Under the pieces are notes generated by a model. That model saw only the letters and a program-made list of their open reading frames with translations. It did not search any database and was not told the origin of the DNA. The translations under genes and the position numbers were made by a program. Of a DNA stretch of 64,000 nucleotides, positions 1 through 64,000 are shown in pieces. The stretch is taken from contig NZ_FUZU01000001.1 of the NCBI RefSeq assembly GCF_900167975.1, positions 964,580-1,028,579 of the forward strand, read 5' to 3'. Position 1 is the stretch's first letter. Each line of letters starts with the position of its first letter. Source of the stretch: Ohtaekwangia koreensis. Lineage in GTDB: Bacteria; Bacteroidota; Bacteroidia; Cytophagales; Cyclobacteriaceae.

Positions 1-1756
1 GTGTTGGAGGTGATTCTAGGTTAGCTTCATCTACGGCTACAACTGTATAGTATTGAGTAGTGTTGTTACTTAAACTCTGATCGGTATAGGTATAGGTCGA
101 ATCATTTGTACTTGGCTTTGTTACAAGTCGTATCCATTGTCCCTGATCGCCTTTCCGGTATACTTCATACCTCACTACATCCTGACTACCACTTGGCTCC
201 CATGTAAGTACAACACCTTCCTTTGTTGACTTTATAGGCAACCATACCGGTGACACCGGTGGTACTTTATCAGGAAGTGCAAGGCTTAGTATTGCTGACA
301 GTGCAGAGTGATTCTGATTTCTGTCAATGGCCATGATCTGATAGTGAATCTTTTCATTCAGGCTTTTCAGTTCTACCCGATCAGTAAACGTAGTGTCTTT
401 TAATACCTCACCTGTCATGAGCGCAAATTCCTCACTTTGGTAATAAGCTCTGTAAACGCGATAACCAAGTATATCAGCATCCAGGTTGCGCTTCCAGCTA
501 ATACGTACGTTGCCAAATTCATCTACCTTACCTTGCATGCCCACTGGTATAGCAGGTGGTATACTATCAACAAGCATCGCCAGATAAGGCATGGAATTGA
601 TTTCAGTTCCGTCCTGCGTCTTCGCTTTTATTTTATAGTAATTGGATTGCTGCGGGTTTGTGTCTTTGAATGCTCTTGCAGCAGTCGGAAGTATACTTTT
701 ATGAATGGTCTTGTATGGACCGGAAGCCTTCGGTGCGCGGGTTACTTCAAATCCTTTTAATGCATCATTCTCGGCTACAGGAAACTCCCATTGCACATCA
801 ATACTTTTGTTATCCAGGCTAAGTGCCGAAGTAATGAATACACTGGAGGTTGTAGTTTTATTCCCTTTGATCTGAACTATATTTGATACAGGCCCATACT
901 CTCCAAACGGTGTAATACCACGCACACGGTAGCTATAAGTTTTATCAAGCGAAGCAACGGTATCGACTGCATATTGATATTTACTCTCCTGTCCTTGCTT
1001 GCTCAGTGTTACACCCGGTATATCTGTCACTTGAATAAAAGACTTCCCATCTTCAGAGCGTTCAAGGGAATACGTTGTATAAAAGCTCTCATAGTCGGCG
1101 TGCTTCCAGCGTAGTGTTACCACATTGCTTTTACTTTCAGCAGTGACACCGCTGACCGAAGGCAGGGTATATTTATCAGCCGTATTCACAAAAACGCTTC
1201 CCTTCAATGTGTCGGTGCCTGCATATACACTGATGCGGTATAAATACTTTACGTTCTTCTCAACTTGTTTATCGTTCCAATATAAAGCGAGTGCCCTTGC
1301 CACGGCAGGCGACATGTCGGCACAAAACATCGCGATGGAATAGCGTTGCTCATTCTCCTTGGCTTTGTTTACAATCTGCATTACATCACCCGGATCGATA
1401 TTCATTTCAAAGGTTTCTCCATAGAGCGCCTGTGCCGCTACAAGACCATACTTGTTACCAATAAACTTTTCCCATTGTTCTTCCGGTAAAGGCTTCATGG
1501 AAGTTACTACCTGCTTACGCTCTACCGGTTGAACCACTTTACCATTACGCACCAGTGTAAATCGTTCGATGGTATATCCGTTCCGGTTGGCCTTCGACCA
1601 TTGCTCTGTTCCAATAGGTGCCCATCGTAAAGCAACTGAATCAGCAGAAGGTCGTGCAATCACCTGAATGGTTTCAGCAGACTTCTTCACTACATTTTGA
1701 GCATGCCCCGAAACAACTGCCAGCCCTGCTATCGCTATAAATACTATCTTCTTCAT
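1..1756 (-). CDS. Secreted fibronectin type III repeat protein (3' end outside window)
   Basis: The frame stays open from an ATG at 1756 to the left edge, giving at least 585 residues. Residues 1-19 form a Sec signal peptide (MKKIVFIAIAGLAVVSGHA). An Fn3-like module follows (about 28-185), split by a long insertion, then about four regular Fn3 repeats from residue 197 on. Each shows the 'V.LRW' strand, the 'Y.VYR' strand and a Y-x-V/I-x-A closing strand. Fn3 arrays in Bacteroidota are usually extracellular adhesion or spacer modules. The start lies 22 bp after the stop of the 1534-aa gene, so it is probably the last gene of the toxin operon. Its C-terminus, which could carry a sorting or effector domain, cannot be seen. 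Confidence 0.85.
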   Translation of the reverse strand, partial: MKKIVFIAIAGLAVVSGHAQNVVKKSAETIQVIARPSADSVALRWAPIGTEQWSKANRNGYTIERFTLVRNGKVVQPVERKQVVTSMKPLPEEQWEKFIGNKYGLVAAQALYGETFEMNIDPGDVMQIVNKAKENEQRYSIAMFCADMSPAVARALALYWNDKQVEKNVKYLYRISVYAGTDTLKGSVFVNTADKYTLPSVSGVTAESKSNVVTLRWKHADYESFYTTYSLERSEDGKSFIQVTDIPGVTLSKQGQESKYQYAVDTVASLDKTYSYRVRGITPFGEYGPVSNIVQIKGNKTTTSSVFITSALSLDNKSIDVQWEFPVAENDALKGFEVTRAPKASGPYKTIHKSILPTAARAFKDTNPQQSNYYKIKAKTQDGTEINSMPYLAMLVDSIPPAIPVGMQGKVDEFGNVRISWKRNLDADILGYRVYRAYYQSEEFALMTGEVLKDTTFTDRVELKSLNEKIHYQIMAIDRNQNHSALSAILSLALPDKVPPVSPVWLPIKSTKEGVVLTWEPSGSQDVVRYEVYRKGDQGQWIRLVTKPSTNDSTYTYTDQSLSNNTTQYYTVVAVDEANLESPPT

Positions 1757-1778
1757 GATACTTCTTCTCTTCACTGGT

Positions 1779-4700
1779 CTAGTCCGGTATAGCGTTAAAC
1801 ATCTCCATATCGAACGTACTGCTAACCTTGTTCACACCGGGTATAACATATTTAAATCTGACGCTATATTTACCATACTTGATAAAGGGAAAGCCACTTG
1901 TCAAAAGCGTCCCGAATCGTGTCGTTACACGCTCAGGGTGATCCACTACATAGTTGGCAACCTGATGCTGTATATCTCTATAATCACCCACCATCGGACG
2001 CATTACATCGTACTTCAAATCTCCCGTTGTAGTGATGTTTGTAACTTCTGTGGTCTTTTCTGTCAGGACAGGATAATAGGATGCCTGTTCGATATATACC
2101 GAGCGAACTGGTGGAACACCGAGTAATGACGCATCACGGTTGGTAATCGTCATATTGCCGCGTAACGGATAACCTTCGTATACCAGTGGGTATACATACT
2201 TATTATACCAATTTGTATTCTCCAGTATGGCTTCTCCCTGTACAAGATTTGCAAATCCATCTCCTCCGTTTGCTTCGTATTCGTCCAGCCATTCCGGTGT
2301 ATTCAGGTGAGCAATCAATTGGAAGACGCCTGCTTCAGGAAGTTGCTCACGCATGGTTTGAGCCTGCTTTATACCGGCCATTTTCTCACTGAATGTATTA
2401 TACTGACTCGTACGCAACGTCAGTGTATAGATTGTCTTGGCATCGCGCAGTGTCAGATTACCCTCTATGTTATTGGTGGTAACCGTTGATTGTCCATCAC
2501 TTCCGGCAAGCTCGGTTTCAACTTTTGTTACGTTGGCATCGAGTACCTGATTTTGCAAAGGAATGTTCAGGATCTCCATGTGGTATAGTTTGCCGGTTTG
2601 TATTCCTCCCGGTATCGTAAAGTATACTTTCTTTTCAGCAACGTTATAGCTCACATCTGTCTCTACATAGCTTTGCGCATCACCATCCGTGAAGTGAAGT
2701 TTCTGCGACCACTCTGCACCCGGTGTAAACAGTTCCGGTTGTCCTTTCTTCAATTGGATAAAACCCTGATTATATTCTTTGGGATAGAAATTATATTGTC
2801 CCTTCAGCGGATACGATATACTGACATTCGAGGACGGGATATAGTCTGGTGCTTCACCTGTTGTGAAGGTTGTCTCTACGTTCTCCTCAACATCTTTACC
2901 TTCAAACTGTACCGTCTTCCATACACCATTAACCTTTTCTTCAAACGTGATCTTTACGATTACCTTCAACTCTTTTTTCCCAGGCAATACATCTCCCGGA
3001 TCAAGCACAACAACGTCATTGTCTTCATTCCACCGTGTTGTACCCTGAATAACATTAGTACCATCTTTTACCGAGAACTCAACCAGCTTGCCTCGGAAAC
3101 TACGCTTGCGGTTTTCCAGATCGGTAATTTCAAATACTTCACCAATGGGTATATTAAAAGCTGCCTGTGGTGCATTGAATACATCCACACCTTTTTCATC
3201 TTTTGCCGGTGTTACACCCGCAATCATGTCTACATCTTCCAGCGGATTGCTGTTACCAACAACGGTACATTGTTTACCGATTTCAAATTCAAACTTGCAA
3301 TTACCTTTAACAAGACCACCTAATATTTTATAATGACCTCCTACTATACCACGCATCCAGAAAGGATTCGGGCCTTTGGTTTGAAGTATAGCGGCAGCGC
3401 CTATACTCAGTATATCATAGTTACCTTTATAGAAACGTAGTTTTACTTTTATACCGATCTTCCCTTGGATATAGGCATACGCCTGACCGTTGGCAAACCA
3501 GCCATTGATACCGATTGTTTCATCGGAGCCAACACAATGATATTCCTTCGCATACTTCTTGATCATGAAGTCCGTACCTATACCGGCAGCGAATCTTCCG
3601 TAGAACATCAGGAATTTAAGATTGCCGGTATCAAAACTGAAATCCATTCCGAATGCAAAACCGAAACCTGATTCGGCTGCGTTCAGATCACGCATATAGT
3701 CAAGATCGGAAGCATCTATACCCAATATCTCCGATACCTGACGCGGTGGTGGCGGACTGCCCGGAAGGTTTTTACCTACCATGAAGTAGCTCTTCATTTT
3801 GAGCATCCACAGAAGTTCTATACCTACAGGGTCGTTTGGTGTACCTACCAATACATACCATTCATCTTTCGCGAAGTGCATTACGGCCCAACCGGCTCGG
3901 TTGTTTGGCCCTATACCTTTGATAACACCGCCTACTACATTTATATACATCTCCATATTTGCATGGAGTACATCATTCACATTGTCAAAGAGGATTTTTA
4001 CATTAGCCGATACTTGTCCCTGGATGAGCGCAAGCAATTTACTGGCAGCTTTACTATCTCCGGCTACAGCCATAGCCTGCTCTTTTATCTTTTCAAGACC
4101 TCCCGGCAAGGCAGGCGACATGATCACTATATTTCCTGTGAACGTAATGGAATTTATACCACCGTGCCGATTGAGTGCGACTTCCAGTCCAACGTCCCCG
4201 TTGTAAGGTGCCCGACTCGGTGTGGCACCAAACTTCACCAGTGCTTTTATACCTATTGTATTCTCATCCGGCACATATACTATACCAGACGCGTTTCTGC
4301 CAATAGGGCTACCGTTGCCATCTGTGCTCTGCTTCATTTTTGAATAGAAGCCACCACCAAAACCATAGGCAGAGAAACCGGGGAACAGCGGTATACCATT
4401 TGTAAATTCTACTAACCCATCGGCATACCAGTAACGGAATTCGGGAGTCTTCCCAAACAAGGCTTCAACTTTCAATGTGATCATCGAAATTTTACCGGAG
4501 ATTGAACCTTTGAAGCCATCGCCATATATAGGGTCATCTTCAAAGAACCGTATCTCTCCGGCTATTTTGATTACACCTGCCTTTTCGAAACGCACACCGA
4601 TACCGGTGATTTCGACTTTATCAAATTTCCAGTTGCTTTCGTCTGTACCGGTAACAGCGCCTTCCGCATTTTTAACTTCTATGATTTCGCGTTTACCCCA

Positions 4701-6383
4701 TACAACAAGTCCGGCTGTTCCACCAAAACCTTCATCGGAAGAACTACCTCCGATGTTGATGGTTACATCGAAGCCTATACCGATTTTGTTCGAGCCATCT
4801 TTACGAAGTGAAATGTTGTTGATGACAAGCGGATATTTAGAGGCTGACTGCTGTGCACCTTCTTTACCAAAACTTACCGCCTGTATATCGAAGTGGGGTG
4901 CCTCTGTACTGATACGCAAACCCTGAAATCCTATTCCAGTGAAACTCGCCTTCGGCCCGCTACTTACCGTCTTTATACCGAGATGTCCATTGAGTATAAC
5001 GGTAGGATAAAATTTACTATTCCCTTTTTCATCAGTGCCCTCTCTTACAATCACCGATGAACCTTTATATAGATTCAGATCAGCAAAAAGCAACGGGAAT
5101 TTTAGTTCGGAATCAACGGTTACCGAAAACAGATAATTACCATCACTTCCACGCTGTGCTATATATCCAAACTGTGTTGTCTTTCCTTCTTTCGATTTGA
5201 TAACCGGGACAGAAAGCCTACCGACAAGCTCAAAGCCTTTAACCTGGTTGGTGACAAACTCCAATCCCAGCTTATCTATAGTATATGACCAGCCGCTCAT
5301 ATCTCCGGCAGTCAGTAAATTTCCAACGAAGACTTCACCGGTCAATCCCTGTTCGTCAATGATCAAGTCTTCTGCACCGAATGTTAAACGCCTGTCATTG
5401 CCATTTTCCTTGAATGATTTCGGTAGTCGTATTTCTGTATTTTTCAAATAGAATCCTTGCCATAATTTTTCGTTTCCGGTAGCTGTAAACGCAGAGGTAT
5501 AGCCTTTCGGAAACATGATGCCGGGAGGATTAGCCAGATCACTGAAGTCAAGAAATGCATTGGTTACATTGAAGCCTACGCCCGGAAGACTCGTTACCTG
5601 AAACGAAGGGAAGTTTACACCTATCAATAAGTCATTCCAGTTTCTGGCACTCACCAGAAATTTCGTTGCTACACGTTCAGGTGCAGGTTTGACTTTTCCA
5701 TCCGCATCTTCCGGCACAAATAGATCACGCGAGAACTCTACCTGCGCTTCTATACTCATGCTTTTAAAACCATCACAACCGAACTCTACATACGTATTTC
5801 CTTTGCCAAGTAAAGTAAGAAGTGTCTTCTCGTTCAGCCTTAAATGATAACTACCGATGAGTTCGAGGCGGCCATCACCAACGAGCCCACCTTCGTTGGA
5901 TATATGTATATCGGTGCCTCTGAACGCTATCTTATCACCTGTCTGTGGAAGTTCGAGTACTACATACGCTTCTATATAGGCACCGCGCGGATCAACGCGC
6001 ATACGGCTTATTATGATGTTATAGTTCAGATCACCGTTGCCACTAGGTAAAGCAACGGGAAGCTCAAGACCGGCTACATCCGTAAGCGTAGTAATGAAAG
6101 ATTGCTTTCGAGTTACTTCCTCCTGATACTCCAACGCCTTAGCACGATGGTATTCAGTAGAATCTTCAAATACTTGAGTAGGAATTATTATTGGGTCAGT
6201 GGTATTACCCTGCGGTACAGTGAGCTGATTAAAAGAACGCATGTTTGAAGCAAGCGCTTTTAACTCTAACGACTTTAATATACTCTTAACCTGTGAGGTA
6301 TCCGCTGGCGGCAACGGACTACCAATGGTATATATAGCACTCAGCACTAATACAACCAACACTAAAACCTTTCTGTAAAACAT
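1779..6383 (-). CDS. Giant secreted beta-rich protein of unknown function (1534 aa)
   Basis: I do not recognise a named domain. Residues 1-21 are a signal peptide, then a short helical stretch (about 28-110), then more than 1300 residues of alternating hydrophobic/polar strands with many glycines, as expected for an extended extracellular beta structure. A proline run (PPPP) lies near residue 877. The last part reads like immunoglobulin-like or carbohydrate-binding strands. Cysteines are few. It sits 148 bp downstream of the small secreted protein and 22 bp upstream of the Fn3 gene, all on the minus strand. This suggests a role in display or delivery of the toxin made by the same operon, which is inference from position only. 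Confidence 0.8.
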   Translation of the reverse strand: MFYRKVLVLVVLVLSAIYTIGSPLPPADTSQVKSILKSLELKALASNMRSFNQLTVPQGNTTDPIIIPTQVFEDSTEYHRAKALEYQEEVTRKQSFITTLTDVAGLELPVALPSGNGDLNYNIIISRMRVDPRGAYIEAYVVLELPQTGDKIAFRGTDIHISNEGGLVGDGRLELIGSYHLRLNEKTLLTLLGKGNTYVEFGCDGFKSMSIEAQVEFSRDLFVPEDADGKVKPAPERVATKFLVSARNWNDLLIGVNFPSFQVTSLPGVGFNVTNAFLDFSDLANPPGIMFPKGYTSAFTATGNEKLWQGFYLKNTEIRLPKSFKENGNDRRLTFGAEDLIIDEQGLTGEVFVGNLLTAGDMSGWSYTIDKLGLEFVTNQVKGFELVGRLSVPVIKSKEGKTTQFGYIAQRGSDGNYLFSVTVDSELKFPLLFADLNLYKGSSVIVREGTDEKGNSKFYPTVILNGHLGIKTVSSGPKASFTGIGFQGLRISTEAPHFDIQAVSFGKEGAQQSASKYPLVINNISLRKDGSNKIGIGFDVTINIGGSSSDEGFGGTAGLVVWGKREIIEVKNAEGAVTGTDESNWKFDKVEITGIGVRFEKAGVIKIAGEIRFFEDDPIYGDGFKGSISGKISMITLKVEALFGKTPEFRYWYADGLVEFTNGIPLFPGFSAYGFGGGFYSKMKQSTDGNGSPIGRNASGIVYVPDENTIGIKALVKFGATPSRAPYNGDVGLEVALNRHGGINSITFTGNIVIMSPALPGGLEKIKEQAMAVAGDSKAASKLLALIQGQVSANVKILFDNVNDVLHANMEMYINVVGGVIKGIGPNNRAGWAVMHFAKDEWYVLVGTPNDPVGIELLWMLKMKSYFMVGKNLPGSPPPPRQVSEILGIDASDLDYMRDLNAAESGFGFAFGMDFSFDTGNLKFLMFYGRFAAGIGTDFMIKKYAKEYHCVGSDETIGINGWFANGQAYAYIQGKIGIKVKLRFYKGNYDILSIGAAAILQTKGPNPFWMRGIVGGHYKILGGLVKGNCKFEFEIGKQCTVVGNSNPLEDVDMIAGVTPAKDEKGVDVFNAPQAAFNIPIGEVFEITDLENRKRSFRGKLVEFSVKDGTNVIQGTTRWNEDNDVVVLDPGDVLPGKKELKVIVKITFEEKVNGVWKTVQFEGKDVEENVETTFTTGEAPDYIPSSNVSISYPLKGQYNFYPKEYNQGFIQLKKGQPELFTPGAEWSQKLHFTDGDAQSYVETDVSYNVAEKKVYFTIPGGIQTGKLYHMEILNIPLQNQVLDANVTKVETELAGSDGQSTVTTNNIEGNLTLRDAKTIYTLTLRTSQYNTFSEKMAGIKQAQTMREQLPEAGVFQLIAHLNTPEWLDEYEANGGDGFANLVQGEAILENTNWYNKYVYPLVYEGYPLRGNMTITNRDASLLGVPPVRSVYIEQASYYPVLTEKTTEVTNITTTGDLKYDVMRPMVGDYRDIQHQVANYVVDHPERVTTRFGTLLTSGFPFIKYGKYSVRFKYVIPGVNKVSSTFDMEMFNAIPD

Positions 6384-6531
6384 GAACTATACTTGTAAAA
6401 TTTCCTTTTATTAAATAGGGTTTTATTATTGCTTGCTAATTTTTACTAACCTTAACCTTGAAGACGCCTAACCGATATTCTTTCCTCCATATATTGCAAC
6501 TCTATTGTATCGTTTAATGAAGACGTATAAT

Positions 6532-7215
6532 TTACTTACAATCCGTCTTCATTTTTGAAAGCACCTTGTCCAAAATTTTCATTACTATACTTCTATCGTC
6601 TTGCTTCATCGTAAGTGTTACAGTTTCTAAAGTATTATTCTTTTGAACTAAGATTTGGTATAGAGCCGCGTTATCAATCCATTCCGTATAATACACCCGA
6701 ATGTCAGTGAACACGCCATCCTTCTTTGAAAACACTACATCACCGTTGCTATCAGCACTTCCCCAAATTTTCTTAATGTTATCCAATGCTTCTTGTTTCG
6801 TCTTAAAATCCGATCTTGATTCCATAAGGCTCACAACATTGCCATTAGTACTATCTCCAGCTTGCCACTCAATAGTATATATTGATACCGAAGCTTTCTT
6901 TAGCTTATAGCCAGCCAAATCTGACTCATTTAAAAATGAGCACTTACTATCTTTTCCAATACCACACTTGTTTTTAAATACTCCCTTAATATATAGGGTA
7001 TCTTCGTTTGAAAGTGAGACGTCTATTATTGAAGACGAGAATTTCTTTAAACACTCACGCTCTTCATCCTTAGTCCTCGTCTTTTCCATACACAGACACA
7101 CTTCATCGGTTGCCTGTCTTACTTTTAAATTGACTTCTTGTCCATAGGAGTAAAAAATCACGCATGGCTGTAACAAAACAAGTAGTGTCAGAAATTTCAT
7201 ATATATACTATTCAC
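6532..7215 (-). CDS. Small secreted cysteine-containing protein, toxin-immunity neighbour
   Basis: This is a 227-aa protein with an N-terminal signal peptide. A second ATG five codons in (MKFLTLLVLL) would give a more typical signal and could be the true start. The mature part has at least six cysteines, in VCLCMEK, RECLKK, NKCG, SKCSF and the terminal DCK. The C-terminal half has an alternating beta/alpha pattern. I recognise no family. It starts 22 bp after the SUKH gene, so it is probably co-transcribed with the toxin-immunity pair. It could be a periplasmic immunity or accessory protein, but nothing in the sequence decides this. Confidence 0.7.
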   Translation of the reverse strand: MNSIYMKFLTLLVLLQPCVIFYSYGQEVNLKVRQATDEVCLCMEKTRTKDEERECLKKFSSSIIDVSLSNEDTLYIKGVFKNKCGIGKDSKCSFLNESDLAGYKLKKASVSIYTIEWQAGDSTNGNVVSLMESRSDFKTKQEALDNIKKIWGSADSNGDVVFSKKDGVFTDIRVYYTEWIDNAALYQILVQKNNTLETVTLTMKQDDRSIVMKILDKVLSKMKTDCK

Positions 7216-7237
7216 AATACCAACTCACGAGAATATA

Positions 7238-7675
7238 TTATTTATTTTCGTCATAGGGCTGCAACGCAATAATAAACTCCTCAAACGAATCCGCCAGCTT
7301 AATGATCTCGCTTAACTCTTGATCAGGTCTACAAAAGAATATTTGACCATAGTCATTTTGATTTATAGATATTACAAATAGCCAATCACCTGCATCAAGG
7401 GCAAAAGCTAGATATTTTCCTTCAAGTAAGTCTTTAGTCCATTCAAATGTACTTGCCAATGAAAGTTCGTCACTTTCAGACAGTGGCAGCCAATTGAAGA
7501 CAGTATACTGATTGTCACCTTTAACAATTGATCTTTCAATCGTTCTTTTCGGGTTTTGCTTTTCCAAAAAAAGTTTAAAGTCTTCAGGTAATTTGGCCTC
7601 TACTATTTTCTCAAATTTGTCAAACTCCTCGCCAGTAACATCTGGCCCTTTTTCATTAATCTGTAGTAGTTTCAT
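7238..7675 (-). CDS. SMI1/KNR4 (SUKH) family immunity protein
   Basis: This is a 145-aa cytoplasmic protein without a signal peptide. It has the SUKH pattern: an N-terminal 'LPEDFKLFLEKQN' helix region, a central 'FNWLPLSE' strand, 'LAFALDAGDWLFVISI', 'GQIFF', and a final 'LADSFEEFIIAL' helix. SUKH proteins are the commonest immunity proteins paired with C-terminal nuclease toxins in polymorphic toxin loci. Here the gene starts 4 bp after the stop of a protein ending in a WHH nuclease, exactly where the cognate immunity gene is expected. Length is normal for the family. The immunity role is inferred from family plus position. Confidence 0.88.
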   Translation of the reverse strand: MKLLQINEKGPDVTGEEFDKFEKIVEAKLPEDFKLFLEKQNPKRTIERSIVKGDNQYTVFNWLPLSESDELSLASTFEWTKDLLEGKYLAFALDAGDWLFVISINQNDYGQIFFCRPDQELSEIIKLADSFEEFIIALQPYDENK

Positions 7676-7679
7676 ATTA

Positions 7680-10600
7680 TTATTTGTATGTCACATCGTT
7701 GTATTTTTCATATTGATTTACAGAACCAGTGTGAGGTAGAGATTTAATATGGTCTGCTGTTCGTACTAACTGCATTGTACACTCTCCCGTTAATGGATCA
7801 AAATCATCTAAATGGTGCCAAGTGTATTGCACACCGTTTACATCTATAGGTTTCTCAATGCTCCCCATGCCTGCTTTTTTGCTCGCTTCTATAAAGTCAC
7901 CACTGGCTCCCGATCTTCTACCCGTCATTTTAATTCTAACAATATTTCTTTGATTCCCTGAGATGGGGAACATGCTATTTGTTGTTGAGAAATCAGGTGT
8001 GAGCCTATTTGCACTCAAAGGATAATCAGACTTGCGATATGGTCTAGAGTATTCATATATATCATACTGTTTTTTAACATTATCATGCAATCCATAAATT
8101 TTTGTCTCTGTTCTTACAAGTAATCGGCCCTGCGTATCTTCTATTACTTCTAGAATAGTATGATTATTTAACTTACTATTCAAATCATTGATAATACTAG
8201 TCGCCGCTTCATTATTAATTAACCCTTTATACTTTATTTTATTTTTACTTACCCATGCTGTTAATTTATTAGCGCCTTCTTGAGATAATTTATTTACAAG
8301 GTCGGCAGGAATTTTGACTTCTGAAGCAACAGCATTACCCAACCTAATCTTTTTAGTGCTCTTGGAGACACCGTCCATACTGACCTCGGCAACCTCATCA
8401 CCATTCAACAGTTTTTTAAACTTGTACTCTGACTTCACTATTCCATCATCAAATAGGTCTACCCAACCATCACTCGCATATAAAGTTTTAGTTGGAATTT
8501 GTTTCGACAACTCTTGTGCTGTAGCTATATCGTTACAAGAAAGTAGACGTATAGATTTGTCACCTGGAATTTGATTAAGTGTATTTGCCAGTTGTTCAAC
8601 TTCAATTGATTTTTCAACGAATGAACCACCTTGTTCTATAATTGTTTTGAATTTGCCATTGCTAAAGTGAACGATCACATCTATATAGTCATCGTTCATT
8701 GCCTTCACAGGGAAGGAAGTTAGATTTACACTCAGTTTCGAATAGGAAAGTGTTTTAGTGACTGATTTACCTAAAGCTTTGCCTATTCCTTGTGCTATTT
8801 TATGCCAATTGTCTTCAGATGTCGTGCGAAGGGTTTTGAGTAAGTTTTTTATTTTATCAATCTTCGATACCACTACCGGCCCCAAAGTCATGACTGTGCT
8901 TACGACTGGAACAACAAGCCTGCCGCGTTCATATCGTCCAACATTATTTGTTGTTTCGAGTGTATTCCAATAATCATTCAGATGTTGTAATACCTGTCCA
9001 GAGAGTTTTTTTATCTCTTCCCAGTTGGTGGCTATTGCATAGAGTTGTTCAATCTCGTCCCTTAATTCCTTTGCATTTTCACATTTGGTGAAATACTCCA
9101 GTAACTCTTCTTTTTGTCCTTCGTAGTCATTCCACCAGTTGTCAGCTCGGTTAACAAGGCCGTCTAGTATTCCTGTACCCTTTTCATTTTCGGCCAACTG
9201 CCTTAGTACGTAATCAAGTTGTTCAGCATTTGCTACCAAATTTCCAGGACTACATTGTATATATGCAGCGGTATAGGCATAAAGAACCTTAGAAGGAATC
9301 TTGCTTATATCTCTAATTAATTGAGGTAAATGATACAAGCCCTCTGCCTCACGATAACCACCATCAACTAGACCTGACAAAAATGGTAAGTCCGCGTTGC
9401 TATAGTACTCAGAGGAAGGAACATTTTGATCTCTCCAAAAGCAATAAGGAATTATACCTTCACCTTCGTAACTTTCCCAACCTTCGTTATTACAGGTTTT
9501 AAAAAAATTATAGATGGCCTTGAGTTTTGCAATAGCTTCTTTATATCCATCCTGATCAAGTAGCGGGGCTGCTTGTTCGTAAAACTCAACCAACGGCGCA
9601 ATTCTATCTACTAACGCAATGCCTGTGACATTGCGTGAATCTTCTTGTTCATCCGATGGTAGCTTACTCCAGTCTACGTCATTTACATTGTTGAAGCGCT
9701 TGGAGATTTTGTCAAATAATTCTTTGTTTGTTTTTTCTGTTTCAATTTTCTCTACCAATTCTGGTGGATGTTCCTCGTAATAAGGAATAATCTCATCCAT
9801 TATATAACGAATCTGGCCCGCATCTCTTTTGAAACAGACCGGTAGTTCCGATGCGAGTAAAACATCTTCATCTATATCTCCACCCTTACCATTGTTTCTC
9901 AGCCAAGCGGCCATTTCCTCTTTGAACTGCCCAAGTATTGAGACAACAATTTTATCTTTAACAGAAAGTGACACAACTGGATTATTACTTCCTGATTGGG
10001 TTGTACTTCCTGCATTCTTTGTCACTTTCCCATCTTCCCCAACGGTATAGCTGTTGCCAGCCGAATCAGCTATAACAGTAGCTTTTACTTTACCAGTCTT
10101 CTCTTCCTTCTTCTGATTGTACGTTGATTCGTTTCCTTCTGTATCAACTACTACGATCTTGCCATCATCATTTACAGATATACTTTTTATAGTGCCTGGT
10201 ACCGTATAATCTGGTTTCGCTGTAGTATTGTCTTTTGTGTTGGGTGTCTTCCTTGGTTCTTCACCAATCTTATGAGCTTCATCTATAGCTTTTGCAGCGG
10301 GGCTTCCCTGATTGTATACCGATTCAAATCCACCCACGACCAATTCACGATCAGTATTTACTTGTCCGGAGAAATTCGAGAGTATACCTGCACCGTTGAA
10401 CCAAGGTACTTTGAGCCAACCTGTGCCTGTATAGTTTCCACCGGAGCCTTTTACGTCAATGATGAGTAGCTTGAAATTGCGGCATGTGATTACCTCACCT
10501 GGAGCTAATGCAAATAAAGGATTGGTATTGGTTGAAGGTTGAATAACTCCATCTGTTCCACACGAATACGAATCAGTAGTTTCTTCATCCGTACGTATAG

Positions 10601-11744
10601 TTTGCAAGGTAGAATACTCGCTATATTGAGGCTTTGCTTCCGCCCGAATCTGCATTTCATATTCAGTATCAGATTGCAAAGAAGGTATAGCTATCCAAAG
10701 CTGATCCGTTACGCTTTCATACCAAACACCTCTGTCTTTGTCATTCTTCTTTTTATAACGAACTCTATATTGCTGCGGTGCCGCTCCATTTTGTGCTGGT
10801 TCCCAACGAAGGTTAATCACTGAAGAATTACCACCATCCTGACGAAAGTTCTCTGGCGTTCCTAATTCATCACCAAACTGGAATACATATACCTCGCTTT
10901 TTCCCTGATTCTTAAAAAGGTCTCTATCCTCTATATCCTTAGCCTGTACCTGCCATGCGTATTTTCGTCCCGGTATTAGAGCAGGTTCGGCAGGGCCATA
11001 TATAATTTGTGTTGATGAAGTAGTGATCTCATATAGCGGCTGCTGACTAAGAAAGGCATCATAGGGATTTCGTGTAGCTGGCCAAATCTCTACCAACTTG
11101 AAAATATATTCTGTAGTAAAAGCAGAGTTAGGTGATCCGGTATGGCGCGGAGTCCACGTAAAGGCAATATTTGTCGGATCAATGATTTTAGCCTTGGTGT
11201 CGTTACGAGGAAGGTTAAGTAAAGGAGGATCATTTAGAATTACCCATGCTACAGCCGTACCTTTATTACTTACAAGCGTACTACGATTATAGTCGAGCAT
11301 TTCCAGCGTAAAGCGATATACACCTTCAGGAAGTTTAGCGCCTTTTTCATATTGGCTTCGAGATATACCGGCAAAGTCAAGATTGTTAGGATTGAAGTAT
11401 TCTTCTAAATCTTCACCAAACAATGTAAGCGATTCACCTCCATATAGTGTAATGGGACTGAGTGGAACGTAATTCGCTTTCGTGCGGATTGTTATACCTA
11501 CACCTTCAATAGTAAGTCGAAGTTTTCCTTTGTAGTCAGTAACGTTTAAATCCCTGAGTAAAAACGAGGCCGTAAACTTTTGTGATCCTGGTTCGGAGTA
11601 ATCCGTGAGAAATGCACTATAAGGAGGCTTCAACGATACGGTAACTTGTACGGGATAGCTCTGCGCATACACGTTAAAGGCGCAGGTTACCACGAACAAT
11701 ATAAGGGCCGATATTTTAATAACTAATTTCAGTGTCATTCTCAT
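7680..11744 (-). CDS. Polymorphic toxin: secreted TANFOR/Fn3-like protein with C-terminal WHH nuclease
   Basis: This is a 1354-aa protein. Domains in order: signal peptide (1-27); a beta-rich N-terminal region resembling the Bacteroidota TANFOR domain (about 28-290); one Fn3 domain (about 300-390); a flexible K/T/G-rich part (about 490-590); a long helical region (about 600-1000); a beta/alpha module with 'IRLLSCND' reminiscent of pre-toxin modules of RHS-type proteins; and a compact C-terminal nuclease (about 1260-1354). The nuclease carries the HNH/EndoVII-fold WHH signature: WHH at 1309-1311, then a 'MQLV' strand, His1332 and His1338 in 'LPHTG'. WHH domains are DNA- or RNA-cutting effectors of polymorphic toxins. 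Its ATG overlaps the barrel gene stop by 4 bp, and a SUKH immunity gene follows at once. The nuclease call is strong; the export route is unknown. Confidence 0.85.
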   Translation of the reverse strand: MRMTLKLVIKISALILFVVTCAFNVYAQSYPVQVTVSLKPPYSAFLTDYSEPGSQKFTASFLLRDLNVTDYKGKLRLTIEGVGITIRTKANYVPLSPITLYGGESLTLFGEDLEEYFNPNNLDFAGISRSQYEKGAKLPEGVYRFTLEMLDYNRSTLVSNKGTAVAWVILNDPPLLNLPRNDTKAKIIDPTNIAFTWTPRHTGSPNSAFTTEYIFKLVEIWPATRNPYDAFLSQQPLYEITTSSTQIIYGPAEPALIPGRKYAWQVQAKDIEDRDLFKNQGKSEVYVFQFGDELGTPENFRQDGGNSSVINLRWEPAQNGAAPQQYRVRYKKKNDKDRGVWYESVTDQLWIAIPSLQSDTEYEMQIRAEAKPQYSEYSTLQTIRTDEETTDSYSCGTDGVIQPSTNTNPLFALAPGEVITCRNFKLLIIDVKGSGGNYTGTGWLKVPWFNGAGILSNFSGQVNTDRELVVGGFESVYNQGSPAAKAIDEAHKIGEEPRKTPNTKDNTTAKPDYTVPGTIKSISVNDDGKIVVVDTEGNESTYNQKKEEKTGKVKATVIADSAGNSYTVGEDGKVTKNAGSTTQSGSNNPVVSLSVKDKIVVSILGQFKEEMAAWLRNNGKGGDIDEDVLLASELPVCFKRDAGQIRYIMDEIIPYYEEHPPELVEKIETEKTNKELFDKISKRFNNVNDVDWSKLPSDEQEDSRNVTGIALVDRIAPLVEFYEQAAPLLDQDGYKEAIAKLKAIYNFFKTCNNEGWESYEGEGIIPYCFWRDQNVPSSEYYSNADLPFLSGLVDGGYREAEGLYHLPQLIRDISKIPSKVLYAYTAAYIQCSPGNLVANAEQLDYVLRQLAENEKGTGILDGLVNRADNWWNDYEGQKEELLEYFTKCENAKELRDEIEQLYAIATNWEEIKKLSGQVLQHLNDYWNTLETTNNVGRYERGRLVVPVVSTVMTLGPVVVSKIDKIKNLLKTLRTTSEDNWHKIAQGIGKALGKSVTKTLSYSKLSVNLTSFPVKAMNDDYIDVIVHFSNGKFKTIIEQGGSFVEKSIEVEQLANTLNQIPGDKSIRLLSCNDIATAQELSKQIPTKTLYASDGWVDLFDDGIVKSEYKFKKLLNGDEVAEVSMDGVSKSTKKIRLGNAVASEVKIPADLVNKLSQEGANKLTAWVSKNKIKYKGLINNEAATSIINDLNSKLNNHTILEVIEDTQGRLLVRTETKIYGLHDNVKKQYDIYEYSRPYRKSDYPLSANRLTPDFSTTNSMFPISGNQRNIVRIKMTGRRSGASGDFIEASKKAGMGSIEKPIDVNGVQYTWHHLDDFDPLTGECTMQLVRTADHIKSLPHTGSVNQYEKYNDVTYK

Positions 11745-13477
11745 TTCATTCCAAAGGCATAACTATATCCGAGTGTCCCGGTAAATTCTGTAAAAGAATT
11801 TGCAGAACTTTCGCTTTTACTTTCACGATTCACCGCTACCAGACTTAAATTCAAATTGTGTTTCTTTTGTATTGTATAACTTCCGTTTATTCTTCCGTTC
11901 AAAATAGTACTCACACGTTGTGAGTTTGTATAGGTATTATTATAGGATGATGACAGCGTTGCACGGAGCTTACGATCAAAGAAAGATTTGCTTACCGATG
12001 CAGTCGGCCCCAATGTTTTTGTTGAAATTGAAGGGCTTTCATTCAGGTTACCATTAAAAGCTACCGACACCGTAAGATTCTGCGGAACCATATTATACAT
12101 ATAGCCAGCATTGAGATTATAAAATTGACTTCCTGAATTTTGTGTTACTTCGCCTTGCTTGTCTGCTGCATCTTGCACATTAGCATTCAGGCTTATACTT
12201 TGTCTGCGTTCCTTTGAATTACTCAGAGCATAAGTAGCGGTGGCTGTGATGTTCTGCGAGATTTGAGTATAGTTGAGTGTATCCAGGTTATCGTAAGGTG
12301 TAAGCTGATTGATGTTGACAAACTGAGACCTGATATTGGTATAGGTTTGAAAATTCGAGTATGATGCAGATAGGTTCAGTTTCTGGTTGGGTATATAATT
12401 AACGTTTAACGAACCCACCATTCTACGCATGGTACTTACTTTGCTCTTATCGAGGTTGTCGCGTTGTGTGCCGGCACTTACCGCTACATTCATTTTCCCC
12501 TGCCATAAAGCGGCAGCTCCATTGGCAGTAATGCTCTCCAAATCATTATTAAAGTAATACGCACCAAGCGTTCGGTACTGAGGATCTATGCGCTCATAAC
12601 CAACGCCAAAACTATACGCATCCTGTTGATAGGTTAGCGAAGTCTTGAAAGCTTTGTAATACGATGATGATAAACGAGGAGTATATAAAAAGCTCATATT
12701 CGCCAATGGATGCGTGTGCTCTCCTTCTTCTGCGCGTATATCCCGTGACAATGCGCTGGAAGCAAGCTCACCTTTCAATACAAAATGTTCGAAGAAGGTT
12801 TTACCTGCGCCCAGACTGACCACGAGGTTTTCCTCTGGAAGAATACCGAGACTATCCGGAAGAGGGGCTATAGAGCCGACTTCATCTCTTGCATGAAATA
12901 TAATCAGATCAACAAAGTTTCCGTTTTTGCTATAGCTGCTTTTCAGTCCATAGCCCATCCGTTTGAAGGCAGGTGTATTTGTTATTATACCGGCTGTATC
13001 GGATTCCGGTTGTACGGCTTTCAGAAACCTACCATATAGTGCGCTAAATTTCCAATTCCCTTCCGGGGCTAAATCTACAGCGCCACCTAAAAATATATGA
13101 CCATTCACTGTATAGGGTGAATATGACATACTGATATACCCCGCATGTGCAGTTATCCACTTATAGGTTGGATGTAAACTATATTGATTGAAAGGTTGCT
13201 GAAAGGATGTATTTTGATTAGACAGGCTAAAACTTAACGGAACGCTCCATCCATATAAAGAGAAGTTTACGTTGCCGGATGCAAAGTATGTATAGGGATC
13301 GCGTCTGTTATCAATGCCTTTAGCTGTATAGAAAATTTGGTTGAGCGAAACACCACCCGTTATCTTAATGGGGTTAGCCTTACCGATCTCCTCCAGATTT
13401 TGAGCAAACGCAGAAGAAACAAATGTAAAACAGAAGACAGAAAATATGCTAACACGGTAAAATCTACTCATAGGCAA
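11741..13477 (-). CDS. Outer-membrane beta-barrel protein, first gene of the toxin operon
   Basis: This is a 578-aa protein with a Sec signal peptide (1-25, ending SAFAQ). The rest is dominated by alternating amphipathic strands with aromatic girdle residues, for example 'GKMNVAVSAGTQ', 'LNLSASYSNF' and 'NLNAGYMYNM', ending 'LGYSYAFGMK'. That pattern fits an integral outer-membrane barrel of more than 20 strands. There is no TonB box or plug domain. It overlaps the toxin gene by ATGA, so the two are translationally coupled, and 494 bp of non-coding DNA precede it. An inferred role is anchoring or exporting the neighbouring toxin and giant surface protein. Alternatively it is a porin-like protein unrelated to export. 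Confidence 0.8.
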   Translation of the reverse strand: MPMSRFYRVSIFSVFCFTFVSSAFAQNLEEIGKANPIKITGGVSLNQIFYTAKGIDNRRDPYTYFASGNVNFSLYGWSVPLSFSLSNQNTSFQQPFNQYSLHPTYKWITAHAGYISMSYSPYTVNGHIFLGGAVDLAPEGNWKFSALYGRFLKAVQPESDTAGIITNTPAFKRMGYGLKSSYSKNGNFVDLIIFHARDEVGSIAPLPDSLGILPEENLVVSLGAGKTFFEHFVLKGELASSALSRDIRAEEGEHTHPLANMSFLYTPRLSSSYYKAFKTSLTYQQDAYSFGVGYERIDPQYRTLGAYYFNNDLESITANGAAALWQGKMNVAVSAGTQRDNLDKSKVSTMRRMVGSLNVNYIPNQKLNLSASYSNFQTYTNIRSQFVNINQLTPYDNLDTLNYTQISQNITATATYALSNSKERRQSISLNANVQDAADKQGEVTQNSGSQFYNLNAGYMYNMVPQNLTVSVAFNGNLNESPSISTKTLGPTASVSKSFFDRKLRATLSSSYNNTYTNSQRVSTILNGRINGSYTIQKKHNLNLSLVAVNRESKSESSANSFTEFTGTLGYSYAFGMK

Positions 13478-13822
13478 TCACACAATCGGAAATAGGTTAG
13501 CATACAGCAATTAGTTGGGGGGTCTTCTTTTGAAATCCGATTCAAGTATAATAGGAATGCTGAAATAAAATTCGCCAAGTTGACTTTCTATACTACAGAC
13601 AGGAGAAATAGTAAAAAAGTACTACTCGTATTGGATTCCGACCCGAATAATTAGGTTTGAACTTCTTAAAAAGTAAAAAACAGCAAAAAGCCTAATCGAC
13701 CTTACATTTAAAATTATCCTGTAGTCACTCCGTTAGATATAAATATATATGTTGCTGTTCCGGCTATATCCGTATTTATACTGACAAGACTCTACGTATA
13801 TAGCATCCTTACCTAATATATA

Positions 13823-13843
13823 CTGTTCCAGAATGCGGAACAG
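13823..13843. promoter_or_regulatory. Inverted repeat CTGTTCC-N7-GGAACAG, possible operator
   Basis: A perfect 7-bp inverted repeat with a 7-bp spacer lies about 35 bp upstream of the putative -33 element of the peptide operon. A third CTGTTCC half-site is at 13755-13761. The spacing of half-sites (14 bp centre to centre) would suit a dimeric regulator. The identity of any regulator is unknown; it could also be a weak hairpin. Confidence 0.35.
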
Positions 13844-13878
13844 ATACAAAAAAAGTATATATATTTCAAATTATATTC

Positions 13879-13909
13879 TTGGTTTCTTACATCAAGCACC
13901 ATACTTTTA
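13879..13909 (+). promoter_or_regulatory. Putative Bacteroidota sigma-70 promoter of the peptide operon
   Basis: TTGG at 13879-13882 and TACTTTTA at 13902-13909 are separated by 19 bp. The Bacteroidota consensus is TTTG - about 19 bp - TAnnTTTG, so the -7 element matches at 7 of 8 positions. Transcription would start about 55-60 nt upstream of the precursor-peptide ATG at 13972. Confidence 0.45.
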
Positions 13910-13971
13910 TTACAAGGCTACTGGCCAGTGCTGAGTTATTGTAATCAAAATTCTTAAATCATTAAATTCTT

Positions 13972-14115
13972 ATGAAAAAGTTATCACTTGAAAAAATGGC
14001 TAAAATTGAAGGTGGGGTAGGTAAAATGGACGATAAGACTTGTTCCAACTTACTTGAGAAGATGCTCATTACAGGTATGATCGGATATGGCAATTTATAC
14101 ATGAAATACTGCTAA
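13972..14115 (+). CDS. Double-glycine leader peptide (bacteriocin-like precursor, 47 aa)
   Basis: The ORF has an ATG and a TAA stop. The leader MKKLSLEKMAKIEGG is a textbook double-glycine leader: Leu at 4 and 6, Met9, Ile12, Gly14-Gly15. Cleavage after Gly15 would release a 32-residue peptide starting VGKMDDKTC. It contains two cysteines (Cys24 and the terminal Cys47) and a hydrophobic glycine-rich middle (ITGMIGYGN), typical of small membrane-active bacteriocins or signal peptides. A C39-peptidase ABC transporter that would cleave and export it is encoded in the same direction at 17610. I infer a disulfide between the two cysteines, helped or controlled by the CxxC protein at 17085. No homologue name is claimed; a signalling role is the alternative. 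Confidence 0.85.
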   Translation: MKKLSLEKMAKIEGGVGKMDDKTCSNLLEKMLITGMIGYGNLYMKYC

Positions 14116-14127
14116 TAGTTATCCTTA

Positions 14128-14163
14128 ATGGTTACAGTCCTTATTTATTAAGGCTGTAACCAT
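14128..14163 (+). terminator. Strong hairpin between precursor gene and the rest of the operon
   Basis: Arms ATGGTTACAG (14128-14137) and CTGTAACCAT (14154-14163) are perfect complements. The stem continues with CCTTA/TAAGG around a 5-nt loop, leaving one bulged T at 14138. That makes a 15-bp stem 12 nt after the precursor stop codon. No U-run follows, so it more likely acts as a partial terminator or an mRNA-3'-end stabiliser. Either would give more precursor than exporter, as is common in bacteriocin operons. Confidence 0.6.
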
Positions 14164-14184
14164 ATAAATTCAGAATGCACTTCT

Positions 14185-15495
14185 ATGAGGATATTTATAC
14201 TAGCTACGTTTTTATTCCTGCTCTCAAAAAACGAGTCAATTAGTCAAACAAGGAATTTAATCAATCTAACAGGCAAAACCCTAAATGAGGATGGCTTGGC
14301 GATTCCTTTTGTAAATATTAGTCTCACTTCTGATCCTTCAATAGGAAGTTACTCAAATGCATCAGGAGAGTTTCAAATACAATTTATATCTGCTCAGGAC
14401 GACTCATTAAAATTCTCTAGCATTGGCTTTGCGAATACTGTTATACCTGTCTATAAGTTAAATGACATTAGCGATTCACTGAAAGTGCTTCTGCATAGCA
14501 AAGTATATCTACTTGATGTGGTTGAGATCACTTCTGATACCGCATTATCTATCGTTAGAAAAAGTATTGATAAATTAAAAAACAACCTAGATGGTAACAA
14601 ATCTATTCTGCAAGGGTTTTACCGCGAAGTAATTAGATCAGACTATACATACGACCGACTGGTAGAGGCTGCCGTAGACGTATTTGATAAAGGTTATTCA
14701 TCTGGTGAAATGCAATTTAAAGTGCGTGAGATCAGAAAGAGCGATGACTTTCGCGACATGGATTGGAAAATGACAATCATGAATTATATACAACCCGTTA
14801 ACGGGCTAAACGGTCAGCATGAGTCTTTATTCTCCAATGATTATATACGGAATAATACAGAGAAGTATTTCTTTATATCAAATGCTCCCTTGAACGAAGA
14901 GTTCTTTAAGGAAGTCATTTTTACGCTCGATAGTGTAGGACTGGAAGATTCACAAGAAATCCTTTGTATAGGTATTAGACCAACAAGCGAATCAGACTAT
15001 CAGGGATCAACCGGGCATATATATATCCGAAAAAAGGATTTTGCGATTCTGGAAATGAAATTTGAATTAAACCTTGAACCAGGTCACCCCTTCGCCTTGC
15101 CCGGTCAAACCTTCATGCACCAAACGCTGATAAAGTATAAAGACTATCAGGGTAAAATGTATCTAAGCCTGCTCCATCGAAAATCTTTTCGGTTTGAGCT
15201 AAACGAAGACAAGTTTGACAAAGCCAAGAAAAAAGGAAAAGTGGAAGGTCACTTCTTCAATGAGTCTTTGTTTGTTACCAATGAAATAATAACTGAAAAG
15301 AGTAAAGCAAAGGCTTTCCAGAGGAAAGAAAGACAAAAAGGAAATATTGATCTATACAGCAAGGAATGGAAATACAACGAAGCATTCTGGAAGAACTATA
15401 ATATAGTCGTACAGCGTCCACTGGAACCTTCTATAAAAAAAGACATTGAAAGGGGGAACACACTTGATGAGCAATTCAGGAAGAACAGCAACTAG
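14185..15495 (+). CDS. Carboxypeptidase-regulatory-like domain protein of the peptide operon
   Basis: This is a 436-aa protein with a signal peptide (1-20). Residues 25-105 form a CarboxypepD_reg-like beta-sandwich ('GKTLNEDGLAIPFVNISL', 'YSNASGEFQIQF', 'IGFANTVIPV'), as found in SusC-type and other Bacteroidota surface proteins. The remaining 330 residues ('FYREVIRSDY...', 'GHIYIRKKDFAILEM') are typical of a family of Bacteroidota secreted or outer-membrane-associated proteins of unknown function. It is the first gene after the hairpin, and its end overlaps the next gene. It may act at the outer membrane in export of, or protection from, the peptide; that is inference. Confidence 0.75.
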   Translation: MRIFILATFLFLLSKNESISQTRNLINLTGKTLNEDGLAIPFVNISLTSDPSIGSYSNASGEFQIQFISAQDDSLKFSSIGFANTVIPVYKLNDISDSLKVLLHSKVYLLDVVEITSDTALSIVRKSIDKLKNNLDGNKSILQGFYREVIRSDYTYDRLVEAAVDVFDKGYSSGEMQFKVREIRKSDDFRDMDWKMTIMNYIQPVNGLNGQHESLFSNDYIRNNTEKYFFISNAPLNEEFFKEVIFTLDSVGLEDSQEILCIGIRPTSESDYQGSTGHIYIRKKDFAILEMKFELNLEPGHPFALPGQTFMHQTLIKYKDYQGKMYLSLLHRKSFRFELNEDKFDKAKKKGKVEGHFFNESLFVTNEIITEKSKAKAFQRKERQKGNIDLYSKEWKYNEAFWKNYNIVVQRPLEPSIKKDIERGNTLDEQFRKNSN

Positions 15496-15979
15496 GTTTT
15501 TGCTTTGCGCTATAACGCTTTTGATCTTTTCACATTGTCAAAAGAAAATGATCAGCTATTCCAAGCAAAGGAATTCAGTTTCACAATATGCTTTGCTGAA
15601 CGATTCTACGCTTCAGCTATCAGGTATATCAAGCGATTTTGCTTTCGGCACAACTGAGCAAAAGCCAGTAATGTTGGGATTGCAGGATATAAATGAAGCT
15701 GCGAAAAGTGTCGAAAAATATCTCAATGCGCTAACAGGGCCAAATGGAGAAAGCATTTCATACAAACGCTTAAAACCATGTTGCCCTTTCAAAACAAAGA
15801 ATTTAATTCTTAATTATCCGATGCATGAGTTTAATGGCAAGTATGGAATGCTTGAAAAATATAGCGTGTCCTATACTGTGCATGCACAAACGCAATCTGT
15901 TACCCTATATATTAATCTATATGACGAAACAAAAGAGTTACTGGCACCACACGGATTTTCCTATAAGAAAGGTCAATAG
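15467..15979 (+). CDS. Lipoprotein with CCxFKT motif, copy 1
   Basis: I chose the ATG at 15467 over the upstream one at 15446 because it places a compact lipoprotein signal (RFLLCAITLLIFSHC) near the N-terminus, giving 170 aa. It overlaps the previous gene by 29 bp. The mature part has 'KYLNALTGPNGE', 'YKRLKPCCPFKT' and a final 'LYINLYD...PHGF'. This pattern recurs in a Bacteroidota lipoprotein family that, as I recall, is sometimes mislabelled as a KDO-8-phosphate synthase; no catalytic motif of that enzyme is visible. The next gene is a paralogue. Both may be surface-anchored immunity or accessory proteins for the exported peptide, which is inferred from position. Confidence 0.75.
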   Translation: MSNSGRTATRFLLCAITLLIFSHCQKKMISYSKQRNSVSQYALLNDSTLQLSGISSDFAFGTTEQKPVMLGLQDINEAAKSVEKYLNALTGPNGESISYKRLKPCCPFKTKNLILNYPMHEFNGKYGMLEKYSVSYTVHAQTQSVTLYINLYDETKELLAPHGFSYKKGQ

Positions 15980-16448
15980 TTCAATACTGATAATTTTAAT
16001 AGTTGTCATCGCAAGCTGCAAAAGTGAAAAACTACATTGGACAACGAAACAAAAGAACACGCTTGAGTCTATTCCAGAAATAGATTCTATTCTGGTTCTG
16101 GAAGGAGTTTCTAAAAGTTCGAAATATGGCTATACTCCCGAAGCGCCCATTACATTGGGAGTTAGAAATCAATATGTATCTGTAACCTATCCGGAAAAAT
16201 ACCTTAACTCACTAACAGGGCCACAAGGAGAGCAGGTTTTGTATGAACGGGTAAAAAGTTGTTGCTTTTTTAAAACAGCAAATAGTGATGCTGCCTACCA
16301 AAACGTTGGCGTGTTAGAAATATATGAAGTCAGCTACGAAGGATTGAAAACACCCAAACTCCTATACCTAAATTTCTTTGACGAGGGAAAAGCCTTTGCA
16401 CCACAAGGGTTTTTGCCAAAAAAAACCATTGCATCCACTAAACCTTAG
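15921..16448 (+). CDS. Lipoprotein with CCxFKT motif, copy 2
   Basis: This is a paralogue of the preceding protein. It shares 'EKYLNSLTGPQGE', 'YERVKSCCFFKT', 'GVLEIYEVSY' and 'LYLNFFDEG...PQGF'. I chose the ATG at 15921 because it gives a basic n-region and a hydrophobic segment ending in the lipobox VIASC, for 175 aa. A longer frame back to 15825 would bury this signal. It overlaps copy 1 by 59 bp, suggesting tight coupling. A non-ATG start nearer 15960 cannot be excluded. The two copies have diverged strongly outside the motif, which argues for an old duplication kept for two related roles. Confidence 0.7.
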   Translation: MTKQKSYWHHTDFPIRKVNSSILIILIVVIASCKSEKLHWTTKQKNTLESIPEIDSILVLEGVSKSSKYGYTPEAPITLGVRNQYVSVTYPEKYLNSLTGPQGEQVLYERVKSCCFFKTANSDAAYQNVGVLEIYEVSYEGLKTPKLLYLNFFDEGKAFAPQGFLPKKTIASTKP

Positions 16449-16461
16449 CTATCACTATTCA

Positions 16462-17088
16462 ATGAACTCGTTAGTACTCTTTGGCATACTCGTTTTCTTA
16501 AATTTTTTATTATCCTTTGGCATCAATAGATTAATTCTAACAGAAGACGTTTACTATTATGCTCTCATCGACACACTCTCAGAAGAAAGGATACATGAAC
16601 TACTCAATAGCCAGAAGAAATTCGAATGGATTATATACTCTTTCGGGCCTGTAGTTTACGCTCTCAAATTATTCTTGATGGCTGCTTGTATTTATATAGG
16701 CTTTTTTTTTCGCAATCTCACTGTTAAATTCAGTACGCTCTTTGAGGTTGCTTTGAAAAGCGAATTTGTGTTTCTCCTTATTCCCGCAGCACGTTTATTC
16801 TGGTTCACCTTCTTCGATCAGAATTACTCACTGGATAACGTTTTAGAGTTTCCTTCCTATACCGCAGCCTCCATTTTTCCTCACGGCTTCCTTGCATTTT
16901 GGATTAAATACCCATTAGGCTTCGTTAACATTATTCAACTGGCCTATATCCTGATACTGGCAAAAGGAATTTCCAATGATCTTGAAATGAAGTATAGTGA
17001 TTCTGCAACGCTTGTTTTTCAAACGTATGGTGTCGCTTTACTGATCTGGATTTTATTCACGTTGTTTTTACTCATCAGCTATTCATGA
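16462..17088 (+). CDS. Integral membrane protein of the peptide operon (208 aa)
   Basis: The ATG at 16462 (MNSLVLFGILVFLNFLL) directly starts a transmembrane helix and is preferred over the in-frame ATG at 16378, which lies inside the lipoprotein gene. About five hydrophobic segments are visible: residues 2-20, about 53-80, about 93-113, about 145-175 and the C-terminal 185-207. I do not recognise a family. It ends in an ATGA overlap with the thioredoxin-like gene, so the pair is probably translated together. Membrane protein plus thioredoxin-like partner could be a disulfide-handling pair for the cysteine-containing peptide, or the membrane protein could be the immunity protein. Confidence 0.75.
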   Translation: MNSLVLFGILVFLNFLLSFGINRLILTEDVYYYALIDTLSEERIHELLNSQKKFEWIIYSFGPVVYALKLFLMAACIYIGFFFRNLTVKFSTLFEVALKSEFVFLLIPAARLFWFTFFDQNYSLDNVLEFPSYTAASIFPHGFLAFWIKYPLGFVNIIQLAYILILAKGISNDLEMKYSDSATLVFQTYGVALLIWILFTLFLLISYS

Positions 17089-17594
17089 CAAGAACTACAT
17101 TAAAGAAATTCGCTCTACTGTCACTATCTGGTATCATTGTATTCTTGCTTTCTATCCTGATACAAAAGATCAGCCACGAATCAGAGGTTGAAAGTCTTAG
17201 ACAAAGCCTTGAAGACTTTCCCTTAATTGAAAGTGACGGTAGTCAAACCAGTTCAACAGCTTTATGCAATGGCACTACAGTACTTATACTTTTTAATTCC
17301 ACCTGTGAACACTGTCAAGCTGAAATAAAAGATATAAGTGAACATCATGTTCTTTTCAAAGAAACTGCGGTCGCTTTGATTTCGACAGAACCCCTGGAAG
17401 TAATTAACGCCTTTGCCAGCGATTTTAAACTAGACAACCTCGGTCATTTCAAATGTTATCACGTTTCATCGGATGACCTGTACAAACATTTTGGAACGGT
17501 GGCGTATCCCGAAATATATATCTATAAAAATCTCCAATTGACAAGTCATCTCAAGGGCGAAGCTAAAGCGGAATTGATTCTTGAAAACTTATAA
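17085..17594 (+). CDS. Membrane-anchored thioredoxin-like protein (CEHC)
   Basis: This is a 169-aa protein. One N-terminal membrane helix (about 9-27) would anchor a periplasmic thioredoxin-fold domain. The redox motif is C74-E-H-C77 in 'LFNSTCEHCQAEI', preceded by the usual 'VLILFNS' strand; the cis-Pro region is likely 'VAYPEIYIY'. This layout is like TlpA/ResA-type proteins. It overlaps the preceding membrane-protein gene by 4 bp, and the transporter gene starts 15 bp after its stop. It is a good candidate for making or breaking the disulfide in the exported peptide, whose mature form has exactly two cysteines. That link is inference. Confidence 0.82.
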   Translation: MTRTTLKKFALLSLSGIIVFLLSILIQKISHESEVESLRQSLEDFPLIESDGSQTSSTALCNGTTVLILFNSTCEHCQAEIKDISEHHVLFKETAVALISTEPLEVINAFASDFKLDNLGHFKCYHVSSDDLYKHFGTVAYPEIYIYKNLQLTSHLKGEAKAELILENL

Positions 17595-17609
17595 TGCTCT
17601 GATCTTTCA

Positions 17610-19709
17610 ATGAACCTCAAACATATCAAGAGTACGTTTTTACGCCAACAAGGGCAAAATGATTGTGGCGTTGCCTGCTTGTGCTCTATTATAAAATTTC
17701 ATGGTGGTGAAGCGAGTCCTAGCAAAATCAGATTGGAAAGCGGGACACTCCACACGGGGACTACGATGCTTGGTCTATATCAGGCGGCAACAACGCTTGG
17801 TTTTGATGCCGAAGGTCTTGAGGCAGGCAGCGTTGATGATTTGAAATCCCTCCAGCATCCTGCTATACTAAGTGTACTGACAAAAGAAAATCAGCCACAC
17901 TATCTCATATACTATGGATTTAAAGAGGAGCATATTGTTATTGGCGATCCTGCAACCGGAATTACTACCTACTCGAAAGACGAGCTTGAAAATGTATGGA
18001 AGGAAAAGACCCTGTTGACACTTCAACCAACGGAATGTTTCAATAAAAAACAGGAAGTGACTGGTAAACTTCAACTTCTACAATCACTGATTAAACAAGA
18101 TTTACCGCTTCTGTATATAACACTAGCTATCGGTGTTATCACTGCTACACTTGATTTATCTTCTGCTATATTTTCTCAGCGACTTATCGATGATTTTCTG
18201 CCAGCGCATAACATGCAAAAAATAGTTATCAGTTTAGTGCTTCTGATCGTATTACTGTTTTGTAAAACCAGTCTTAACTATCTGCGTGGTCTGTTTGTAG
18301 TTAAACAAAGTAAAGATTTTAGTATCCGTATCATTGATCATTTCTATAGCTCACTCATAAGGCTACCGAAAATATTTTTTGATTCAGCAAAGACCGGAGA
18401 GCTTATATCGAGAATGAACGATACAAGCAAAATTCAATCAACACTTCAAGCGATCACGGGAAGCATCACCATTTCTGTATTGATCTTATTTGCATCCATT
18501 ATACTTTTATCAAGCTATTCAGTTGTTTTCGCAGTTGTTATACTATTGTTTCTTCCCATATATAGCATAGTGCTCCTTCATTTCAATAATACGATAGCAG
18601 CATCTCAAAGAGCAGTTATGTCGAACTACGGTCAGGCAGAAGCAAACTATATTGACAGCATTCAGGGTATTACAACGATTAAAAACACTTCAGGCGAAGG
18701 ATGGTTTTCAAATCTCAACAAACGGATATATACTTTACTTCAAGATTCTATATTTAGACTTGGCCAAACTCATAACCGCTACATATTCATTGCCGACTCT
18801 CTGGGAGTTTTGTTTATCACATGCATGCTTGGAACAGCCGCATGGCTGGTTTTGAATAACGAGCTAAAGACCGGAGAGCTGGTAGCGACTCTTGCTGTGG
18901 CCGTCAACATAAGTCCACTGGTGACTCGGATTTTACTTGGCAACATACAGATACAGGAGGCGCTTGCCGCACTGGATCGAATGAATGATATAACCTCCAA
19001 TCAAAAAGAGTTTGACGAAAACAAACCACGCGATGAAGATCATCCTCTAAACGCTCTTAGCCTCTCCATTGAAGCCAGAAACATTGCATTTCGATTCACC
19101 GGGAGAGAACAGCTATTAAAAGATATATCCTTTCATGTTCGGCAAGGTGAAATTATTACAATCACCGGTGAGAGTGGTGGTGGCAAAAGCACCATCTTGC
19201 AAATCCTTCAAAGATTCTATAAGCCAGAAAGAGGAACAATCACTGTAAGTGGGATTTTACTTAATCAAATCCCGATTCCGACATGGCGTAGTCATACTGC
19301 CGTAGTACCACAGGAAGTAAAAATATTTAACGGTACTCTTTTGTATAATATAGCATTAAGTACCGATCCGGATAAAGCTTCATCGGCTATTCAATTCTGC
19401 GTAGAGTATGGCTTCGATAAGTTCTTTCGCTCGTTACCACAGGGGTATTCAACACTTATTGGTGAAGATGGTATAAATCTTTCTGGTGGACAGAAACAAA
19501 TCCTCGCTTTTGCGAGAGCACTCGTGCAAATTCCTAAACTGCTTCTCATTGATGAAGGCATGGCTTCAATGGACAGCAAGACTGAGAAGTTCATAATAGA
19601 TTTGCTGCTGGGACTCAAGAAACGAATGGCTACGGTGATTATATCACACCGGTTAAACATAACAGCGTATTCAGACAGGACATATCTTCTTAAAGACGGA
19701 TGTATATAA
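17610..19709 (+). CDS. Peptidase C39-domain ABC transporter (double-glycine peptide exporter)
   Basis: This is a 699-aa protein. The N-terminal C39 protease domain (1-125) has Cys19 in 'QNDCGVACL', His97 in 'QPHYLIYYG' and Asp113 in 'IGDPATG'. The transmembrane region (about 160-440) is a six-helix ABC exporter domain. The ATPase domain has Walker A GESGGGKST (about 519), signature LSGGQKQ, Walker B 'LLLIDEGMASMD' and H-loop 'VIISHRL'. Such proteins cut double-glycine leaders and export the released peptide. The 47-aa precursor at 13972 is the evident substrate. The protein stops at 'LLKDGCI', without the usual 20-25-residue tail (ExGTHxEL). The ATPase core is complete, so it is probably functional. 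Confidence 0.93.
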   Translation: MNLKHIKSTFLRQQGQNDCGVACLCSIIKFHGGEASPSKIRLESGTLHTGTTMLGLYQAATTLGFDAEGLEAGSVDDLKSLQHPAILSVLTKENQPHYLIYYGFKEEHIVIGDPATGITTYSKDELENVWKEKTLLTLQPTECFNKKQEVTGKLQLLQSLIKQDLPLLYITLAIGVITATLDLSSAIFSQRLIDDFLPAHNMQKIVISLVLLIVLLFCKTSLNYLRGLFVVKQSKDFSIRIIDHFYSSLIRLPKIFFDSAKTGELISRMNDTSKIQSTLQAITGSITISVLILFASIILLSSYSVVFAVVILLFLPIYSIVLLHFNNTIAASQRAVMSNYGQAEANYIDSIQGITTIKNTSGEGWFSNLNKRIYTLLQDSIFRLGQTHNRYIFIADSLGVLFITCMLGTAAWLVLNNELKTGELVATLAVAVNISPLVTRILLGNIQIQEALAALDRMNDITSNQKEFDENKPRDEDHPLNALSLSIEARNIAFRFTGREQLLKDISFHVRQGEIITITGESGGGKSTILQILQRFYKPERGTITVSGILLNQIPIPTWRSHTAVVPQEVKIFNGTLLYNIALSTDPDKASSAIQFCVEYGFDKFFRSLPQGYSTLIGEDGINLSGGQKQILAFARALVQIPKLLLIDEGMASMDSKTEKFIIDLLLGLKKRMATVIISHRLNITAYSDRTYLLKDGCI

Positions 19710-19773
19710 TACCGATTCTAGTTTATCCAATGTCAATAAAGTTTGCTAGGAGAATTTCGTCAGCGAATTTGCT

Positions 19774-20112
19774 TTATTCTCTCCATCCAAAGAAAATATA
19801 ATACAGTGTCCAACGCTTGCGCTTACCCGTTAAGCTATAAAGCCAACCGTAATTTTTGGCGTCTTTTTTATGTTGAGCATCATGCTCCTCTTGGTTTGAA
19901 AATACCTGAAGATTTTCTGGCGAATTGTCGCGCTTATTTCGATTAATATGGTGTACAACTTCCGCTGCCCGTAATTTTCTGCCTAGTGTCTTTTCAGCAA
20001 CCCAACGATGAACTAGCCTGTTGCTATTCTTAAAGCGAAAGTATCCTTTATCGTCAATATGGACTTTAGATTCCTTTTTAGTTTCTCCAAACAAAAAGTT
20101 GAATAGTCTCAT
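19774..20112 (-). CDS. HNH endonuclease
   Basis: This is a 112-aa protein. The N-terminal half reads like a DNA-binding strand/helix unit ('GYFRFKNSNRLVHRWVAEKTLG'). The HNH motif follows: 'VVHHINRNKRDNSPENLQVF', then 'EEHDAQH', with the first His pair, the central Asn and the final His all in place. Proteins of this kind are small nicking or homing-type nucleases, often found singly or in phage-like regions. It is convergent with the ABC transporter gene, which ends 65 bp away. Whether it belongs to the downstream mobile element or is a lone insertion is open. Confidence 0.87.
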   Translation of the reverse strand: MRLFNFLFGETKKESKVHIDDKGYFRFKNSNRLVHRWVAEKTLGRKLRAAEVVHHINRNKRDNSPENLQVFSNQEEHDAQHKKDAKNYGWLYSLTGKRKRWTLYYIFFGWRE

Positions 20113-20196
20113 TATCTATTTTTCTTAAGGGGCGTCTTAAAAATGAAGTACAGCGAAAATATCAAATCGGAACTATAAGTCATTTTCAATTCTTGT

Positions 20197-20874
20197 TTAC
20201 CCTTTATAGTTGTGATCTGTGCTCTCGCAGTAATTGCTAATGTCTATAAGTAGATTATAAATGAATTTTGCATTGGTCTTCATTTTATCAATTGAATATG
20301 GCTCGATGTTGCACTCATGAACAATTTTATTTCTTACCGCGAAGAAATCAATCAAGGTGCGACTTATATCAACGTCTTTATTTCCACTGTTTGTGTTTTT
20401 TGAATAATTGGATATTGCATTAAAGAATTTTTTGCCCGTGAGTCTATCAAAGACAAACTCGATTTGTTGTAAGCTTTGAAAGGAATTAAAATGCGCTATA
20501 AGGTATTCCTTGGTAATCTCTTTGGATACCAGTTCTCTTTCCTTAAATACTTCAAACGCTTCGGCCAAATTATAGGATTGCTTTTCTAACAGTTCGTCTC
20601 TTCCTTTAATGTTCCAGTGGTAAATTGCATAGATTAGTTCTTTTAAAAACATTTCTAAAATGGACACGAAATAGACGTGTGCTAATCGCCTTGCATGAGA
20701 CTTAAGTTCTTCTGTTGATGCTTTTTCTTCAATCTCAAAGACAAGCTGAATATTAGTCTCATAACGCTTTTTAAGGTTAATCATAGCAGCATACTCTTTT
20801 ATAAAGTTCTCCGCAGTGGCGTTCTCAATAAATTTGATTAAGCTCTCCGGTTTGCTTCTGTCTTTTTGATTCAT
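20197..20874 (-). CDS. HEPN-domain protein, candidate ribonuclease
   Basis: This is a 225-aa, all-helical protein. Near the C-terminus 'FFAVRNKIVHECN' contains the HEPN catalytic motif R-x4-H (here R-N-K-I-V-H). An earlier helix ('YFVSILEMFLKELIYAIY') matches the core helices of RiboL-PSP/MAE_28990-type HEPN domains. HEPN proteins with this motif are usually metal-independent RNases in abortive-infection or toxin systems, though many are of unknown role. No antitoxin-like gene (MNT nucleotidyltransferase) is next to it; the neighbours are an HNH nuclease (84 bp) and an unknown gene. A defence role is therefore inference. Confidence 0.7.
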   Translation of the reverse strand: MNQKDRSKPESLIKFIENATAENFIKEYAAMINLKKRYETNIQLVFEIEEKASTEELKSHARRLAHVYFVSILEMFLKELIYAIYHWNIKGRDELLEKQSYNLAEAFEVFKERELVSKEITKEYLIAHFNSFQSLQQIEFVFDRLTGKKFFNAISNYSKNTNSGNKDVDISRTLIDFFAVRNKIVHECNIEPYSIDKMKTNAKFIYNLLIDISNYCESTDHNYKG

Positions 20875-20949
20875 TCGAATGTATTTAGTTCAATGATTTG
20901 ATTTGTACTCAATGCAGAAAAAGGTGCAAATGTGTAACTGCAACTGTTT

Positions 20950-20992
20950 TGTCTATGTATATATCATGCATCGCATGATATATACATAGACA
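20950..20992. repeat. 20-bp perfect inverted repeat with 3-nt loop
   Basis: Left arm 20950-20969 (TGTCTATGTATATATCATGC) and right arm 20973-20992 are exact reverse complements around the loop ATC. It lies 75 bp upstream of the HEPN start, in non-coding DNA. No T-run follows on either side, so it is not a classical terminator. A cruciform-prone site, an origin-type hairpin or a regulator site are possible readings. Confidence 0.8.
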
Positions 20993-21153
20993 TTATCGTC
21001 ATAATTAATCTCCCACTTAAAGCAATAATGCTTTCATCAACTTAGCCATTATTCTCCTCGGCTCGTCATTAAAACTGAAAAAAATGACGAAAGGTAAGGC
21101 ACCTCTGCTCTAAGGTTGTGTTAAGTGGTACCACCATATTTGTTATTTAAGAA

Positions 21154-21465
21154 TTAGATATGTCTTTTTGTATGACTTGCCCTTTCAAGTTCATCCTTGA
21201 ATGCAACACGAAGCAACTTTTCAAAAGTAGGATGATCTGCTGGACGATTTAGCCTCCGATTCATTTCGGGCTGCCATACTGTTTCCCCCCATTCCAGCAT
21301 GAAATTTTCTTGAGAAGTAGCTTTGGGATTCTTTTTATACTCCGCCCACATTGTCTTGTGCATAGCTTCAATTTCATCTTGTGTGAAAACCATCCTCAAA
21401 TAGCGATGTAGATAATGAAGAGCAGAAATACGGAAGACGTATTTAATGTCTCGTGGCATTGGCAT
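21154..21465 (-). CDS. Hypothetical protein (103 aa)
   Basis: I recognise no family. It is basic, mostly helical and has no signal peptide or membrane segment. Tryptophan-containing motifs (MWAEYKK, EWGETVWQPEMNRRLNRP) make it look like a genuine folded protein rather than a chance frame. Two in-frame ATGs lie at the start (MPMPRD); I keep the first. It stands alone between two long non-coding stretches on the minus strand, near the presumed left part of the mobile element. Confidence 0.55.
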   Translation of the reverse strand: MPMPRDIKYVFRISALHYLHRYLRMVFTQDEIEAMHKTMWAEYKKNPKATSQENFMLEWGETVWQPEMNRRLNRPADHPTFEKLLRVAFKDELERASHTKRHI

Positions 21466-21890
21466 AGAAAATCAGTTTACTTGTTTAGTGATGCCTGATT
21501 TTGCCATTCAGATAACTCAAATCTATGCAAAAAAATGAATGTTGCTGCAAACCTCCTGGCTATCAATTTTAATTAGAAATGGAACTGTAGGTTATTCTAC
21601 GCGAAATAAATGTTTATTATGTACAACACGTCTCTTTTTCTACCTGCCGGGAACTTCAAACTTCGATTTTTATCTTGCTTCTACTGTCCGGCATCTTTTT
21701 TTAACCCTGCATCTACTTTTTTTAAGGCTTTGTTTATGGCTTCCCCCTCTAAATTGCCGTGTATAAATGTAAGTTTTCCCCGTAGGTGTAATGCCTATCC
21801 AAAAAAACTGCAAATATTAACTCAAGGTAACATGCTAAAAAGATGCTTTGGTGTCCAAGTCATCGACATGGTACATTTATACTACGGACA

Positions 21891-21928
21891 TGGTAGTTTT
21901 ATACTACCTGCGTAGTATAAAACTACCA
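21891..21928. repeat. 17-bp inverted repeat with 4-nt loop
   Basis: The left arm TGGTAGTTTTATACTAC (21891-21907) is exactly complementary to the right arm (21912-21928), with loop CTGC. A further direct copy of TATACTAC lies just upstream, in 'CATTTATACTACGG'. It is framed by an 8-bp inverted pair about 106 bp apart. There is no T-tract and no adjacent gene end, so termination is unlikely. Confidence 0.75.
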
Positions 21929-22137
21929 CCTTCTGCATGCAGAACATCTGATTAGGACACCAGTAAAACACTTAATGTGACTCCATTTCGGGCTTCTTAC
22001 ACTATTCATAAAATTTCTTAATAATCCTTCTTATGCATCAAGTATTGTGGGCTATGGTTCTAAAAAAGATCAATTACCGATCACAGCACTATCTTACCAT
22101 TCCAATGTAAGTATTGGTATTAACAAGGCCAGCGGTT

Positions 22138-22153
22138 GGGTATATATATACCC
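22138..22153. repeat. 16-bp perfect palindrome GGGTATATATATACCC
   Basis: This is a spacer-free palindrome with an easily melted TATATATATA core, 128 bp upstream of the first small element gene (22281). A dimeric repressor operator or a promoter-overlapping site is likely; the core could also serve as a DNA-unwinding point. Confidence 0.6.
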
Positions 22154-22280
22154 TATATTTACATAACAATTACAACAACCCCGTTTCTATACTCACGAAA
22201 AAGTATTTCTCCCACATTTTTCTGAGTCCCATTTGGTCATTTCACACCCTCTCCTGAAATCTGACTTAAATGTAAACTAC

Positions 22281-22499
22281 ATGAAAACCTGGACGCTGAA
22301 AGCAGCAACAACAAAGGAACTGGCAGCTTTGTACGGCTTAGACCGCAAGGCTATGGCAAGACAAATTAAACACTACGAATCTATTATCGGAAAGCGCTTC
22401 GGCTATTTCTGGCGGGTACAACAGATACTTCTATTATTTGATAACATCGGGCCGCCAACCCATTTTCGCGTTATATACCCCAAGCACTACTATCTATAG
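22281..22499 (+). CDS. Small element-encoded protein, paralogue A (72 aa)
   Basis: The ATG at 22281 (MKTWTLKAATTKELAALYG) is chosen because the paralogue at 22764 begins in the same way; the longer frame from 22233 is rejected. It aligns with paralogue B over 67 residues with 27 identities, including W4, LAALY, IGK, the V-x-Q-x-L strand, PP and the VIYP ending. 'KELAALYGLDRKAMARQI' looks like a helix-turn-helix, so DNA binding is likely. The family name is unknown to me. It is the first gene of the plus-strand element block. Confidence 0.65.
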   Translation: MKTWTLKAATTKELAALYGLDRKAMARQIKHYESIIGKRFGYFWRVQQILLLFDNIGPPTHFRVIYPKHYYL

Positions 22500-22589
22500 G
22501 CTCAGATTAACCTATAATTATTTCGAACATATAGCATACAAATATATTTATACTTTAAGGTATATATATATATGCATCGCTGCAATAAA

Positions 22590-22696
22590 AATGTGGCCAA
22601 TTCATGACTTTGTGGCCAGATCATGACTTTGTGACCAAATAACGACTTTGTGGTTCGAAAAATCTTTTGTGGTCAACTTTTATACTTTGTGGCCAT
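22590..22696. repeat. Six iterons with 19-bp period
   Basis: Copies of TGTGGCCA or close variants start at 22592, 22611, 22630, 22649, 22668 and 22688, so the spacing is 19, 19, 19, 19 and 20 bp. The first units share a longer core (TCATGACTTTGTGGCCA), which decays in units 4 and 5 and recovers in the last. They lie between two paralogous small genes, 68 bp before the start of the second, just after a TATATATA tract. Such arrays are typical of plasmid/phage replication origins or autoregulatory operators. Confidence 0.8.
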
Positions 22697-22763
22697 ATCT
22701 CGGTACTTGCGCTATAGCAATGCTATACCTTTCGAAAAAAGAAAAAACACTAAACATCTAAAT

Positions 22764-23045
22764 ATGAAAAACTGGATTATTCAACCTTGTACTTTTAAAA
22801 CACTGGCAGCACTTTACGAGCTAACAGAGAAAATCCTTAGAACACACCTTAAACCCTTTCAACAAAAAATCGGTAAAAAGATAGGTCACACCTATACTGT
22901 AAAACAACTCTTGATCATTTTTGAAGAATACTGTCCTCCTGCCAATGTTGAAGTAATTTATCCTGAACCTGTTCCAGTTCGTAAAAAAGACAGTAATAAC
23001 CGAATCGTAAGGAAAGGAAATGATTTCAACGCTCTAACTATTTAA
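22764..23045 (+). CDS. Small element-encoded protein, paralogue B (93 aa)
   Basis: The start at 22764 (MKNWIIQPCTFKTLAALY) matches paralogue A; the longer frame from 22650 would run through the iterons and is rejected. It is the same 67-residue core as paralogue A plus a basic 26-residue tail (KKDSNNRIVRKGN). The possible helix-turn-helix ('LAALYELTEKILRTHL') and the position right after the iteron array make it the best candidate for the protein binding those iterons. The giant methyltransferase-helicase gene starts 46 bp downstream. Confidence 0.7.
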   Translation: MKNWIIQPCTFKTLAALYELTEKILRTHLKPFQQKIGKKIGHTYTVKQLLIIFEEYCPPANVEVIYPEPVPVRKKDSNNRIVRKGNDFNALTI

Positions 23046-23091
23046 TGAACCTTATCGACATATATAGTTGATATAGGCATTTCATAAAACT

Positions 23092-26000
23092 ATGCTAACA
23101 GCAGAAAACGATAAGGGCAAATTTATTCGCCATGTATGGGAGAATCTTCGTACAGGTGTCCGGGATACAAAAACCTCTATTGAAAAGATAGCGGCCTCTT
23201 ACGGCATCGACGATAAGACGCATGTAAAGGAGTATACCGAACTGGCCATAGTACTGAAAGCTCGAAGTATAGCGCAATCTCAAGAATCTGTTGAAGAAAA
23301 ATACTGGAGCATTGTAAAACTATACGAGAGTCAAGTAACGCTATCCCATCGAACCAGCCAGAGTGTGCTGCTACAACAATATAGTACACCGGCACCTATA
23401 TCTTTTCTTGCAGGCATATTTGTAAATGCGAATGAAGCTATATCTGTCTTTGAACCTTCTGCCGGAAACGGATTATTAACGGTCGCTGCACACCCGTCAA
23501 GGGTAACTGTAAACGAAATTGATCCTATACGAAGATCAAATTTGCTAGATCAGGGATATAGTGAAGTTTTAAATCAAGACGCCACATTACCCTTTAAGGG
23601 ATTTGAAAAGAAATTTGATTCGGTAATTACCAATCCTCCGTTTGGTATTCACGCAGAAGTAAACTATGAAGGATTCCGGATAAAGACACTGGATCACCTG
23701 ATGGCGTTACGTGCCCTTGATACCATGAAAGATAATGGTAAGGCTGCCATCATTATAGGAGGGCATAACCGTTACGACAAAAAGGGAAGATTTCAGAAGG
23801 GCGAGTGGCGTTTCTTCTTTAACTATATCTATAGCCGCTACCATGTGTCTGATTTACTCAACATCAACGGACGCGAGCTATACTCAAGGCAAGGGACATC
23901 TTTTAATACTCGTCTTATACTTATTAATGGACGTAAGGCAATTCCCACGGGAGCCGCTCCTATTGCTGATAAAGAGCGTGATAAAGTTGTCGATTCTTTT
24001 GAAGCGCTCTATGAGCGAGTAATAGAGCAGGTAGAACCAAGAAAATTAATTCGCATGAATGATTTAGAAGCAGAAGCGCGCGAACTAGAAGCGCTATTAA
24101 CAGGCGATGACTTAGGAAGCACCGCTAACCACAAGGTTATCGTTATACTCGGTCAGCAGTATTGGATCATTCAAGAGTATAAAGGATATAATATTGTTCG
24201 CAGGGTAAAGGAAAGAGACTCGCTTATCTATGTTCATAATCCGCGGCACCATTCTCTTTTTGCAGTTGCTCATGTGAATACCAGTTCAACAAGCGGAAGC
24301 AGGCGATTTATACCGGAGACGAATACCATTGAAACTGCACGCGCCTATATAGATTGGGTAGTGGGGTATACAGATGTTAATGGCTCAGAACTAGGCATGC
24401 CGTATACACCTGCTTCTGAAAGTTGTTTTGTACTCGATACGGTTGTGCCGGATTCAATGGGCTATGAAACGCATGCTGCGCTGAAAAGAATAAAAGAAGC
24501 TGTCGGTGGCGATATGGATGAATACGTTCGCGAAAGGTTAAACTATAAGACCAAGACAGAGCTTTGCAAAGCTTTATCCGCAGAACAGATCGATGCTGTA
24601 GCAATGGCGATCTATAACATCGAAGAACGCGGGCAAGGCATGATTATAGGTGATCAAACCGGTATCGGAAAAGGTCGCATCGCTGCGTCCATCGTCCGAT
24701 ATGGTGTTGAGCAAGGTGTACAACCAATTTTCATAACCGAGAAAGCAAACCTGTTTTCAGATATATACCGCGACCTTTCAGCGATCGGATCAGCACATCT
24801 TGTACCGTTCATTGTCAATGGACGTGAAGGCAAAACAGATATAAAGGATGAAGAAGGAAATGTAGTATATCAAGCATTAGCGCCCGCAGAACAGAACCAG
24901 ATCTTTATGCGTGAACGTGTGCCGGCAAACTATGATTTTGTTGTTGCTACCTATTCACAGTTCAATTCTCCAGACAGTAAACCTGTCAAACCGAATTTTT
25001 TAAAAGCTATAGCAAGGGAGAATATTATCATTATGGATGAAGCGCACAATTCGTCCGGCTCTGGTAACACCGGCACTTTTATGCAATCGGCTATTGAACA
25101 TACCCGCGGTGTAGTATTTCTCTCGGCAACCTTTGCAAAACGTCCGGACAACATGCCGCTATATGCGATGAAGACTTCTATACGTGATGCCAGTCTTAGT
25201 CGTGAAGGATTAATTGAGGCTATAACTATAGGTGGCGTAGCCTTACAGGAGGTACTGGCTAGCCAGCTTGTAGCCGAAGGCCAGATGATCCGCAGAGAAA
25301 GGTCTTTTGAAGGAGTAGAAGTAAACTATATAACGCTTGATGAAAAGGAGGCGGAACATAAAGCCATTGCCGATAACATCACCGAGATTGTTCGCGACAT
25401 TATCAGCTTCCAAACTAATTATGTCGATAAGCAGGTTGAAGAAATGGATGACCTTGCCGTAGCCGAGGGAAAGCAGGTAGAGGTTCGTGAAGGAACTTCA
25501 CAGGCCGGAGTAGATAACCTTCCGTATTTCTCCAAGGTCTTCAACGTTATCAATCAAATGTTATTCTCGATCAAGGCAGAATCAGTAGCCGAAAGGGCAA
25601 TAGCAAGACTCAAGGAAGGCAAGAAACCTGTCATTGCTTTTGCCTCTACGATGGGAAGCTTTATTGAGCAGATGGAAAATGAGAATGGTACACCTGTATC
25701 GGATGGCGATGTTATCCTGGCTGATTTTTCCATCGTGTTGCAAAAAGGATTGGAAGGTGTACTTCGCTATACTGTAACAGACGTAGATGGACGAAGAGTA
25801 TTTGAGACTTTTGATATTACCACATTTTCAGCGGAAGCGCAGCAAGAGTATCAACGGATCAGTGAACGCATCCGGGAGGCTTCAACCGGTATATCTATAT
25901 CTCCCATTGATATTATCATTGAGAAAATTCAAACCGCAGGATATACCGTTGCGGAAGTCACGGGCAGAAAATACAAAATTCAATTCAGCGCAGCGCATGA

Positions 26001-28257
26001 AAATGATAGCCTCGGTATAGCCGGAGGAAAATCTAATTACACCCACGGGGATAAAGTAATTCAAACCTCAACCGGAAAAGTTGGCTTCATTAAATTCATT
26101 TCAAAGATAGGAAGTGTCATACCGGGACGGGATAACTCAAGAAGTTATGATTTCGAGTACGAGGTAGAACTTGAAGAAGAAGACATGTTCGTGACTGTGG
26201 CTGAGAGTGATCTAAAGCCATATATACCCTCACAGAAAAAAAGCTTCACAGGGCTAGTACTTTCACGCAAACGAGAAAATACCAACGATGCTTTTCGAAA
26301 GTTTAATAACAACGAAGTAGATGTATTGCTTATCAATCAGTCCGGCTCAACCGGTGCTTCAGCACATGCCATTGTTACACCCAAAGTAACTAAGGAAAAA
26401 GTAAAGCAACGGGTGATGATTGTATTACAGCCTGAACTTGACATAAGCACAGAGGTACAGAAACGCGGTAGAATCAATCGCACGGGACAGTTGCATAAAC
26501 CTATATATGATTACGTGAACTCTGCTATACCGGCAGAAAAGCGCTTGATGATGATGCTCCAGAAAAAATTAAAATCACTGGATGCTAACACGACCTCCAA
26601 TCAGAAGTCCTCGACCAAAATTCTGGACGTACCGGATTTCTTGAATAAATATGGTGACAAGGTAGTAGAAGAATACCTGAATGAAAATCCTGAAATCAAC
26701 GGGCTTCTTAACTATCCGCTTGAATCTGGTGATAAGGAAGATGCTGCCCATAAAGTATCAGGACGCGTAGCAGTATTATCCACGGAGATGCAGCAAAAAT
26801 TCTATATCGAAATATCTGAAAGATATAGTGAGCATGTGGACTACCTGAAACAATCGGGAGAGTATGATCTGGAAGTAGAAGCGATGGACCTACAGGCTGA
26901 GACTATATCATTACGTCCTGTGATCGTGGGCAAAGGTGGCTATAGTGCATTTGGTGATGATAGTATATTGGAAACAGTCATGGCCAACGTATTAAAGAAA
27001 CCATTCACAAAAACAGAAATTGATAAACTTTTAACGGATTCACTTCAGGGTAACGATGCGAAAACGCTACAGCAGGAAATGATTGCTGAACACAAAGCAT
27101 TTCAAGAAGTAGAGATTAACCGGGAGCTACTTGATAATGTCTCACAGTATGATAAGCTCAATGCAGAAATACCCAACGAGAAGAAGCTTCAAAAAATACT
27201 ACAGAAGGACGGACAGGATGCCTATGATCAGGCCGTTGCCAGCCGGGCAAAAGAAGTGGAAAAAGCTCGGATAGATTCACAGGATAGAATTAAGAAACTA
27301 TATACCAATCGTGGGTTTTTGATTGAGAGGATCATGAAATCCTTTTTTGTTGGGCGATTACTGAATTACCCGGTAAACACTTTTGACAATGGTGCAGGAA
27401 CTGTACCCGGTATATTTCTTGGTTTTATGATCGACAAAAAAAGACTGAATCCTTATGCGCCAAGCTCATTACGCATGCGGTTTGCACTGGCTAATGGCAA
27501 TAAGTATATGGTCGTACCTGCCAGCAACAGCCAAGTCATTCATGGAATCATTGGAGCGAGTAGTACTATAGCACAACCTGACTACACGGATCTGCTTGAC
27601 ATGTGGGAAGGCGCTATAAAGGAAAGTACGGTGAATAGAAAAATCCGTCACATTGTTACGGGAAATGTGCTTCAGGCATTCAGTGAATATAGAGGGAAGC
27701 TTGTCAACTATACCACTAGCAATGGCGAAACAAAAAAAGGTATACTTCTGCCGGAATATTGGAAAACAGAGGAAGGTAAAAAGCAAGAGACCATTGTTCC
27801 GTTGTTCAGGGCGATTAAGGTCATTCGCTCTTTGATAACTGGTGCAGCCATCACTACAAGCAATGGTGTATCCATCCTGAGAACAAGTGGACATTTCAAG
27901 ATTATGGTTGCGGCTGCCCGTTCCAAAGGTGGTAATGTATATCTCGATTCAGATATACTCATGCTTGTCAATAAAAACAACTTTGAGAAAGTGTCGGATA
28001 AAATGACAGCCTTACTGGAAGTAGATAGAATTGATCGGTTCGTTGAAGTCCTGCAAGAGAAATTAAACGATAGCCTTTCACTTAAACCGACACAATATGA
28101 ACTCATCAGAAATGATATACCAAAACGTATGGTACAGGCACAGCAAAAACCTGGAACTGCTATTCAACCGAAGAATAAATCTATAACTATAGATACACTG
28201 GAGCTTGAAGCGTTGGCATTAGAGCTTGAATTAGAACTATTAAACTTTGCAGCATAA
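23092..28257 (+). CDS. Fused N6-methyltransferase / Strawberry-notch-type helicase (1721 aa)
   Basis: The N-terminal part has the 'QQYSTPAPISFLAG' region and an adenine-methyltransferase domain: FEPSAGNG (about 120) for SAM and NPPF (about 180) as catalytic motif. The superfamily-2 helicase part follows: Walker A GDQTGIGKGR (about 519), DEAH box 'IIMDEAHNSSG' (about 648) and the Strawberry-notch C-terminal motif 'QKRGRINRTGQ' (about 1122). The last 400 residues are unassigned. Such fusions occur in phages, plasmids and integrative elements; phage P1 DarB (anti-restriction) is the best known. A role in protecting or remodelling element DNA is likely. Its TAA overlaps the next ATG (TAATG). An antiphage role is the alternative. 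Confidence 0.88.
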   Translation: MLTAENDKGKFIRHVWENLRTGVRDTKTSIEKIAASYGIDDKTHVKEYTELAIVLKARSIAQSQESVEEKYWSIVKLYESQVTLSHRTSQSVLLQQYSTPAPISFLAGIFVNANEAISVFEPSAGNGLLTVAAHPSRVTVNEIDPIRRSNLLDQGYSEVLNQDATLPFKGFEKKFDSVITNPPFGIHAEVNYEGFRIKTLDHLMALRALDTMKDNGKAAIIIGGHNRYDKKGRFQKGEWRFFFNYIYSRYHVSDLLNINGRELYSRQGTSFNTRLILINGRKAIPTGAAPIADKERDKVVDSFEALYERVIEQVEPRKLIRMNDLEAEARELEALLTGDDLGSTANHKVIVILGQQYWIIQEYKGYNIVRRVKERDSLIYVHNPRHHSLFAVAHVNTSSTSGSRRFIPETNTIETARAYIDWVVGYTDVNGSELGMPYTPASESCFVLDTVVPDSMGYETHAALKRIKEAVGGDMDEYVRERLNYKTKTELCKALSAEQIDAVAMAIYNIEERGQGMIIGDQTGIGKGRIAASIVRYGVEQGVQPIFITEKANLFSDIYRDLSAIGSAHLVPFIVNGREGKTDIKDEEGNVVYQALAPAEQNQIFMRERVPANYDFVVATYSQFNSPDSKPVKPNFLKAIARENIIIMDEAHNSSGSGNTGTFMQSAIEHTRGVVFLSATFAKRPDNMPLYAMKTSIRDASLSREGLIEAITIGGVALQEVLASQLVAEGQMIRRERSFEGVEVNYITLDEKEAEHKAIADNITEIVRDIISFQTNYVDKQVEEMDDLAVAEGKQVEVREGTSQAGVDNLPYFSKVFNVINQMLFSIKAESVAERAIARLKEGKKPVIAFASTMGSFIEQMENENGTPVSDGDVILADFSIVLQKGLEGVLRYTVTDVDGRRVFETFDITTFSAEAQQEYQRISERIREASTGISISPIDIIIEKIQTAGYTVAEVTGRKYKIQFSAAHENDSLGIAGGKSNYTHGDKVIQTSTGKVGFIKFISKIGSVIPGRDNSRSYDFEYEVELEEEDMFVTVAESDLKPYIPSQKKSFTGLVLSRKRENTNDAFRKFNNNEVDVLLINQSGSTGASAHAIVTPKVTKEKVKQRVMIVLQPELDISTEVQKRGRINRTGQLHKPIYDYVNSAIPAEKRLMMMLQKKLKSLDANTTSNQKSSTKILDVPDFLNKYGDKVVEEYLNENPEINGLLNYPLESGDKEDAAHKVSGRVAVLSTEMQQKFYIEISERYSEHVDYLKQSGEYDLEVEAMDLQAETISLRPVIVGKGGYSAFGDDSILETVMANVLKKPFTKTEIDKLLTDSLQGNDAKTLQQEMIAEHKAFQEVEINRELLDNVSQYDKLNAEIPNEKKLQKILQKDGQDAYDQAVASRAKEVEKARIDSQDRIKKLYTNRGFLIERIMKSFFVGRLLNYPVNTFDNGAGTVPGIFLGFMIDKKRLNPYAPSSLRMRFALANGNKYMVVPASNSQVIHGIIGASSTIAQPDYTDLLDMWEGAIKESTVNRKIRHIVTGNVLQAFSEYRGKLVNYTTSNGETKKGILLPEYWKTEEGKKQETIVPLFRAIKVIRSLITGAAITTSNGVSILRTSGHFKIMVAAARSKGGNVYLDSDILMLVNKNNFEKVSDKMTALLEVDRIDRFVEVLQEKLNDSLSLKPTQYELIRNDIPKRMVQAQQKPGTAIQPKNKSITIDTLELEALALELELELLNFAA

Positions 28258-29891
28258 TGATAAACGCGAATAATTACTTTTCAAAAATAGAAAGCATTGG
28301 CATTAATACGTTGCCAGAAACATTATTAAAGGGACATGAATATGTGGAGAGAGTTACCGGCAACGGAACGTCTTGGGACAACTATAGGGGCAGCGAAACG
28401 ATACAAAGGATTATTGATTTATACTTTCGGAAAGTAGAGGATTTTATAGGAACACTAATGCCGAAGCCTGCGAGTAAAGGACCTGCCAAACCAAAGGCGC
28501 ACAAAGAAAAAAAAGCTAAGAAGAAAGAACGCAAAGTGCAAAAGGAGAAACCATATGCAAAAAATGTAGCACGCATAAGCGAGGAAGTTAAATTCATTAA
28601 ACGGTTTGTAGGTCTACATAACAAAGTAAAATCACCGCAGAGTATCCTTTCTTTGATTAAATCTTTGCAGCGATCTATTGTTCAAAAGATCATCCGTAAA
28701 ACGTCTCCCTTTGCAGCGCAAATCGAACTTATACAGGAAAGACTAATTACCATATATAAGAAAATGAAAGGAGACACGGGCATGAAGATTAGCGAAGATG
28801 AACTGATCAAATTTGTAGCCATTGCAGGCGGAGAAACAGTTTATCCCTCTCTAAATATCATCAAACGATATATAGGTATGCAGGGTAAACCTATGGACGA
28901 TAGCTTACGCGAAAGATTCGTTCGTCAAATTGAGAAAGCACTCGATAGTAAAATCATAGACGATGACCCCTATGCGGATAAAGTCAAAGCTATATATAGC
29001 ACGTTGCGAAAGAGCAAGAATAATGAAACGTTCACTATCACCAAATCGGAACTCAACGGGCTGGCAGGAATAGTAAAATCGTGTACCTGTAAAAAAGAAC
29101 TTGGAAGTATATACCGCATGAAACGACCTCAGGCACTAAAACTTAAAAAGAAAGGAATACTACAGGAATGCAAAAAGAAAACTTTTTCAGATTCTCGCGG
29201 TAAAGGAACCTGCTCGCATAACCGGGGACTCAGCGGAGTACTCACTGCTGAGGAAATGGCAACGCGCAAACTTGACTTGTTACGCTTCACTTCCTTCTGG
29301 CTATCCTTGTTTGGTAACCTCGGCAAGAACTTTACCATGATGTTACACGGTGGGCCCCACAACGGAAAGACTATACTGCTATTGAAGTTCGCACAATATC
29401 TGGCTGAGACTTTCGGAAATGTACTATATGTGTCTTCTGAAGAATTTGCTTCACCCACCATGACACAGAAGGTAAACGAGTTTTTGAACCCTCGTCCGTC
29501 AAGGTTGCACTTTGCTGAGAATCTGAATGATCCGGATTTGTCCATGTACGACTTTATTATTCTGGATTCAGTCAATGATCTTAAACTAAAGATTGGTGAA
29601 TACCAGGCTATCCGAAAAGAGCATCCCAATAAAGCTTTCATCTTCATTCTTCAAAGCACGAAGGCAGGTGATTTCAGGGGTGGTAAAGATTGGGAACATT
29701 TAGCGGAAGTTGTTGGCGAAGTAAACAAAGGTACAGTCACTGTAACCAAGAACCGATATGCACCTAAGAGTGTACTAAATTTCTTTGAGCAGTTTGGTAT
29801 GCAATGGAGCGAGCCTCAACAACCGAGCATTGAACCAAAGGCATATCCACTAATTAACGATTCAATGACTACGGGTGAAAGTCATTACTAA
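28257..29891 (+). CDS. RecA/RadA-like ATPase coupled to the helicase (544 aa)
   Basis: The start codon shares one base with the stop of the helicase gene. The N-terminal third is very lysine-rich (PKAHKEKKAKKKERK at about 80-100), suggesting nucleic-acid contact. A cysteine cluster follows (CTCKK ... CKKK ... GTCSH, about 277-325) and could bind zinc. The P-loop ATPase core has Walker A GGPHNGKT (about 364), 'YVSSEE' and Walker B 'DFIILDS' (about 431), ending with an asparagine/arginine sensor-like 'TVTKNRYAP'. The fold resembles RadA/DnaB-type ATPases. With its partner it forms a methylase-helicase-ATPase set. Function is unproven; replication or mobilisation of the element is my preferred reading. 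Confidence 0.8.
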   Translation: MINANNYFSKIESIGINTLPETLLKGHEYVERVTGNGTSWDNYRGSETIQRIIDLYFRKVEDFIGTLMPKPASKGPAKPKAHKEKKAKKKERKVQKEKPYAKNVARISEEVKFIKRFVGLHNKVKSPQSILSLIKSLQRSIVQKIIRKTSPFAAQIELIQERLITIYKKMKGDTGMKISEDELIKFVAIAGGETVYPSLNIIKRYIGMQGKPMDDSLRERFVRQIEKALDSKIIDDDPYADKVKAIYSTLRKSKNNETFTITKSELNGLAGIVKSCTCKKELGSIYRMKRPQALKLKKKGILQECKKKTFSDSRGKGTCSHNRGLSGVLTAEEMATRKLDLLRFTSFWLSLFGNLGKNFTMMLHGGPHNGKTILLLKFAQYLAETFGNVLYVSSEEFASPTMTQKVNEFLNPRPSRLHFAENLNDPDLSMYDFIILDSVNDLKLKIGEYQAIRKEHPNKAFIFILQSTKAGDFRGGKDWEHLAEVVGEVNKGTVTVTKNRYAPKSVLNFFEQFGMQWSEPQQPSIEPKAYPLINDSMTTGESHY

Positions 29892-29925
29892 ACAGAAAGA
29901 AACACTCTTAACAAACTATATATCT

Positions 29926-30405
29926 ATGGAAACAAATGCAGCAGGCAAAGGGCCGGGCTTGGGAGGATTTTTGTCAAAAATTCTCGGTGCCGGTGTAAAG
30001 GAAACAGTAGACTCTATCGGCAATGCGATTGATCGAATCGATAAGTCCGATGAAAAACTGGAGCTACAATTAAAGTATAAAGAGCTTCTGATGAAAATGG
30101 AAGGAGCTTGTATTGACTACGAAGGTAAACTACTCGAAAGTAAATCTGCGATTGTACAAAGCGAAACAAAAGGGGAAAGCTGGTTACAACGGAACTGGCG
30201 TCCAATGCTTATGTGCATGTGCATGTTTATAATCTTTTCAAACTACGTGTTGGTTCCGTTCTTTAATATCACGCCACCAGTTTTAGACGCACATATCTGG
30301 GATTTGATGGAGCTTGGTGTGGGTGGATATGTTTGTGGTCGTTCACTCGAAAAGATCACCGAGAATCTGGGGCCGGTGCTGTTCAATACCAAAAGAAAAA
30401 CTTGA
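29926..30405 (+). CDS. Phage-type 3TM holin (GTA holin family)
   Basis: The ATG at 29926 (METNAAGKG) is preferred to the in-frame ATG at 29875, which lies inside the ATPase gene; this gives 159 aa. The N-terminal part is amphipathic. 'GESWLQRNWRPMLMCMCMF' followed by two hydrophobic segments and 'LGVGGYVCGRSLEKI' is the signature of the GTA_holin_3TM family, whose members open the inner membrane in phages and gene-transfer agents. There is no endolysin or spanin next to it. A holin in an element lacking capsid genes suggests a satellite, a decayed prophage, or use for another membrane task. Confidence 0.85.
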   Translation: METNAAGKGPGLGGFLSKILGAGVKETVDSIGNAIDRIDKSDEKLELQLKYKELLMKMEGACIDYEGKLLESKSAIVQSETKGESWLQRNWRPMLMCMCMFIIFSNYVLVPFFNITPPVLDAHIWDLMELGVGGYVCGRSLEKITENLGPVLFNTKRKT

Positions 30406-30422
30406 AAGTAAAAAGATACACG

Positions 30423-30833
30423 ATGGAACAGAAAGAGCTGAATAGAATCGAAGAATTACTTCAATCAACCAAATGGTTAAGTCTACCCGTATTCGAACAA
30501 TACATAAAGAACTTCCTAACAAGGAAGGCTGATTCAAAGATTGCATTACAAGAGTTGGATGGACTCATTGGTTCATTGCAAAATCATATACTTTCATTGT
30601 CTCTATTTGTTAAACAGAACTTTCTAATTGGCAGTCCGGCAATAGAAAACAGTATATACTATACTAAACAAGAGATTGCAAATATATACCGGGTAAGTGT
30701 TCGAACAATTTCAAATTGGGTTTTAGATGGACTTCAAACAACAGCTATTGGCGGAATCAAACGAATCAGTAAGGAAGCTGTTCGAGAATTTCAATTAAAG
30801 AACAAAAGGAAGAAATTCAATTTTAAAATATGA
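30423..30833 (+). CDS. Helix-turn-helix protein, excisionase-like
   Basis: The ATG at 30423 is chosen over 30333, which overlaps the holin gene; this gives 136 aa. The N-terminal 70 residues are helical. The C-terminal part has the MerR/HTH_17 pattern: 'YYTKQEIANIYRVSVRTISNW', a wing 'TTAIGGIKRISKEAV', then a basic tail (KNKRKKFNFKI). Small HTH_17 proteins beside Bacteroidota integrases commonly act as recombination directionality factors or element regulators. It lies on the plus strand facing the integrase gene. It ends in an ATGA overlap with a 39-codon frame. Confidence 0.8.
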   Translation: MEQKELNRIEELLQSTKWLSLPVFEQYIKNFLTRKADSKIALQELDGLIGSLQNHILSLSLFVKQNFLIGSPAIENSIYYTKQEIANIYRVSVRTISNWVLDGLQTTAIGGIKRISKEAVREFQLKNKRKKFNFKI

Positions 30834-30949
30834 AAACTAATAATTATGACTGGTCGGCTCGTGTGGATAAAAATTACTACTACTTATCAGAAAGTGGCAA
30901 TCCCCAGCATTTCTCATTTTCCACTGTTTCAGGTTTGATAAATAAATAG
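30830..30949 (+). CDS. Possible 39-aa protein overlapping the HTH gene
   Basis: The frame starts with an ATG that overlaps the stop of the HTH gene by 4 bp (ATGA), the classic sign of translational coupling, and ends with TAG. The product is polar and rich in Tyr, Asn and Ser (MKTNNYDWSARVDKNYYYLS), without a membrane segment. I know no homologue. The overlap is the main support; a chance frame remains quite possible. Confidence 0.4.
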   Translation: MKTNNYDWSARVDKNYYYLSESGNPQHFSFSTVSGLINK

Positions 30950-31030
30950 ACTTTACCGTTGTTCATTATTTAAAATATTCCCTATATTCACATTGCCCAT
31001 TCAGTTACTGAAAAGTAAACCAGTTAGCCA

Positions 31031-31093
31031 GGTTAGGATATTGTTGTTTTATACTCACTATGTGATGAGTTGTTATAGTATTTTATCCTAACC
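31031..31093 (+). promoter_or_regulatory. Long-range inverted repeat in the leader of the 31103 gene
   Basis: GGTTAGGATA (31031-31040) pairs perfectly with TATCCTAACC (31084-31093), enclosing 43 nt. Shorter complementary bits (ATACT/AGTAT) lie inside. The right arm ends 9 nt before the ATG at 31103. If transcribed, it would fold into a stem just ahead of the start codon and could control translation; as DNA, it could be two operator half-sites. Confidence 0.45.
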
Positions 31094-31102
31094 AAAAATT
31101 AT

Positions 31103-31978
31103 ATGAACACAATAACAAGAAAACATGTCCTCTCAACAGTGTTCCTGCTACTCATAGCATTACCGGCAATGGCACAGCAAGAGATTGGAACAAATGTATA
31201 CCACATAAGATCATACCGTAAAAATCAGGATACCGTCTACTATACACGACAAACAAAAAGAGTGACAGTTAAAAGGGGAAGTACGATAACTGAAACCATA
31301 GGAAACATCACCGTACAACGACAATTGATTAAAGACTCAATTATATTGGTCAATGAGGAAGTAGTTGTGCGTATACCCGGCAACAGATGGAAAGCTGGTG
31401 AAGTTAAACACACCAATGACGCTCCTGACAAGCTATATTTAGATCCTTGGACTTTCTCAGATTGCGATAATACAGCGCTAAACGCTACATGCTATATTAA
31501 AATCCAACCAAATAGTTATGTCCGGCTATGGCGAACCTACTGGAAGTGGTCTGCCATTACGATTCCATTCGCTATAAGAAAATCATTAAACGACACCATT
31601 GACAGTAAGGTAACTACTGATCTTAAAGCCGGGGTTTCATTCTCCTATAATTTCAACTGGGAGACATTCCGCAATCGAAGAATTGAAGCAAAGAAAAATG
31701 TAAAGGGATTGTCATTTGGAATAGGCGCAGGTTTTTCGAAAGTGACATTAAATGAGACTTCCACAAGCCTTTCGGAGGAACCTATAAAAAATGAAGAAGA
31801 TGGCTTGGCTTTCTTCATCGCTCCAGGAATAACAACAAACATACGTGGTATACAGGCCGGTGTATTTTATGGCATTGATTTTGGATTAACCGACAATGTC
31901 AAACAATGGAATTACAACAAGAAAGCTTATTGGGGCATCGCATTAGGTATTGGCTTGGATATTTTTGGGAAAATATAG
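31103..31978 (+). CDS. Secreted/outer-membrane cargo protein of the mobile element (291 aa)
   Basis: The signal peptide is clear (residues 1-24, ...ALPAMAQ). The N-terminal third is polar with beta character. From about residue 130 it shows barrel-like strands ('VSFSYNFNWETF', 'GLSFGIGAGFSKVTL', 'GIQAGVFYGIDFGL') ending 'YWGIALGIGLDIFGKI', which suggests a small outer-membrane beta-barrel. No named family was recognised. As the only cell-envelope gene between the excisionase-like and integrase genes, it looks like cargo, perhaps changing surface properties or phage reception; that is inference. Confidence 0.7.
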   Translation: MNTITRKHVLSTVFLLLIALPAMAQQEIGTNVYHIRSYRKNQDTVYYTRQTKRVTVKRGSTITETIGNITVQRQLIKDSIILVNEEVVVRIPGNRWKAGEVKHTNDAPDKLYLDPWTFSDCDNTALNATCYIKIQPNSYVRLWRTYWKWSAITIPFAIRKSLNDTIDSKVTTDLKAGVSFSYNFNWETFRNRRIEAKKNVKGLSFGIGAGFSKVTLNETSTSLSEEPIKNEEDGLAFFIAPGITTNIRGIQAGVFYGIDFGLTDNVKQWNYNKKAYWGIALGIGLDIFGKI

Positions 31979-31992
31979 AATATATTTTCCCA
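31966..31992. terminator. AT-rich hairpin at the convergent gene ends
   Basis: GGGAAAATATA (31967-31977) and TATATTTTCCC (31981-31991) are perfect complements around GAA, with one more T/A pair outside. The stem starts inside the stop region of the 31103 gene and lies between it and the oppositely oriented integrase gene. Neither side has a good U-run, so it may be a weak bidirectional terminator. Confidence 0.5.
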
Positions 31993-32060
31993 TCCATTTG
32001 AATGGAATACTCAAAGTATATTTCTATCTGGCTTTGTAAAAAAAATCAATCCATCTATAA

Positions 32061-33449
32061 TTAACCTTTACTCTTTTCTAACTTATGAATGCCAAACAAA
32101 CTGTCCTTTGACTTTTTTACTTGTTGTCTATCGTGTATATAGCCCAATGTAGTGGAGACAACGGTGTGACCGGCTTTATCCATCGCTGCCTTTAATCCAA
32201 GCTGATCTGCTTTCTCTCCCAGGTTAGTAAGGAATGATCTTCGTCCGGTCATTAGCTCGACAAACAGTCCTTTGTGCTGAATCTTAAAAAATTCCTGATC
32301 ACCTTTCTTTATTTTTTGAGTACAGATTATTTCATAGATGTCATCATTAGTTTCTTCGTAATACTTCCTATAGTACTCTAAAACAGTAACAAATATTTTC
32401 TTCAATTCATCGTTGGCCGCTTGCTCGGTAAAATTCAGTTCGTAATCATAACGTTCAAGTATTTTCTCAGAAATTGGGTCTAATTCTACTTTAAACTCAT
32501 TACCTGATTTACTTCTCTCCTTAACTATCTTTCCGTTCTTTATGTCACTTCTCTTAATATCTTTCGTATCAATAGGGGCTGTGCCTTGCAAGCACATGAA
32601 GATAAATATATCAAGGTACTTTTTTTGATTCGCGCTTAACGCCTGCCAATACTCAGGTTGATGATAATCCAGATTTACTGCAAACTGAATTTCATCAATG
32701 GTAAATGTGAGCTCCCATTTCTGGCTTTTACTCATGGGCCTTACTTCCAGTTTATGTTTGGCCAGCTTGATATACTTTTTAACTTTTTCAAGATTTATAC
32801 TTACGTCTTGTTCCAAAACACAGTACTTTAAATATTCGGTAAAATCCTTTAGTCTTTTAATGGTAGTGTCGTTGTTCAGGCCTATTATGGGTATGATTCC
32901 AGACTCTTCGTTACTTTGTTGCTTACCGCGAGAATGTTCATGTTCACTAATCATGTAGTCAACAAGATCATTGAAGAATTTTTGATCAAGCACGTCAAAG
33001 GTAAGTGCATGGTTTTTCTTTTCCTGAAACTTGGTAAGGGTATGCTTTACATTATTGATTCGTCCAATGGTCTTCTCATTTCGAACCACAAGCTTTTTAT
33101 CCTCTATGTATAGCTGCCAGTATCCAAGTATATTTTGCAGGTCTTTCCGCGTATCCTGAATAGGCTTATCGAATTCTTTTTCAAGCCAGGAAACTGGTGG
33201 CTTCTCTTCATACTTATTCTTATAATTTGAAACAAGCTGTTCCACTTTATCCTGAACCTCTTTAATTCTTTTAAGATCATTCTCCAGATCAGGATGTGCG
33301 GATGAAATAGAACCCTTTGCCGTGAGGTGCTTGTGGAGAACTTTGACACCCGTGGAGGGCCTAAACTTCTCTCCATTACGAGAATAATAGACTATTACAT
33401 CATAATAGTCTTTCCGTTTTACAAATTGGACTTGCGTGTACTGGTACAT
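32061..33449 (-). CDS. int: Tyrosine recombinase (integrase) with an altered Arg I box
   Basis: This is a 462-aa Bacteroidota-type integrase: an N-terminal arm-binding domain (1-90), a SAM-like core-binding domain (about 100-240) and a catalytic domain (about 250-455). Box II contains 'GRRSFLTNLG', followed by 'AGHTVVSTTLGYIH' with the histidine and the nucleophile Tyr. In the first box, where relatives read 'LRGI-x-F-x-DL', this protein reads 'LQGTAPIDT', so the first catalytic Arg appears replaced by Gln, recalling IntDOT, which also lacks Arg I. The HxxR histidine is also not obvious. The gene starts about 100 bp from the tRNA-Arg 3' end, which is the expected attachment target. Confidence 0.9.
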   Translation of the reverse strand: MYQYTQVQFVKRKDYYDVIVYYSRNGEKFRPSTGVKVLHKHLTAKGSISSAHPDLENDLKRIKEVQDKVEQLVSNYKNKYEEKPPVSWLEKEFDKPIQDTRKDLQNILGYWQLYIEDKKLVVRNEKTIGRINNVKHTLTKFQEKKNHALTFDVLDQKFFNDLVDYMISEHEHSRGKQQSNEESGIIPIIGLNNDTTIKRLKDFTEYLKYCVLEQDVSINLEKVKKYIKLAKHKLEVRPMSKSQKWELTFTIDEIQFAVNLDYHQPEYWQALSANQKKYLDIFIFMCLQGTAPIDTKDIKRSDIKNGKIVKERSKSGNEFKVELDPISEKILERYDYELNFTEQAANDELKKIFVTVLEYYRKYYEETNDDIYEIICTQKIKKGDQEFFKIQHKGLFVELMTGRRSFLTNLGEKADQLGLKAAMDKAGHTVVSTTLGYIHDRQQVKKSKDSLFGIHKLEKSKG

Positions 33450-33455
33450 AAAGGC

Positions 33456-33543
33456 AACTGATTATCAATCCCAAGGTAAGGAGATAATCATAAAATTGCC
33501 ACAACATTGCCACAACAAAATACTAACTAGTTGATAATCAGTT
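33456..33543. promoter_or_regulatory. Putative integrase arm-type sites
   Basis: AACTGATTATCAA (33456-33468) and TTGATAATCAGTT (33531-33543) form a perfect 13-bp inverted repeat. A third GATAATCA lies at 33483-33490. Between them ATTGCCACAAC occurs twice in tandem (about 33495-33516). The cluster lies exactly between the integrase start and the tRNA 3' end, the usual place for arm sites and for the integrase promoter. Confidence 0.55.
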
Positions 33544-33551
33544 TATTTTTG

Positions 33552-33623
33552 TGGCCCCGGCAGGAATCGAACCTGCATCTTCAGAATCGGAATCTGAAAT
33601 TCTATCCATTGAAATACGGAGCC
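33552..33623 (-). tRNA. tRNA-Arg (anticodon CCG)
   Basis: Read on the minus strand, the 7-bp acceptor stem pairs GGCTCCG with CGGGGCC (one G-T pair) and has discriminator A. The anticodon arm is TCAGA-TTCCGAT-TCTGA, with anticodon CCG decoding CGG arginine. The T-arm is GCAGG-TTCGATT-CCTGC. No CCA is encoded. Its 3' end faces the integrase gene, making it the presumed integration site, and the gene remains intact at this junction. Confidence 0.95.
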
Positions 33624-33734
33624 ATGGATATCAAGTGCTGCAAAAATAAGCAAAGCTTGATACCGAAAAAATGTTCAGACACATCCTCCTGATAATTCTC
33701 TGTTTTACTGTCAAGTCGTGTGAGAGAACGTTCT

Positions 33735-34685
33735 TTATTTCATTTCGAGCCAAACCACTTTTTGCTCGGAGTGATGATCTTGTCCGAGAATATCTTTGTA
33801 AAGATCCGGACGCCTTGCTTTGATATACCGTTGTCCGCCAGCTTGCGTGAGCTTTTCAGGCGTGAGCGTTGCAATAACAAAATCATCACCGAGGGTGCGA
33901 CACTCTGCCAGTATATCTCCGAAAGGATCGATGATCATCGAGCAACCATTTTTTAGTTGGTCGTCATCCATGCCAATGGGATTAGAAAATATAGCATAGA
34001 TCGCATTGTCGTACGCTCTCGCAGGCAACCATTTCATGAGCCAGCCTCTTCCTTTCATGCTGTCGAACTCAAGTCGTAAAGAAGTAGGATCGGCTTCACG
34101 GTTTTTCCAAAGAGCAGGGTCAACGAAGCCTGCGCCTGGTCTGGTAGAAGGTGTACACATGGTAACATGAGGCATAAAAATCACATTGGCGCCTAGCAAG
34201 GTCGTTGCCCTCACGTTTTCAATGATGTTGTTATCATAGCAAATGAGGATGCCGAACTTCCATCCATATAATTCGAAAACACAATATTGATCGCCTGGTG
34301 TTAAATGTGGATTGATAAACGGATGCAGCTTCCTGAATTTTGCTACCAAACCATTTTGATTCACACAGACATAGGCTTTGTATAAATTGTCATTGCTGTC
34401 TTTTTCAAACAAGCCGGCAAGAATAGTGATGTTGTTTTTTCGGGAGAGATCCGTTAATGCAGCTACACTTTTTCCCTCGGGTATATATTCGGCCAGGTCA
34501 AGCATTTGTTCTTTAGAGAGATGTCTTGCAAAGGTATAGCCGGTAATAGAGCATTCATGAAAGGCAATCATTTGTGCGCCCTGTAAAGCCGCCTGGTGTG
34601 AAAGGCGGTCAATCACCGACAGGTTATATACTTTGTCATCACTCCTGTTTTCGAATTGTGCTGAGGCTATCTTTATGTTTTGCAT
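33735..34685 (-). CDS. Nitrilase-superfamily carbon-nitrogen hydrolase
   Basis: This is a 316-aa protein with the complete Glu-Lys-Cys triad of the superfamily: Glu44 in 'FHECSITGY', Lys119 in 'KFRKLHPF' and Cys149 in 'ILICYDN'. Length is normal. It would hydrolyse a C-N bond of an amide, nitrile or carbamoyl compound; the exact substrate (for example a carbamoyl polyamine or omega-amide) cannot be read. It is cytoplasmic, with no signal peptide. The gene stands alone on the minus strand after the tRNA, 92 bp downstream of the next gene's stop, so it may be its own transcription unit. Confidence 0.88.
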   Translation of the reverse strand: MQNIKIASAQFENRSDDKVYNLSVIDRLSHQAALQGAQMIAFHECSITGYTFARHLSKEQMLDLAEYIPEGKSVAALTDLSRKNNITILAGLFEKDSNDNLYKAYVCVNQNGLVAKFRKLHPFINPHLTPGDQYCVFELYGWKFGILICYDNNIIENVRATTLLGANVIFMPHVTMCTPSTRPGAGFVDPALWKNREADPTSLRLEFDSMKGRGWLMKWLPARAYDNAIYAIFSNPIGMDDDQLKNGCSMIIDPFGDILAECRTLGDDFVIATLTPEKLTQAGGQRYIKARRPDLYKDILGQDHHSEQKVVWLEMK

Positions 34686-34777
34686 GATGGGTTACGTTTA
34701 TGCTATCTAAACGTGATTTTTATAACTTGGTTAGCGACCTCTCGCGGAATTCGGACCGAACTAAATATATAGCACCA

Positions 34778-35452
34778 CTATCCAACCGCTGCCAGTTTTA
34801 TAATGTCTTTGCCTTCAATTACCTTTTTGGTATAATCCTGTTTTGAAATGTTGATCATCGCCTGGGCAAGCTCCTCCAGTGTGCAAAATCCGGCAGGATA
34901 TAGGGCGCGACCTATCGGGAACATCCAGTTTATATATTTATACAAGGCGTGTGTTCTTGTCAGACCTTTCATTGGCTTGATGAAACCGGGACGAAATGCA
35001 TATACTTTCCTGAAAGGAAGTTTCATCAGGTCGTTTTCTGTTTTTCCTTTTACACGTGCCCACATGCTTCGCCCTTTCTCGCTGCTGTCAGTGCCCGCTC
35101 CGGAGATATAGCAGAACGTCATGTCAGGATTTAATGCATTCAGCGTGGAGGCTACGTGCATGGTAAGTGTATACGTCAATTTAAAATAATCTGCTTCTTT
35201 CATTCCCACCGAAGAAACACCAAGGCAAAAGAAGCAGGCGTTATACCCTGCCAGGTCATGCCGGATCGGGGAGAGGTCGTAGAAATCGTTGTGAATAATT
35301 TCTTTTAATTTGGGGTGTAACACTCCGGACGGCTTCCTGGTAATCACCAACACGTGTGTTACATCGGGATGATGTAAACAGTTATGAAGGACTCCTTCGC
35401 CCACCATGCCCGTAACACCTGTTATCATTACCCTGATATTTTTAGGACTCAT
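34778..35452 (-). CDS. NAD(P)-binding Rossmann-fold protein (NAD-dependent epimerase/dehydratase-like)
   Basis: I chose the ATG at 35452 (MSPKNIRVMITG) because the 26-residue extension to 35530 is hydrophobic, low-quality sequence; this gives 224 aa. The nucleotide-binding motif is TGVTGMVGEG (TGxxGxxG) at about residues 11-20, followed by 'VLVITRKPSG', 'CFFCLGVSSVG' and 'FCYISGAGTDSS'. This is the NAD(P)H-binding family often annotated as nucleoside-diphosphate-sugar epimerase-like or semialdehyde-dehydrogenase-like. The SDR Tyr-x3-Lys motif is not evident. Substrate unknown. Confidence 0.8.
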   Translation of the reverse strand: MSPKNIRVMITGVTGMVGEGVLHNCLHHPDVTHVLVITRKPSGVLHPKLKEIIHNDFYDLSPIRHDLAGYNACFFCLGVSSVGMKEADYFKLTYTLTMHVASTLNALNPDMTFCYISGAGTDSSEKGRSMWARVKGKTENDLMKLPFRKVYAFRPGFIKPMKGLTRTHALYKYINWMFPIGRALYPAGFCTLEELAQAMINISKQDYTKKVIEGKDIIKLAAVG

Positions 35453-35618
35453 TCCATTGTGATTAAGTAAGCAAGAAGAAATACAAATATATATACAGAG
35501 GTATCTTCCTATACTATAGATGATGCACAAGATGTAATATTATTGTAGCAAGTAAAATACAAATAGAAACTCAGCCACAATCTGTGATGTATATAATTAG
35601 TTTGATGTACATATGTGC

Positions 35619-36947
35619 CTACCGTTCCACCAGATTCTCCTGGTAAATATTTTTATCTTTTTTGTTTTCGCGGTCTGTGAATTCTTCAGGTCTGGGACGG
35701 ATAATGAGTCGCAGGGTTGGGTCATCTGTGATGAACGACCACGTCCAGCTAAAGGCAAGCTTTACTTTATTTCTGAATCCGGCAATAGGGATCAAGTGTA
35801 TAAATAGCCACACCACCCAGGCAAAAAATCCTTTCACAAATGCATTTGGCAGGTCCGCTACCGCTTTGTATTTCGAAATGATGGCCATGCTACCGCGATC
35901 TTTATACAGGAAGGCTTTCGGTGAATTGTTTTCATATAGCCTGACGAAATTTTCCGCCAGCAGTTTTCCCTGTTGTATCGCTACCTGTGCGAGTTGTGGA
36001 TGACCAGCCGGAAATTTTTTGTCGAGTGTGTGAAGGGCTATATCGCCAACAGCAAATATATTTTGTGTGCCCTTTACTTTACAATATTCATCAACCATGA
36101 TTCTCCGGCCTCTGCCAAATATTTCAGCAGGAAGTCCTCTTACTTCCCGGCCTATAACACCACTGGTCCATATCAAAGCGTTTGTCTCCAGAACCTCTCC
36201 ATTGCTTAGCATCACTTTTCCGTCAACATAATCTTTAACAGCAGTATTGAGTTTCACAATGATCCCTAATTTTTTCAAGACAGCTGTTGCTTCTTCCTGT
36301 GCCTTGATACTCATCGGTCCGAGCAATACTTTACCAGCTTCAATCAGGTATATAGGAAAACTTCCTCCTGTTATTTCAGGGTATTCTTTCGGGCCGATCT
36401 TGTGTGCCATTTCCGCCAGCATACCCGCCACCTCTACACCGGTAGGTCCGCCACCGGCAATGACTACGTTGAGAAGTTTTTTGCGTTCTGCCAGATCAAC
36501 AGTCTTTACTGCTTTCTCCATGTTCAGCAGTAAATGGTTTCGCAGATTGGTGGCATCGTTGATCGTTTTGAGTGTCCACGAATTTTTCTTCACGTTCTCC
36601 ATACCGAAGTAATTCGTTTCCGTACCTAACGCCAACACAAGATAATCGTATGGTAGTATATCGCGTTCCGTCTCAATGGTATTCTCGGCAGTATTAATTC
36701 GTACAAGACATCCCAAATGAAAGCGGAGATTTTTCTTTTGCTGAAACATTCTGCGGAATGGATAGCTGATGTTGGACGGTTCAATGAAAGCCATTCCGAC
36801 CTGGTATAGCAATGGTGGAAAAAAATGATAATTATTGTTATCAACCAGCGTGATCTGAAACCGCATATCATTCGCCAGGCGTTTAATGAAATTAAGGCCG
36901 GCAAACCCTCCGCCAACTACTACAATTTTTTTTGGTGCGTTACTCAT
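35619..36947 (-). CDS. ndh: Type II NADH:quinone dehydrogenase (NDH-2)
   Basis: This is a 442-aa flavoprotein. The N-terminal FAD motif is GGGFAG (about 12-17), the NADH motif 'VVIAGGGPTGVEVAG' lies at about 162-176, and 'IFAVGDIA' is the FAD-phosphate contact. The C-terminal part has an amphipathic/hydrophobic segment ('FFAWVVWLFIHLIPIAGFRNK') that would attach it to the inner membrane. It passes electrons from NADH to quinone without pumping protons. The menaquinone gene menA lies 12 kb away on the same segment. It is monocistronic and divergent from the YHS gene. Confidence 0.9.
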   Translation of the reverse strand: MSNAPKKIVVVGGGFAGLNFIKRLANDMRFQITLVDNNNYHFFPPLLYQVGMAFIEPSNISYPFRRMFQQKKNLRFHLGCLVRINTAENTIETERDILPYDYLVLALGTETNYFGMENVKKNSWTLKTINDATNLRNHLLLNMEKAVKTVDLAERKKLLNVVIAGGGPTGVEVAGMLAEMAHKIGPKEYPEITGGSFPIYLIEAGKVLLGPMSIKAQEEATAVLKKLGIIVKLNTAVKDYVDGKVMLSNGEVLETNALIWTSGVIGREVRGLPAEIFGRGRRIMVDEYCKVKGTQNIFAVGDIALHTLDKKFPAGHPQLAQVAIQQGKLLAENFVRLYENNSPKAFLYKDRGSMAIISKYKAVADLPNAFVKGFFAWVVWLFIHLIPIAGFRNKVKLAFSWTWSFITDDPTLRLIIRPRPEEFTDRENKKDKNIYQENLVER

Positions 36948-37275
36948 ACTATAAGAATTAACCGAGATTGATGTGCTATAATTTACACCTGAAAGCTTGT
37001 ATATTCTATTTGTGAATATAGTATTGCTAAAACTTTTGTGCCTGCTTCCCTTTCTTCGGGTGTTATACTGATACAGGAAGCGCTACCGATTTATATGTAA
37101 TCTGAGTAGTACCAGGTAAAGGCGAAAACGTGGAAAAGTAGGTACAAACACGATTCAAATTTCATGTTATACTTAATGATTATCCATTTGTATGTCGGGT
37201 AAATGACAACTGCACGGTACACGATTGATGATATTTCGACTACATTACAACCGAACGTACTCTTAATTCTTTTAT
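36948..37275. other. Divergent intergenic region between ndh and the YHS-domain gene
   Basis: The 328 bp contain no credible gene. They must carry promoters in both directions. I found no full TAnnTTTG match; small complementary pieces (GCTTCC at about 37066, GGAAGC at about 37077) are too short to call. Confidence 0.5.
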
Positions 37276-37755
37276 ATGAAACTCATTTCCGTCACGGTAG
37301 CGATTGCTTTTTTATCCCTGTTTTCGGGTTCTTCTGCATATAGCCAGGTGAACCCTATCGGTAAAGATAAGGTCGCCATTGGAGGTTATGATGTAGTCGC
37401 ATACTTCGTGTCGGGTAAAGCAACGCCTGGTGATCCGAAGATAAAGACTACACATAACGCAGTGATTTATTATTTCTCTACCATTGAAAATCAGGAAGCC
37501 TTTATAAAACAACCCACCCGGTATTTGCCGCAGTATGATGGATATTGTGCGTTGGCCGTTGGTGCACAAAAGAAGAAAGTAAACATCAATCCTGAAACAT
37601 TCAAGATTACGAATGGTAAACTATACTTATTCTATAATTCTTCGCATGCCCTTAGCGGGAATAAATTTAACTCCCTCGAACCTTGGCTAAAAGATGAAGA
37701 AGCCTTGATTAAGAAGTCCAATGAAAATTGGGTTTCGATGAGCAAAAAGAAATAA
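37276..37755 (+). CDS. Secreted YHS-domain protein
   Basis: This is a 159-aa protein with a signal peptide (1-23, ...SSAYSQ). The YHS core follows: 'AIGGYDVVAYFVSGKATPGD', 'YYFSTIENQEAFIKQPTRYLPQYDGYCA', with a single cysteine in the metal-binding position. A C-terminal part ('KLYLFYNSSHALSGNKF') is as in the family often called YHS-domain-containing. YHS modules are thought to bind metal ions, probably copper or other heavy metals. It is followed 29 bp later by an outer-membrane protein gene in the same direction, likely co-transcribed. Confidence 0.85.
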   Translation: MKLISVTVAIAFLSLFSGSSAYSQVNPIGKDKVAIGGYDVVAYFVSGKATPGDPKIKTTHNAVIYYFSTIENQEAFIKQPTRYLPQYDGYCALAVGAQKKKVNINPETFKITNGKLYLFYNSSHALSGNKFNSLEPWLKDEEALIKKSNENWVSMSKKK

Positions 37756-37784
37756 TACAAAAAACAAAACAGAGGTATAGGCCC

Positions 37785-38714
37785 ATGCGGTTCGTTTTAA
37801 AGTATGCTTTCTGTTTCAGTATATCTGTAATGTCGATGCAGACTAGTCTTGCACAAGGATGTAGCGATGCAGGGTTTTGTTCTATTGGTAATCTGAAACA
37901 GCAATCCGCAGATACGACCCTGCAGCAGCAGCGGCTGAGTATATTTCTTCCGGTTGGCACCGGAGATGAAAATGTTTTTGTATTTACACCCGCTATACAA
38001 TACGACCATCAGTTTTCTGCAAAGTGGTCCGCGCAAGCAAAGCTTACTGCAAATTATGCTTCAGGAAATTTAGGAGAGGCCACCGGGTTCGGCGATGTTT
38101 TTCTATCCGGTACATATATACTCACGGCAAAATCCAGTTGGCGGACTTCATTTTCACTGGGAATGAAACTGCCTTTGAATACAGGAAACCTGAATGCTGA
38201 AGGTAAATCTTTGCCGATGCAATATCAAAGTAGTTTAGGTACAATTGACGTGATTGCAGGGGGCTCAATAACCAATGACACCTGGCAATTTGCTGCCGGT
38301 TGGCAACAGCCTATATCAGGCACTAACCAAAATAATTTTCTGCCTGCCTCCTGGAACAGTGCTGATGCTCACCAGTATCCGCCTTCAAGACATTTTGATC
38401 GCAAAGGCGATGTTTTGTTACGTGTCTCTTATCGACTTCCGGTAACAAAGCGATTGTCGGTTACGGGTGGTGCCCTGGGTATATATCACCTTGGAGAAGA
38501 TACCTATATAGATGCCGGTGTAAGTGATAACCCGATTGCCATTCAAGGTTCAGCGGGTGTAACGTTAAATGTTACCGGCATGGCAACATGGAAAATAACG
38601 GAGCAGCTATCGATGGGTCTTTCTGCGGGTATACCATTCATTGTTCGTGATGTACGTCCGGATGGGCTAACCAGAAGTTTTGTGGTGGTCCCGGAGATCA
38701 CCTGGCGGTTTTAA
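37785..38714 (+). CDS. Outer-membrane beta-barrel protein (309 aa)
   Basis: The ATG at 37785 (MRFVLKYAFCF) is preferred over 37728, which overlaps the YHS gene; it gives a normal signal peptide ending SLAQG. The mature N-terminus has two cysteines (GCSDAGFCS). The rest is barrel-like, with strands ending in 'VVVPEITWRF' and a terminal Phe, the usual outer-membrane insertion signal. It resembles transporter-type barrels that some annotators call 'transporter' or phenol-degradation MetA-like. With the YHS protein it may form a metal- or small-molecule-handling pair; that is inference. Confidence 0.8.
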   Translation: MRFVLKYAFCFSISVMSMQTSLAQGCSDAGFCSIGNLKQQSADTTLQQQRLSIFLPVGTGDENVFVFTPAIQYDHQFSAKWSAQAKLTANYASGNLGEATGFGDVFLSGTYILTAKSSWRTSFSLGMKLPLNTGNLNAEGKSLPMQYQSSLGTIDVIAGGSITNDTWQFAAGWQQPISGTNQNNFLPASWNSADAHQYPPSRHFDRKGDVLLRVSYRLPVTKRLSVTGGALGIYHLGEDTYIDAGVSDNPIAIQGSAGVTLNVTGMATWKITEQLSMGLSAGIPFIVRDVRPDGLTRSFVVVPEITWRF

Positions 38715-38730
38715 GGTATAGATGTTATAA

Positions 38731-39096
38731 TTATTTATACAGGCTCTGATCCTTCAGATAATCTATATTATTTTTTTTGAGATAATCGATTCCCCAGGTA
38801 CTCATGAAATCAAACATAGGCGATAATGTTTTGCCTTGATCTGTAAGGAAATATTCTACCCTATATGGTTTTTGAGAAAGCACTTCTTTGTCGATCAGGT
38901 TGTCGCGCTGGAGTTCTTTCAGTTGTTGCATCAACATTTTTTCAGAGACTCCTGGTAAATTATTCCGGATCTCGCTAAACCCTTTACGATGGAATTGATG
39001 AAGGTGTGAAAGAATAAGGATTTTCCATTTTCCGCCTACCAGACCCAACGTTACGTCTACCGGACAGGTATATGTTCTCTCATGAAGTTGTATCAT
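38731..39096 (-). CDS. HxlR-family transcriptional regulator
   Basis: This is a 121-aa winged-helix protein with the family hallmarks: 'TCPVDVTLGLVGGKWKILIL' at 10-29 with the redox-type cysteine before the first helix, 'FSEIRNNLPGVSEKMLMQQLKEL' as recognition region, and the wing 'PYRVEYFLTDQGKTL'. HxlR proteins often sense reactive electrophiles or oxidants through that cysteine. The start is 71 bp from the start of the divergent monooxygenase-like gene, making that operon the natural target. Confidence 0.92.
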   Translation of the reverse strand: MIQLHERTYTCPVDVTLGLVGGKWKILILSHLHQFHRKGFSEIRNNLPGVSEKMLMQQLKELQRDNLIDKEVLSQKPYRVEYFLTDQGKTLSPMFDFMSTWGIDYLKKNNIDYLKDQSLYK

Positions 39097-39167
39097 AAAT
39101 GGGCTTACTTATTGGTAAGGTATTGACTTCTGAAATCGTACGCGACACATTTGCTAAAAACAAAGCT

Positions 39168-39557
39168 ATGAAAATATTATGCATCCTCGCGTTGACAATG
39201 ATCAGTTGGAACTCATTTTCACAAAACAGTAATGGCATGACGAAAGATGAATCAATCGAAATTATCCGGTATAAAATTTCTGCTGACCAGAAAGCGAATT
39301 TTGAAACAGCCTATGCAAAAGCAGGAGAGTTTTTAAAAGCATCTCCATATTGTTCCGGCTACGAAATCATTCATGGTGTTGAAGAACCACAACATTATAT
39401 TGTAAGGATTCATTGGACGTCCATGGATGATCATCTTCAGAAATTCAGGAATAGTCAGGAGTTCAAATCTTTTTTTAATTTGGTAAGACCATTTTACAAT
39501 GCCATCGAAGAAATGAAGCATTACCAAAGCACAACGACAACATGGAAGAAAAGCTGA
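39168..39557 (+). CDS. Secreted antibiotic-biosynthesis-monooxygenase-like protein
   Basis: I chose the ATG at 39168 (MKILCILALTMIS) since it gives a signal peptide cut after SFSQ; this gives 129 aa. The core 'EIIRYKISADQKANFETAYAKAGEFLKASPYCSGYEI', then 'YIVRIHWTSMDDHL', is the ferredoxin-like dimeric alpha/beta fold of the ABM superfamily. Members include small quinone- or aldehyde-oxidising enzymes. Export is unusual for the family. It overlaps the globin gene by 16 bp and is divergent from an HxlR regulator. Confidence 0.8.
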   Translation: MKILCILALTMISWNSFSQNSNGMTKDESIEIIRYKISADQKANFETAYAKAGEFLKASPYCSGYEIIHGVEEPQHYIVRIHWTSMDDHLQKFRNSQEFKSFFNLVRPFYNAIEEMKHYQSTTTTWKKS

Positions 39558-40027
39558 ACAAACCTGTTCCAACACTTTTTGAATGGGCCGGTGGCCGCGA
39601 AGCATTCGAGAAATTATTCACAACGTTTTATCGGAAGGTAGCGGACGATGAAATGCTATCACAAGTCTTCAAGAATATGTCGCCAAAGCATGCAACACAT
39701 GTAGCGCACTTTGTTTCAGAAGTTTTTGGTGGTCCTGAGCTATATAGTAAAAATGATAGCGGAAGTCACGCGACAATGGTAGGACATCATATAAGTAAAA
39801 ATCTTAGTGATGTACAACGAAAGCGATGGATCGCATTGTTACTGGAAACAGCCGATGAAGTCGGGTTGCCCGATGATCCTGAGTTTCGATCTTCCTTCGT
39901 CGGATATCTTGAGTGGGGCAGTCGCATTGCCGTTATCAATTCAAATATAGCAGAGAACCCGGTGAAGGCCGATGAACCTATGCCTGCATGGGGGTGGGGT
40001 GAAACGAAGGGGCCGTACCAGGGATAA
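39542..40027 (+). CDS. Group II truncated haemoglobin
   Basis: This is a 161-aa protein. The truncated globin fold is seen in 'LFEWAGGREAFEKLFTTFYRKV' (helices A/B), 'LSQVFKNMSPKH' with 'VAHFVSEVFGGP' (helix E region), 'YSKNDSGSHATMVGHHISKNLS' carrying the proximal haem histidine, and 'QRKRWIALLLETADEVGLP'. The Trp in 'QRKRW' is a group II hallmark. These proteins bind O2, NO or peroxide. It overlaps the ABM-like gene by 16 bp, so the two are co-expressed, probably under HxlR control, in an oxidant-response role (inference). Confidence 0.92.
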   Translation: MEEKLNKPVPTLFEWAGGREAFEKLFTTFYRKVADDEMLSQVFKNMSPKHATHVAHFVSEVFGGPELYSKNDSGSHATMVGHHISKNLSDVQRKRWIALLLETADEVGLPDDPEFRSSFVGYLEWGSRIAVINSNIAENPVKADEPMPAWGWGETKGPYQG

Positions 40028-40038
40028 TAAGTATATAT

Positions 40039-40770
40039 TTAATCGGAACGCTGCAGCGTCCCGAAAAGACGATCCCACAGTGTAGTATAAAATCCGAAGT
40101 TATACTGTACATCCCGATGATGTTGGTGATGAAACGTGGAGGTGCCGAGATGTTTCAGGAAAGCATTGCTACGGAATCTGTCTGGTAGCGGCTCAAGTCC
40201 AAGATGCCCAAGCATTCCAAAGAGTACATTTATCGTGAGGTATAGAATGATCGCATGGATACTAAAAGGATATACCAGTAGTAATATAAGCCACAGACTT
40301 CCGAAGCAGATCGTTTCTATTGGGTGCAGTATAAAAAGATCGATTGGCTTTGGATCCACCGCCTGGTGATGCAAGCCATGCATCGCTTTGTATAAAAACG
40401 TTTTGTGAATCATGTAATGAAATATATACATCAGCAGATCCATGGCGAGGAAAAGAATGATGAAATCTGATATTATATATAGAGACGCGTTCATCTCAAT
40501 TATAATGAATCCGTTTTTCCAAAGCCAGAACCCGGCATAGGTTATTATTGTATTCAATATATTAGTAACTGCACACAGCAGCCACTCACGTGAAGTATAG
40601 GTATAGGGTTTCACCGGAACTTTGGCGTACTTCCTTTGCAAGGCTGATCCAATTACCAGAACAGAGGCTGTAATAACAATATTCTCCATCAGGAAGAGAA
40701 GCCACAACGCATACTCCGGAAGCAGGAGCAGAGCGTTGAGCAGGTCTTGTATAGCGGAGCTGTTATTCAT
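40039..40770 (-). CDS. Sterol desaturase / fatty acid hydroxylase family enzyme
   Basis: This is a 243-aa integral membrane protein with about four hydrophobic segments. The histidine boxes of the di-iron centre are present: 'HYMIHK', 'HGLHHQ', 'HPIE...' and the C-terminal 'HHQHH' followed by 'NFGFYTTLWDRLFGT'. Members hydroxylate or desaturate lipids such as sphingoid or ornithine lipids in Bacteroidota; the substrate cannot be assigned. It is convergent with the globin gene (11 bp apart) and 13 bp downstream of the adenosine deaminase gene, probably co-transcribed. Confidence 0.9.
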   Translation of the reverse strand: MNNSSAIQDLLNALLLLPEYALWLLFLMENIVITASVLVIGSALQRKYAKVPVKPYTYTSREWLLCAVTNILNTIITYAGFWLWKNGFIIIEMNASLYIISDFIILFLAMDLLMYIFHYMIHKTFLYKAMHGLHHQAVDPKPIDLFILHPIETICFGSLWLILLLVYPFSIHAIILYLTINVLFGMLGHLGLEPLPDRFRSNAFLKHLGTSTFHHQHHRDVQYNFGFYTTLWDRLFGTLQRSD

Positions 40771-40783
40771 GATCGTTTTTGTA

Positions 40784-42328
40784 TTACACTTTCGTGGAAT
40801 GAAGCCTGGTGTTTTTTATGATCTTTTCTTCGAACGATTCTAACTTTGTTTTGACAGAGGTATATAGGGCATCTTTTAACGCCTGGTCTTTAATAAAGCT
40901 ATACTCTATACTGTTTAGGATAAAAGTCCGGATATCGGCATACGAAATTTGTGGATACCGCTTCGCCAGCAATACATATTGGTGAACCAGGTTGCTTCGT
41001 AAAATGCCCGCGTCATCCGTTGAAATAACAATCGGTACATTCCCATTTTTATAGAGCGTGATGGGATGCTTGTCGTCTTTTACTTTCAAAATAAATTCAT
41101 TGCTAAAGAGGTTGATCTCGATAGCTATTTTTTTATCATGCATATACTGGAGTAACGTCAGGGCATCAGTTTCGTATGCCATATCTACACCGTGGCCAAT
41201 ACGATTAGCCCCCGCTATATAGATAGCATCATGGATGTGAAAGGTCAGGTCTTCGGGTTTAACAAGCCCAAGCGTAAGCTCACCGGCATGCATGGAATAT
41301 TTTACCTCTGGAAAAAGTTGGCTGCAGTACCGGAACATATACATGTGTAACTTGTAATCACGCATGGACACATCGCCGTGCTCCGGTGATAAGATGTTTA
41401 TGCCACCCACCAGCGGACTGGTTTGTGCGGACTCAAATGCGAGCAGCAGGTCTCTGAAGAATTTTACAGGCTCGGCTCTCCGGTTCACATACGTCTGGTA
41501 GCGTATAGTGACTGCGTTGTTATCGGGTACAAACTTGTTGTGAACAGACAGAAGTATACTGTTAAAATTCACAACGTCTTTTGAAAGCTGCTTTTTCCTG
41601 AATGCTTGAGTAAGGGAGTCCAGTACCGGACGAAGCGCCACCGTATCTGTATATTCCTTTAATTTAAGAAGTGAAGTATAGCGATCGGCATTCTCGGGCA
41701 TTATATCCGATGGGACACCTTTGATCATAAGCTCCAGGTATTGTACATTTTCGCGCAGTGCCCGGTTTTGCAACTCTTGTAAGCCAATGCCTGTCTCATT
41801 CCATCCACCGGACGGTAGTTTCCCAAACGAATCAAAAAAATGTTTATGCGAAGGGATCTCTGAATCAACGTAATCTTTTACAGACCACACCTGGAGTATA
41901 CGCTGCTTCATATCCGGAAGTTTGTTCTTGCGTATCAACTCTGGCAACGATATAAAACGTTTGTAATCTCCTTTTTTATTGATCCGCTTAATACTGTCGT
42001 ATTCAAACACAAGCGACACGGTATCAAACCATGGATTTTTTCGCAGCAGATAATTCCAATATGTTTCGGCATATACCGAGCCGGAGAAATGATTATGGAG
42101 GTCGCCACCTTTCGGCATTTCCGAAAAGAAAGCCGTAAGCAAAGCTTCATTGTTTCGGATGCTCTCAAAGTATTGATGAACGTGCTGTAAAGGTTTTTGA
42201 TTCTCAGGTGTACATCCCTGGAGTGACAAGGCCAGTGTGGCGATCAGGATGACAAGTATTCTTTTAACAGGGAACGCAAGTGGGACCAAGGTGTTTAACA
42301 GGTTAATGAGTAGGCTATAAAGGTACAA
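40784..42328 (-). CDS. Adenosine deaminase-family lipoprotein
   Basis: This is a 514-aa protein. The only ATG upstream of the signal is at 42328, giving a long n-region; a TTG about 18 codons in is an alternative start. The lipobox is LQGC at about residue 39. The metal and substrate motifs are typical of adenosine/AMP deaminases: 'GDLHNHFSGS' (HxH), 'MHAGE', 'RIGHGVD' and 'ISTDDAG'. It would deaminate adenosine to inosine. Anchoring outside the inner membrane implies salvage of external nucleosides. Length is longer than bacterial Add (about 330 aa), as in ADGF-like secreted forms. Confidence 0.9.
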   Translation of the reverse strand: MYLYSLLINLLNTLVPLAFPVKRILVILIATLALSLQGCTPENQKPLQHVHQYFESIRNNEALLTAFFSEMPKGGDLHNHFSGSVYAETYWNYLLRKNPWFDTVSLVFEYDSIKRINKKGDYKRFISLPELIRKNKLPDMKQRILQVWSVKDYVDSEIPSHKHFFDSFGKLPSGGWNETGIGLQELQNRALRENVQYLELMIKGVPSDIMPENADRYTSLLKLKEYTDTVALRPVLDSLTQAFRKKQLSKDVVNFNSILLSVHNKFVPDNNAVTIRYQTYVNRRAEPVKFFRDLLLAFESAQTSPLVGGINILSPEHGDVSMRDYKLHMYMFRYCSQLFPEVKYSMHAGELTLGLVKPEDLTFHIHDAIYIAGANRIGHGVDMAYETDALTLLQYMHDKKIAIEINLFSNEFILKVKDDKHPITLYKNGNVPIVISTDDAGILRSNLVHQYVLLAKRYPQISYADIRTFILNSIEYSFIKDQALKDALYTSVKTKLESFEEKIIKNTRLHSTKV

Positions 42329-42624
42329 TTATTCTTTGATCAATCACGTACTCACTTTGTGCGCGAGTGTCCTATATATGCTTCATTGTAGATTGTTGTC
42401 TGGCCCAAACGTTGCAAATAGACCACACTTGTGTAGAAGAATGCCTCACTATATTTAGCACTTTTAAAACCAGTTTTAAAAAAGTTAGAACACGAAAAAA
42501 CAGTTGACAGTAATTGTTTTAAAGGATTTTTTAATATATACCAATACAAATAGGTTAATTTTTTTGCAACGTGGTACTATGCTTTATGATGCAACGCGTA
42601 AAATCATAAAAGCAAAGTAGGAGT
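42329..42624. other. Divergent intergenic region upstream of susC
   Basis: 296 bp separate the adenosine deaminase start from the SusC start. I see no credible gene and no clear promoter consensus, although 'TACTATGCTTTATG' at about 42575 is loosely like a -7 element. AGGAG at 42619-42623 is too close to the ATG to be a useful Shine-Dalgarno site. Confidence 0.5.
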
Positions 42625-45600
42625 ATGAATAAAATTCTTTACGTTAGTGTCCTATGTCTGATTATCATGGTGCATGGAAAGGCTCAAAATCTTCCATCGG
42701 ATAGTCTTCAGGTAAAAGGTCTTGTTGCCTCTGCAAACGATACACTTCCTCTTCCGGGAGTAAAAGTTCTGATTCAAAATACGGAGAGAAGCACAGTAAC
42801 CGATTCAACGGGTCGCTATCAACTGGCGCTTGCATCTTCCACGGATACACTTGTTTTTTCACGCGAAGGATATGTCGGGGTAATAGCCTCTGTAAACGGA
42901 CGCGAAGCCGTCAATATTTTGTTGCGACAGGATACCGCGGCGGCACAGGAAACTGCACCAACCGATAGCACCTCCGTTGCGCAGGATTCAACTGCAGTTG
43001 CCACCGATAGTACATCCGTAGCATCCGATACCACAGGCGTTGATAAGTTCAAGGTGAGTGGTACCGTTATCGGAGATGACAGCACAGCGTTGCCGGGTGT
43101 AAGTGTCCTGGTAAAGAATACAACTATCGGGACAGTTACAGACGCGCAAGGGAAATATACTATAGGAGTTAGTTCACCGAGTGATATCCTGGTCTTCTCA
43201 TTTGTAGGTCTTAAGACAAAAGAAATTCCTGTAAACAACAAGCGCGCTCTGGACGTCACGTTGAGCGAAGAGGGTGGGCAGGTATTAAAAGAAGTGGTTG
43301 TGATCGGGTATGGAACGATCGATCGTGCTACACTTACCAGTTCAGTTTCTACTATAGGATCTGAAATGCTTGATAAAGATCCGCTGCCAAGTGTAACGCA
43401 GGCCATTCAAGGTAAAGCGGGTGGCGTGCAGGTAACGCAACGTTCCGGTAGCCCGGGTGGAGGTGTGAATATTCGTGTACGCGGCACAACATCTATCAAC
43501 GCCAGTTCCGATCCATTATATGTAGTCGATGGTATACCCGTAAACAGCAATACCAATTTTGTTGGCGCAAGTGATTTTAACTTCGGAGGAGGTACACAAG
43601 GTATAAATATACTGGCCTCTATAAATCCAAGTGATATTGAATCTGTTGAGATCCTGAAAGATGCAGCATCTTCAGCTATATATGGTGCACGCGCTGCGAA
43701 TGGCGTAGTGCTGATCACTACAAAACGTGGTCGCCCCAATGAAACCAATATCAGCGTGAATGCTTATGCGGGCGTTTCTGAAATGCCTAAGGAAAGAAAG
43801 TACGACCTGATGAATACCACCGAGTATATATCGTACATGCAGGATTTTTATAAGTATAAAGGAACGACAGTACCGGAAAGTGTTTTGCGTACAGATGTTA
43901 ACACCGATTGGCAAGATGAAATCTTTCGCACAGCCCCGATGCAAAACTATGAACTTGCAGCATCAGGAGGTTCTGATAAAACGCAGTACTATACATCCAT
44001 CGGATATTACGATCAGGAAGGTATAATTTTAAATTCTGATTTCAGCCGCATCAGTGGCCGTGTGAATCTCGACTATAAACAAAGTGAACGCCTCAGGCTT
44101 TCTACCAATATAAACCTGACGCGTGCTTTGAATAACCGCGTACAGGAAGAGAACTCCAAAGAAGGTTCTACTAAAAATGGTATCGTAACACCCCCGAACG
44201 TTCCGGTATATAATGCCGATGGAACGTTTGCATATGATCCGGTGAACAGCGCACGTGAGAATCCGGTGGCGATGTTAACACTGCCCGTAAACAGAGCTGA
44301 GACGTTCCGTATCCTGGGTAATATTTCTGCTGATTACGAGATCACGAAAGGACTCATCTTCAAAACTACGTGGGGTATAGATATGAGCTATATCGATGAG
44401 AACTTCTTTATGCCGCCCAAAGGAATAAAATCATTTGTAAGTCAGGGAGGTATAGGAGCAACACGCAGTACAAGAGATCAGCTCTGGATTAATGAAAATA
44501 CATTAACATACGATAAGACCTTTGGAGAGCATTCATTGAATTTATTGGGTGGTATATCTTTCCAGGAATCTAAATATACTTTCGTGGAAGCGCGCAGAAG
44601 TAACTTTGCGAGCAACGATATTCCAGTCATCTCTGCAGGAGGAACGCTCTCGGGAGCCAATGCAACGGTACAGGAGTGGGCGATTGCCTCATACTTTGCA
44701 CGTGTAAATTATGGTTTCAAGAACCGATATTTATTAACTGCAAATTTACGTGTCGATGGTTCATCACGCTTTGGCTCGAACAACCGCTATGGTACATTCC
44801 CATCGTTTGCTGCTGCGTGGCGTATCTCGCAGGAGTCTTTTCTTAAAGATGTTAAATCGGTAAGCAATGTGAAGCTGCGTGCGAGTTGGGGTGTAACGGG
44901 TAATCAGAATATTCCGAATTATGCCAGCTATACTTTATACTCTGCCGGCAGTAACTATCTGAATACACCGGGTTTCTATCCGTCATCCCTGGGAGATCCG
45001 AACCTCGGCTGGGAAACTACGGAGCAGTTTGACGTAGGCCTTGATCTTGGTTTCTTCGATGACCGGATTTCTATTCTTGCAGACTACTATATAAAGAATA
45101 CAAGCGATCTTCTGATTAGTGTACAAACTCCACGTTCATCAGGTTTCCAGAGCGCATTCAAGAATATAGGGGAGATCCAGAATAAAGGATTTGAATTCGA
45201 ACTGACAACCCGAAATTTTGTGGGTGAGAATTTCCGTTGGACTACATCTTTGAACATGACTTTCAATCGTAATAAAGTTGTATCCCTTCCTGAAGGAGAT
45301 ATATATGGTGGGTTGGGTAACCTGAACGTTGCGCGTGAAGGCTTACCGATCGGATCTTTTTACGGATGGAAGATGGTAGGTGTAAATCCGCAAACCGGTA
45401 TGATCGATTTTGCGAAAGCGGATGGATCAGTTGGGGCTCCTGATTTTGCTTCTGATAAAAGAATCATTGGTGACCCGAATCCTGATTTCTTCGGAGGCAT
45501 CACGAATACATTTTCATACAAAGGTTTTGATCTCAGCATCATGGGACAATACTCTTATGGTAATGATATATTCAACTATAATCTCTTCACGATTCTTTCA

Positions 45601-45990
45601 GGAAGCGGTGATAGTAATAACGGTTCCGCTGATTGGAACAGGCGCTGGAGAAATCCAGGCGATGTAACGGACGTACCGCGACCAACGCCTGCAGATCTGG
45701 ACAATGCTACTGTGTCGGATCGCTTTGTAGAGGACGGTTCATTCTTCCGCATTCGTAACATCACACTCGGCTATACTTTACCAACATCGGTATTGGAGAA
45801 GCTGAAATTGAAAAGCCTGCGCATATATGCTACTGTCCAGAATGCACATGTATTCACCAACTATCGTGGATATGATCCTGAAGTAAGTTCCTCTCCCGGA
45901 GGAGCTAACACGGGACTGGTATATGGATTTGACTATGGAAGTTATCCGCAGCCACGCATCTTTACCGGGGGTATAAATCTAACTTTTTAA
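42625..45990 (+). CDS. susC: SusC/RagA-type TonB-dependent outer-membrane transporter with two N-terminal carboxypeptidase-like domains
   Basis: This is a 1121-aa protein with a signal peptide (1-20). There are two CarboxypepD_reg-like domains (about 27-102 and 138-215), joined by a Thr/Ser/Asp-rich repeat linker (about 104-137) containing several 'TDSTSVA'-type units. The SusC plug follows, with 'VVVIGYGT', 'AGGVQVTQRSG', 'VRGTTSINASSDPLYVVDGIPV' and 'AASSAIYGARAANGVVLITTK'. The 22-strand barrel ends with 'GGINLTF'. It imports a glycan or peptide with its SusD partner, powered by TonB. The second, non-standard copy of the N-terminal domain is unusual. No glycosidase lies nearby, so the ligand is unknown. 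Confidence 0.95.
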   Translation: MNKILYVSVLCLIIMVHGKAQNLPSDSLQVKGLVASANDTLPLPGVKVLIQNTERSTVTDSTGRYQLALASSTDTLVFSREGYVGVIASVNGREAVNILLRQDTAAAQETAPTDSTSVAQDSTAVATDSTSVASDTTGVDKFKVSGTVIGDDSTALPGVSVLVKNTTIGTVTDAQGKYTIGVSSPSDILVFSFVGLKTKEIPVNNKRALDVTLSEEGGQVLKEVVVIGYGTIDRATLTSSVSTIGSEMLDKDPLPSVTQAIQGKAGGVQVTQRSGSPGGGVNIRVRGTTSINASSDPLYVVDGIPVNSNTNFVGASDFNFGGGTQGINILASINPSDIESVEILKDAASSAIYGARAANGVVLITTKRGRPNETNISVNAYAGVSEMPKERKYDLMNTTEYISYMQDFYKYKGTTVPESVLRTDVNTDWQDEIFRTAPMQNYELAASGGSDKTQYYTSIGYYDQEGIILNSDFSRISGRVNLDYKQSERLRLSTNINLTRALNNRVQEENSKEGSTKNGIVTPPNVPVYNADGTFAYDPVNSARENPVAMLTLPVNRAETFRILGNISADYEITKGLIFKTTWGIDMSYIDENFFMPPKGIKSFVSQGGIGATRSTRDQLWINENTLTYDKTFGEHSLNLLGGISFQESKYTFVEARRSNFASNDIPVISAGGTLSGANATVQEWAIASYFARVNYGFKNRYLLTANLRVDGSSRFGSNNRYGTFPSFAAAWRISQESFLKDVKSVSNVKLRASWGVTGNQNIPNYASYTLYSAGSNYLNTPGFYPSSLGDPNLGWETTEQFDVGLDLGFFDDRISILADYYIKNTSDLLISVQTPRSSGFQSAFKNIGEIQNKGFEFELTTRNFVGENFRWTTSLNMTFNRNKVVSLPEGDIYGGLGNLNVAREGLPIGSFYGWKMVGVNPQTGMIDFAKADGSVGAPDFASDKRIIGDPNPDFFGGITNTFSYKGFDLSIMGQYSYGNDIFNYNLFTILSGSGDSNNGSADWNRRWRNPGDVTDVPRPTPADLDNATVSDRFVEDGSFFRIRNITLGYTLPTSVLEKLKLKSLRIYATVQNAHVFTNYRGYDPEVSSSPGGANTGLVYGFDYGSYPQPRIFTGGINLTF

Positions 45991-46011
45991 GAATCATAGA
46001 GCGTATATAAC

Positions 46012-47361
46012 ATGAAAACAATCATTCACTATATAGTCATACTGGTAGCCGGAGCATCCGTTTTTGCCTGCGATGACTTCCTCGATAAAACACCGATCGA
46101 TCAGATTGCAGCAGAAGAATACTTCACTGATGAAGCCAGTGCCGAGTCAGCCGTTCGTGCGATCTATAGATCATTGGAATCATCCACGTACTACGGTCAG
46201 TCGATGATCATTATTCCTGAGTTTGCCGCGGGTCATGTACAAAATGTATATAATTACCCGGAGTTTGTAAACTTCGAACAGAACGATATCCGTATCGATA
46301 ATCCATGGGTGCTCAACATCTGGACAGCTTCGTATTCTTCTATCAATGCTGCCAACAATGTTATCGCCAGTGTTCCGCAAATGACCGGTGCTATATCTGA
46401 AGAGAAGAAGTCGCAATTCGTTCGTGAAGCTAAATTTATTCGTGCATTGGTATACTTTAATCTCGTAAGAAGCTGGGGAGACGTTCCGCTCATTACAACT
46501 CCTACAGCTTCTTCTACATCGCTCAGCGATTTGCAAGTGTCGCGTACGGCTGCAAGCCAGGTATATGCTCAGATTATAGCAGACCTGAACGATGCCGTAA
46601 GTTTACCAGCGTCGTATAGTTCATTGGACCAGACCAAAGGCAGGGCCACACAGTATGCAGCGAAAGCGTTGCTTTCTAAAGTATATCTATACCAGGGCGA
46701 TTATCCGCAAGCTGCTACCTTTGCAAAAGAGGTGATCAGTAAAGGCGATACGCTCACCAGCGATTATGCCTCTATATGGCTAACGGAGAATAGTCAGGAA
46801 GCTATATTTGAATTGCAATTCGATGCACAGGCAACCAATCCGTTGGCGACCGTAAGTAATCCTACGGGATCTGCGTTGTTCTTCGCGAAAGATACAGTAT
46901 ATAAATTCTTTGAAGATGGTGATACGCGCAGAGACTTCACATTAAACTTTCAGAATGGCCGTTATTATATAGGTAAATACCGTAACTACAATCCGGCTAC
47001 GCAAAATGTACCCGTGATACGTCTCTCCGAAATATACCTCATCTACGCAGAGGCACAAGCACGCGTTAGCAATTCGCCGGCAGGAGAACCGTATCAGTAC
47101 TATAAAGCTATACGAGATCGTGCAGGACTGGAGACACCGGATGAAGGTACATTTGATCTCCAAGGTTTTATAACGGTTGTGCAACGTGAAAAGAGACTCG
47201 AGCTGATGTTTGAGGGCGAAGCCTGGTATGACTATGCCCGCACCGGGTTGGCGCTTACCGAGATGATGACCGTGCCGGACGAGGGGCGTTACCTGTTCCC
47301 GATACCGCAGACGGAGCGTGAATTGAATTTAAATCTTGGACAGAACACAGCGTATCAATAG
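46012..47361 (+). CDS. susD: SusD/RagB-type nutrient-binding lipoprotein
   Basis: This is a 449-aa lipoprotein with lipobox VFAC at residue 20. It has the SusD N-terminal signature 'CDDFLDKTPIDQIAAEEYFTD', TPR-like helices ('FVREAKFIRALVYFNLVRSWGDVPLI', 'RATQYAAKALLSKVYLYQGDYPQA') and the C-terminal 'FEGEAWYDYARTG'. It sits on top of the SusC barrel as a lid. It starts 21 bp after susC. It is somewhat shorter than polysaccharide-type SusD proteins (about 550 aa), suggesting a smaller ligand such as an oligosaccharide or peptide. Confidence 0.95.
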   Translation: MKTIIHYIVILVAGASVFACDDFLDKTPIDQIAAEEYFTDEASAESAVRAIYRSLESSTYYGQSMIIIPEFAAGHVQNVYNYPEFVNFEQNDIRIDNPWVLNIWTASYSSINAANNVIASVPQMTGAISEEKKSQFVREAKFIRALVYFNLVRSWGDVPLITTPTASSTSLSDLQVSRTAASQVYAQIIADLNDAVSLPASYSSLDQTKGRATQYAAKALLSKVYLYQGDYPQAATFAKEVISKGDTLTSDYASIWLTENSQEAIFELQFDAQATNPLATVSNPTGSALFFAKDTVYKFFEDGDTRRDFTLNFQNGRYYIGKYRNYNPATQNVPVIRLSEIYLIYAEAQARVSNSPAGEPYQYYKAIRDRAGLETPDEGTFDLQGFITVVQREKRLELMFEGEAWYDYARTGLALTEMMTVPDEGRYLFPIPQTERELNLNLGQNTAYQ

Positions 47362-47379
47362 AGCGCCATTAACTTCCGC

Positions 47380-47458
47380 AGCCGAAGATTTGGATACACG
47401 AACGGGTGTTGCCGGTTTTATCTGGTAAAAATCAAGTTCGTATACTAAATCTTCGGCT
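47380..47458. repeat. 12-bp inverted repeat with 55-nt spacer downstream of susD
   Basis: AGCCGAAGATTT (47380-47391) and AAATCTTCGGCT (47447-47458) are perfect reverse complements, in the 221-bp gap between susD and the first glutathione peroxidase gene. It could form a long-loop terminator or bind a dimeric protein. An 83-codon minus-strand frame spans the same DNA (47329-47580), but no promoter or homologue supports it. Confidence 0.45.
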
Positions 47459-47582
47459 ATGCTATTTAAAGAGGTGTCAGTACTGACACGGTTGGGGTCG
47501 GCTTCAGCAAGTATATATGTATCTTTATAATTGACGTTTTGAACAAAAAAGCCATAAGTTTGTTTCTCAATAAAGAACAACT

Positions 47583-48080
47583 ATGAAAGCTCTCATACTA
47601 TCCTTGCTTATGACCATTTCATCCATCACTTCTATCTATGATCTAAAGTTGAATTCAATTGATGGCGAAACGATCGATTTCTCAAAGTATAAAGGTAAGA
47701 ATCTGTTGATCGTCAATGTAGCGTCTCAATGCGGATACACTCCTCAGTACGCTGACCTTGAAAAACTTCACGAGCAGTATGGCGATAAAGTAACTATACT
47801 TGGTTTCCCTGCTAATAATTTTGGATCACAGGAACCAGGCTCGAATAAAGATATAGCATCGTTCTGTCAAAAGAATTACGGGGTAAAATTTCAGATGTTT
47901 GAAAAGATCTCTGTGAAAGGCAGTGACCAGCATGCATTATACAAGTGGCTACAGGAAAAGACCGGAAGTGAGCCTTCCTGGAATTTCTGTAAGTATCTTG
48001 TAAAGGCTGATGGTACGGTGAAGTTCTTTTCATCAAAGGTAAATCCGTTGGATAAAGCTATAGTAGATGAGATTAATTAA
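47583..48080 (+). CDS. Glutathione peroxidase-family thiol peroxidase, copy 1
   Basis: This is a 165-aa protein. The peroxidatic Cys is in 'NVASQCGYTPQY' (about residue 44), Gln in 'FPANNFGSQEPG', and Trp/Asn in 'SWNFCKYLV', completing the GPx tetrad. It has cysteine, not selenocysteine. Such bacterial enzymes usually use thioredoxin. The N-terminal 17 residues are hydrophobic and may be a signal peptide, placing the enzyme in the periplasm. It overlaps the second copy by 14 bp. Confidence 0.93.
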   Translation: MKALILSLLMTISSITSIYDLKLNSIDGETIDFSKYKGKNLLIVNVASQCGYTPQYADLEKLHEQYGDKVTILGFPANNFGSQEPGSNKDIASFCQKNYGVKFQMFEKISVKGSDQHALYKWLQEKTGSEPSWNFCKYLVKADGTVKFFSSKVNPLDKAIVDEIN

Positions 48081-48627
48081 GGCAACTCTTATAATCGCAG
48101 GTACGATGGGATTAGTGGCGTTTCTTTCTTCAAAACTTATATCCGGTGGCAAGCCGAAGCAAGCCAGTGGTTCGATCTATGATTTCAAAATGAAATCGCT
48201 TGACGGGCAGGATATAGACTTCAATCAATATAGAGGCAAGAAATTGCTGATCGTAAATACTGCTTCCAAGTGTGGATATACCCCGCAGTACGCTGATCTT
48301 GAAAAACTGCATGAACAGTATGGTAATAAAGTAGTGGTGTTGGGTTTTCCTGCGAATAATTTTTTATGGCAGGAGCCGGGTAGCAACGAAGAGATTGCTT
48401 CTTTTTGTCAAAAGAATTATGGCGTAGCATTCCAGATGTTTGAAAAGATCTCTGTGAAGGGCAACGATCAACATCCGCTATACCAGTGGCTTGAAGCGAA
48501 ATCTGGTCATGCTCCCTCCTGGAACTTCTGCAAATACGTGATCGATGAAAACGGAAATGTAGTAGGGTTTTTCGGATCGAAAGTAAAACCGCTGGATGAT
48601 CAGATCGTTAGCAAGATCATCCAATAA
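48067..48627 (+). CDS. Glutathione peroxidase-family thiol peroxidase, copy 2
   Basis: This is a 186-aa paralogue of the preceding enzyme, nearly identical around 'CGYTPQYADLEKLHEQYG' and 'MFEKISVKG'. The tetrad Cys, Gln, Trp and Asn is kept, but the usual Gly in 'NNFGxQEP' is Leu here ('NNFLWQEPG'). An N-terminal hydrophobic segment (about 5-22) suggests membrane anchoring or export. The start overlaps copy 1 by 14 bp, so both are made from one mRNA. A recent tandem duplication is the simplest origin. Confidence 0.92.
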   Translation: MRLIKATLIIAGTMGLVAFLSSKLISGGKPKQASGSIYDFKMKSLDGQDIDFNQYRGKKLLIVNTASKCGYTPQYADLEKLHEQYGNKVVVLGFPANNFLWQEPGSNEEIASFCQKNYGVAFQMFEKISVKGNDQHPLYQWLEAKSGHAPSWNFCKYVIDENGNVVGFFGSKVKPLDDQIVSKIIQ

Positions 48628-48687
48628 TTATAGGCGTTTCCGGAAAAATAGTTGCCTTAATTATAGGTCACTGAAAAGCCGAAAGTA

Positions 48688-48695
48688 TACTTTTG
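48688..48695 (+). promoter_or_regulatory. Putative -7 element (TACTTTTG) of menA
   Basis: This is a perfect match to the Bacteroidota TAnnTTTG element, ending only 7 bp before the ATG at 48703. The predicted transcript would have almost no leader. No convincing -33 TTTG is found at 19 bp upstream, so the call rests on the -7 element alone. Confidence 0.4.
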
Positions 48696-48702
48696 TGTCT
48701 GC

Positions 48703-49599
48703 ATGAATACAAAAGTCTGGCTCCAAGCATTCCGGTTACGCACATTGCCGTTGGCACTCTCCTGTATTGCTATGGGAGGTTTTCTCGCTTCTGCTGCCGG
48801 TGCATTTCAATGGAATATTTTTCTTCTCTGTGTATCCACAACCATTTTCCTGCAAGTGCTCTCCAACCTTGCCAATGATTATGGCGACTCTATTCATGGT
48901 GCTGACAGCGTGGAGCGTAAGGGGCCTTCGCGTGCTGTGCAAAGTGGTGCTATCTCTGCGCAGCAAATGCGTACGGCCGTCATTATATTTGTTATACTTT
49001 GTTTGATCAGCGGTATATCTCTTCTCCTCGTTTCATTTGGTGTTAACTGGAGTGCCATCTTTTTCTTTTTCGGTCTGGGTGTACTGAGCATCATAGCGGC
49101 CATTGCCTATACGGTGGGCAGGAAACCTTACGGATATATAGGTCTAGGAGATTTTTCGGTTTTGATATTCTTCGGGCTGGTAGGGGTGATGGGTTCGTAT
49201 TACCTGTTTACAAAACAACTCACCGTATACCAGTTGTTGCCCGCATTAAGTTGTGGTCTGTTTTCTATTGCAGTGCTGAATGTTAACAACATCCGTGATA
49301 TAGAATCTGATTTCAAAGCAGGAAAATTCTCAATCCCGGTTCGCATTGGTAAAGAGAAAGCAATTATATACCATTGGTTCCTGCTCATCATGGGCTTGCT
49401 TTGTGCTGTGCTATATTGCGTGCTTACCTATACATCATTCTGGCAATTTCTTTTCCTGGCAAGTGCTCCGCTTTTTATCAAAAATGGTTTGGCCGTAAGT
49501 CGTAAACCGTCTCACGAGCTTGATCCATACCTCAAACAAATGGCGCTCTCTACATTGGTGTTTGTGCTGCTGTTTGGCATCGGCCAAATTTTGAGCTGA
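48703..49599 (+). CDS. menA: 1,4-dihydroxy-2-naphthoate polyprenyltransferase (MenA)
   Basis: This is a 298-aa membrane enzyme of the UbiA superfamily with about eight transmembrane helices. The prenyl-diphosphate/Mg motif is 'NLANDYGDSIHGAD', followed by 'ERKGPSRAVQSGAIS'; the second Asp motif is 'NNIRDIESDFKAGKFSIPVRIGK'. It joins the isoprenoid tail to DHNA in menaquinone synthesis. No other men gene is adjacent. Its product would serve NDH-2, encoded at 35619 in this window. Confidence 0.94.
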   Translation: MNTKVWLQAFRLRTLPLALSCIAMGGFLASAAGAFQWNIFLLCVSTTIFLQVLSNLANDYGDSIHGADSVERKGPSRAVQSGAISAQQMRTAVIIFVILCLISGISLLLVSFGVNWSAIFFFFGLGVLSIIAAIAYTVGRKPYGYIGLGDFSVLIFFGLVGVMGSYYLFTKQLTVYQLLPALSCGLFSIAVLNVNNIRDIESDFKAGKFSIPVRIGKEKAIIYHWFLLIMGLLCAVLYCVLTYTSFWQFLFLASAPLFIKNGLAVSRKPSHELDPYLKQMALSTLVFVLLFGIGQILS

Positions 49600-49698
49600 T
49601 CCTGTTTAAACCAATTGTATTCTTCCGGTGTCTAATCCCTGAGGGAATGATAATTTAGATCATTCCAGTCGTGTTTTATTTTCAAAAACCAAACGCTC

Positions 49699-50322
49699 AT
49701 GAGACATTTATTGGGAAGTGTATTGATCGTGATGGCACTCTGGTCGTGTCATCCGGAACCAGAGCAGTATGACTTGCTGGATCAGATGGTTGTCACTACA
49801 AATTATGACACCACCGCCAACTTCAGTTCGTATCTTACTTATTCATTACCTACCGATACCATCGGTTTTGTGTCCAACACCGATGCTAATGACTCGATCC
49901 GTACATCGCCTCAGTATGAATTGCCACGCAAAGTATTGCAAACCGTGGAAGACAATATGGAAGCCCTGGGGTATAATCGGGTAGGCTTTAATGAAAGTCC
50001 GGATATAGGGGTAAATGTATATGCTGTAAAAGATTTGAATCTTTTTCAACAGGTTATTTATCCAAACTATTCGTATTCCGGATACTATGGTTATGGTGGG
50101 TACTATTACTATCCTTATGTACAGACGTATGCCTATAACACCGGCTCACTCGTGGTGGAGTTCGTTGACCTCAAAAACGCAGCAGCGAACAAGAAGTATA
50201 AAGTAATCTGGAATGCCTATATGGGCGACTTGTTTAATGCTGTGAATCAACTGGATCAATCTGTTGATGCCGTTAACCAGGCATTCAAGCAATCATCTTA
50301 CTTAAACTTGTCACAGCCATGA
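49699..50322 (+). CDS. DUF4136-type lipoprotein
   Basis: This is a 207-aa lipoprotein with lipobox LWSC at residue 17. The pattern 'YDTTANFSSYLTYSLP', 'VEDNMEALGYNRV', 'SPDIGVNVYAV', a tyrosine/glycine-rich stretch (SYSGYYGYGGYYYYPYV, about 125-141), 'GSLVVEFVDLKN' and 'VIWNAYMGDLF' fits the DUF4136 family of Bacteroidota and proteobacterial lipoproteins, whose role is unknown. Its stop overlaps the next ATG (ATGA), coupling it to an outer-membrane barrel gene. Confidence 0.88.
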   Translation: MRHLLGSVLIVMALWSCHPEPEQYDLLDQMVVTTNYDTTANFSSYLTYSLPTDTIGFVSNTDANDSIRTSPQYELPRKVLQTVEDNMEALGYNRVGFNESPDIGVNVYAVKDLNLFQQVIYPNYSYSGYYGYGGYYYYPYVQTYAYNTGSLVVEFVDLKNAAANKKYKVIWNAYMGDLFNAVNQLDQSVDAVNQAFKQSSYLNLSQP

Positions 50323-50933
50323 AATACCTGCTGATTATAATTTCGCTTTTCACAGTGCAGGCATTGCAGGCACAGAACAATTACTTCTATCTCGCGCTGG
50401 ATGTAAACAAACCGCTTACTAACACCGAGTGGGTTGATGGTACCAGTGCACGGGGTGGACGTATAGGGTATAGGGCGTTCATCACCGAGGGCAGTCGTCT
50501 TTCATTAGGCATTGACGCGAATTGGACAAGCTTCAATACACATAAGCCAACGGAAACTTTTGAGGGTAAAGGCGGAGCAATCACCACCGACTACTTCAAC
50601 TATATTTACCAATATGGTGTAACTGTAAGTGCTCAATATTACTTTCCGCTGGGCGAAGGCGAACGGGTATTTCCATATGCTGGCCTTGGTGTTGGTGCAA
50701 ACAACAATGAATACGTTCAGTACTATAATATATATTCGAATAGTGAACGGAAGTGGGGCTTTCTGGCGAGACCGGAAGCTGGCATCCTGGTGAAGTTTAC
50801 AAGAAACCGCGGGCTCGGTGCCATGGCTGCTGTCCATTACGATTACTCAACAAATAAAAGCGAGAGCTACAACTACGACCGTTTCTCATCGATTGGTTTC
50901 CAAATCGGTCTGATCGTGATGAATCGGTATTGA
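50319..50933 (+). CDS. Small outer-membrane beta-barrel protein (204 aa)
   Basis: A signal peptide (1-18, ...QALQAQ) is followed by eight to ten amphipathic strands ('RIGYRAFITEGSRLSLGIDANW', 'YGVTVSAQYYFPLG', 'FPYAGLGVGANNNEYVQYY', 'ARPEAGILVKF', 'GAMAAVHYDYS', 'SIGFQIGLIVMNRY'). This looks like an OmpW/OmpA-N-type eight-stranded barrel ending in an aromatic residue. It is coupled by a 4-bp overlap to the DUF4136 lipoprotein, so the two probably work together at the outer membrane. Confidence 0.83.
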   Translation: MKYLLIIISLFTVQALQAQNNYFYLALDVNKPLTNTEWVDGTSARGGRIGYRAFITEGSRLSLGIDANWTSFNTHKPTETFEGKGGAITTDYFNYIYQYGVTVSAQYYFPLGEGERVFPYAGLGVGANNNEYVQYYNIYSNSERKWGFLARPEAGILVKFTRNRGLGAMAAVHYDYSTNKSESYNYDRFSSIGFQIGLIVMNRY

Positions 50934-50954
50934 TTCATTTCAGGATTTCAACCG

Positions 50955-50998
50955 GCTTCAGCCTGTATAGATGCTAAAAACAACTGACAGGCTGAAGC
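50955..50998 (+). terminator. Hairpin downstream of the barrel gene
   Basis: GCTTCAGCCTGT (50955-50966) pairs perfectly with ACAGGCTGAAGC (50987-50998) across a 20-nt loop that contains AAAAA. It lies 21 bp after the stop codon and is followed by TTGTTACTA, only a weak U-tract. It is probably a terminator separating this operon from guaA. Confidence 0.5.
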
Positions 50999-51089
50999 TT
51001 GTTACTACAGTCGGCAACCGGATAACGTAAAAGTAGACAGCTTTTCACGCTTTATTCGATTTCCTTCTTCCACCGAAAAAATCTCGGGT

Positions 51090-51097
51090 TATCTTTG
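51090..51097 (+). promoter_or_regulatory. Putative -7 element (TATCTTTG) of guaA
   Basis: This is a perfect match to TAnnTTTG, ending 4 bp before the guaA ATG at 51102. This position implies a leaderless or near-leaderless mRNA. The -33 region (around 51066) lacks a clear TTTG. Confidence 0.45.
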
Positions 51098-51101
51098 CAC
51101 C

Positions 51102-52628
51102 ATGTCGCAACAGATACTGATTTTAGATTTCGGTTCTCAGTACACACAATTAATCGCCCGCAGAGTTCGCGAGCTCAATGTTTACTGCGAAATCCACCCT
51201 TTTAACAAAATTCCAACCATCACGCCTGACATTAAAGGCATTATCCTTTCGGGAAGCCCATGCTCCGTCCGCGATCAGGGTTCACCGGATGTTGATATTA
51301 AACAGTTCGGAAACCTGCCGGTACTCGGGGTTTGTTACGGTGCGCAGCTCATCGCGCATAAAAGCGGAGGGCAAGTATTGCCATCTCACGCCCGCGAATA
51401 TGGTCGCGCAAAACTGACTACGGTAGATCATCACAACGAATTACTGAAAGAGATCGCTATTGATGGCCAGGTATGGATGTCCCATGCCGACACGATTGCT
51501 TCCGTACCAGATACATTTGAAATTATAGCGGCTACACCTTCTGTGAAGGTAGCGGCCTATAAAGTAAAAGGCACACAAGTCTACGGGATCCAGTTTCACC
51601 CGGAGGTAACACATACTATACAAGGCAAGGAACTGCTCCGTAATTTTGTAGTACACATCTGTAAGTGTGCTCAGGATTGGACCCCCGATCAATTTGTAGA
51701 AGCGACTGTTGCTGATCTGACAAAAAAATTAGGCAATGATAAAGTCGTGATGGCACTTTCCGGTGGTGTTGACTCCACCGTGGCTGCTATACTTGTTCAT
51801 AAAGCAATCGGAAAAAATCTCCATTGCATTTTTGTTGATAACGGACTACTCCGGAAAGATGAATTTGCGCAAGTACTGGATTCTTACAAGCATATGGGCC
51901 TTAACATTAAAGGTGTTGATGCAAAAGATAAATTCTATACAGCATTAAAAGATCTTACCGATCCGGAAGACAAACGCAAAGCGATTGGTAAAACATTTAT
52001 TGATGTATTCGATGAAGAGTCTCACCTCATTCAGGACGTGAAGTGGCTCGGACAAGGAACTATATATCCCGATATCATTGAATCGGTTTCCGTGAAAGGT
52101 CCTTCTGTTACCATTAAGTCGCATCATAATGTAGGCGGTCTGCCTGCAAAGATGAAACTGAAAGTGGTGGAGCCGTTGAATACGCTTTTCAAAGACGAAG
52201 TACGTGTTGTAGGAAAAACATTAGGTATAGATCCTGCAATTCTAGGGCGTCATCCATTTCCGGGCCCGGGTCTTGGCATTCGTATACTCGGCGATATCAC
52301 TGCTGATAAAGTGAGAATACTACAGGAAGTTGATAGCATTTTTATAGGCGGATTAAGAGAACATGGGCTATACGATAAAGTATGGCAAGCCGGAGCCATG
52401 TTGCTGCCGGTACAATCGGTAGGAGTAATGGGAGATGAAAGAACCTATGAACGCGTGGTGAGTCTTCGTGCTGTAACCAGTACCGATGGGATGACTGCCG
52501 ACTGGGCACATTTACCGTATGAGTTCCTGGCGAATGTATCCAGCGATATCATCAATAAAGTTAAAGGTGTTAACCGTGTAGTATACGACATCAGCTCGAA
52601 GCCACCGGCTACCATTGAGTGGGAATAA
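51102..52628 (+). CDS. guaA: GMP synthase (glutamine-hydrolysing)
   Basis: This is a 508-aa protein with class I glutamine amidotransferase (1-190): Cys in '[10 protein letters not shown]' and His/Glu in 'QFHPEVTH'. The ATP-pyrophosphatase domain carries the PP-loop '[10 protein letters not shown]' (about 221-230), and the C-terminal dimerisation domain ends with 'KPPATIEWE', as in all GuaA. It converts XMP to GMP. Length is normal. It stands as a single gene behind its own promoter. Confidence 0.98.
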
Positions 52629-52720
52629 GTTTTGTATCCAGGTTAGTGTCTCATTCAGTTGAAATATATACCTGTATCGATGTTTATTCCTGTACTATAC
52701 TTTAAAAGAAGAAAAAAAGC

Positions 52721-54439
52721 ATGATTCATAAAAAGCTAATTGTTTGTCTGGCGTTTTTAATCCCGGTTACTGTATTTGCGCAGGTTAATTATAATCAGCA
52801 ATTCTTCAATGCGAAGCAACTTTTCCGTGAAGGGAAATACAACCTCGCGATGGAAGGTTTCAAGCCGTTGATTCCATACGCGGCAAACAATCAGTATTCT
52901 GAATACGCTTCTTTTTACTATGCTCTCGCTGCGCACAATCAAGGGTATATGGCTGTAGCGAAAGACATGTTCAACCAATTGAAATCGCTGCATCCTAACT
53001 GGGATAAAATGGATGAAGTAAACTTCTGGTTGGGTAAGATATACCTGGACGGTAAAGATTATTTCCAGGGACTTAAGATCCTTTCTTCCATCAAGGATAA
53101 AAAGATGGAGAAAGAGATCAACGCCTTGAAAACAAAAGCGCTCATGCCCATCACCGATATTGAAACGCTGAAGATGATGCGTGAAGAATATCCCAAAGAT
53201 GAAATTATAGGTAAGGCGCTTGTCGGTGCACTTGCAAAAGACATGGCTAATAAAGATAGTCGTACCATGCTGGAGTCGATGATCACGCAATATAACCTGA
53301 AGCGTTCCGATTATTTTCCTGAAACTCCCAAGACTATATATAAAGATACCTATGCGGTATCGGTACTATTGCCATTCATGGTAAATACGTTGGACCCGAC
53401 TCCGGGCCGTAAGCGCAATCAGATCGTGCTCGATTTTTATGAAGGCATGAAACTCGCTGCCGATACATTGGCAAAACAGAATATCAAGATCAGCCTGCGT
53501 GCCTATGATACAGACCGAAGTGTAGAGAAAATCAAGACACTGTTAAAGACTGACGAATTAAAGAATTCTGATTTACTCGTTGGTCCTTTCTTCCCCGAAG
53601 AGAATAAGCCCATCCAGGATTTTTCACTTGAGAACAAGATCAATGTATTCAATCCCTTCTCCAACAACAGCGATGTAATCGGAACAAATCCGTATGCTTT
53701 CCTATACCAGCCCTCCATTGAAACGATGGGCAAGAAGTCGGGTGAGTTTATGGCTTCGCATGCGCGCAAGAAAAACTGTATTGTATTCTATGGTACTTCG
53801 CGCAGAGATTCATTACTCGCGGCTACATTCGTTGACAAGGCCCGTGAAAAAGGTTTGAAAGTATTGGGCTCGCATCGAATCACAAAAGAGACTCTTCCTA
53901 AAATCGTAAGTACACTGGCTACCGCTACCGAGTACGATGAGTATAAATATGCCAAGCAATTCACGCTTCGTAAAGATAGCCTCGGAGGCGTATTTGTAGC
54001 CTCGGATGATGCGTTGATATATACCAAAGTATTGGGTGCCGTGGATACGCGCGGAGATACAGTAACGGTATTGGGTTCTGAAGACTGGCTTGAGCAAACC
54101 GCATTGGAACTTGATAAATATAGTGCACTTCCGGTTGCCTTTATAGCGCCGAATATATCGCTCCCGAACAATCCTCATCTTGCTGCCTTTATTCGTAAAT
54201 TCATCAAGGTTCACGGACGTACACCTTCGCTATATTCAAAGATGGGATATGAGTTTATGCTCTTTACCGGAAATCAGTTAAAGAAAAACGGTGCATACTT
54301 TCAGGATGGTATGAATAAAGAGAAAGCCATCAACGGCTACCTCACACAAGGATTTAACTATCAATTCAGCCGCGACAATCAATTGATACCATTCATTCGC
54401 TTCAAAAATGGCGGAGCGGTTTTGGTAGATAAGCGATAG
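52721..54439 (+). CDS. Periplasmic-binding-fold protein with N-terminal TPR-like region
   Basis: This is a 572-aa protein with a signal peptide (1-20, ...TVFAQ). Residues 25-190 are helical repeats ('AKQLFREGKYNLAMEGFKPL', 'YFQGLKILSSIKDK'), resembling TPR units. From about 205 a type 1 periplasmic-binding fold follows ('AVSVLLPFM', 'FYEGMKLAADTL', 'DLLVGPFFPEENKPI', 'NVFNPFSNNSD', 'YQPSIETMG'), as in branched-chain amino-acid receptors and LpoA-type proteins. It has no ABC permease beside it. A role in cell-wall synthesis regulation (LpoA-like) is as likely as transport. Confidence 0.82.
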   Translation: MIHKKLIVCLAFLIPVTVFAQVNYNQQFFNAKQLFREGKYNLAMEGFKPLIPYAANNQYSEYASFYYALAAHNQGYMAVAKDMFNQLKSLHPNWDKMDEVNFWLGKIYLDGKDYFQGLKILSSIKDKKMEKEINALKTKALMPITDIETLKMMREEYPKDEIIGKALVGALAKDMANKDSRTMLESMITQYNLKRSDYFPETPKTIYKDTYAVSVLLPFMVNTLDPTPGRKRNQIVLDFYEGMKLAADTLAKQNIKISLRAYDTDRSVEKIKTLLKTDELKNSDLLVGPFFPEENKPIQDFSLENKINVFNPFSNNSDVIGTNPYAFLYQPSIETMGKKSGEFMASHARKKNCIVFYGTSRRDSLLAATFVDKAREKGLKVLGSHRITKETLPKIVSTLATATEYDEYKYAKQFTLRKDSLGGVFVASDDALIYTKVLGAVDTRGDTVTVLGSEDWLEQTALELDKYSALPVAFIAPNISLPNNPHLAAFIRKFIKVHGRTPSLYSKMGYEFMLFTGNQLKKNGAYFQDGMNKEKAINGYLTQGFNYQFSRDNQLIPFIRFKNGGAVLVDKR

Positions 54440-54468
54440 GATTTACGTCTGTAATTCCAAAGTATATA

Positions 54469-54482
54469 TTAGATATATCTAA
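54469..54482. promoter_or_regulatory. 14-bp palindrome TTAGATATATCTAA upstream of hemL
   Basis: This is a perfect, spacer-free palindrome 11 bp before the hemL ATG. It lies in the short gap (54 bp) after the preceding gene. It is a candidate repressor or activator site overlapping the promoter. Confidence 0.4.
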
Positions 54483-54493
54483 CATCAGATCTT

Positions 54494-55786
54494 ATGTCTA
54501 ACGATAAGAGCAAATCACTTTTTGAAAAAGCAAAAGAATATATTCCTGGAGGCGTAAATTCTCCTGTGCGTGCGTTTCGTGCAGTAGGAGGGAACCCTCT
54601 TTTTATGAAGCGTGCGAAAGGTGCTTACTTGTACGATGAAGACGATCAGGAATATATAGACCTGATCAATTCCTGGGGGCCGATGATTTTAGGTCATGCT
54701 CATCCTGTAGTAGAGGAGGCTGTGAAAATAGCGTTGGTGAATTCACCTTCGTTTGGTGCGCCAACTGCACGTGAAGTTGAAATGGCCGAGTTGATTTGTT
54801 CCATTGTGCCTTCGGTTGAAAAAGTCAGAATGGTAAACTCTGGCACGGAAGCGACTATGTCTGCTATTCGTGTAGCACGCGGATATACCGGTCGTGACAA
54901 GATCATAAAGATGGAAGGATGTTATCATGGTCATGGAGACTCTTTTTTGATTGCAGCCGGAAGTGGAGCCATGACATTCGGAACTCCCGATAGCCCTGGC
55001 GTTACAAAAGGTACAGCCAAGGATACACTGATCGCTCCGTTCAATAGTATATCTGCTGTTGAAAAGATCATCGATGAAAATAAGAACGAGATAGCCGCGA
55101 TCATTCTTGAACCGGTGGTGGGTAACATGGGGTGTGTTGTGCCCCAGCCTGGATATTTGCAAGGACTGCGTACGCTATGTGATAAACATAGCATCGTATT
55201 GATCTTTGATGAGGTGATGACGGGTTTCCGACTGGCGTTGGGTGGTGCGCAAGAACTATATAATGTGAAAGCCGACATGACTACGCTGGGCAAAATTATA
55301 GGCGGAGGATTGCCGGTAGGTGCGTATGGTGGTAAGAAAGAAATTATGGACTATGTTTCTCCATTAGGTCCTATATACCAGGCGGGTACGCTTTCCGGAA
55401 ATCCATTGGCGATGGCTGCAGGATTGGCCATGCTGAAATACCTCAAATCAAATCCAGCAGTATATAATCAAATCAACCAAACCACAACGAAGCTGGTTGA
55501 AGGTTTACGGGATCAAATAGCAAAAGCGGGGCAGAAGTTTACAATTAACCAGGTAGGCTCCATGTTTACACTGTTCTTCACTGATGCCAACGTTATTGAT
55601 TTCGATACGGCAAAAACATCCGATACCCAAAAGTTTGCTATATACTTCCAATCGATGTTGTCGCAGGGAATTTACCTGGCGCCATCCCAGTATGAAGCCA
55701 TGTTTATATCCAACGCTATAAATAATGTTGAGATTGATAAAATCCTGAAAGCAAGTGAGCAGGCTTTACGTCAAATCAAGGCGTGA
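54494..55786 (+). CDS. hemL: Glutamate-1-semialdehyde 2,1-aminomutase
   Basis: This is a 430-aa PLP enzyme. The N-terminal 'FEKAKEYIPGGVNSPVRAF' is diagnostic of HemL. It also has 'GYTGRDKIIKMEGCYHGHGDSFL', 'LIFDEVMTGFR' and the PLP lysine in 'TTLGKIIGGGLPVGAYGG' (about 267). It makes 5-aminolevulinate from glutamate-1-semialdehyde in haem synthesis. It fits with the haem protein (truncated globin) and respiratory genes nearby, though it is not linked to them. A palindrome precedes it and a hairpin terminator overlaps its stop. Confidence 0.97.
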   Translation: MSNDKSKSLFEKAKEYIPGGVNSPVRAFRAVGGNPLFMKRAKGAYLYDEDDQEYIDLINSWGPMILGHAHPVVEEAVKIALVNSPSFGAPTAREVEMAELICSIVPSVEKVRMVNSGTEATMSAIRVARGYTGRDKIIKMEGCYHGHGDSFLIAAGSGAMTFGTPDSPGVTKGTAKDTLIAPFNSISAVEKIIDENKNEIAAIILEPVVGNMGCVVPQPGYLQGLRTLCDKHSIVLIFDEVMTGFRLALGGAQELYNVKADMTTLGKIIGGGLPVGAYGGKKEIMDYVSPLGPIYQAGTLSGNPLAMAAGLAMLKYLKSNPAVYNQINQTTTKLVEGLRDQIAKAGQKFTINQVGSMFTLFFTDANVIDFDTAKTSDTQKFAIYFQSMLSQGIYLAPSQYEAMFISNAINNVEIDKILKASEQALRQIKA

Positions 55787-55812
55787 TTTGGTGAGGTTGT
55801 CCAAATCACGCC
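55780..55812 (+). terminator. Hairpin terminator of hemL
   Basis: GGCGTGATTTGG (55780-55791) and CCAAATCACGCC (55801-55812) are perfect complements around a 9-nt loop. The left arm includes the hemL stop codon. 'TCATATTTTC' follows, a modest T-rich tail. Confidence 0.75.
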
Positions 55813-55911
55813 TCATATTTTCTAAAGATATCGTAAAATAATGGCTGTTTTTAATCCCGGGGAACTGGCATATAAATGTTAGGATCCTAAGCAGATCAAA
55901 CTTTTACGAGT

Positions 55912-56001
55912 ATGGAATCGAGTAAGAAAATAAGTAAAGTCGAGTGGCTAATCGAAATGATCACCTGGTTCTCACTGGGTTTAATTATAATTTATACTTA
56001 G
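55912..56001 (+). CDS. Possible 29-aa single-pass membrane miniprotein
   Basis: The ATG-TAG frame encodes a charged N-terminus (MESSKKISKVEW) followed by a hydrophobic helix of about 15 residues (ITWFSLGLIIIYT). This layout is typical of bacterial small membrane proteins. It has its own space between the hemL terminator and a convergent gene. There is no homology knowledge and no clear promoter; a chance frame remains possible. Confidence 0.4.
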   Translation: MESSKKISKVEWLIEMITWFSLGLIIIYT

Positions 56002-56027
56002 GGAGACTTATACTTAGAAGATCAGTC

Positions 56028-56369
56028 TTAGTAAATATACTTTTTCAGGATCAGGTCGACCTCATTATAAAAGAGTTCTTCCTTTCCTTCTGAGAGTGAT
56101 GCTGAGTTTGTTTCTTTGATCTGATCTACAATTGATTTGTAATGCGGTTTATTCACCGGTGCAATCAGAAAATCTTTCAGCTCACGTTTAATGAATTCAA
56201 TCTTTACAGCCGACAGTTCTTTCACGGCATATTTATTCGATATATAGTCTTTCAGGAAACGTTCATCCAAAAAATCCTTAATAAGGTCATTTCGAATTTT
56301 ACGAACCAGATCAACGATGTTTTCTTCAGTCCACTCGGTGGAGGAGGTTACATTAACGGAGTTTTGCAT
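56028..56369 (-). CDS. Hypothetical protein (113 aa)
   Basis: I recognise no family. It is highly charged and helical ('ENIVDLVRKIRNDLIKDFLDERFLKDYIS', 'VKIEFIKRELKDFLI'), without a signal peptide or membrane segment. Composition and codon pattern look genuine, and the gene has a plausible upstream gap. It may bind a partner through coiled-coil-like helices. No function can be given. Confidence 0.6.
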   Translation of the reverse strand: MQNSVNVTSSTEWTEENIVDLVRKIRNDLIKDFLDERFLKDYISNKYAVKELSAVKIEFIKRELKDFLIAPVNKPHYKSIVDQIKETNSASLSEGKEELFYNEVDLILKKYIY

Positions 56370-56595
56370 AGTCTAAAAAATAAAGGTTGAGGGGGTTTTT
56401 GTGTCTAACTAGATTAGCGATACAATGCTATTAAAACTAATATAATTAGTAAAGACAAATCATCAATATTTTAAATCCTGCACGTCTGTTTAGATAAGAT
56501 ACGATGTTGTCGGTCACTATGAAAGCAATACGAGCCTGATTTTCAGCGATTAGCAATGCAATCGTATTAATGAACGCAATTATGAGGTTGGAATT

Positions 56596-57324
56596 TTAAA
56601 GAAGCACGTTGTTTTTAGTTAAAATCTTCATGGCTTCATTTTTAAAGTTTCGACCAATGGGAATATCCATGGTTCCGACCCGGGCTGTGGTAGATGTAAA
56701 CGATGAGACTTTATCAACAGGAATAATGAAAGACCGATGGATGCGGACAAACCTTCCTTCCGGTAACTTTTGTTCGAGGTAACTTATTTTTTGGTAGGTA
56801 ATGATTTGTTTTTGTGTTGTTTTTACGCGCACGTAATCGCGGAGACTTTCAATGTATAGGATTTCATTCAGATATACTTTGATCATTTCGCGGTCTTCAC
56901 GAAAATATATATAGGCATCTTCAAATGATTTAACGAGTGGTGAGGCATCCTGTATGCATTCATCCAGAGGATGTTTCAGTTGGTATACTTTGCTGATGCC
57001 GCGCAAAAAACGCTCAAAAGAAACAGGCTTCAACAGGTAATCGACTACATCCAGGTCATACGCATCAAATGCATAATCGCGATAGGCAGTGGTGAGCACT
57101 ACACGCGGCCGATCTTTAAGCGATCTGAGTAAGTCAATGCCCGTGATCTGAGGCATTTGGATATCCAGAAATATCAAGTCTATATGCTTTTGCTGCAATA
57201 TGGTAAAAGCTTCAATGGCGTTCCCGCAGCTCTTGACAAGGCTAAGTCCATTTATTTTTGATACATACGACTCCAGCAATTGCCGGGCGAGGGGCTCATC
57301 ATCAACGATCAAACATTTAATCAT
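56596..57324 (-). CDS. LytTR-family response regulator
   Basis: This is a 242-aa protein. The receiver domain has Asp8/Asp9, phospho-acceptor Asp54 in 'LIFLDIQMP', Thr in 'VVLTTAY' and Lys in 'YLLKPVSFERF'. The C-terminal LytTR DNA-binding domain (about 140-240) has 'EILYIESLRDYVRVKT', 'RIHRSFIIPVDKVSSF' and 'DIPIGRNF'. Its ATG overlaps the sensor-kinase stop by 4 bp, so the two form a two-component system of the LytS/AlgR type common in Bacteroidota. Targets unknown. Confidence 0.95.
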   Translation of the reverse strand: MIKCLIVDDEPLARQLLESYVSKINGLSLVKSCGNAIEAFTILQQKHIDLIFLDIQMPQITGIDLLRSLKDRPRVVLTTAYRDYAFDAYDLDVVDYLLKPVSFERFLRGISKVYQLKHPLDECIQDASPLVKSFEDAYIYFREDREMIKVYLNEILYIESLRDYVRVKTTQKQIITYQKISYLEQKLPEGRFVRIHRSFIIPVDKVSSFTSTTARVGTMDIPIGRNFKNEAMKILTKNNVLL

Positions 57325-58481
57325 GCTGGTATATATTGGTCCGTTATATAGGGTCTCTTTCGCATACAGATTCCCGGAATAGTTATCTTCAGGATCACCA
57401 GGTATGTCTCATCCTCATCCAGCAACTGGAGCGAATGGCAATCGGCATAAATGAGATCAAGACGTTTGCGTACATTCTTCAAACCTATTCCAGATACAGG
57501 CTTATCTTCTGGCGGAAAAATGTTTTTACTATTTTCGACTTTCAATACAAGTGTATTCTCTTGTATCAGTATATCAATACGGATCCATCCACCTGAAAGT
57601 TGATTGCTTACACCATGTTTGAAACTGTTTTCAACGAATGGCAAGATCAGCAAGGGAGCAATGTGAATGGTATCGGGCACATCGTATACATTTAGTGAAA
57701 CATCAAGCCGCGTATCATACCGCACCTTCTCAAGGTCTATATAGTTCTGGATGTATTGTATTTCTTTTTGAAGTGACACCTCCATCTGGTTGCTGTCGTA
57801 TAGCATATAGTTCATAAGCTGCGAGAGCTTGTAAACCATCTCAGGTGCTTTATGTGAATGCTGCAAGGTTAATGCATATAAATTGTTTAGTGTGTTAAAA
57901 AGAAAGTGCGGGTTGATCTGCGATTTCAAGAGCTTGAGTTCTGCTGCCAGTTTTTCTTTTTCCAATTGCTGTGCAGTTTGATGAAGACGTTGTGAGGCCT
58001 GCTGGTGATTATACCAATGCTTGATCAGGTGAAATGAAGCAACAATGGCTACCAGTGAATATATACTAAAGATAGTGATGAGTATTTTAGGCAGAAAGAA
58101 TAGGGGAACGTTTGTAGCCATGGGATAGTACATCGGGTATATCGTGTAATAAGCCACGATACGTGCCAGAATTCCAAAGAAAATCATGGAAAGAAAAAGC
58201 AAAGACAGGAAGAGGCTATATTTCTTATGTACTAAAAGCATATCAATAAGTATATATAGCGTGAAGTACGTTGCAGCCATCTTCACCGGAAGCTCGATGA
58301 AGGAAGTAGTGACACGTTGAAGATACAGATCATCGACCATGCCTGCGATGAGTCCTTCATATACAATCAGGCAGAGCCAAAAGATGGCGTGCGCAGTAAT
58401 ACGGCTTTGCAGTAACAAGGCCGGGCTTACGGAAACCTCGATCGGATTTCTCTTTTCCCAAGGTTCATCATGGAAGGGCAT
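57321..58481 (-). CDS. LytS-type sensor histidine kinase
   Basis: This is a 386-aa protein with four membrane helices between about residues 30 and 165. A coiled coil (HQTAQQLEKEKLAAELKLLK) then leads into the His_kinase domain with 'QINPHFLFNTLNNLYALT' (phospho-His about 214). The ATP-binding part has 'PLLILPFVENSFKHGV' and 'GIGLKNVRKRLDLIY'. No periplasmic sensor domain is evident, so the membrane helices themselves may sense. It is coupled to the LytTR regulator by an ATGA overlap. Confidence 0.94.
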   Translation of the reverse strand: MPFHDEPWEKRNPIEVSVSPALLLQSRITAHAIFWLCLIVYEGLIAGMVDDLYLQRVTTSFIELPVKMAATYFTLYILIDMLLVHKKYSLFLSLLFLSMIFFGILARIVAYYTIYPMYYPMATNVPLFFLPKILITIFSIYSLVAIVASFHLIKHWYNHQQASQRLHQTAQQLEKEKLAAELKLLKSQINPHFLFNTLNNLYALTLQHSHKAPEMVYKLSQLMNYMLYDSNQMEVSLQKEIQYIQNYIDLEKVRYDTRLDVSLNVYDVPDTIHIAPLLILPFVENSFKHGVSNQLSGGWIRIDILIQENTLVLKVENSKNIFPPEDKPVSGIGLKNVRKRLDLIYADCHSLQLLDEDETYLVILKITIPGICMRKRPYITDQYIPA

Positions 58482-58667
58482 ACATTGAAATACGTTATTT
58501 TTTCAGGAATGGATGAGGCTTTTTAGACAAACAACGTCTGTACCTTACTAATAGCAGGTACCGTATGACAAAAGCTATAGATATGATTACTCAAGACAAG
58601 TATCGTCTGCGCCTGCTGGTAATCTAATAAACCAGCATCGTATTTATAAAGTGATCTCCTTTGGTAT

Positions 58668-59189
58668 ATGATTTACAAAGCTATACCTCTACAGAATCTA
58701 TACCATACGTGCATGCCTATTGGTATACTCGTGTTGATAGTATGTTCATGCGCGCCTGTTCCTTTGATGAAAACAGAGTCCCCTGTTCAATCGGTTAATT
58801 TTTATACGGTGGGCAGGATACCGGTAGTGAAAGCGAAGCTCAATGGCAAAAACGCTTTTTTTATTATTGACACAGGCGCCTCTGTATCTATACTCAATGA
58901 ATCGGAGGCAGCCCATTTTGGTTTTTCGGTGGTGAACTACGATGTACAGGCCATGACCGAGGTGATGAGTTTTAACGGCACATCCAATATAGGACACGTA
59001 AACACATGTATACTCGAGATCGGTAGTACCGCCATTAAATACCATGGCTTCCGGAGTAAAGATATGCGGGAGTTTGCCTCTATACTTCAACGCGATGAGC
59101 AGATCAGATTAGCGGGTATATTAGGCTCAGACTTATTGAACCGGTATAGCATGAGCATAAATTTCATGGACAAAACAATTTCATTTTAA
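58668..59189 (+). CDS. Retropepsin-like aspartic protease lipoprotein
   Basis: This is a 173-aa protein. The lipoprotein signal ends VCSC at about residue 28. The protease motif is 'FFIIDTGASVSILNE' (DTGAS about 69-73), followed by 'IGHVNTCILEIGSTAIKYHGF' and 'LAGILGSDLLNRYSMSINF', matching the single-domain gag-asp/TIGR02281-like family that dimerises to form one active site. It would act in the periplasm or at the inner face of the outer membrane. A 65-aa coiled-coil gene follows 12 bp later. Confidence 0.88.
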   Translation: MIYKAIPLQNLYHTCMPIGILVLIVCSCAPVPLMKTESPVQSVNFYTVGRIPVVKAKLNGKNAFFIIDTGASVSILNESEAAHFGFSVVNYDVQAMTEVMSFNGTSNIGHVNTCILEIGSTAIKYHGFRSKDMREFASILQRDEQIRLAGILGSDLLNRYSMSINFMDKTISF

Positions 59190-59201
59190 TCCAAACCGGA
59201 A

Positions 59202-59399
59202 ATGAAAATGGAAAACCTGTCGGAACTTGATAAAGAACATCTGCTGCAAGTGGTTGCTATACTTCAGGAAAAACTGAAACGAAAGAATGAACAACTTTAC
59301 CGAACACGATTAAGATTGAGCCACGTGAAAGGTAAACTGGCAAAGATGAAAGAGACGGTTAGCTATCAACGCAGAAGGTTACTGGAACTATACCAGTAA
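59202..59399 (+). CDS. Small coiled-coil protein (65 aa)
   Basis: Almost the whole protein is one predicted amphipathic, strongly basic helix ('LDKEHLLQVVAILQEKLKRKNEQLYRTRL', 'VKGKLAKMKETVSYQRRRLLEL'), with heptads of Leu/Val/Ile. A second ATG two codons in is possible. It lies 12 bp downstream of the retropepsin gene on the same strand, so it is likely co-translated. The role is unknown; possibilities are a membrane- or nucleic-acid-binding adaptor. Confidence 0.65.
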   Translation: MKMENLSELDKEHLLQVVAILQEKLKRKNEQLYRTRLRLSHVKGKLAKMKETVSYQRRRLLELYQ

Positions 59400-59427
59400 C
59401 CTCTATACGTTTTAACAGCATCTGATT

Positions 59428-60351
59428 TCAGAGAACATAAAAATGACCATCCAGCACTTTGGGTTTGCTGTTTGCATGTGCGTATTCGTAATCACGAATC
59501 ATTTCACGAAGGTCTCTTTCTATAGTGCGGGCAAGCGATGTCATGGGTGTATCAGTAGCTTTATTTTCAAATGGATCCTGTAAGTGAATGGCCATTTTTT
59601 CGATGAATAAAAATGCGGCCGAGATCAGGATTACCAGTGAAACCAGGATACTGCCATGATGTTCGGTAAGCCCGAACGGCACCAGCAGAATGAACAGGTA
59701 TAGTGCAAAGTTTATATATAGACTATACGTTGTTGGGAAAACAGTATTTTTTATACGCTCACATTTTCCCATCGCATCACACAAGCGTGTAAGGGTTTTA
59801 TCAAGTTCAACCTGTTGAAATGGATTCAGTAGTCCTTCTTCCAAAAGATACTTGAGGTCACGTGCATGCAGCAACAGCAACGCGTTAGGTATGTGCACAT
59901 GATTCTTTACAAACGCAAGATCTTCCTGAGAAAGATATTCTTCAGCACGCGTCAGCGGATTTTGATTCCGCAACATTTGTCCCAAACTATAATTCCAGAA
60001 GATTTGCCGTTTGGTAAAGTTGTCTGTGAATTTGCTGACTGTTACCGAAAACTCAGGGTCATTAATGAACGACTGCATTTGACGGATCAACGTTCTGGAA
60101 TCATTAACGATCGATCCCCAGATGATGCGTGCTTCCCACCAACGGTCATACGCCTGGTTGGAGCGGAACGCAAGCAGCAACGAGATGATTGTACCAATGA
60201 TGGCGGGAATGCTAAGTGGAATTGTAATGCGATGCAGGTTTAGATCTTCGTGCCATAACCCGAACGCTATAGCATAGATCGCAACGGCTGCAATCTCATA
60301 TTTGATCTTCCCCAGAATATAGGTCCACGGTATATGCTTCTTAAGTAACAT
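59428..60351 (-). CDS. Bestrophin-family ion channel protein
   Basis: This is a 307-aa protein with the bestrophin/UPF0187 layout: two N-terminal membrane helices (about 13-60), the motif 'SLLLAFRSNQAYDRWWEARIIWG' (about 56-78), a cytoplasmic helical part, another hydrophobic pair ('YSLYINFALYLFILLVPFGL', 'ILVSLVILISAAFLFIEKMA') and 'LQDPFENKATDTPMTSLARTIERDLRE', the calcium-clasp-like region. It is likely a pentameric anion or cation channel in the inner membrane. It stands upstream of nothing obvious; the USP-like gene precedes it. Confidence 0.92.
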   Translation of the reverse strand: MLLKKHIPWTYILGKIKYEIAAVAIYAIAFGLWHEDLNLHRITIPLSIPAIIGTIISLLLAFRSNQAYDRWWEARIIWGSIVNDSRTLIRQMQSFINDPEFSVTVSKFTDNFTKRQIFWNYSLGQMLRNQNPLTRAEEYLSQEDLAFVKNHVHIPNALLLLHARDLKYLLEEGLLNPFQQVELDKTLTRLCDAMGKCERIKNTVFPTTYSLYINFALYLFILLVPFGLTEHHGSILVSLVILISAAFLFIEKMAIHLQDPFENKATDTPMTSLARTIERDLREMIRDYEYAHANSKPKVLDGHFYVL

Positions 60352-60404
60352 AAATATATAGTATATAGTGAAGGTAACTGAATGGAACTATGGTTATATG
60401 CTAC

Positions 60405-61073
60405 TTAGATGGTAAGCACGGGCAGCCCCAGGTTTGTGACGTCTGCGTTTTTCTCCGCCACTTCATTACTCCGTTTGGGTTGCACAATGAGGTCGACACG
60501 CAATTGATCAACCAGAACATTCAGTGATTGATTTTCATACTCTTTAATCATCGATTGGTGAATGACATGAAACGGCAGCTGTTGAAGTGATGGAGCAAGG
60601 GATTTGCCATTCGCGTCAAGAAACAGCGCCCGCTGTATAATCTCACTGGTCTGATCCTTCTCCGGCAACAACAGCAGCGGACAGTTACTGTTGTGTAACA
60701 GCTTCAGAAATAACTTATGTATATACTGCTTGCTTTGCTGAATGGAAAGTGGCGCAATGACAACATCGACCTGAAAGCTCTCCAGTAATTTTTGAATGAC
60801 GGGCCGTGATATACCAAACTGATGATGCTCACGCAGGGTGGTGGCTATATTCGTTTCTGCTTTATACACCGACCACTTGTCTAACACATCCTGTCGCTTG
60901 TTTAAGTCGATGTGATCCTTGGCCGACAGGAACAATAGCTCTGTGATTGAGTCCGAAATTTCCGAACAAGTCACTAAAATTATGTTGCCTTTATTTTCGC
61001 TCATATAGGCTGCAAGTTTCATTGCCTGCAGGGTATCAGCTTCAAACTGTGTAAGGATGAATATATTTTTCAT
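60405..61073 (-). CDS. Universal-stress-like alpha/beta protein
   Basis: This is a 222-aa protein of USP-type fold: first strand 'MKNIFILTQFEADTLQAMKLAAYM', middle 'FQVDVVIAPLSIQQSK', then 'LLHNSNCPLLLLPEKD', which matches the Usp C-terminal strand; a second shorter half may be a degenerate repeat. The Usp ATP-binding G-2x-G-9x-G-S/T motif is not seen, so it is probably a non-ATP-binding relative. It lies 53 bp upstream of the bestrophin gene. Confidence 0.6.
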   Translation of the reverse strand: MKNIFILTQFEADTLQAMKLAAYMSENKGNIILVTCSEISDSITELLFLSAKDHIDLNKRQDVLDKWSVYKAETNIATTLREHHQFGISRPVIQKLLESFQVDVVIAPLSIQQSKQYIHKLFLKLLHNSNCPLLLLPEKDQTSEIIQRALFLDANGKSLAPSLQQLPFHVIHQSMIKEYENQSLNVLVDQLRVDLIVQPKRSNEVAEKNADVTNLGLPVLTI

Positions 61074-61162
61074 AGTCGTGCTTGTTTTGTTCTCTGATGT
61101 AAAAGAACGGCACGGCTATTAGCGGGCTTTTAAGCTGGAATTAAAAGGTGATAAGAATTTCT

Positions 61163-62542
61163 TTAATCAGATTTTAATCTCTTGTACTGAGGAAATTGAA
61201 TGAAGACTTTGGTTCCTTCATTGGTGCGGGAGTATATTTTCAGTTTGCCGCTATGCAATCGGATGATACGCGCTGCGAGCGGTAGCCCGATTCCATATCC
61301 TGTATAATTAAAGGTATTGCTTGCACGGAAGAACGGCTCAAAGATATGTTTCTGATCTTGCTCGGGAATGCCTATCCCATAGTCGGATATATTTATGAAG
61401 AACTCGGTATCGGTATACGACAAAGTCACGAGCACTTCTTTATTGTCAGAGTACTTTATACTGTTTTGAATGATGTTCGTTAGGGCAAGTTCCATCCATA
61501 CATCGGAACACATGAGTGTATATACATTCGGATTTTCTTCCGACTGCTGCACCATAATTTTAACATGGTTGTCGGGCATTCTTTTATCGAAGTCTATCTT
61601 TATACTCATGAGCAGTTCATCCATCTGCAACGGCTCTATTTTTTGTTTCTTTCCTTCATAACTGATCTGCGAAAGTCTTAGCAGACTTGAAGTGACTTCT
61701 TCAAGTTTGTGAGCCTCTTGCTGCATCGTGGTAATGGACTTAATATAGTCTTCTGTGGTGCGTTTTGTTTGCAGAATGATTTCGGCCTCACCGAGAATGG
61801 ATGTAAGCGGTGTGCGCAACTCATGCGATGCATTGCTGATGAAGTTACGCTGAAGCTCGAAGGTTGTCTCAAGCCGGTCGAGCATGGAATTAAATGTATT
61901 CGCTATTTCTGAAAGTTCATCGTTGCCGTTACCACCTTGCACGCGCTCACTCAGGTTGGTCGTTGTAATGTCGTGTACTTTGGAGATGACGGCAGATATA
62001 GGGTGCATGATTCGTGTGGAAAATATTCTTCCCAAGGCAAACACCAGTAAACAGCTCGACAAAAAACCAATCATTAAAAGATTGCGCAGGAAGGTAATAT
62101 GATTTTCAGCATTCTCGTCATAGGCGGAAGCTATTACAACGTTTTTACCTTTTTGAGAAGTATATACTATACCTGAAAAGTGAAGGAAGCCGCGGTTATA
62201 TTCTGCGAAATCATTTTGCTTTACCTCTTGTATAAAGGAAGGAGGTATCTCCGGAATAGAATCCTGTATATGCTGCGACAACAACGAATCATTCGGAAAA
62301 AAATATTCATGCTCCTGGGGAAGTCTTTGCAGGTGACGTTCGCGGATTCCTTTTACAACGCTGTGTATTTCGTCTACTCCAAAACGAGTTTCTGCGGCAA
62401 GGGATGCTCTTACTTTTAATCGCGTAAAAAAATTGCCATGAGCATGCTGAAGCGAAAGCAGATAAACAAATATACTCAGGAGCAGCAGAACCGTGGCTGT
62501 CATCAGTGTGAATACCAATGCTATTTTTGTGCGGATGGTCAT
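61163..62542 (-). CDS. HAMP-domain sensor histidine kinase
   Basis: This is a 459-aa protein with a membrane helix at 8-30, a periplasmic sensor of about 130 residues, and a second membrane helix near 155-175, followed by HAMP ('MHPISAVISKVHDITTTNLSERV'). HisKA follows with 'ISNASHELRTPLTSI', then HATPase with 'NIIQNSIKYSD', 'DYGIGIPEQDQKHIFEPFFRAS' and 'GYGIGLPLAARI'. It pairs with the OmpR-type regulator 51 bp upstream. Bacteroidota systems of this type often respond to metals or envelope stress; the signal here is unknown. Confidence 0.95.
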   Translation of the reverse strand: MTIRTKIALVFTLMTATVLLLLSIFVYLLSLQHAHGNFFTRLKVRASLAAETRFGVDEIHSVVKGIRERHLQRLPQEHEYFFPNDSLLSQHIQDSIPEIPPSFIQEVKQNDFAEYNRGFLHFSGIVYTSQKGKNVVIASAYDENAENHITFLRNLLMIGFLSSCLLVFALGRIFSTRIMHPISAVISKVHDITTTNLSERVQGGNGNDELSEIANTFNSMLDRLETTFELQRNFISNASHELRTPLTSILGEAEIILQTKRTTEDYIKSITTMQQEAHKLEEVTSSLLRLSQISYEGKKQKIEPLQMDELLMSIKIDFDKRMPDNHVKIMVQQSEENPNVYTLMCSDVWMELALTNIIQNSIKYSDNKEVLVTLSYTDTEFFINISDYGIGIPEQDQKHIFEPFFRASNTFNYTGYGIGLPLAARIIRLHSGKLKIYSRTNEGTKVFIQFPQYKRLKSD

Positions 62543-62593
62543 GATGCAACCGTGCGTACTACGATGAGTGGATTAGAAAGGGGATGTTGTACT

Positions 62594-63277
62594 TTATGCA
62601 TATTCATCGCGTAACACATAGCCAATACCCACCACGGTCTGAATGAGTTTTTTGTCGCGCTGCTTGTCTACTTTTCTGCGCAGGTAATTGATATATACAT
62701 CAACAACATTGGTATTCATATCGAAATTTATATCCCATACGCGTTCCAGTATTTCAGCACGTGAAAAGACGCGGCCTTTATTGCGTGCGAGAAATTCCAA
62801 TAAGTTATATTCTTTTGCAGTAAGGTTGATCCGCTCTTCACCACGCTTAACAATTTTGCCGCGTGTATCGATCAGTAAATCATCGATGGTGATAATATCA
62901 CCTTGCGTGGAATGTCCGGAAACTCTTCGTGTAACGGCACTTATCCTTGCCAGAAGCTCTGAGAATTTAAAAGGCTTTATCATATAGTCGTCCGCGCCCG
63001 AGTCCAGTCCGGTAACTATATTTTCCGATGTGCCCAGCGCTGTGAGCATAATGATGGGTGCTTGAATTTGTTGACTTCTGATTTTGCGGCACAGTTCGAT
63101 ACCATTCATGGAAGGCAACATAATGTCCAGGATAATGATATCCGGAATATTCATCTGTATCATTTGCCAAGCCGTAACACCGTCCATGGCAACGGAAACT
63201 TCATGACCTGCTTCAATCAATCCTCTACGGATGAAAGAGACAACACCGGGCTCATCTTCAACCAAAAGTACTTTCAT
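62594..63277 (-). CDS. OmpR/PhoB-family response regulator
   Basis: This is a 227-aa protein. The receiver has Glu7/Asp8 and phospho-acceptor Asp51 in 'IIILDIMLPS', Thr in 'IIMLTAL' and Lys in 'YMIKPFKF'. The C-terminal winged helix (about 130-225) has 'LTAKEYNLLEFLARNKGRVFSRAEILERVW' and 'VDVYINYLRRKVD', then 'IQTVVGIGYVL'. It is encoded first in a two-gene operon with the HAMP kinase. Confidence 0.96.
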   Translation of the reverse strand: MKVLLVEDEPGVVSFIRRGLIEAGHEVSVAMDGVTAWQMIQMNIPDIIILDIMLPSMNGIELCRKIRSQQIQAPIIMLTALGTSENIVTGLDSGADDYMIKPFKFSELLARISAVTRRVSGHSTQGDIITIDDLLIDTRGKIVKRGEERINLTAKEYNLLEFLARNKGRVFSRAEILERVWDINFDMNTNVVDVYINYLRRKVDKQRDKKLIQTVVGIGYVLRDEYA

Positions 63278-63382
63278 AGTTCTTCACCCAAACATACATT
63301 CTTATTTAGAAACAATTAAATCTCCGGATGGTTATGCGAAAAGCCAATCGTCACTTAAAAGAATAATGTCGTAAAATTTGTA

Positions 63383-64000
63383 CTATTGATTTCGGGCGGC
63401 TTGCTCCAGAATTAATTCCTGGCTGATTTTGTCGATTGCTTTTTCCAATGCTTCATTCAGTACCTGTGATTCTTCCAGCATAGGGAAATGGCTTGTGCCG
63501 TGGATAATGTGTAGCTCATATCCAGACCGAGCATATTTACTCAGCAACTCTTCATTGGTTGGTATATAGTCTACATTTATAAGATATACTTTTAAATCCA
63601 GGCTTTGTAATAGCGCACGTTCGCGGGGTGCATATCGGAAGAGATCGGCAATGGTGCCGACAGCCATCGGTTGATATGCACTTCTATAATCATGAACAAC
63701 GGTATGTATAATTTTGGGATCTGTATCCGGAGAGTATAAACCCTGCCGCGCATATCCTTCCACCGTATCTGCGAAATTCGTGTTCAGGTTTTCAAGTATA
63801 GCATCGGCCTGTTGTAGCAGCTCAGGGATTTCAGTGCCTGCATTTTTCAAAGCATCGATGACCACGATACCAATCACTGCATTTCTCCGTATAGCAGCTG
63901 TTTCCAGAATTATATCAGAGCCCATCGAATGGCCGATCAGAATAACGTTCTCAAGCTTTAATGCATCGATGACTCCGGCTACATCTTTACCAAATTCTTC
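63383..64000 (-). CDS. Alpha/beta hydrolase (5' end outside window)
   Basis: The frame is open through the right edge. The internal ATG at 63925 is not the start, because the nucleophile elbow 'ILIGHSMGSD' runs across it. At least 205 residues are visible. The catalytic Ser is in GHSMG, the Asp probably in 'LINVDYIPT' and the His in 'IHGTSHFPML', completing the triad. Substrate unknown: esterase, lipase or haloperoxidase-like. The gene ends 105 bp before the OmpR-type regulator gene. Confidence 0.9.
   Translation of the reverse strand, partial: EEFGKDVAGVIDALKLENVILIGHSMGSDIILETAAIRRNAVIGIVVIDALKNAGTEIPELLQQADAILENLNTNFADTVEGYARQGLYSPDTDPKIIHTVVHDYRSAYQPMAVGTIADLFRYAPRERALLQSLDLKVYLINVDYIPTNEELLSKYARSGYELHIIHGTSHFPMLEESQVLNEALEKAIDKISQELILEQAARNQ

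What the first reader, a model, noticed from the sequence alone, without database searches (positions are those of the whole stretch)
13972..19709. Complete double-glycine peptide export operon with an unannotated 47-aa precursor
The ORF at 13972 has a textbook GG leader, two cysteines and a good promoter, and the operon ends in a C39-peptidase exporter. Between them lie twin lipoproteins, a membrane protein and a CxxC thioredoxin-like protein. The peptide itself is below usual gene-calling length and would be missed.
Basis: partly seen in the sequence, partly recalled or inferred. Interest (0 to 1): 0.8.

Follow-up and report, generated by a model that had tools for sequence, protein, structure and literature searches.

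The report
Bacteroidetocin-like secreted peptide operon
A tiny gene that makes a two-cysteine peptide heads a seven-gene bacterial operon that looks able to cut, fold and export it, most likely as a weapon against related bacteria, and a possible peptide-binding partner protein is encoded right behind it.

Summary
Window 13972-14115 is a 47-aa ORF with a 15-residue double-glycine leader, heading an operon that ends in a C39-peptidase ABC exporter (17610-19709). It is not a chance ORF: such leaders occur on the coding strand near the same membrane-protein/thioredoxin/C39 genes in 76 of 112 loci, window included, with 0 opposite-strand hits. The closest known system is the bacteroidetocin region (PMC6671954). 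A GG- or AG-leader peptide gene precedes it in 7 of 7 named loci that have it before the membrane protein. Other loci have lipocalin-like proteins there. I propose these bind the peptide, for immunity or hand-over (inferred). A hairpin follows the peptide gene, as in 57 of 96 peptide ORFs tested. The 32-aa core has no detectable homologue and is shorter than published cores (42-53), so this is a new variant, not a bacteroidetocin proper. The locus lies in a putative island at tRNA-Arg. Killing is inferred, not shown.

The parts
13879..13908 (+). Bacteroidota-type promoter-like site (TTG-N20-TANNTTT)
   Evidence: pattern match only, weak
13972..14115 (+). 47-aa double-glycine precursor peptide
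   Evidence: leader conserved in relatives' operons
13972..14016 (+). 15-residue leader, cleavage expected after Gly15
   Evidence: GG at 14-15 is required by the search pattern; beyond that, residues 2, 3, 4, 6, 7, 9, 11 and 12 carry the commonest letter of the 104 hits, residues 5, 8, 10 and 13 do not
14017..14112 (+). 32-aa mature core, Cys9 and Cys32, 4 basic and 3 acidic residues
   Evidence: no detectable core homologue
14128..14163 (+). stem-loop behind the peptide gene, inside the operon
   Evidence: z -4.6; a hairpin (z < -2) in this place in 57 of 96 peptide ORFs, this one included
14185..15495 (+). 436-aa exported protein: CarboxypepD_reg/SusC-NTE-like domain plus LolA/RseB-like half-barrel (model); candidate peptide-binding partner or immunity protein
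15467..15979 (+). lipoprotein A of a family without significant Pfam or NCBIfam match; Cys-Cys pair invariant in 9 sequences
15921..16448 (+). lipoprotein B, paralogue of A (36% identity)
16462..17088 (+). five-TM membrane protein, family of the peptide operons
   Evidence: no Pfam family, no PDB fold match at E <= 0.001
17085..17594 (+). membrane-anchored thioredoxin-like protein, CEHC motif
17610..19709 (+). C39-peptidase ABC exporter, 699 aa
32061..33449 (-). tyrosine recombinase (Phage_int_SAM_5) beside tRNA-Arg; edge of the putative island that holds the operon
33551..33623 (-). tRNA-Arg(ccg); collinearity with sister genome G005 stops at its 3' end

Best explanation
This is a bacteroidetocin-type class II bacteriocin operon on a putative genomic island of a Cytophagales bacterium. 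The 47-aa precursor is made in excess of the machinery because a hairpin behind its gene limits read-through or protects the peptide mRNA (inferred). The C39 domain of the exporter removes the 15-residue leader after Gly-Gly and the ABC part moves the 32-aa core into the periplasm (inferred from the family). The membrane-bound CEHC thioredoxin-like protein closes one Cys9-Cys32 disulfide (inferred; deletion of the equivalent gene attenuates activity in the published system). The five-TM protein assists in a way not yet known (its deletion too attenuates activity there). The 436-aa CarboxypepD_reg/LolA-like protein binds the peptide's hydrophobic face in the periplasm, either to hand it on outward or to protect the producer, and the twin lipoproteins help with this (both inferred). 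The released peptide most likely inhibits related Bacteroidota (inferred).
For: GG-leader ORFs: 104 hits in 76 of 112 loci on the coding strand (window included; some nested or repeated), 0 on the other strand, 0 in 291 kb of control. Core trio in 96 of 112 loci. CxxC in 103 of 103 thioredoxin-like partners. Gene order TM > four-Cys GG peptide > thioredoxin > C39 ABC, the order listed for bacteroidetocins A and B, with extra genes between in three of them, in L129, L133, L167 and L171; their TM proteins match our TM profile (E 2e-24 to 1e-35). The published four genes suffice for killing by E. coli, and deletion of the TM, thiol-oxidoreductase or peptide gene attenuates it (PMC6671954 section 7, read). 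LolA/MucB-like plus NTE fold matches. Hairpin behind peptide ORFs 57 of 96 against 7 of 116, 11 of 105, 10 of 105 and 0 of 10 behind the other operon genes and 7 of 95 in front of the peptides; later loci 6 of 8. Putative island at tRNA-Arg; published bacteroidetocin A and B regions lie in foreign-looking DNA or an ICE.
Against: The mature core is 32 aa, not 42-53, and has two Cys, not four. It matches no other core: 0.9 bits against the YC-group profile, equalled by 660 of 2000 shuffles; pairwise against 103 cores the eight best scores were reached by 3 to 20 of 100 shuffles; the only other hit in 390 family genomes covers residues 1-21 at E 0.049. No antibacterial activity, transcript or peptide has been seen. 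L100, the best match of the C39 scan, and L233 and L235 have no thioredoxin gene found in the operon. The CarboxypepD_reg family is large: at least 226 of 390 family genomes hold a member and 8 of 20 fetched loci lie outside such operons. Bacteroidetocins A and B work without any such partner gene. 36 of 112 loci gave no strict leader hit and were not examined one by one.
Confidence: 0.68

Rival explanations
1. The peptide is a secreted signal (pheromone) rather than a bacteriocin; the exported partner proteins are receptors or sensors, as the MucB/RseB-like fold might suggest.
For: C39 exporters also export signals in Gram-positive bacteria (abstract of PMC6363468 in the listing). MucB (E 1e-4) and RseB (E 2e-3), periplasmic stress sensors, are among the fold matches of the 436-aa protein. 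Genes that look by eye like response regulators recur within 3.1 kb upstream of the TM gene in 10 loci of 41 (cluster 3, one on the other strand).
Against: No regulator or kinase was found among the operon's proteins. Cores are very diverse between loci and several loci carry two or three, which fits weapons better than signals. The similar published four-gene region makes a killing peptide.
Confidence: 0.17
2. The peptide acts on the producer's own envelope or inside a community as a non-lethal structural or regulatory factor; the operon is general periplasmic maintenance.
For: LolA-like fold and lipoproteins point to the envelope; lipoprotein relatives occur as single genes in 8 other genomes of 59 searched.
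Against: Patchy presence: the TM family in 76 of 390 genomes of the order, and no full-length match of the 47-aa peptide in the 389 other family genomes searched. It lies on a putative island.
Confidence: 0.08
3. The 47-aa ORF is a chance or decayed ORF and the exporter serves another substrate.
For: No homologue of the core; no expression data.
Against: Leader pattern 0 hits in 291 kb control and 0 on the opposite strand of 438 kb; position and hairpin as in relatives; no other strict-pattern ORF in the window.
Confidence: 0.05

Closest known systems
Bacteroidetocin biosynthesis regions (Coyne et al. 2019, PMC6671954)
   Same: 15-residue GG leader; five-TM protein, thiol oxidoreductase and C39 ABC exporter in one region; location in mobile or foreign-looking DNA; at least two Cys in the core.
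   Different: Core 32 aa with two Cys rather than 42-53 aa, four Cys in A and B; peptide first, not second, in the operon; an added CarboxypepD_reg/LolA-like gene and twin lipoproteins; activity untested.
Class II bacteriocins and class II microcins with peptidase-containing ABC exporters
   Same: GG-leader peptide exported and cut by a C39 ABC protein.
   Different: No HlyD-type adaptor was found by Pfam among the operon's genes or the next two; thioredoxin-like and TM genes are not typical of class IIa regions (stated in PMC6671954 section 7).
LolA / RseB fold proteins
   Same: The 436-aa protein's second domain models as this half-barrel.
   Different: Fused to a CarboxypepD_reg domain; TM-scores of the best matches are low (0.36-0.39 by target) with 9-11% identity; no lipoprotein-carrier role is claimed.

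Membership tests
Bacteroidetocin | Short precursor with a 15-16 residue leader ending in GG | tested here: met
   feature from section 14
Bacteroidetocin | Mature peptide of 42-53 residues | tested here: not met
   32 residues; the range is from PMC8546649, passage
Bacteroidetocin | At least two Cys in the peptide | tested here: met
   two, at 9 and 32 of the core; feature from section 14
Bacteroidetocin | Sequence similarity of the peptide to known bacteroidetocins | tested here: inconclusive
Bacteroidetocin | Orthologue of the five-TM protein | tested here: inconclusive
   homologous to TM proteins of bacteroidetocin-like loci L129, L133, L167, L171; the region of bacteroidetocin A or B itself was not in reach
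Bacteroidetocin | Thiol oxidoreductase gene | tested here: met
   17085-17594, AhpC-TSA above Pfam cut-off, CEHC
Bacteroidetocin | C39-peptidase ABC exporter | tested here: met
Bacteroidetocin | Kills Bacteroidota, target BamA | not testable with these tools
   needs peptide and bioassay
TIGR01193 peptide cleavage/export ABC transporter | Score above the curated cut-off | tested here: not met
   374.4 bits against 523.85; same domains, below the subfamily cut-off
YC two-cysteine GG peptide group (seen here) | Core matches the group profile | tested here: not met
   0.9 bits; 660 of 2000 shuffles score as high

The most novel reading that the evidence does not exclude
Bacteroidota GG-peptide operons of this type often encode, directly behind the peptide, an exported protein with a hydrophobic-ligand-binding fold drawn from unrelated families (CarboxypepD_reg/LolA-like, lipocalin-like, tandem CarboxypepD_reg-like). 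These are the cognate immunity or outer-membrane hand-over proteins, for which no gene has been identified in bacteroidetocins, and the pair is separated by a hairpin, conserved in place but not in sequence, that sets the peptide-to-partner ratio.
Probability: 0.3. Interest if true: 0.68.

Novelty: new variant of a known kind. Interest (0 to 1): 0.47.

Why it matters
Published bacteroidetocins have no known immunity gene and producers are sensitive to their own toxin in the overlay assay (PMC6671954 section 7, read). The relatives gathered here, from Cytophagales, Flavobacteriaceae and some Bacteroidales assemblies (titles), show the same exporter core with many unrelated peptides, a hairpin behind more than half of the peptide ORFs tested, and in a number of loci an exported binding-protein-like gene behind the peptide. 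That gives testable immunity or carrier candidates and a simple rule for finding such peptides, which are short enough for ordinary gene calling to miss.

Tried and rejected
Membership of the window core in the YC two-Cys group was tried twice and rejected (ten sequences: 0.5 bits, 221 of 1000 shuffles as high, 18 sequences: 0.9 bits, 660 of 2000). A resemblance by eye (C-N-L ... G ... N-L-Y ... Y-C) was therefore not used.

The lipoproteins as a defining part of the operon type: rejected; relatives are single genes in unrelated places in 8 other genomes of 59 searched (in one the match lies in a 788-aa ORF) and only the window and L100 of 112 loci have them near such an operon.

The CarboxypepD_reg gene as specific to such operons: rejected; the family is in at least 226 of 390 family genomes (only four candidates per genome were scored) and 8 of 20 fetched loci were outside.

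A solved-structure relative of the five-TM protein (none at E <= 0.001) or of the lipoproteins (none at E <= 1): nothing found. tblastn of the L133 TM protein against plasmids, in the hope of a named bacteroidetocin region: no match. Exact ends of the island: no direct repeat of 14 bases or more between the tRNA region and the rest of the window, 12 bases only further left, so its left end is open.

Literature searches: bacteroidetocin (15 papers listed), GG leader with Bacteroidetes and C39 (19 listed), GG with Flavobacteria and bacteriocin (15 of 22 listed), bacteroidetocin with immunity or carboxypeptidase regulatory-like (10 of 17 listed). I saw listings with starts of abstracts for these; the outline, sections 7, 8, 12 and 14 and passages of PMC6671954; passages only of PMC8546649, PMC11195462 and PMC10352776. 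Figures and supplements were not seen. Within these I saw nothing on a CarboxypepD_reg partner of such peptides or on a hairpin behind their genes; that is no proof of absence.
Full report
What is there. The window belongs to a 7.24-Mb genome in six contigs. Genomes given the same family label hold contigs identical in length to records of Chryseotalea sanaruensis and Marivirga aurantiaca (G269:C3 and L104; G387:C32 and L107), so I take it as Cytophagales (taxonomy of Chryseotalea). On the + strand from 13972 to 19709 lie, in order: a 47-aa ORF; a 436-aa protein with an N-terminal signal-like helix (Pfam CarbopepD_reg_2 5e-9); two overlapping lipoprotein genes of one family; a 208-aa membrane protein that I read as five TM segments; a 169-aa membrane-anchored AhpC/TSA-type protein with CEHC; and a 699-aa C39-peptidase ABC exporter. 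The gaps are 69 bases behind the peptide, 13 before the TM gene and 15 before the exporter gene; the other neighbours overlap. The ORF's translation is MKKLSLEKMAKIEGG plus a 32-residue core with Cys 9 and Cys 32.

Is it more than chance. I collected 112 loci with the TM gene: 40 high-ranking places from a search of 390 genomes of the order (76 genomes positive at E <= 0.001, the weaker ones perhaps other paralogues), 71 of 80 loci from a scan of named genomes with the C39 domain (the other 9 had no TM match in reach), and the window. The first set is selected for the TM gene and the two sets share some genomes. A strict pattern (ATG, GG at residues 14-15, 28-100 aa) gave 104 hits in 76 of 112 loci on the coding strand up to 4.5 kb upstream of the TM gene and 0 on the other strand of the same 438 kb; some hits are nested starts or the same genome twice. 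Nine control loci (291 kb counting both strands) gave 0, and the window's only hit is the 47-aa ORF. The 36 loci without a strict hit were not examined one by one; some have peptides downstream of the TM gene, other leader lengths or Ala-Gly. The trio TM, thioredoxin-like and exporter is in 96 of 112 loci; some of the others are short contigs.

What it works like. Sections 7, 8, 12 and 14 of PMC6671954 (read) describe bacteroidetocin regions as TM protein with five segments, GG peptide, thiol oxidoreductase and C39 exporter; deletion of any of the first three attenuates killing, and the four genes suffice in E. coli. Loci L129, L133, L167 and L171 (Dysgonamonadaceae and Prevotellaceae assemblies) have this order, the last three with further genes in between, and GG peptides of four Cys. 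Their TM proteins are recognised by the profile built from the window and the loci of the order (E 2e-24 to 1e-35); the window's TM protein is 28% identical to that of L133. So the window's operon shares its machinery with bacteroidetocin-like loci. I could not compare with the bacteroidetocin A or B regions themselves. The window core is shorter than published mature peptides (32 against 42-53; passage) and no other core resembles it: a search of 390 family genomes found its own copy and one match over residues 1-21 at E 0.049, and pairwise and profile comparisons with the session's cores stayed within shuffles. I therefore file it as a variant, not as a bacteroidetocin.

The gene behind the peptide. 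In all 7 named loci with a homologue just before the TM gene (L100, L103, L104, L109, L121, L145, L152) a GG-type peptide gene (Ala-Gly in L121) lies directly in front of it. A family-wide search shows that the protein family itself is common (at least 226 of 390 genomes at E <= 1e-25). Of the places it listed I fetched 20, the best 13 and 7 weaker ones (the partial match G352 was passed over; it is L079 of an earlier fetch, downstream of an exporter). Of these 20, 12 lie next to such peptides and 8 do not, among them the window genome's own second copy (L244). Of the 13 members above 300 bits 10 are linked to peptides, of the 7 below 2. The model (pLDDT 70, pTM 0.77, eight sequences) has a CarboxypepD_reg/SusC-NTE-like domain (9hfj, target TM-score 0.81) and a LolA-like half-barrel (3bk5, 3buu; E 5e-7 to 7e-7, target TM-score 0.36-0.37; MucB 1e-4, RseB 2e-3). 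In other loci the slot behind the peptide holds different exported-looking proteins. One kind is about 140 aa long: nine proteins in six loci cluster together; of five scanned, two match Lipocalin_4 above the Pfam cut-off, one below, two not; in L098 each of two peptides has its own. Another kind is two to four tandem CarboxypepD_reg-like proteins (L133, L167, L171; the three scanned are below the Pfam cut-off, E 1e-4 to 1e-6). LolA and lipocalin folds bind hydrophobic ligands in known cases (general knowledge). My inference is that these proteins bind the peptide, for immunity or for hand-over to the outer membrane. Against it stands that bacteroidetocins A and B work without such a gene and that producers are sensitive.

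The hairpin. Between peptide and partner gene the window has a 36-base stem-loop (14128-14163, z -4.6). In 96 peptide ORFs (identical peptides once; the window's included; one gene counted twice through a nested start) the 65 bases behind the stop fold with mean z -2.94 and 57 are below -2; behind TM, thioredoxin, exporter and CarboxypepD_reg genes it is 7 of 116, 11 of 105, 10 of 105 and 0 of 10, and upstream of the peptides 7 of 95. Eight peptide genes fetched later gave 6 of 8 below -2, two of the six nearly identical. The stems do not visibly share sequence. The simplest reading is a leaky terminator or 3' protector that yields more peptide mRNA than machinery mRNA; this is inferred.

Twin lipoproteins. 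They are 36% identical, with an invariant Cys at the lipobox and an invariant Cys-Cys pair in nine sequences. Single relatives occur in 8 other genomes of 59 searched, in unrelated surroundings. L100, the locus with the highest C39 identity (60%), has one of them between the TM and exporter genes, where other loci have the thioredoxin gene. Their role is open; a lipoprotein immunity role is a guess by analogy.

The five-TM protein gave a confident model (pLDDT 94.5) with no PDB fold match at E <= 0.001; at most two of 33 members match any Pfam family at E <= 0.1, at chance level. It is the least understood part of the system.

Location. The operon lies left of a tRNA-Arg with a tyrosine recombinase beside it. 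Of seven genus genomes four hold the gene right of the tRNA (the window's own among them). I looked at two others: G005 is 94-97% identical right of the tRNA's 3' end and not left of it, and G004 is not collinear beyond that gene. In G005 about 3.9 kb follow the tRNA, part of which matches the window genome elsewhere (C6:801733-803918); the DNA after that matches C6:911510-923306, about 75 kb left of the tRNA. The operon thus lies in DNA absent from that place in G005, probably an island; its left end is not defined. G+C is 0.36-0.39 over the operon and 0.39-0.45 right of 34 kb, but window 1-6000 and 23-28 kb, also left of the tRNA, are at 0.41-0.45, so composition alone does not mark it.

What is shown and what is not. 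Shown by sequence: the ORF, its leader's conservation in place, the operon and its synteny, the hairpin excess, the partner's recurrence. Inferred: transcription, cleavage, disulfide, export, binding by the partner, killing. Verdict: a real and sound observation; a new variant of a known kind with one useful idea (partner proteins as immunity or carrier) that can be tested.

Noticed in passing
window 32061-33623: Tyrosine recombinase beside tRNA-Arg(ccg); collinearity with sister genome G005 stops at the tRNA 3' end, so roughly 75 kb to the left look like an island.
   Followed up: partly
window 23092-30402: 1721-aa protein with AAA_34 and Strawberry-notch C-terminal helicase domains and a weak N6-methylase match, and further on a GTA_holin_3TM protein at 29875-30402.
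   Followed up: no
window 7680-11744 (-): 1354-aa secreted-looking protein whose last 80 or so residues look, by eye only, like a WHH/HNH nuclease tail as in polymorphic toxins.
   Followed up: no
window 19774-20112 (-): HNH_3 endonuclease gene directly behind the exporter, opposite strand.
   Followed up: no
L076, L082, L089, L090, L098, L103, L104, L109, L121, L152, L231-L235, L240: A recognisable group of two-Cys GG peptides (YC...C); 18 members in the profile, leave-one-out 9.6-57.6 bits; the window peptide is not in it.
   Followed up: partly
L098:4844-6498: Two GG peptides each followed by its own exported-looking 140-144 aa protein; one of the two matches Lipocalin_4, the other no Pfam family.
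   Followed up: partly
L092, L093 upstream of the TM gene: A protein of about 595 aa recurs upstream of the TM gene in three loci; its start looked LanC-like to me by eye, untested.
   Followed up: no
G000:C6:453221-455287 (L002, L029): A second C39-type ABC exporter in the same genome, 31% identical, with a 395-aa neighbour; no strict GG-leader ORF in the 16 kb around it.
   Followed up: partly
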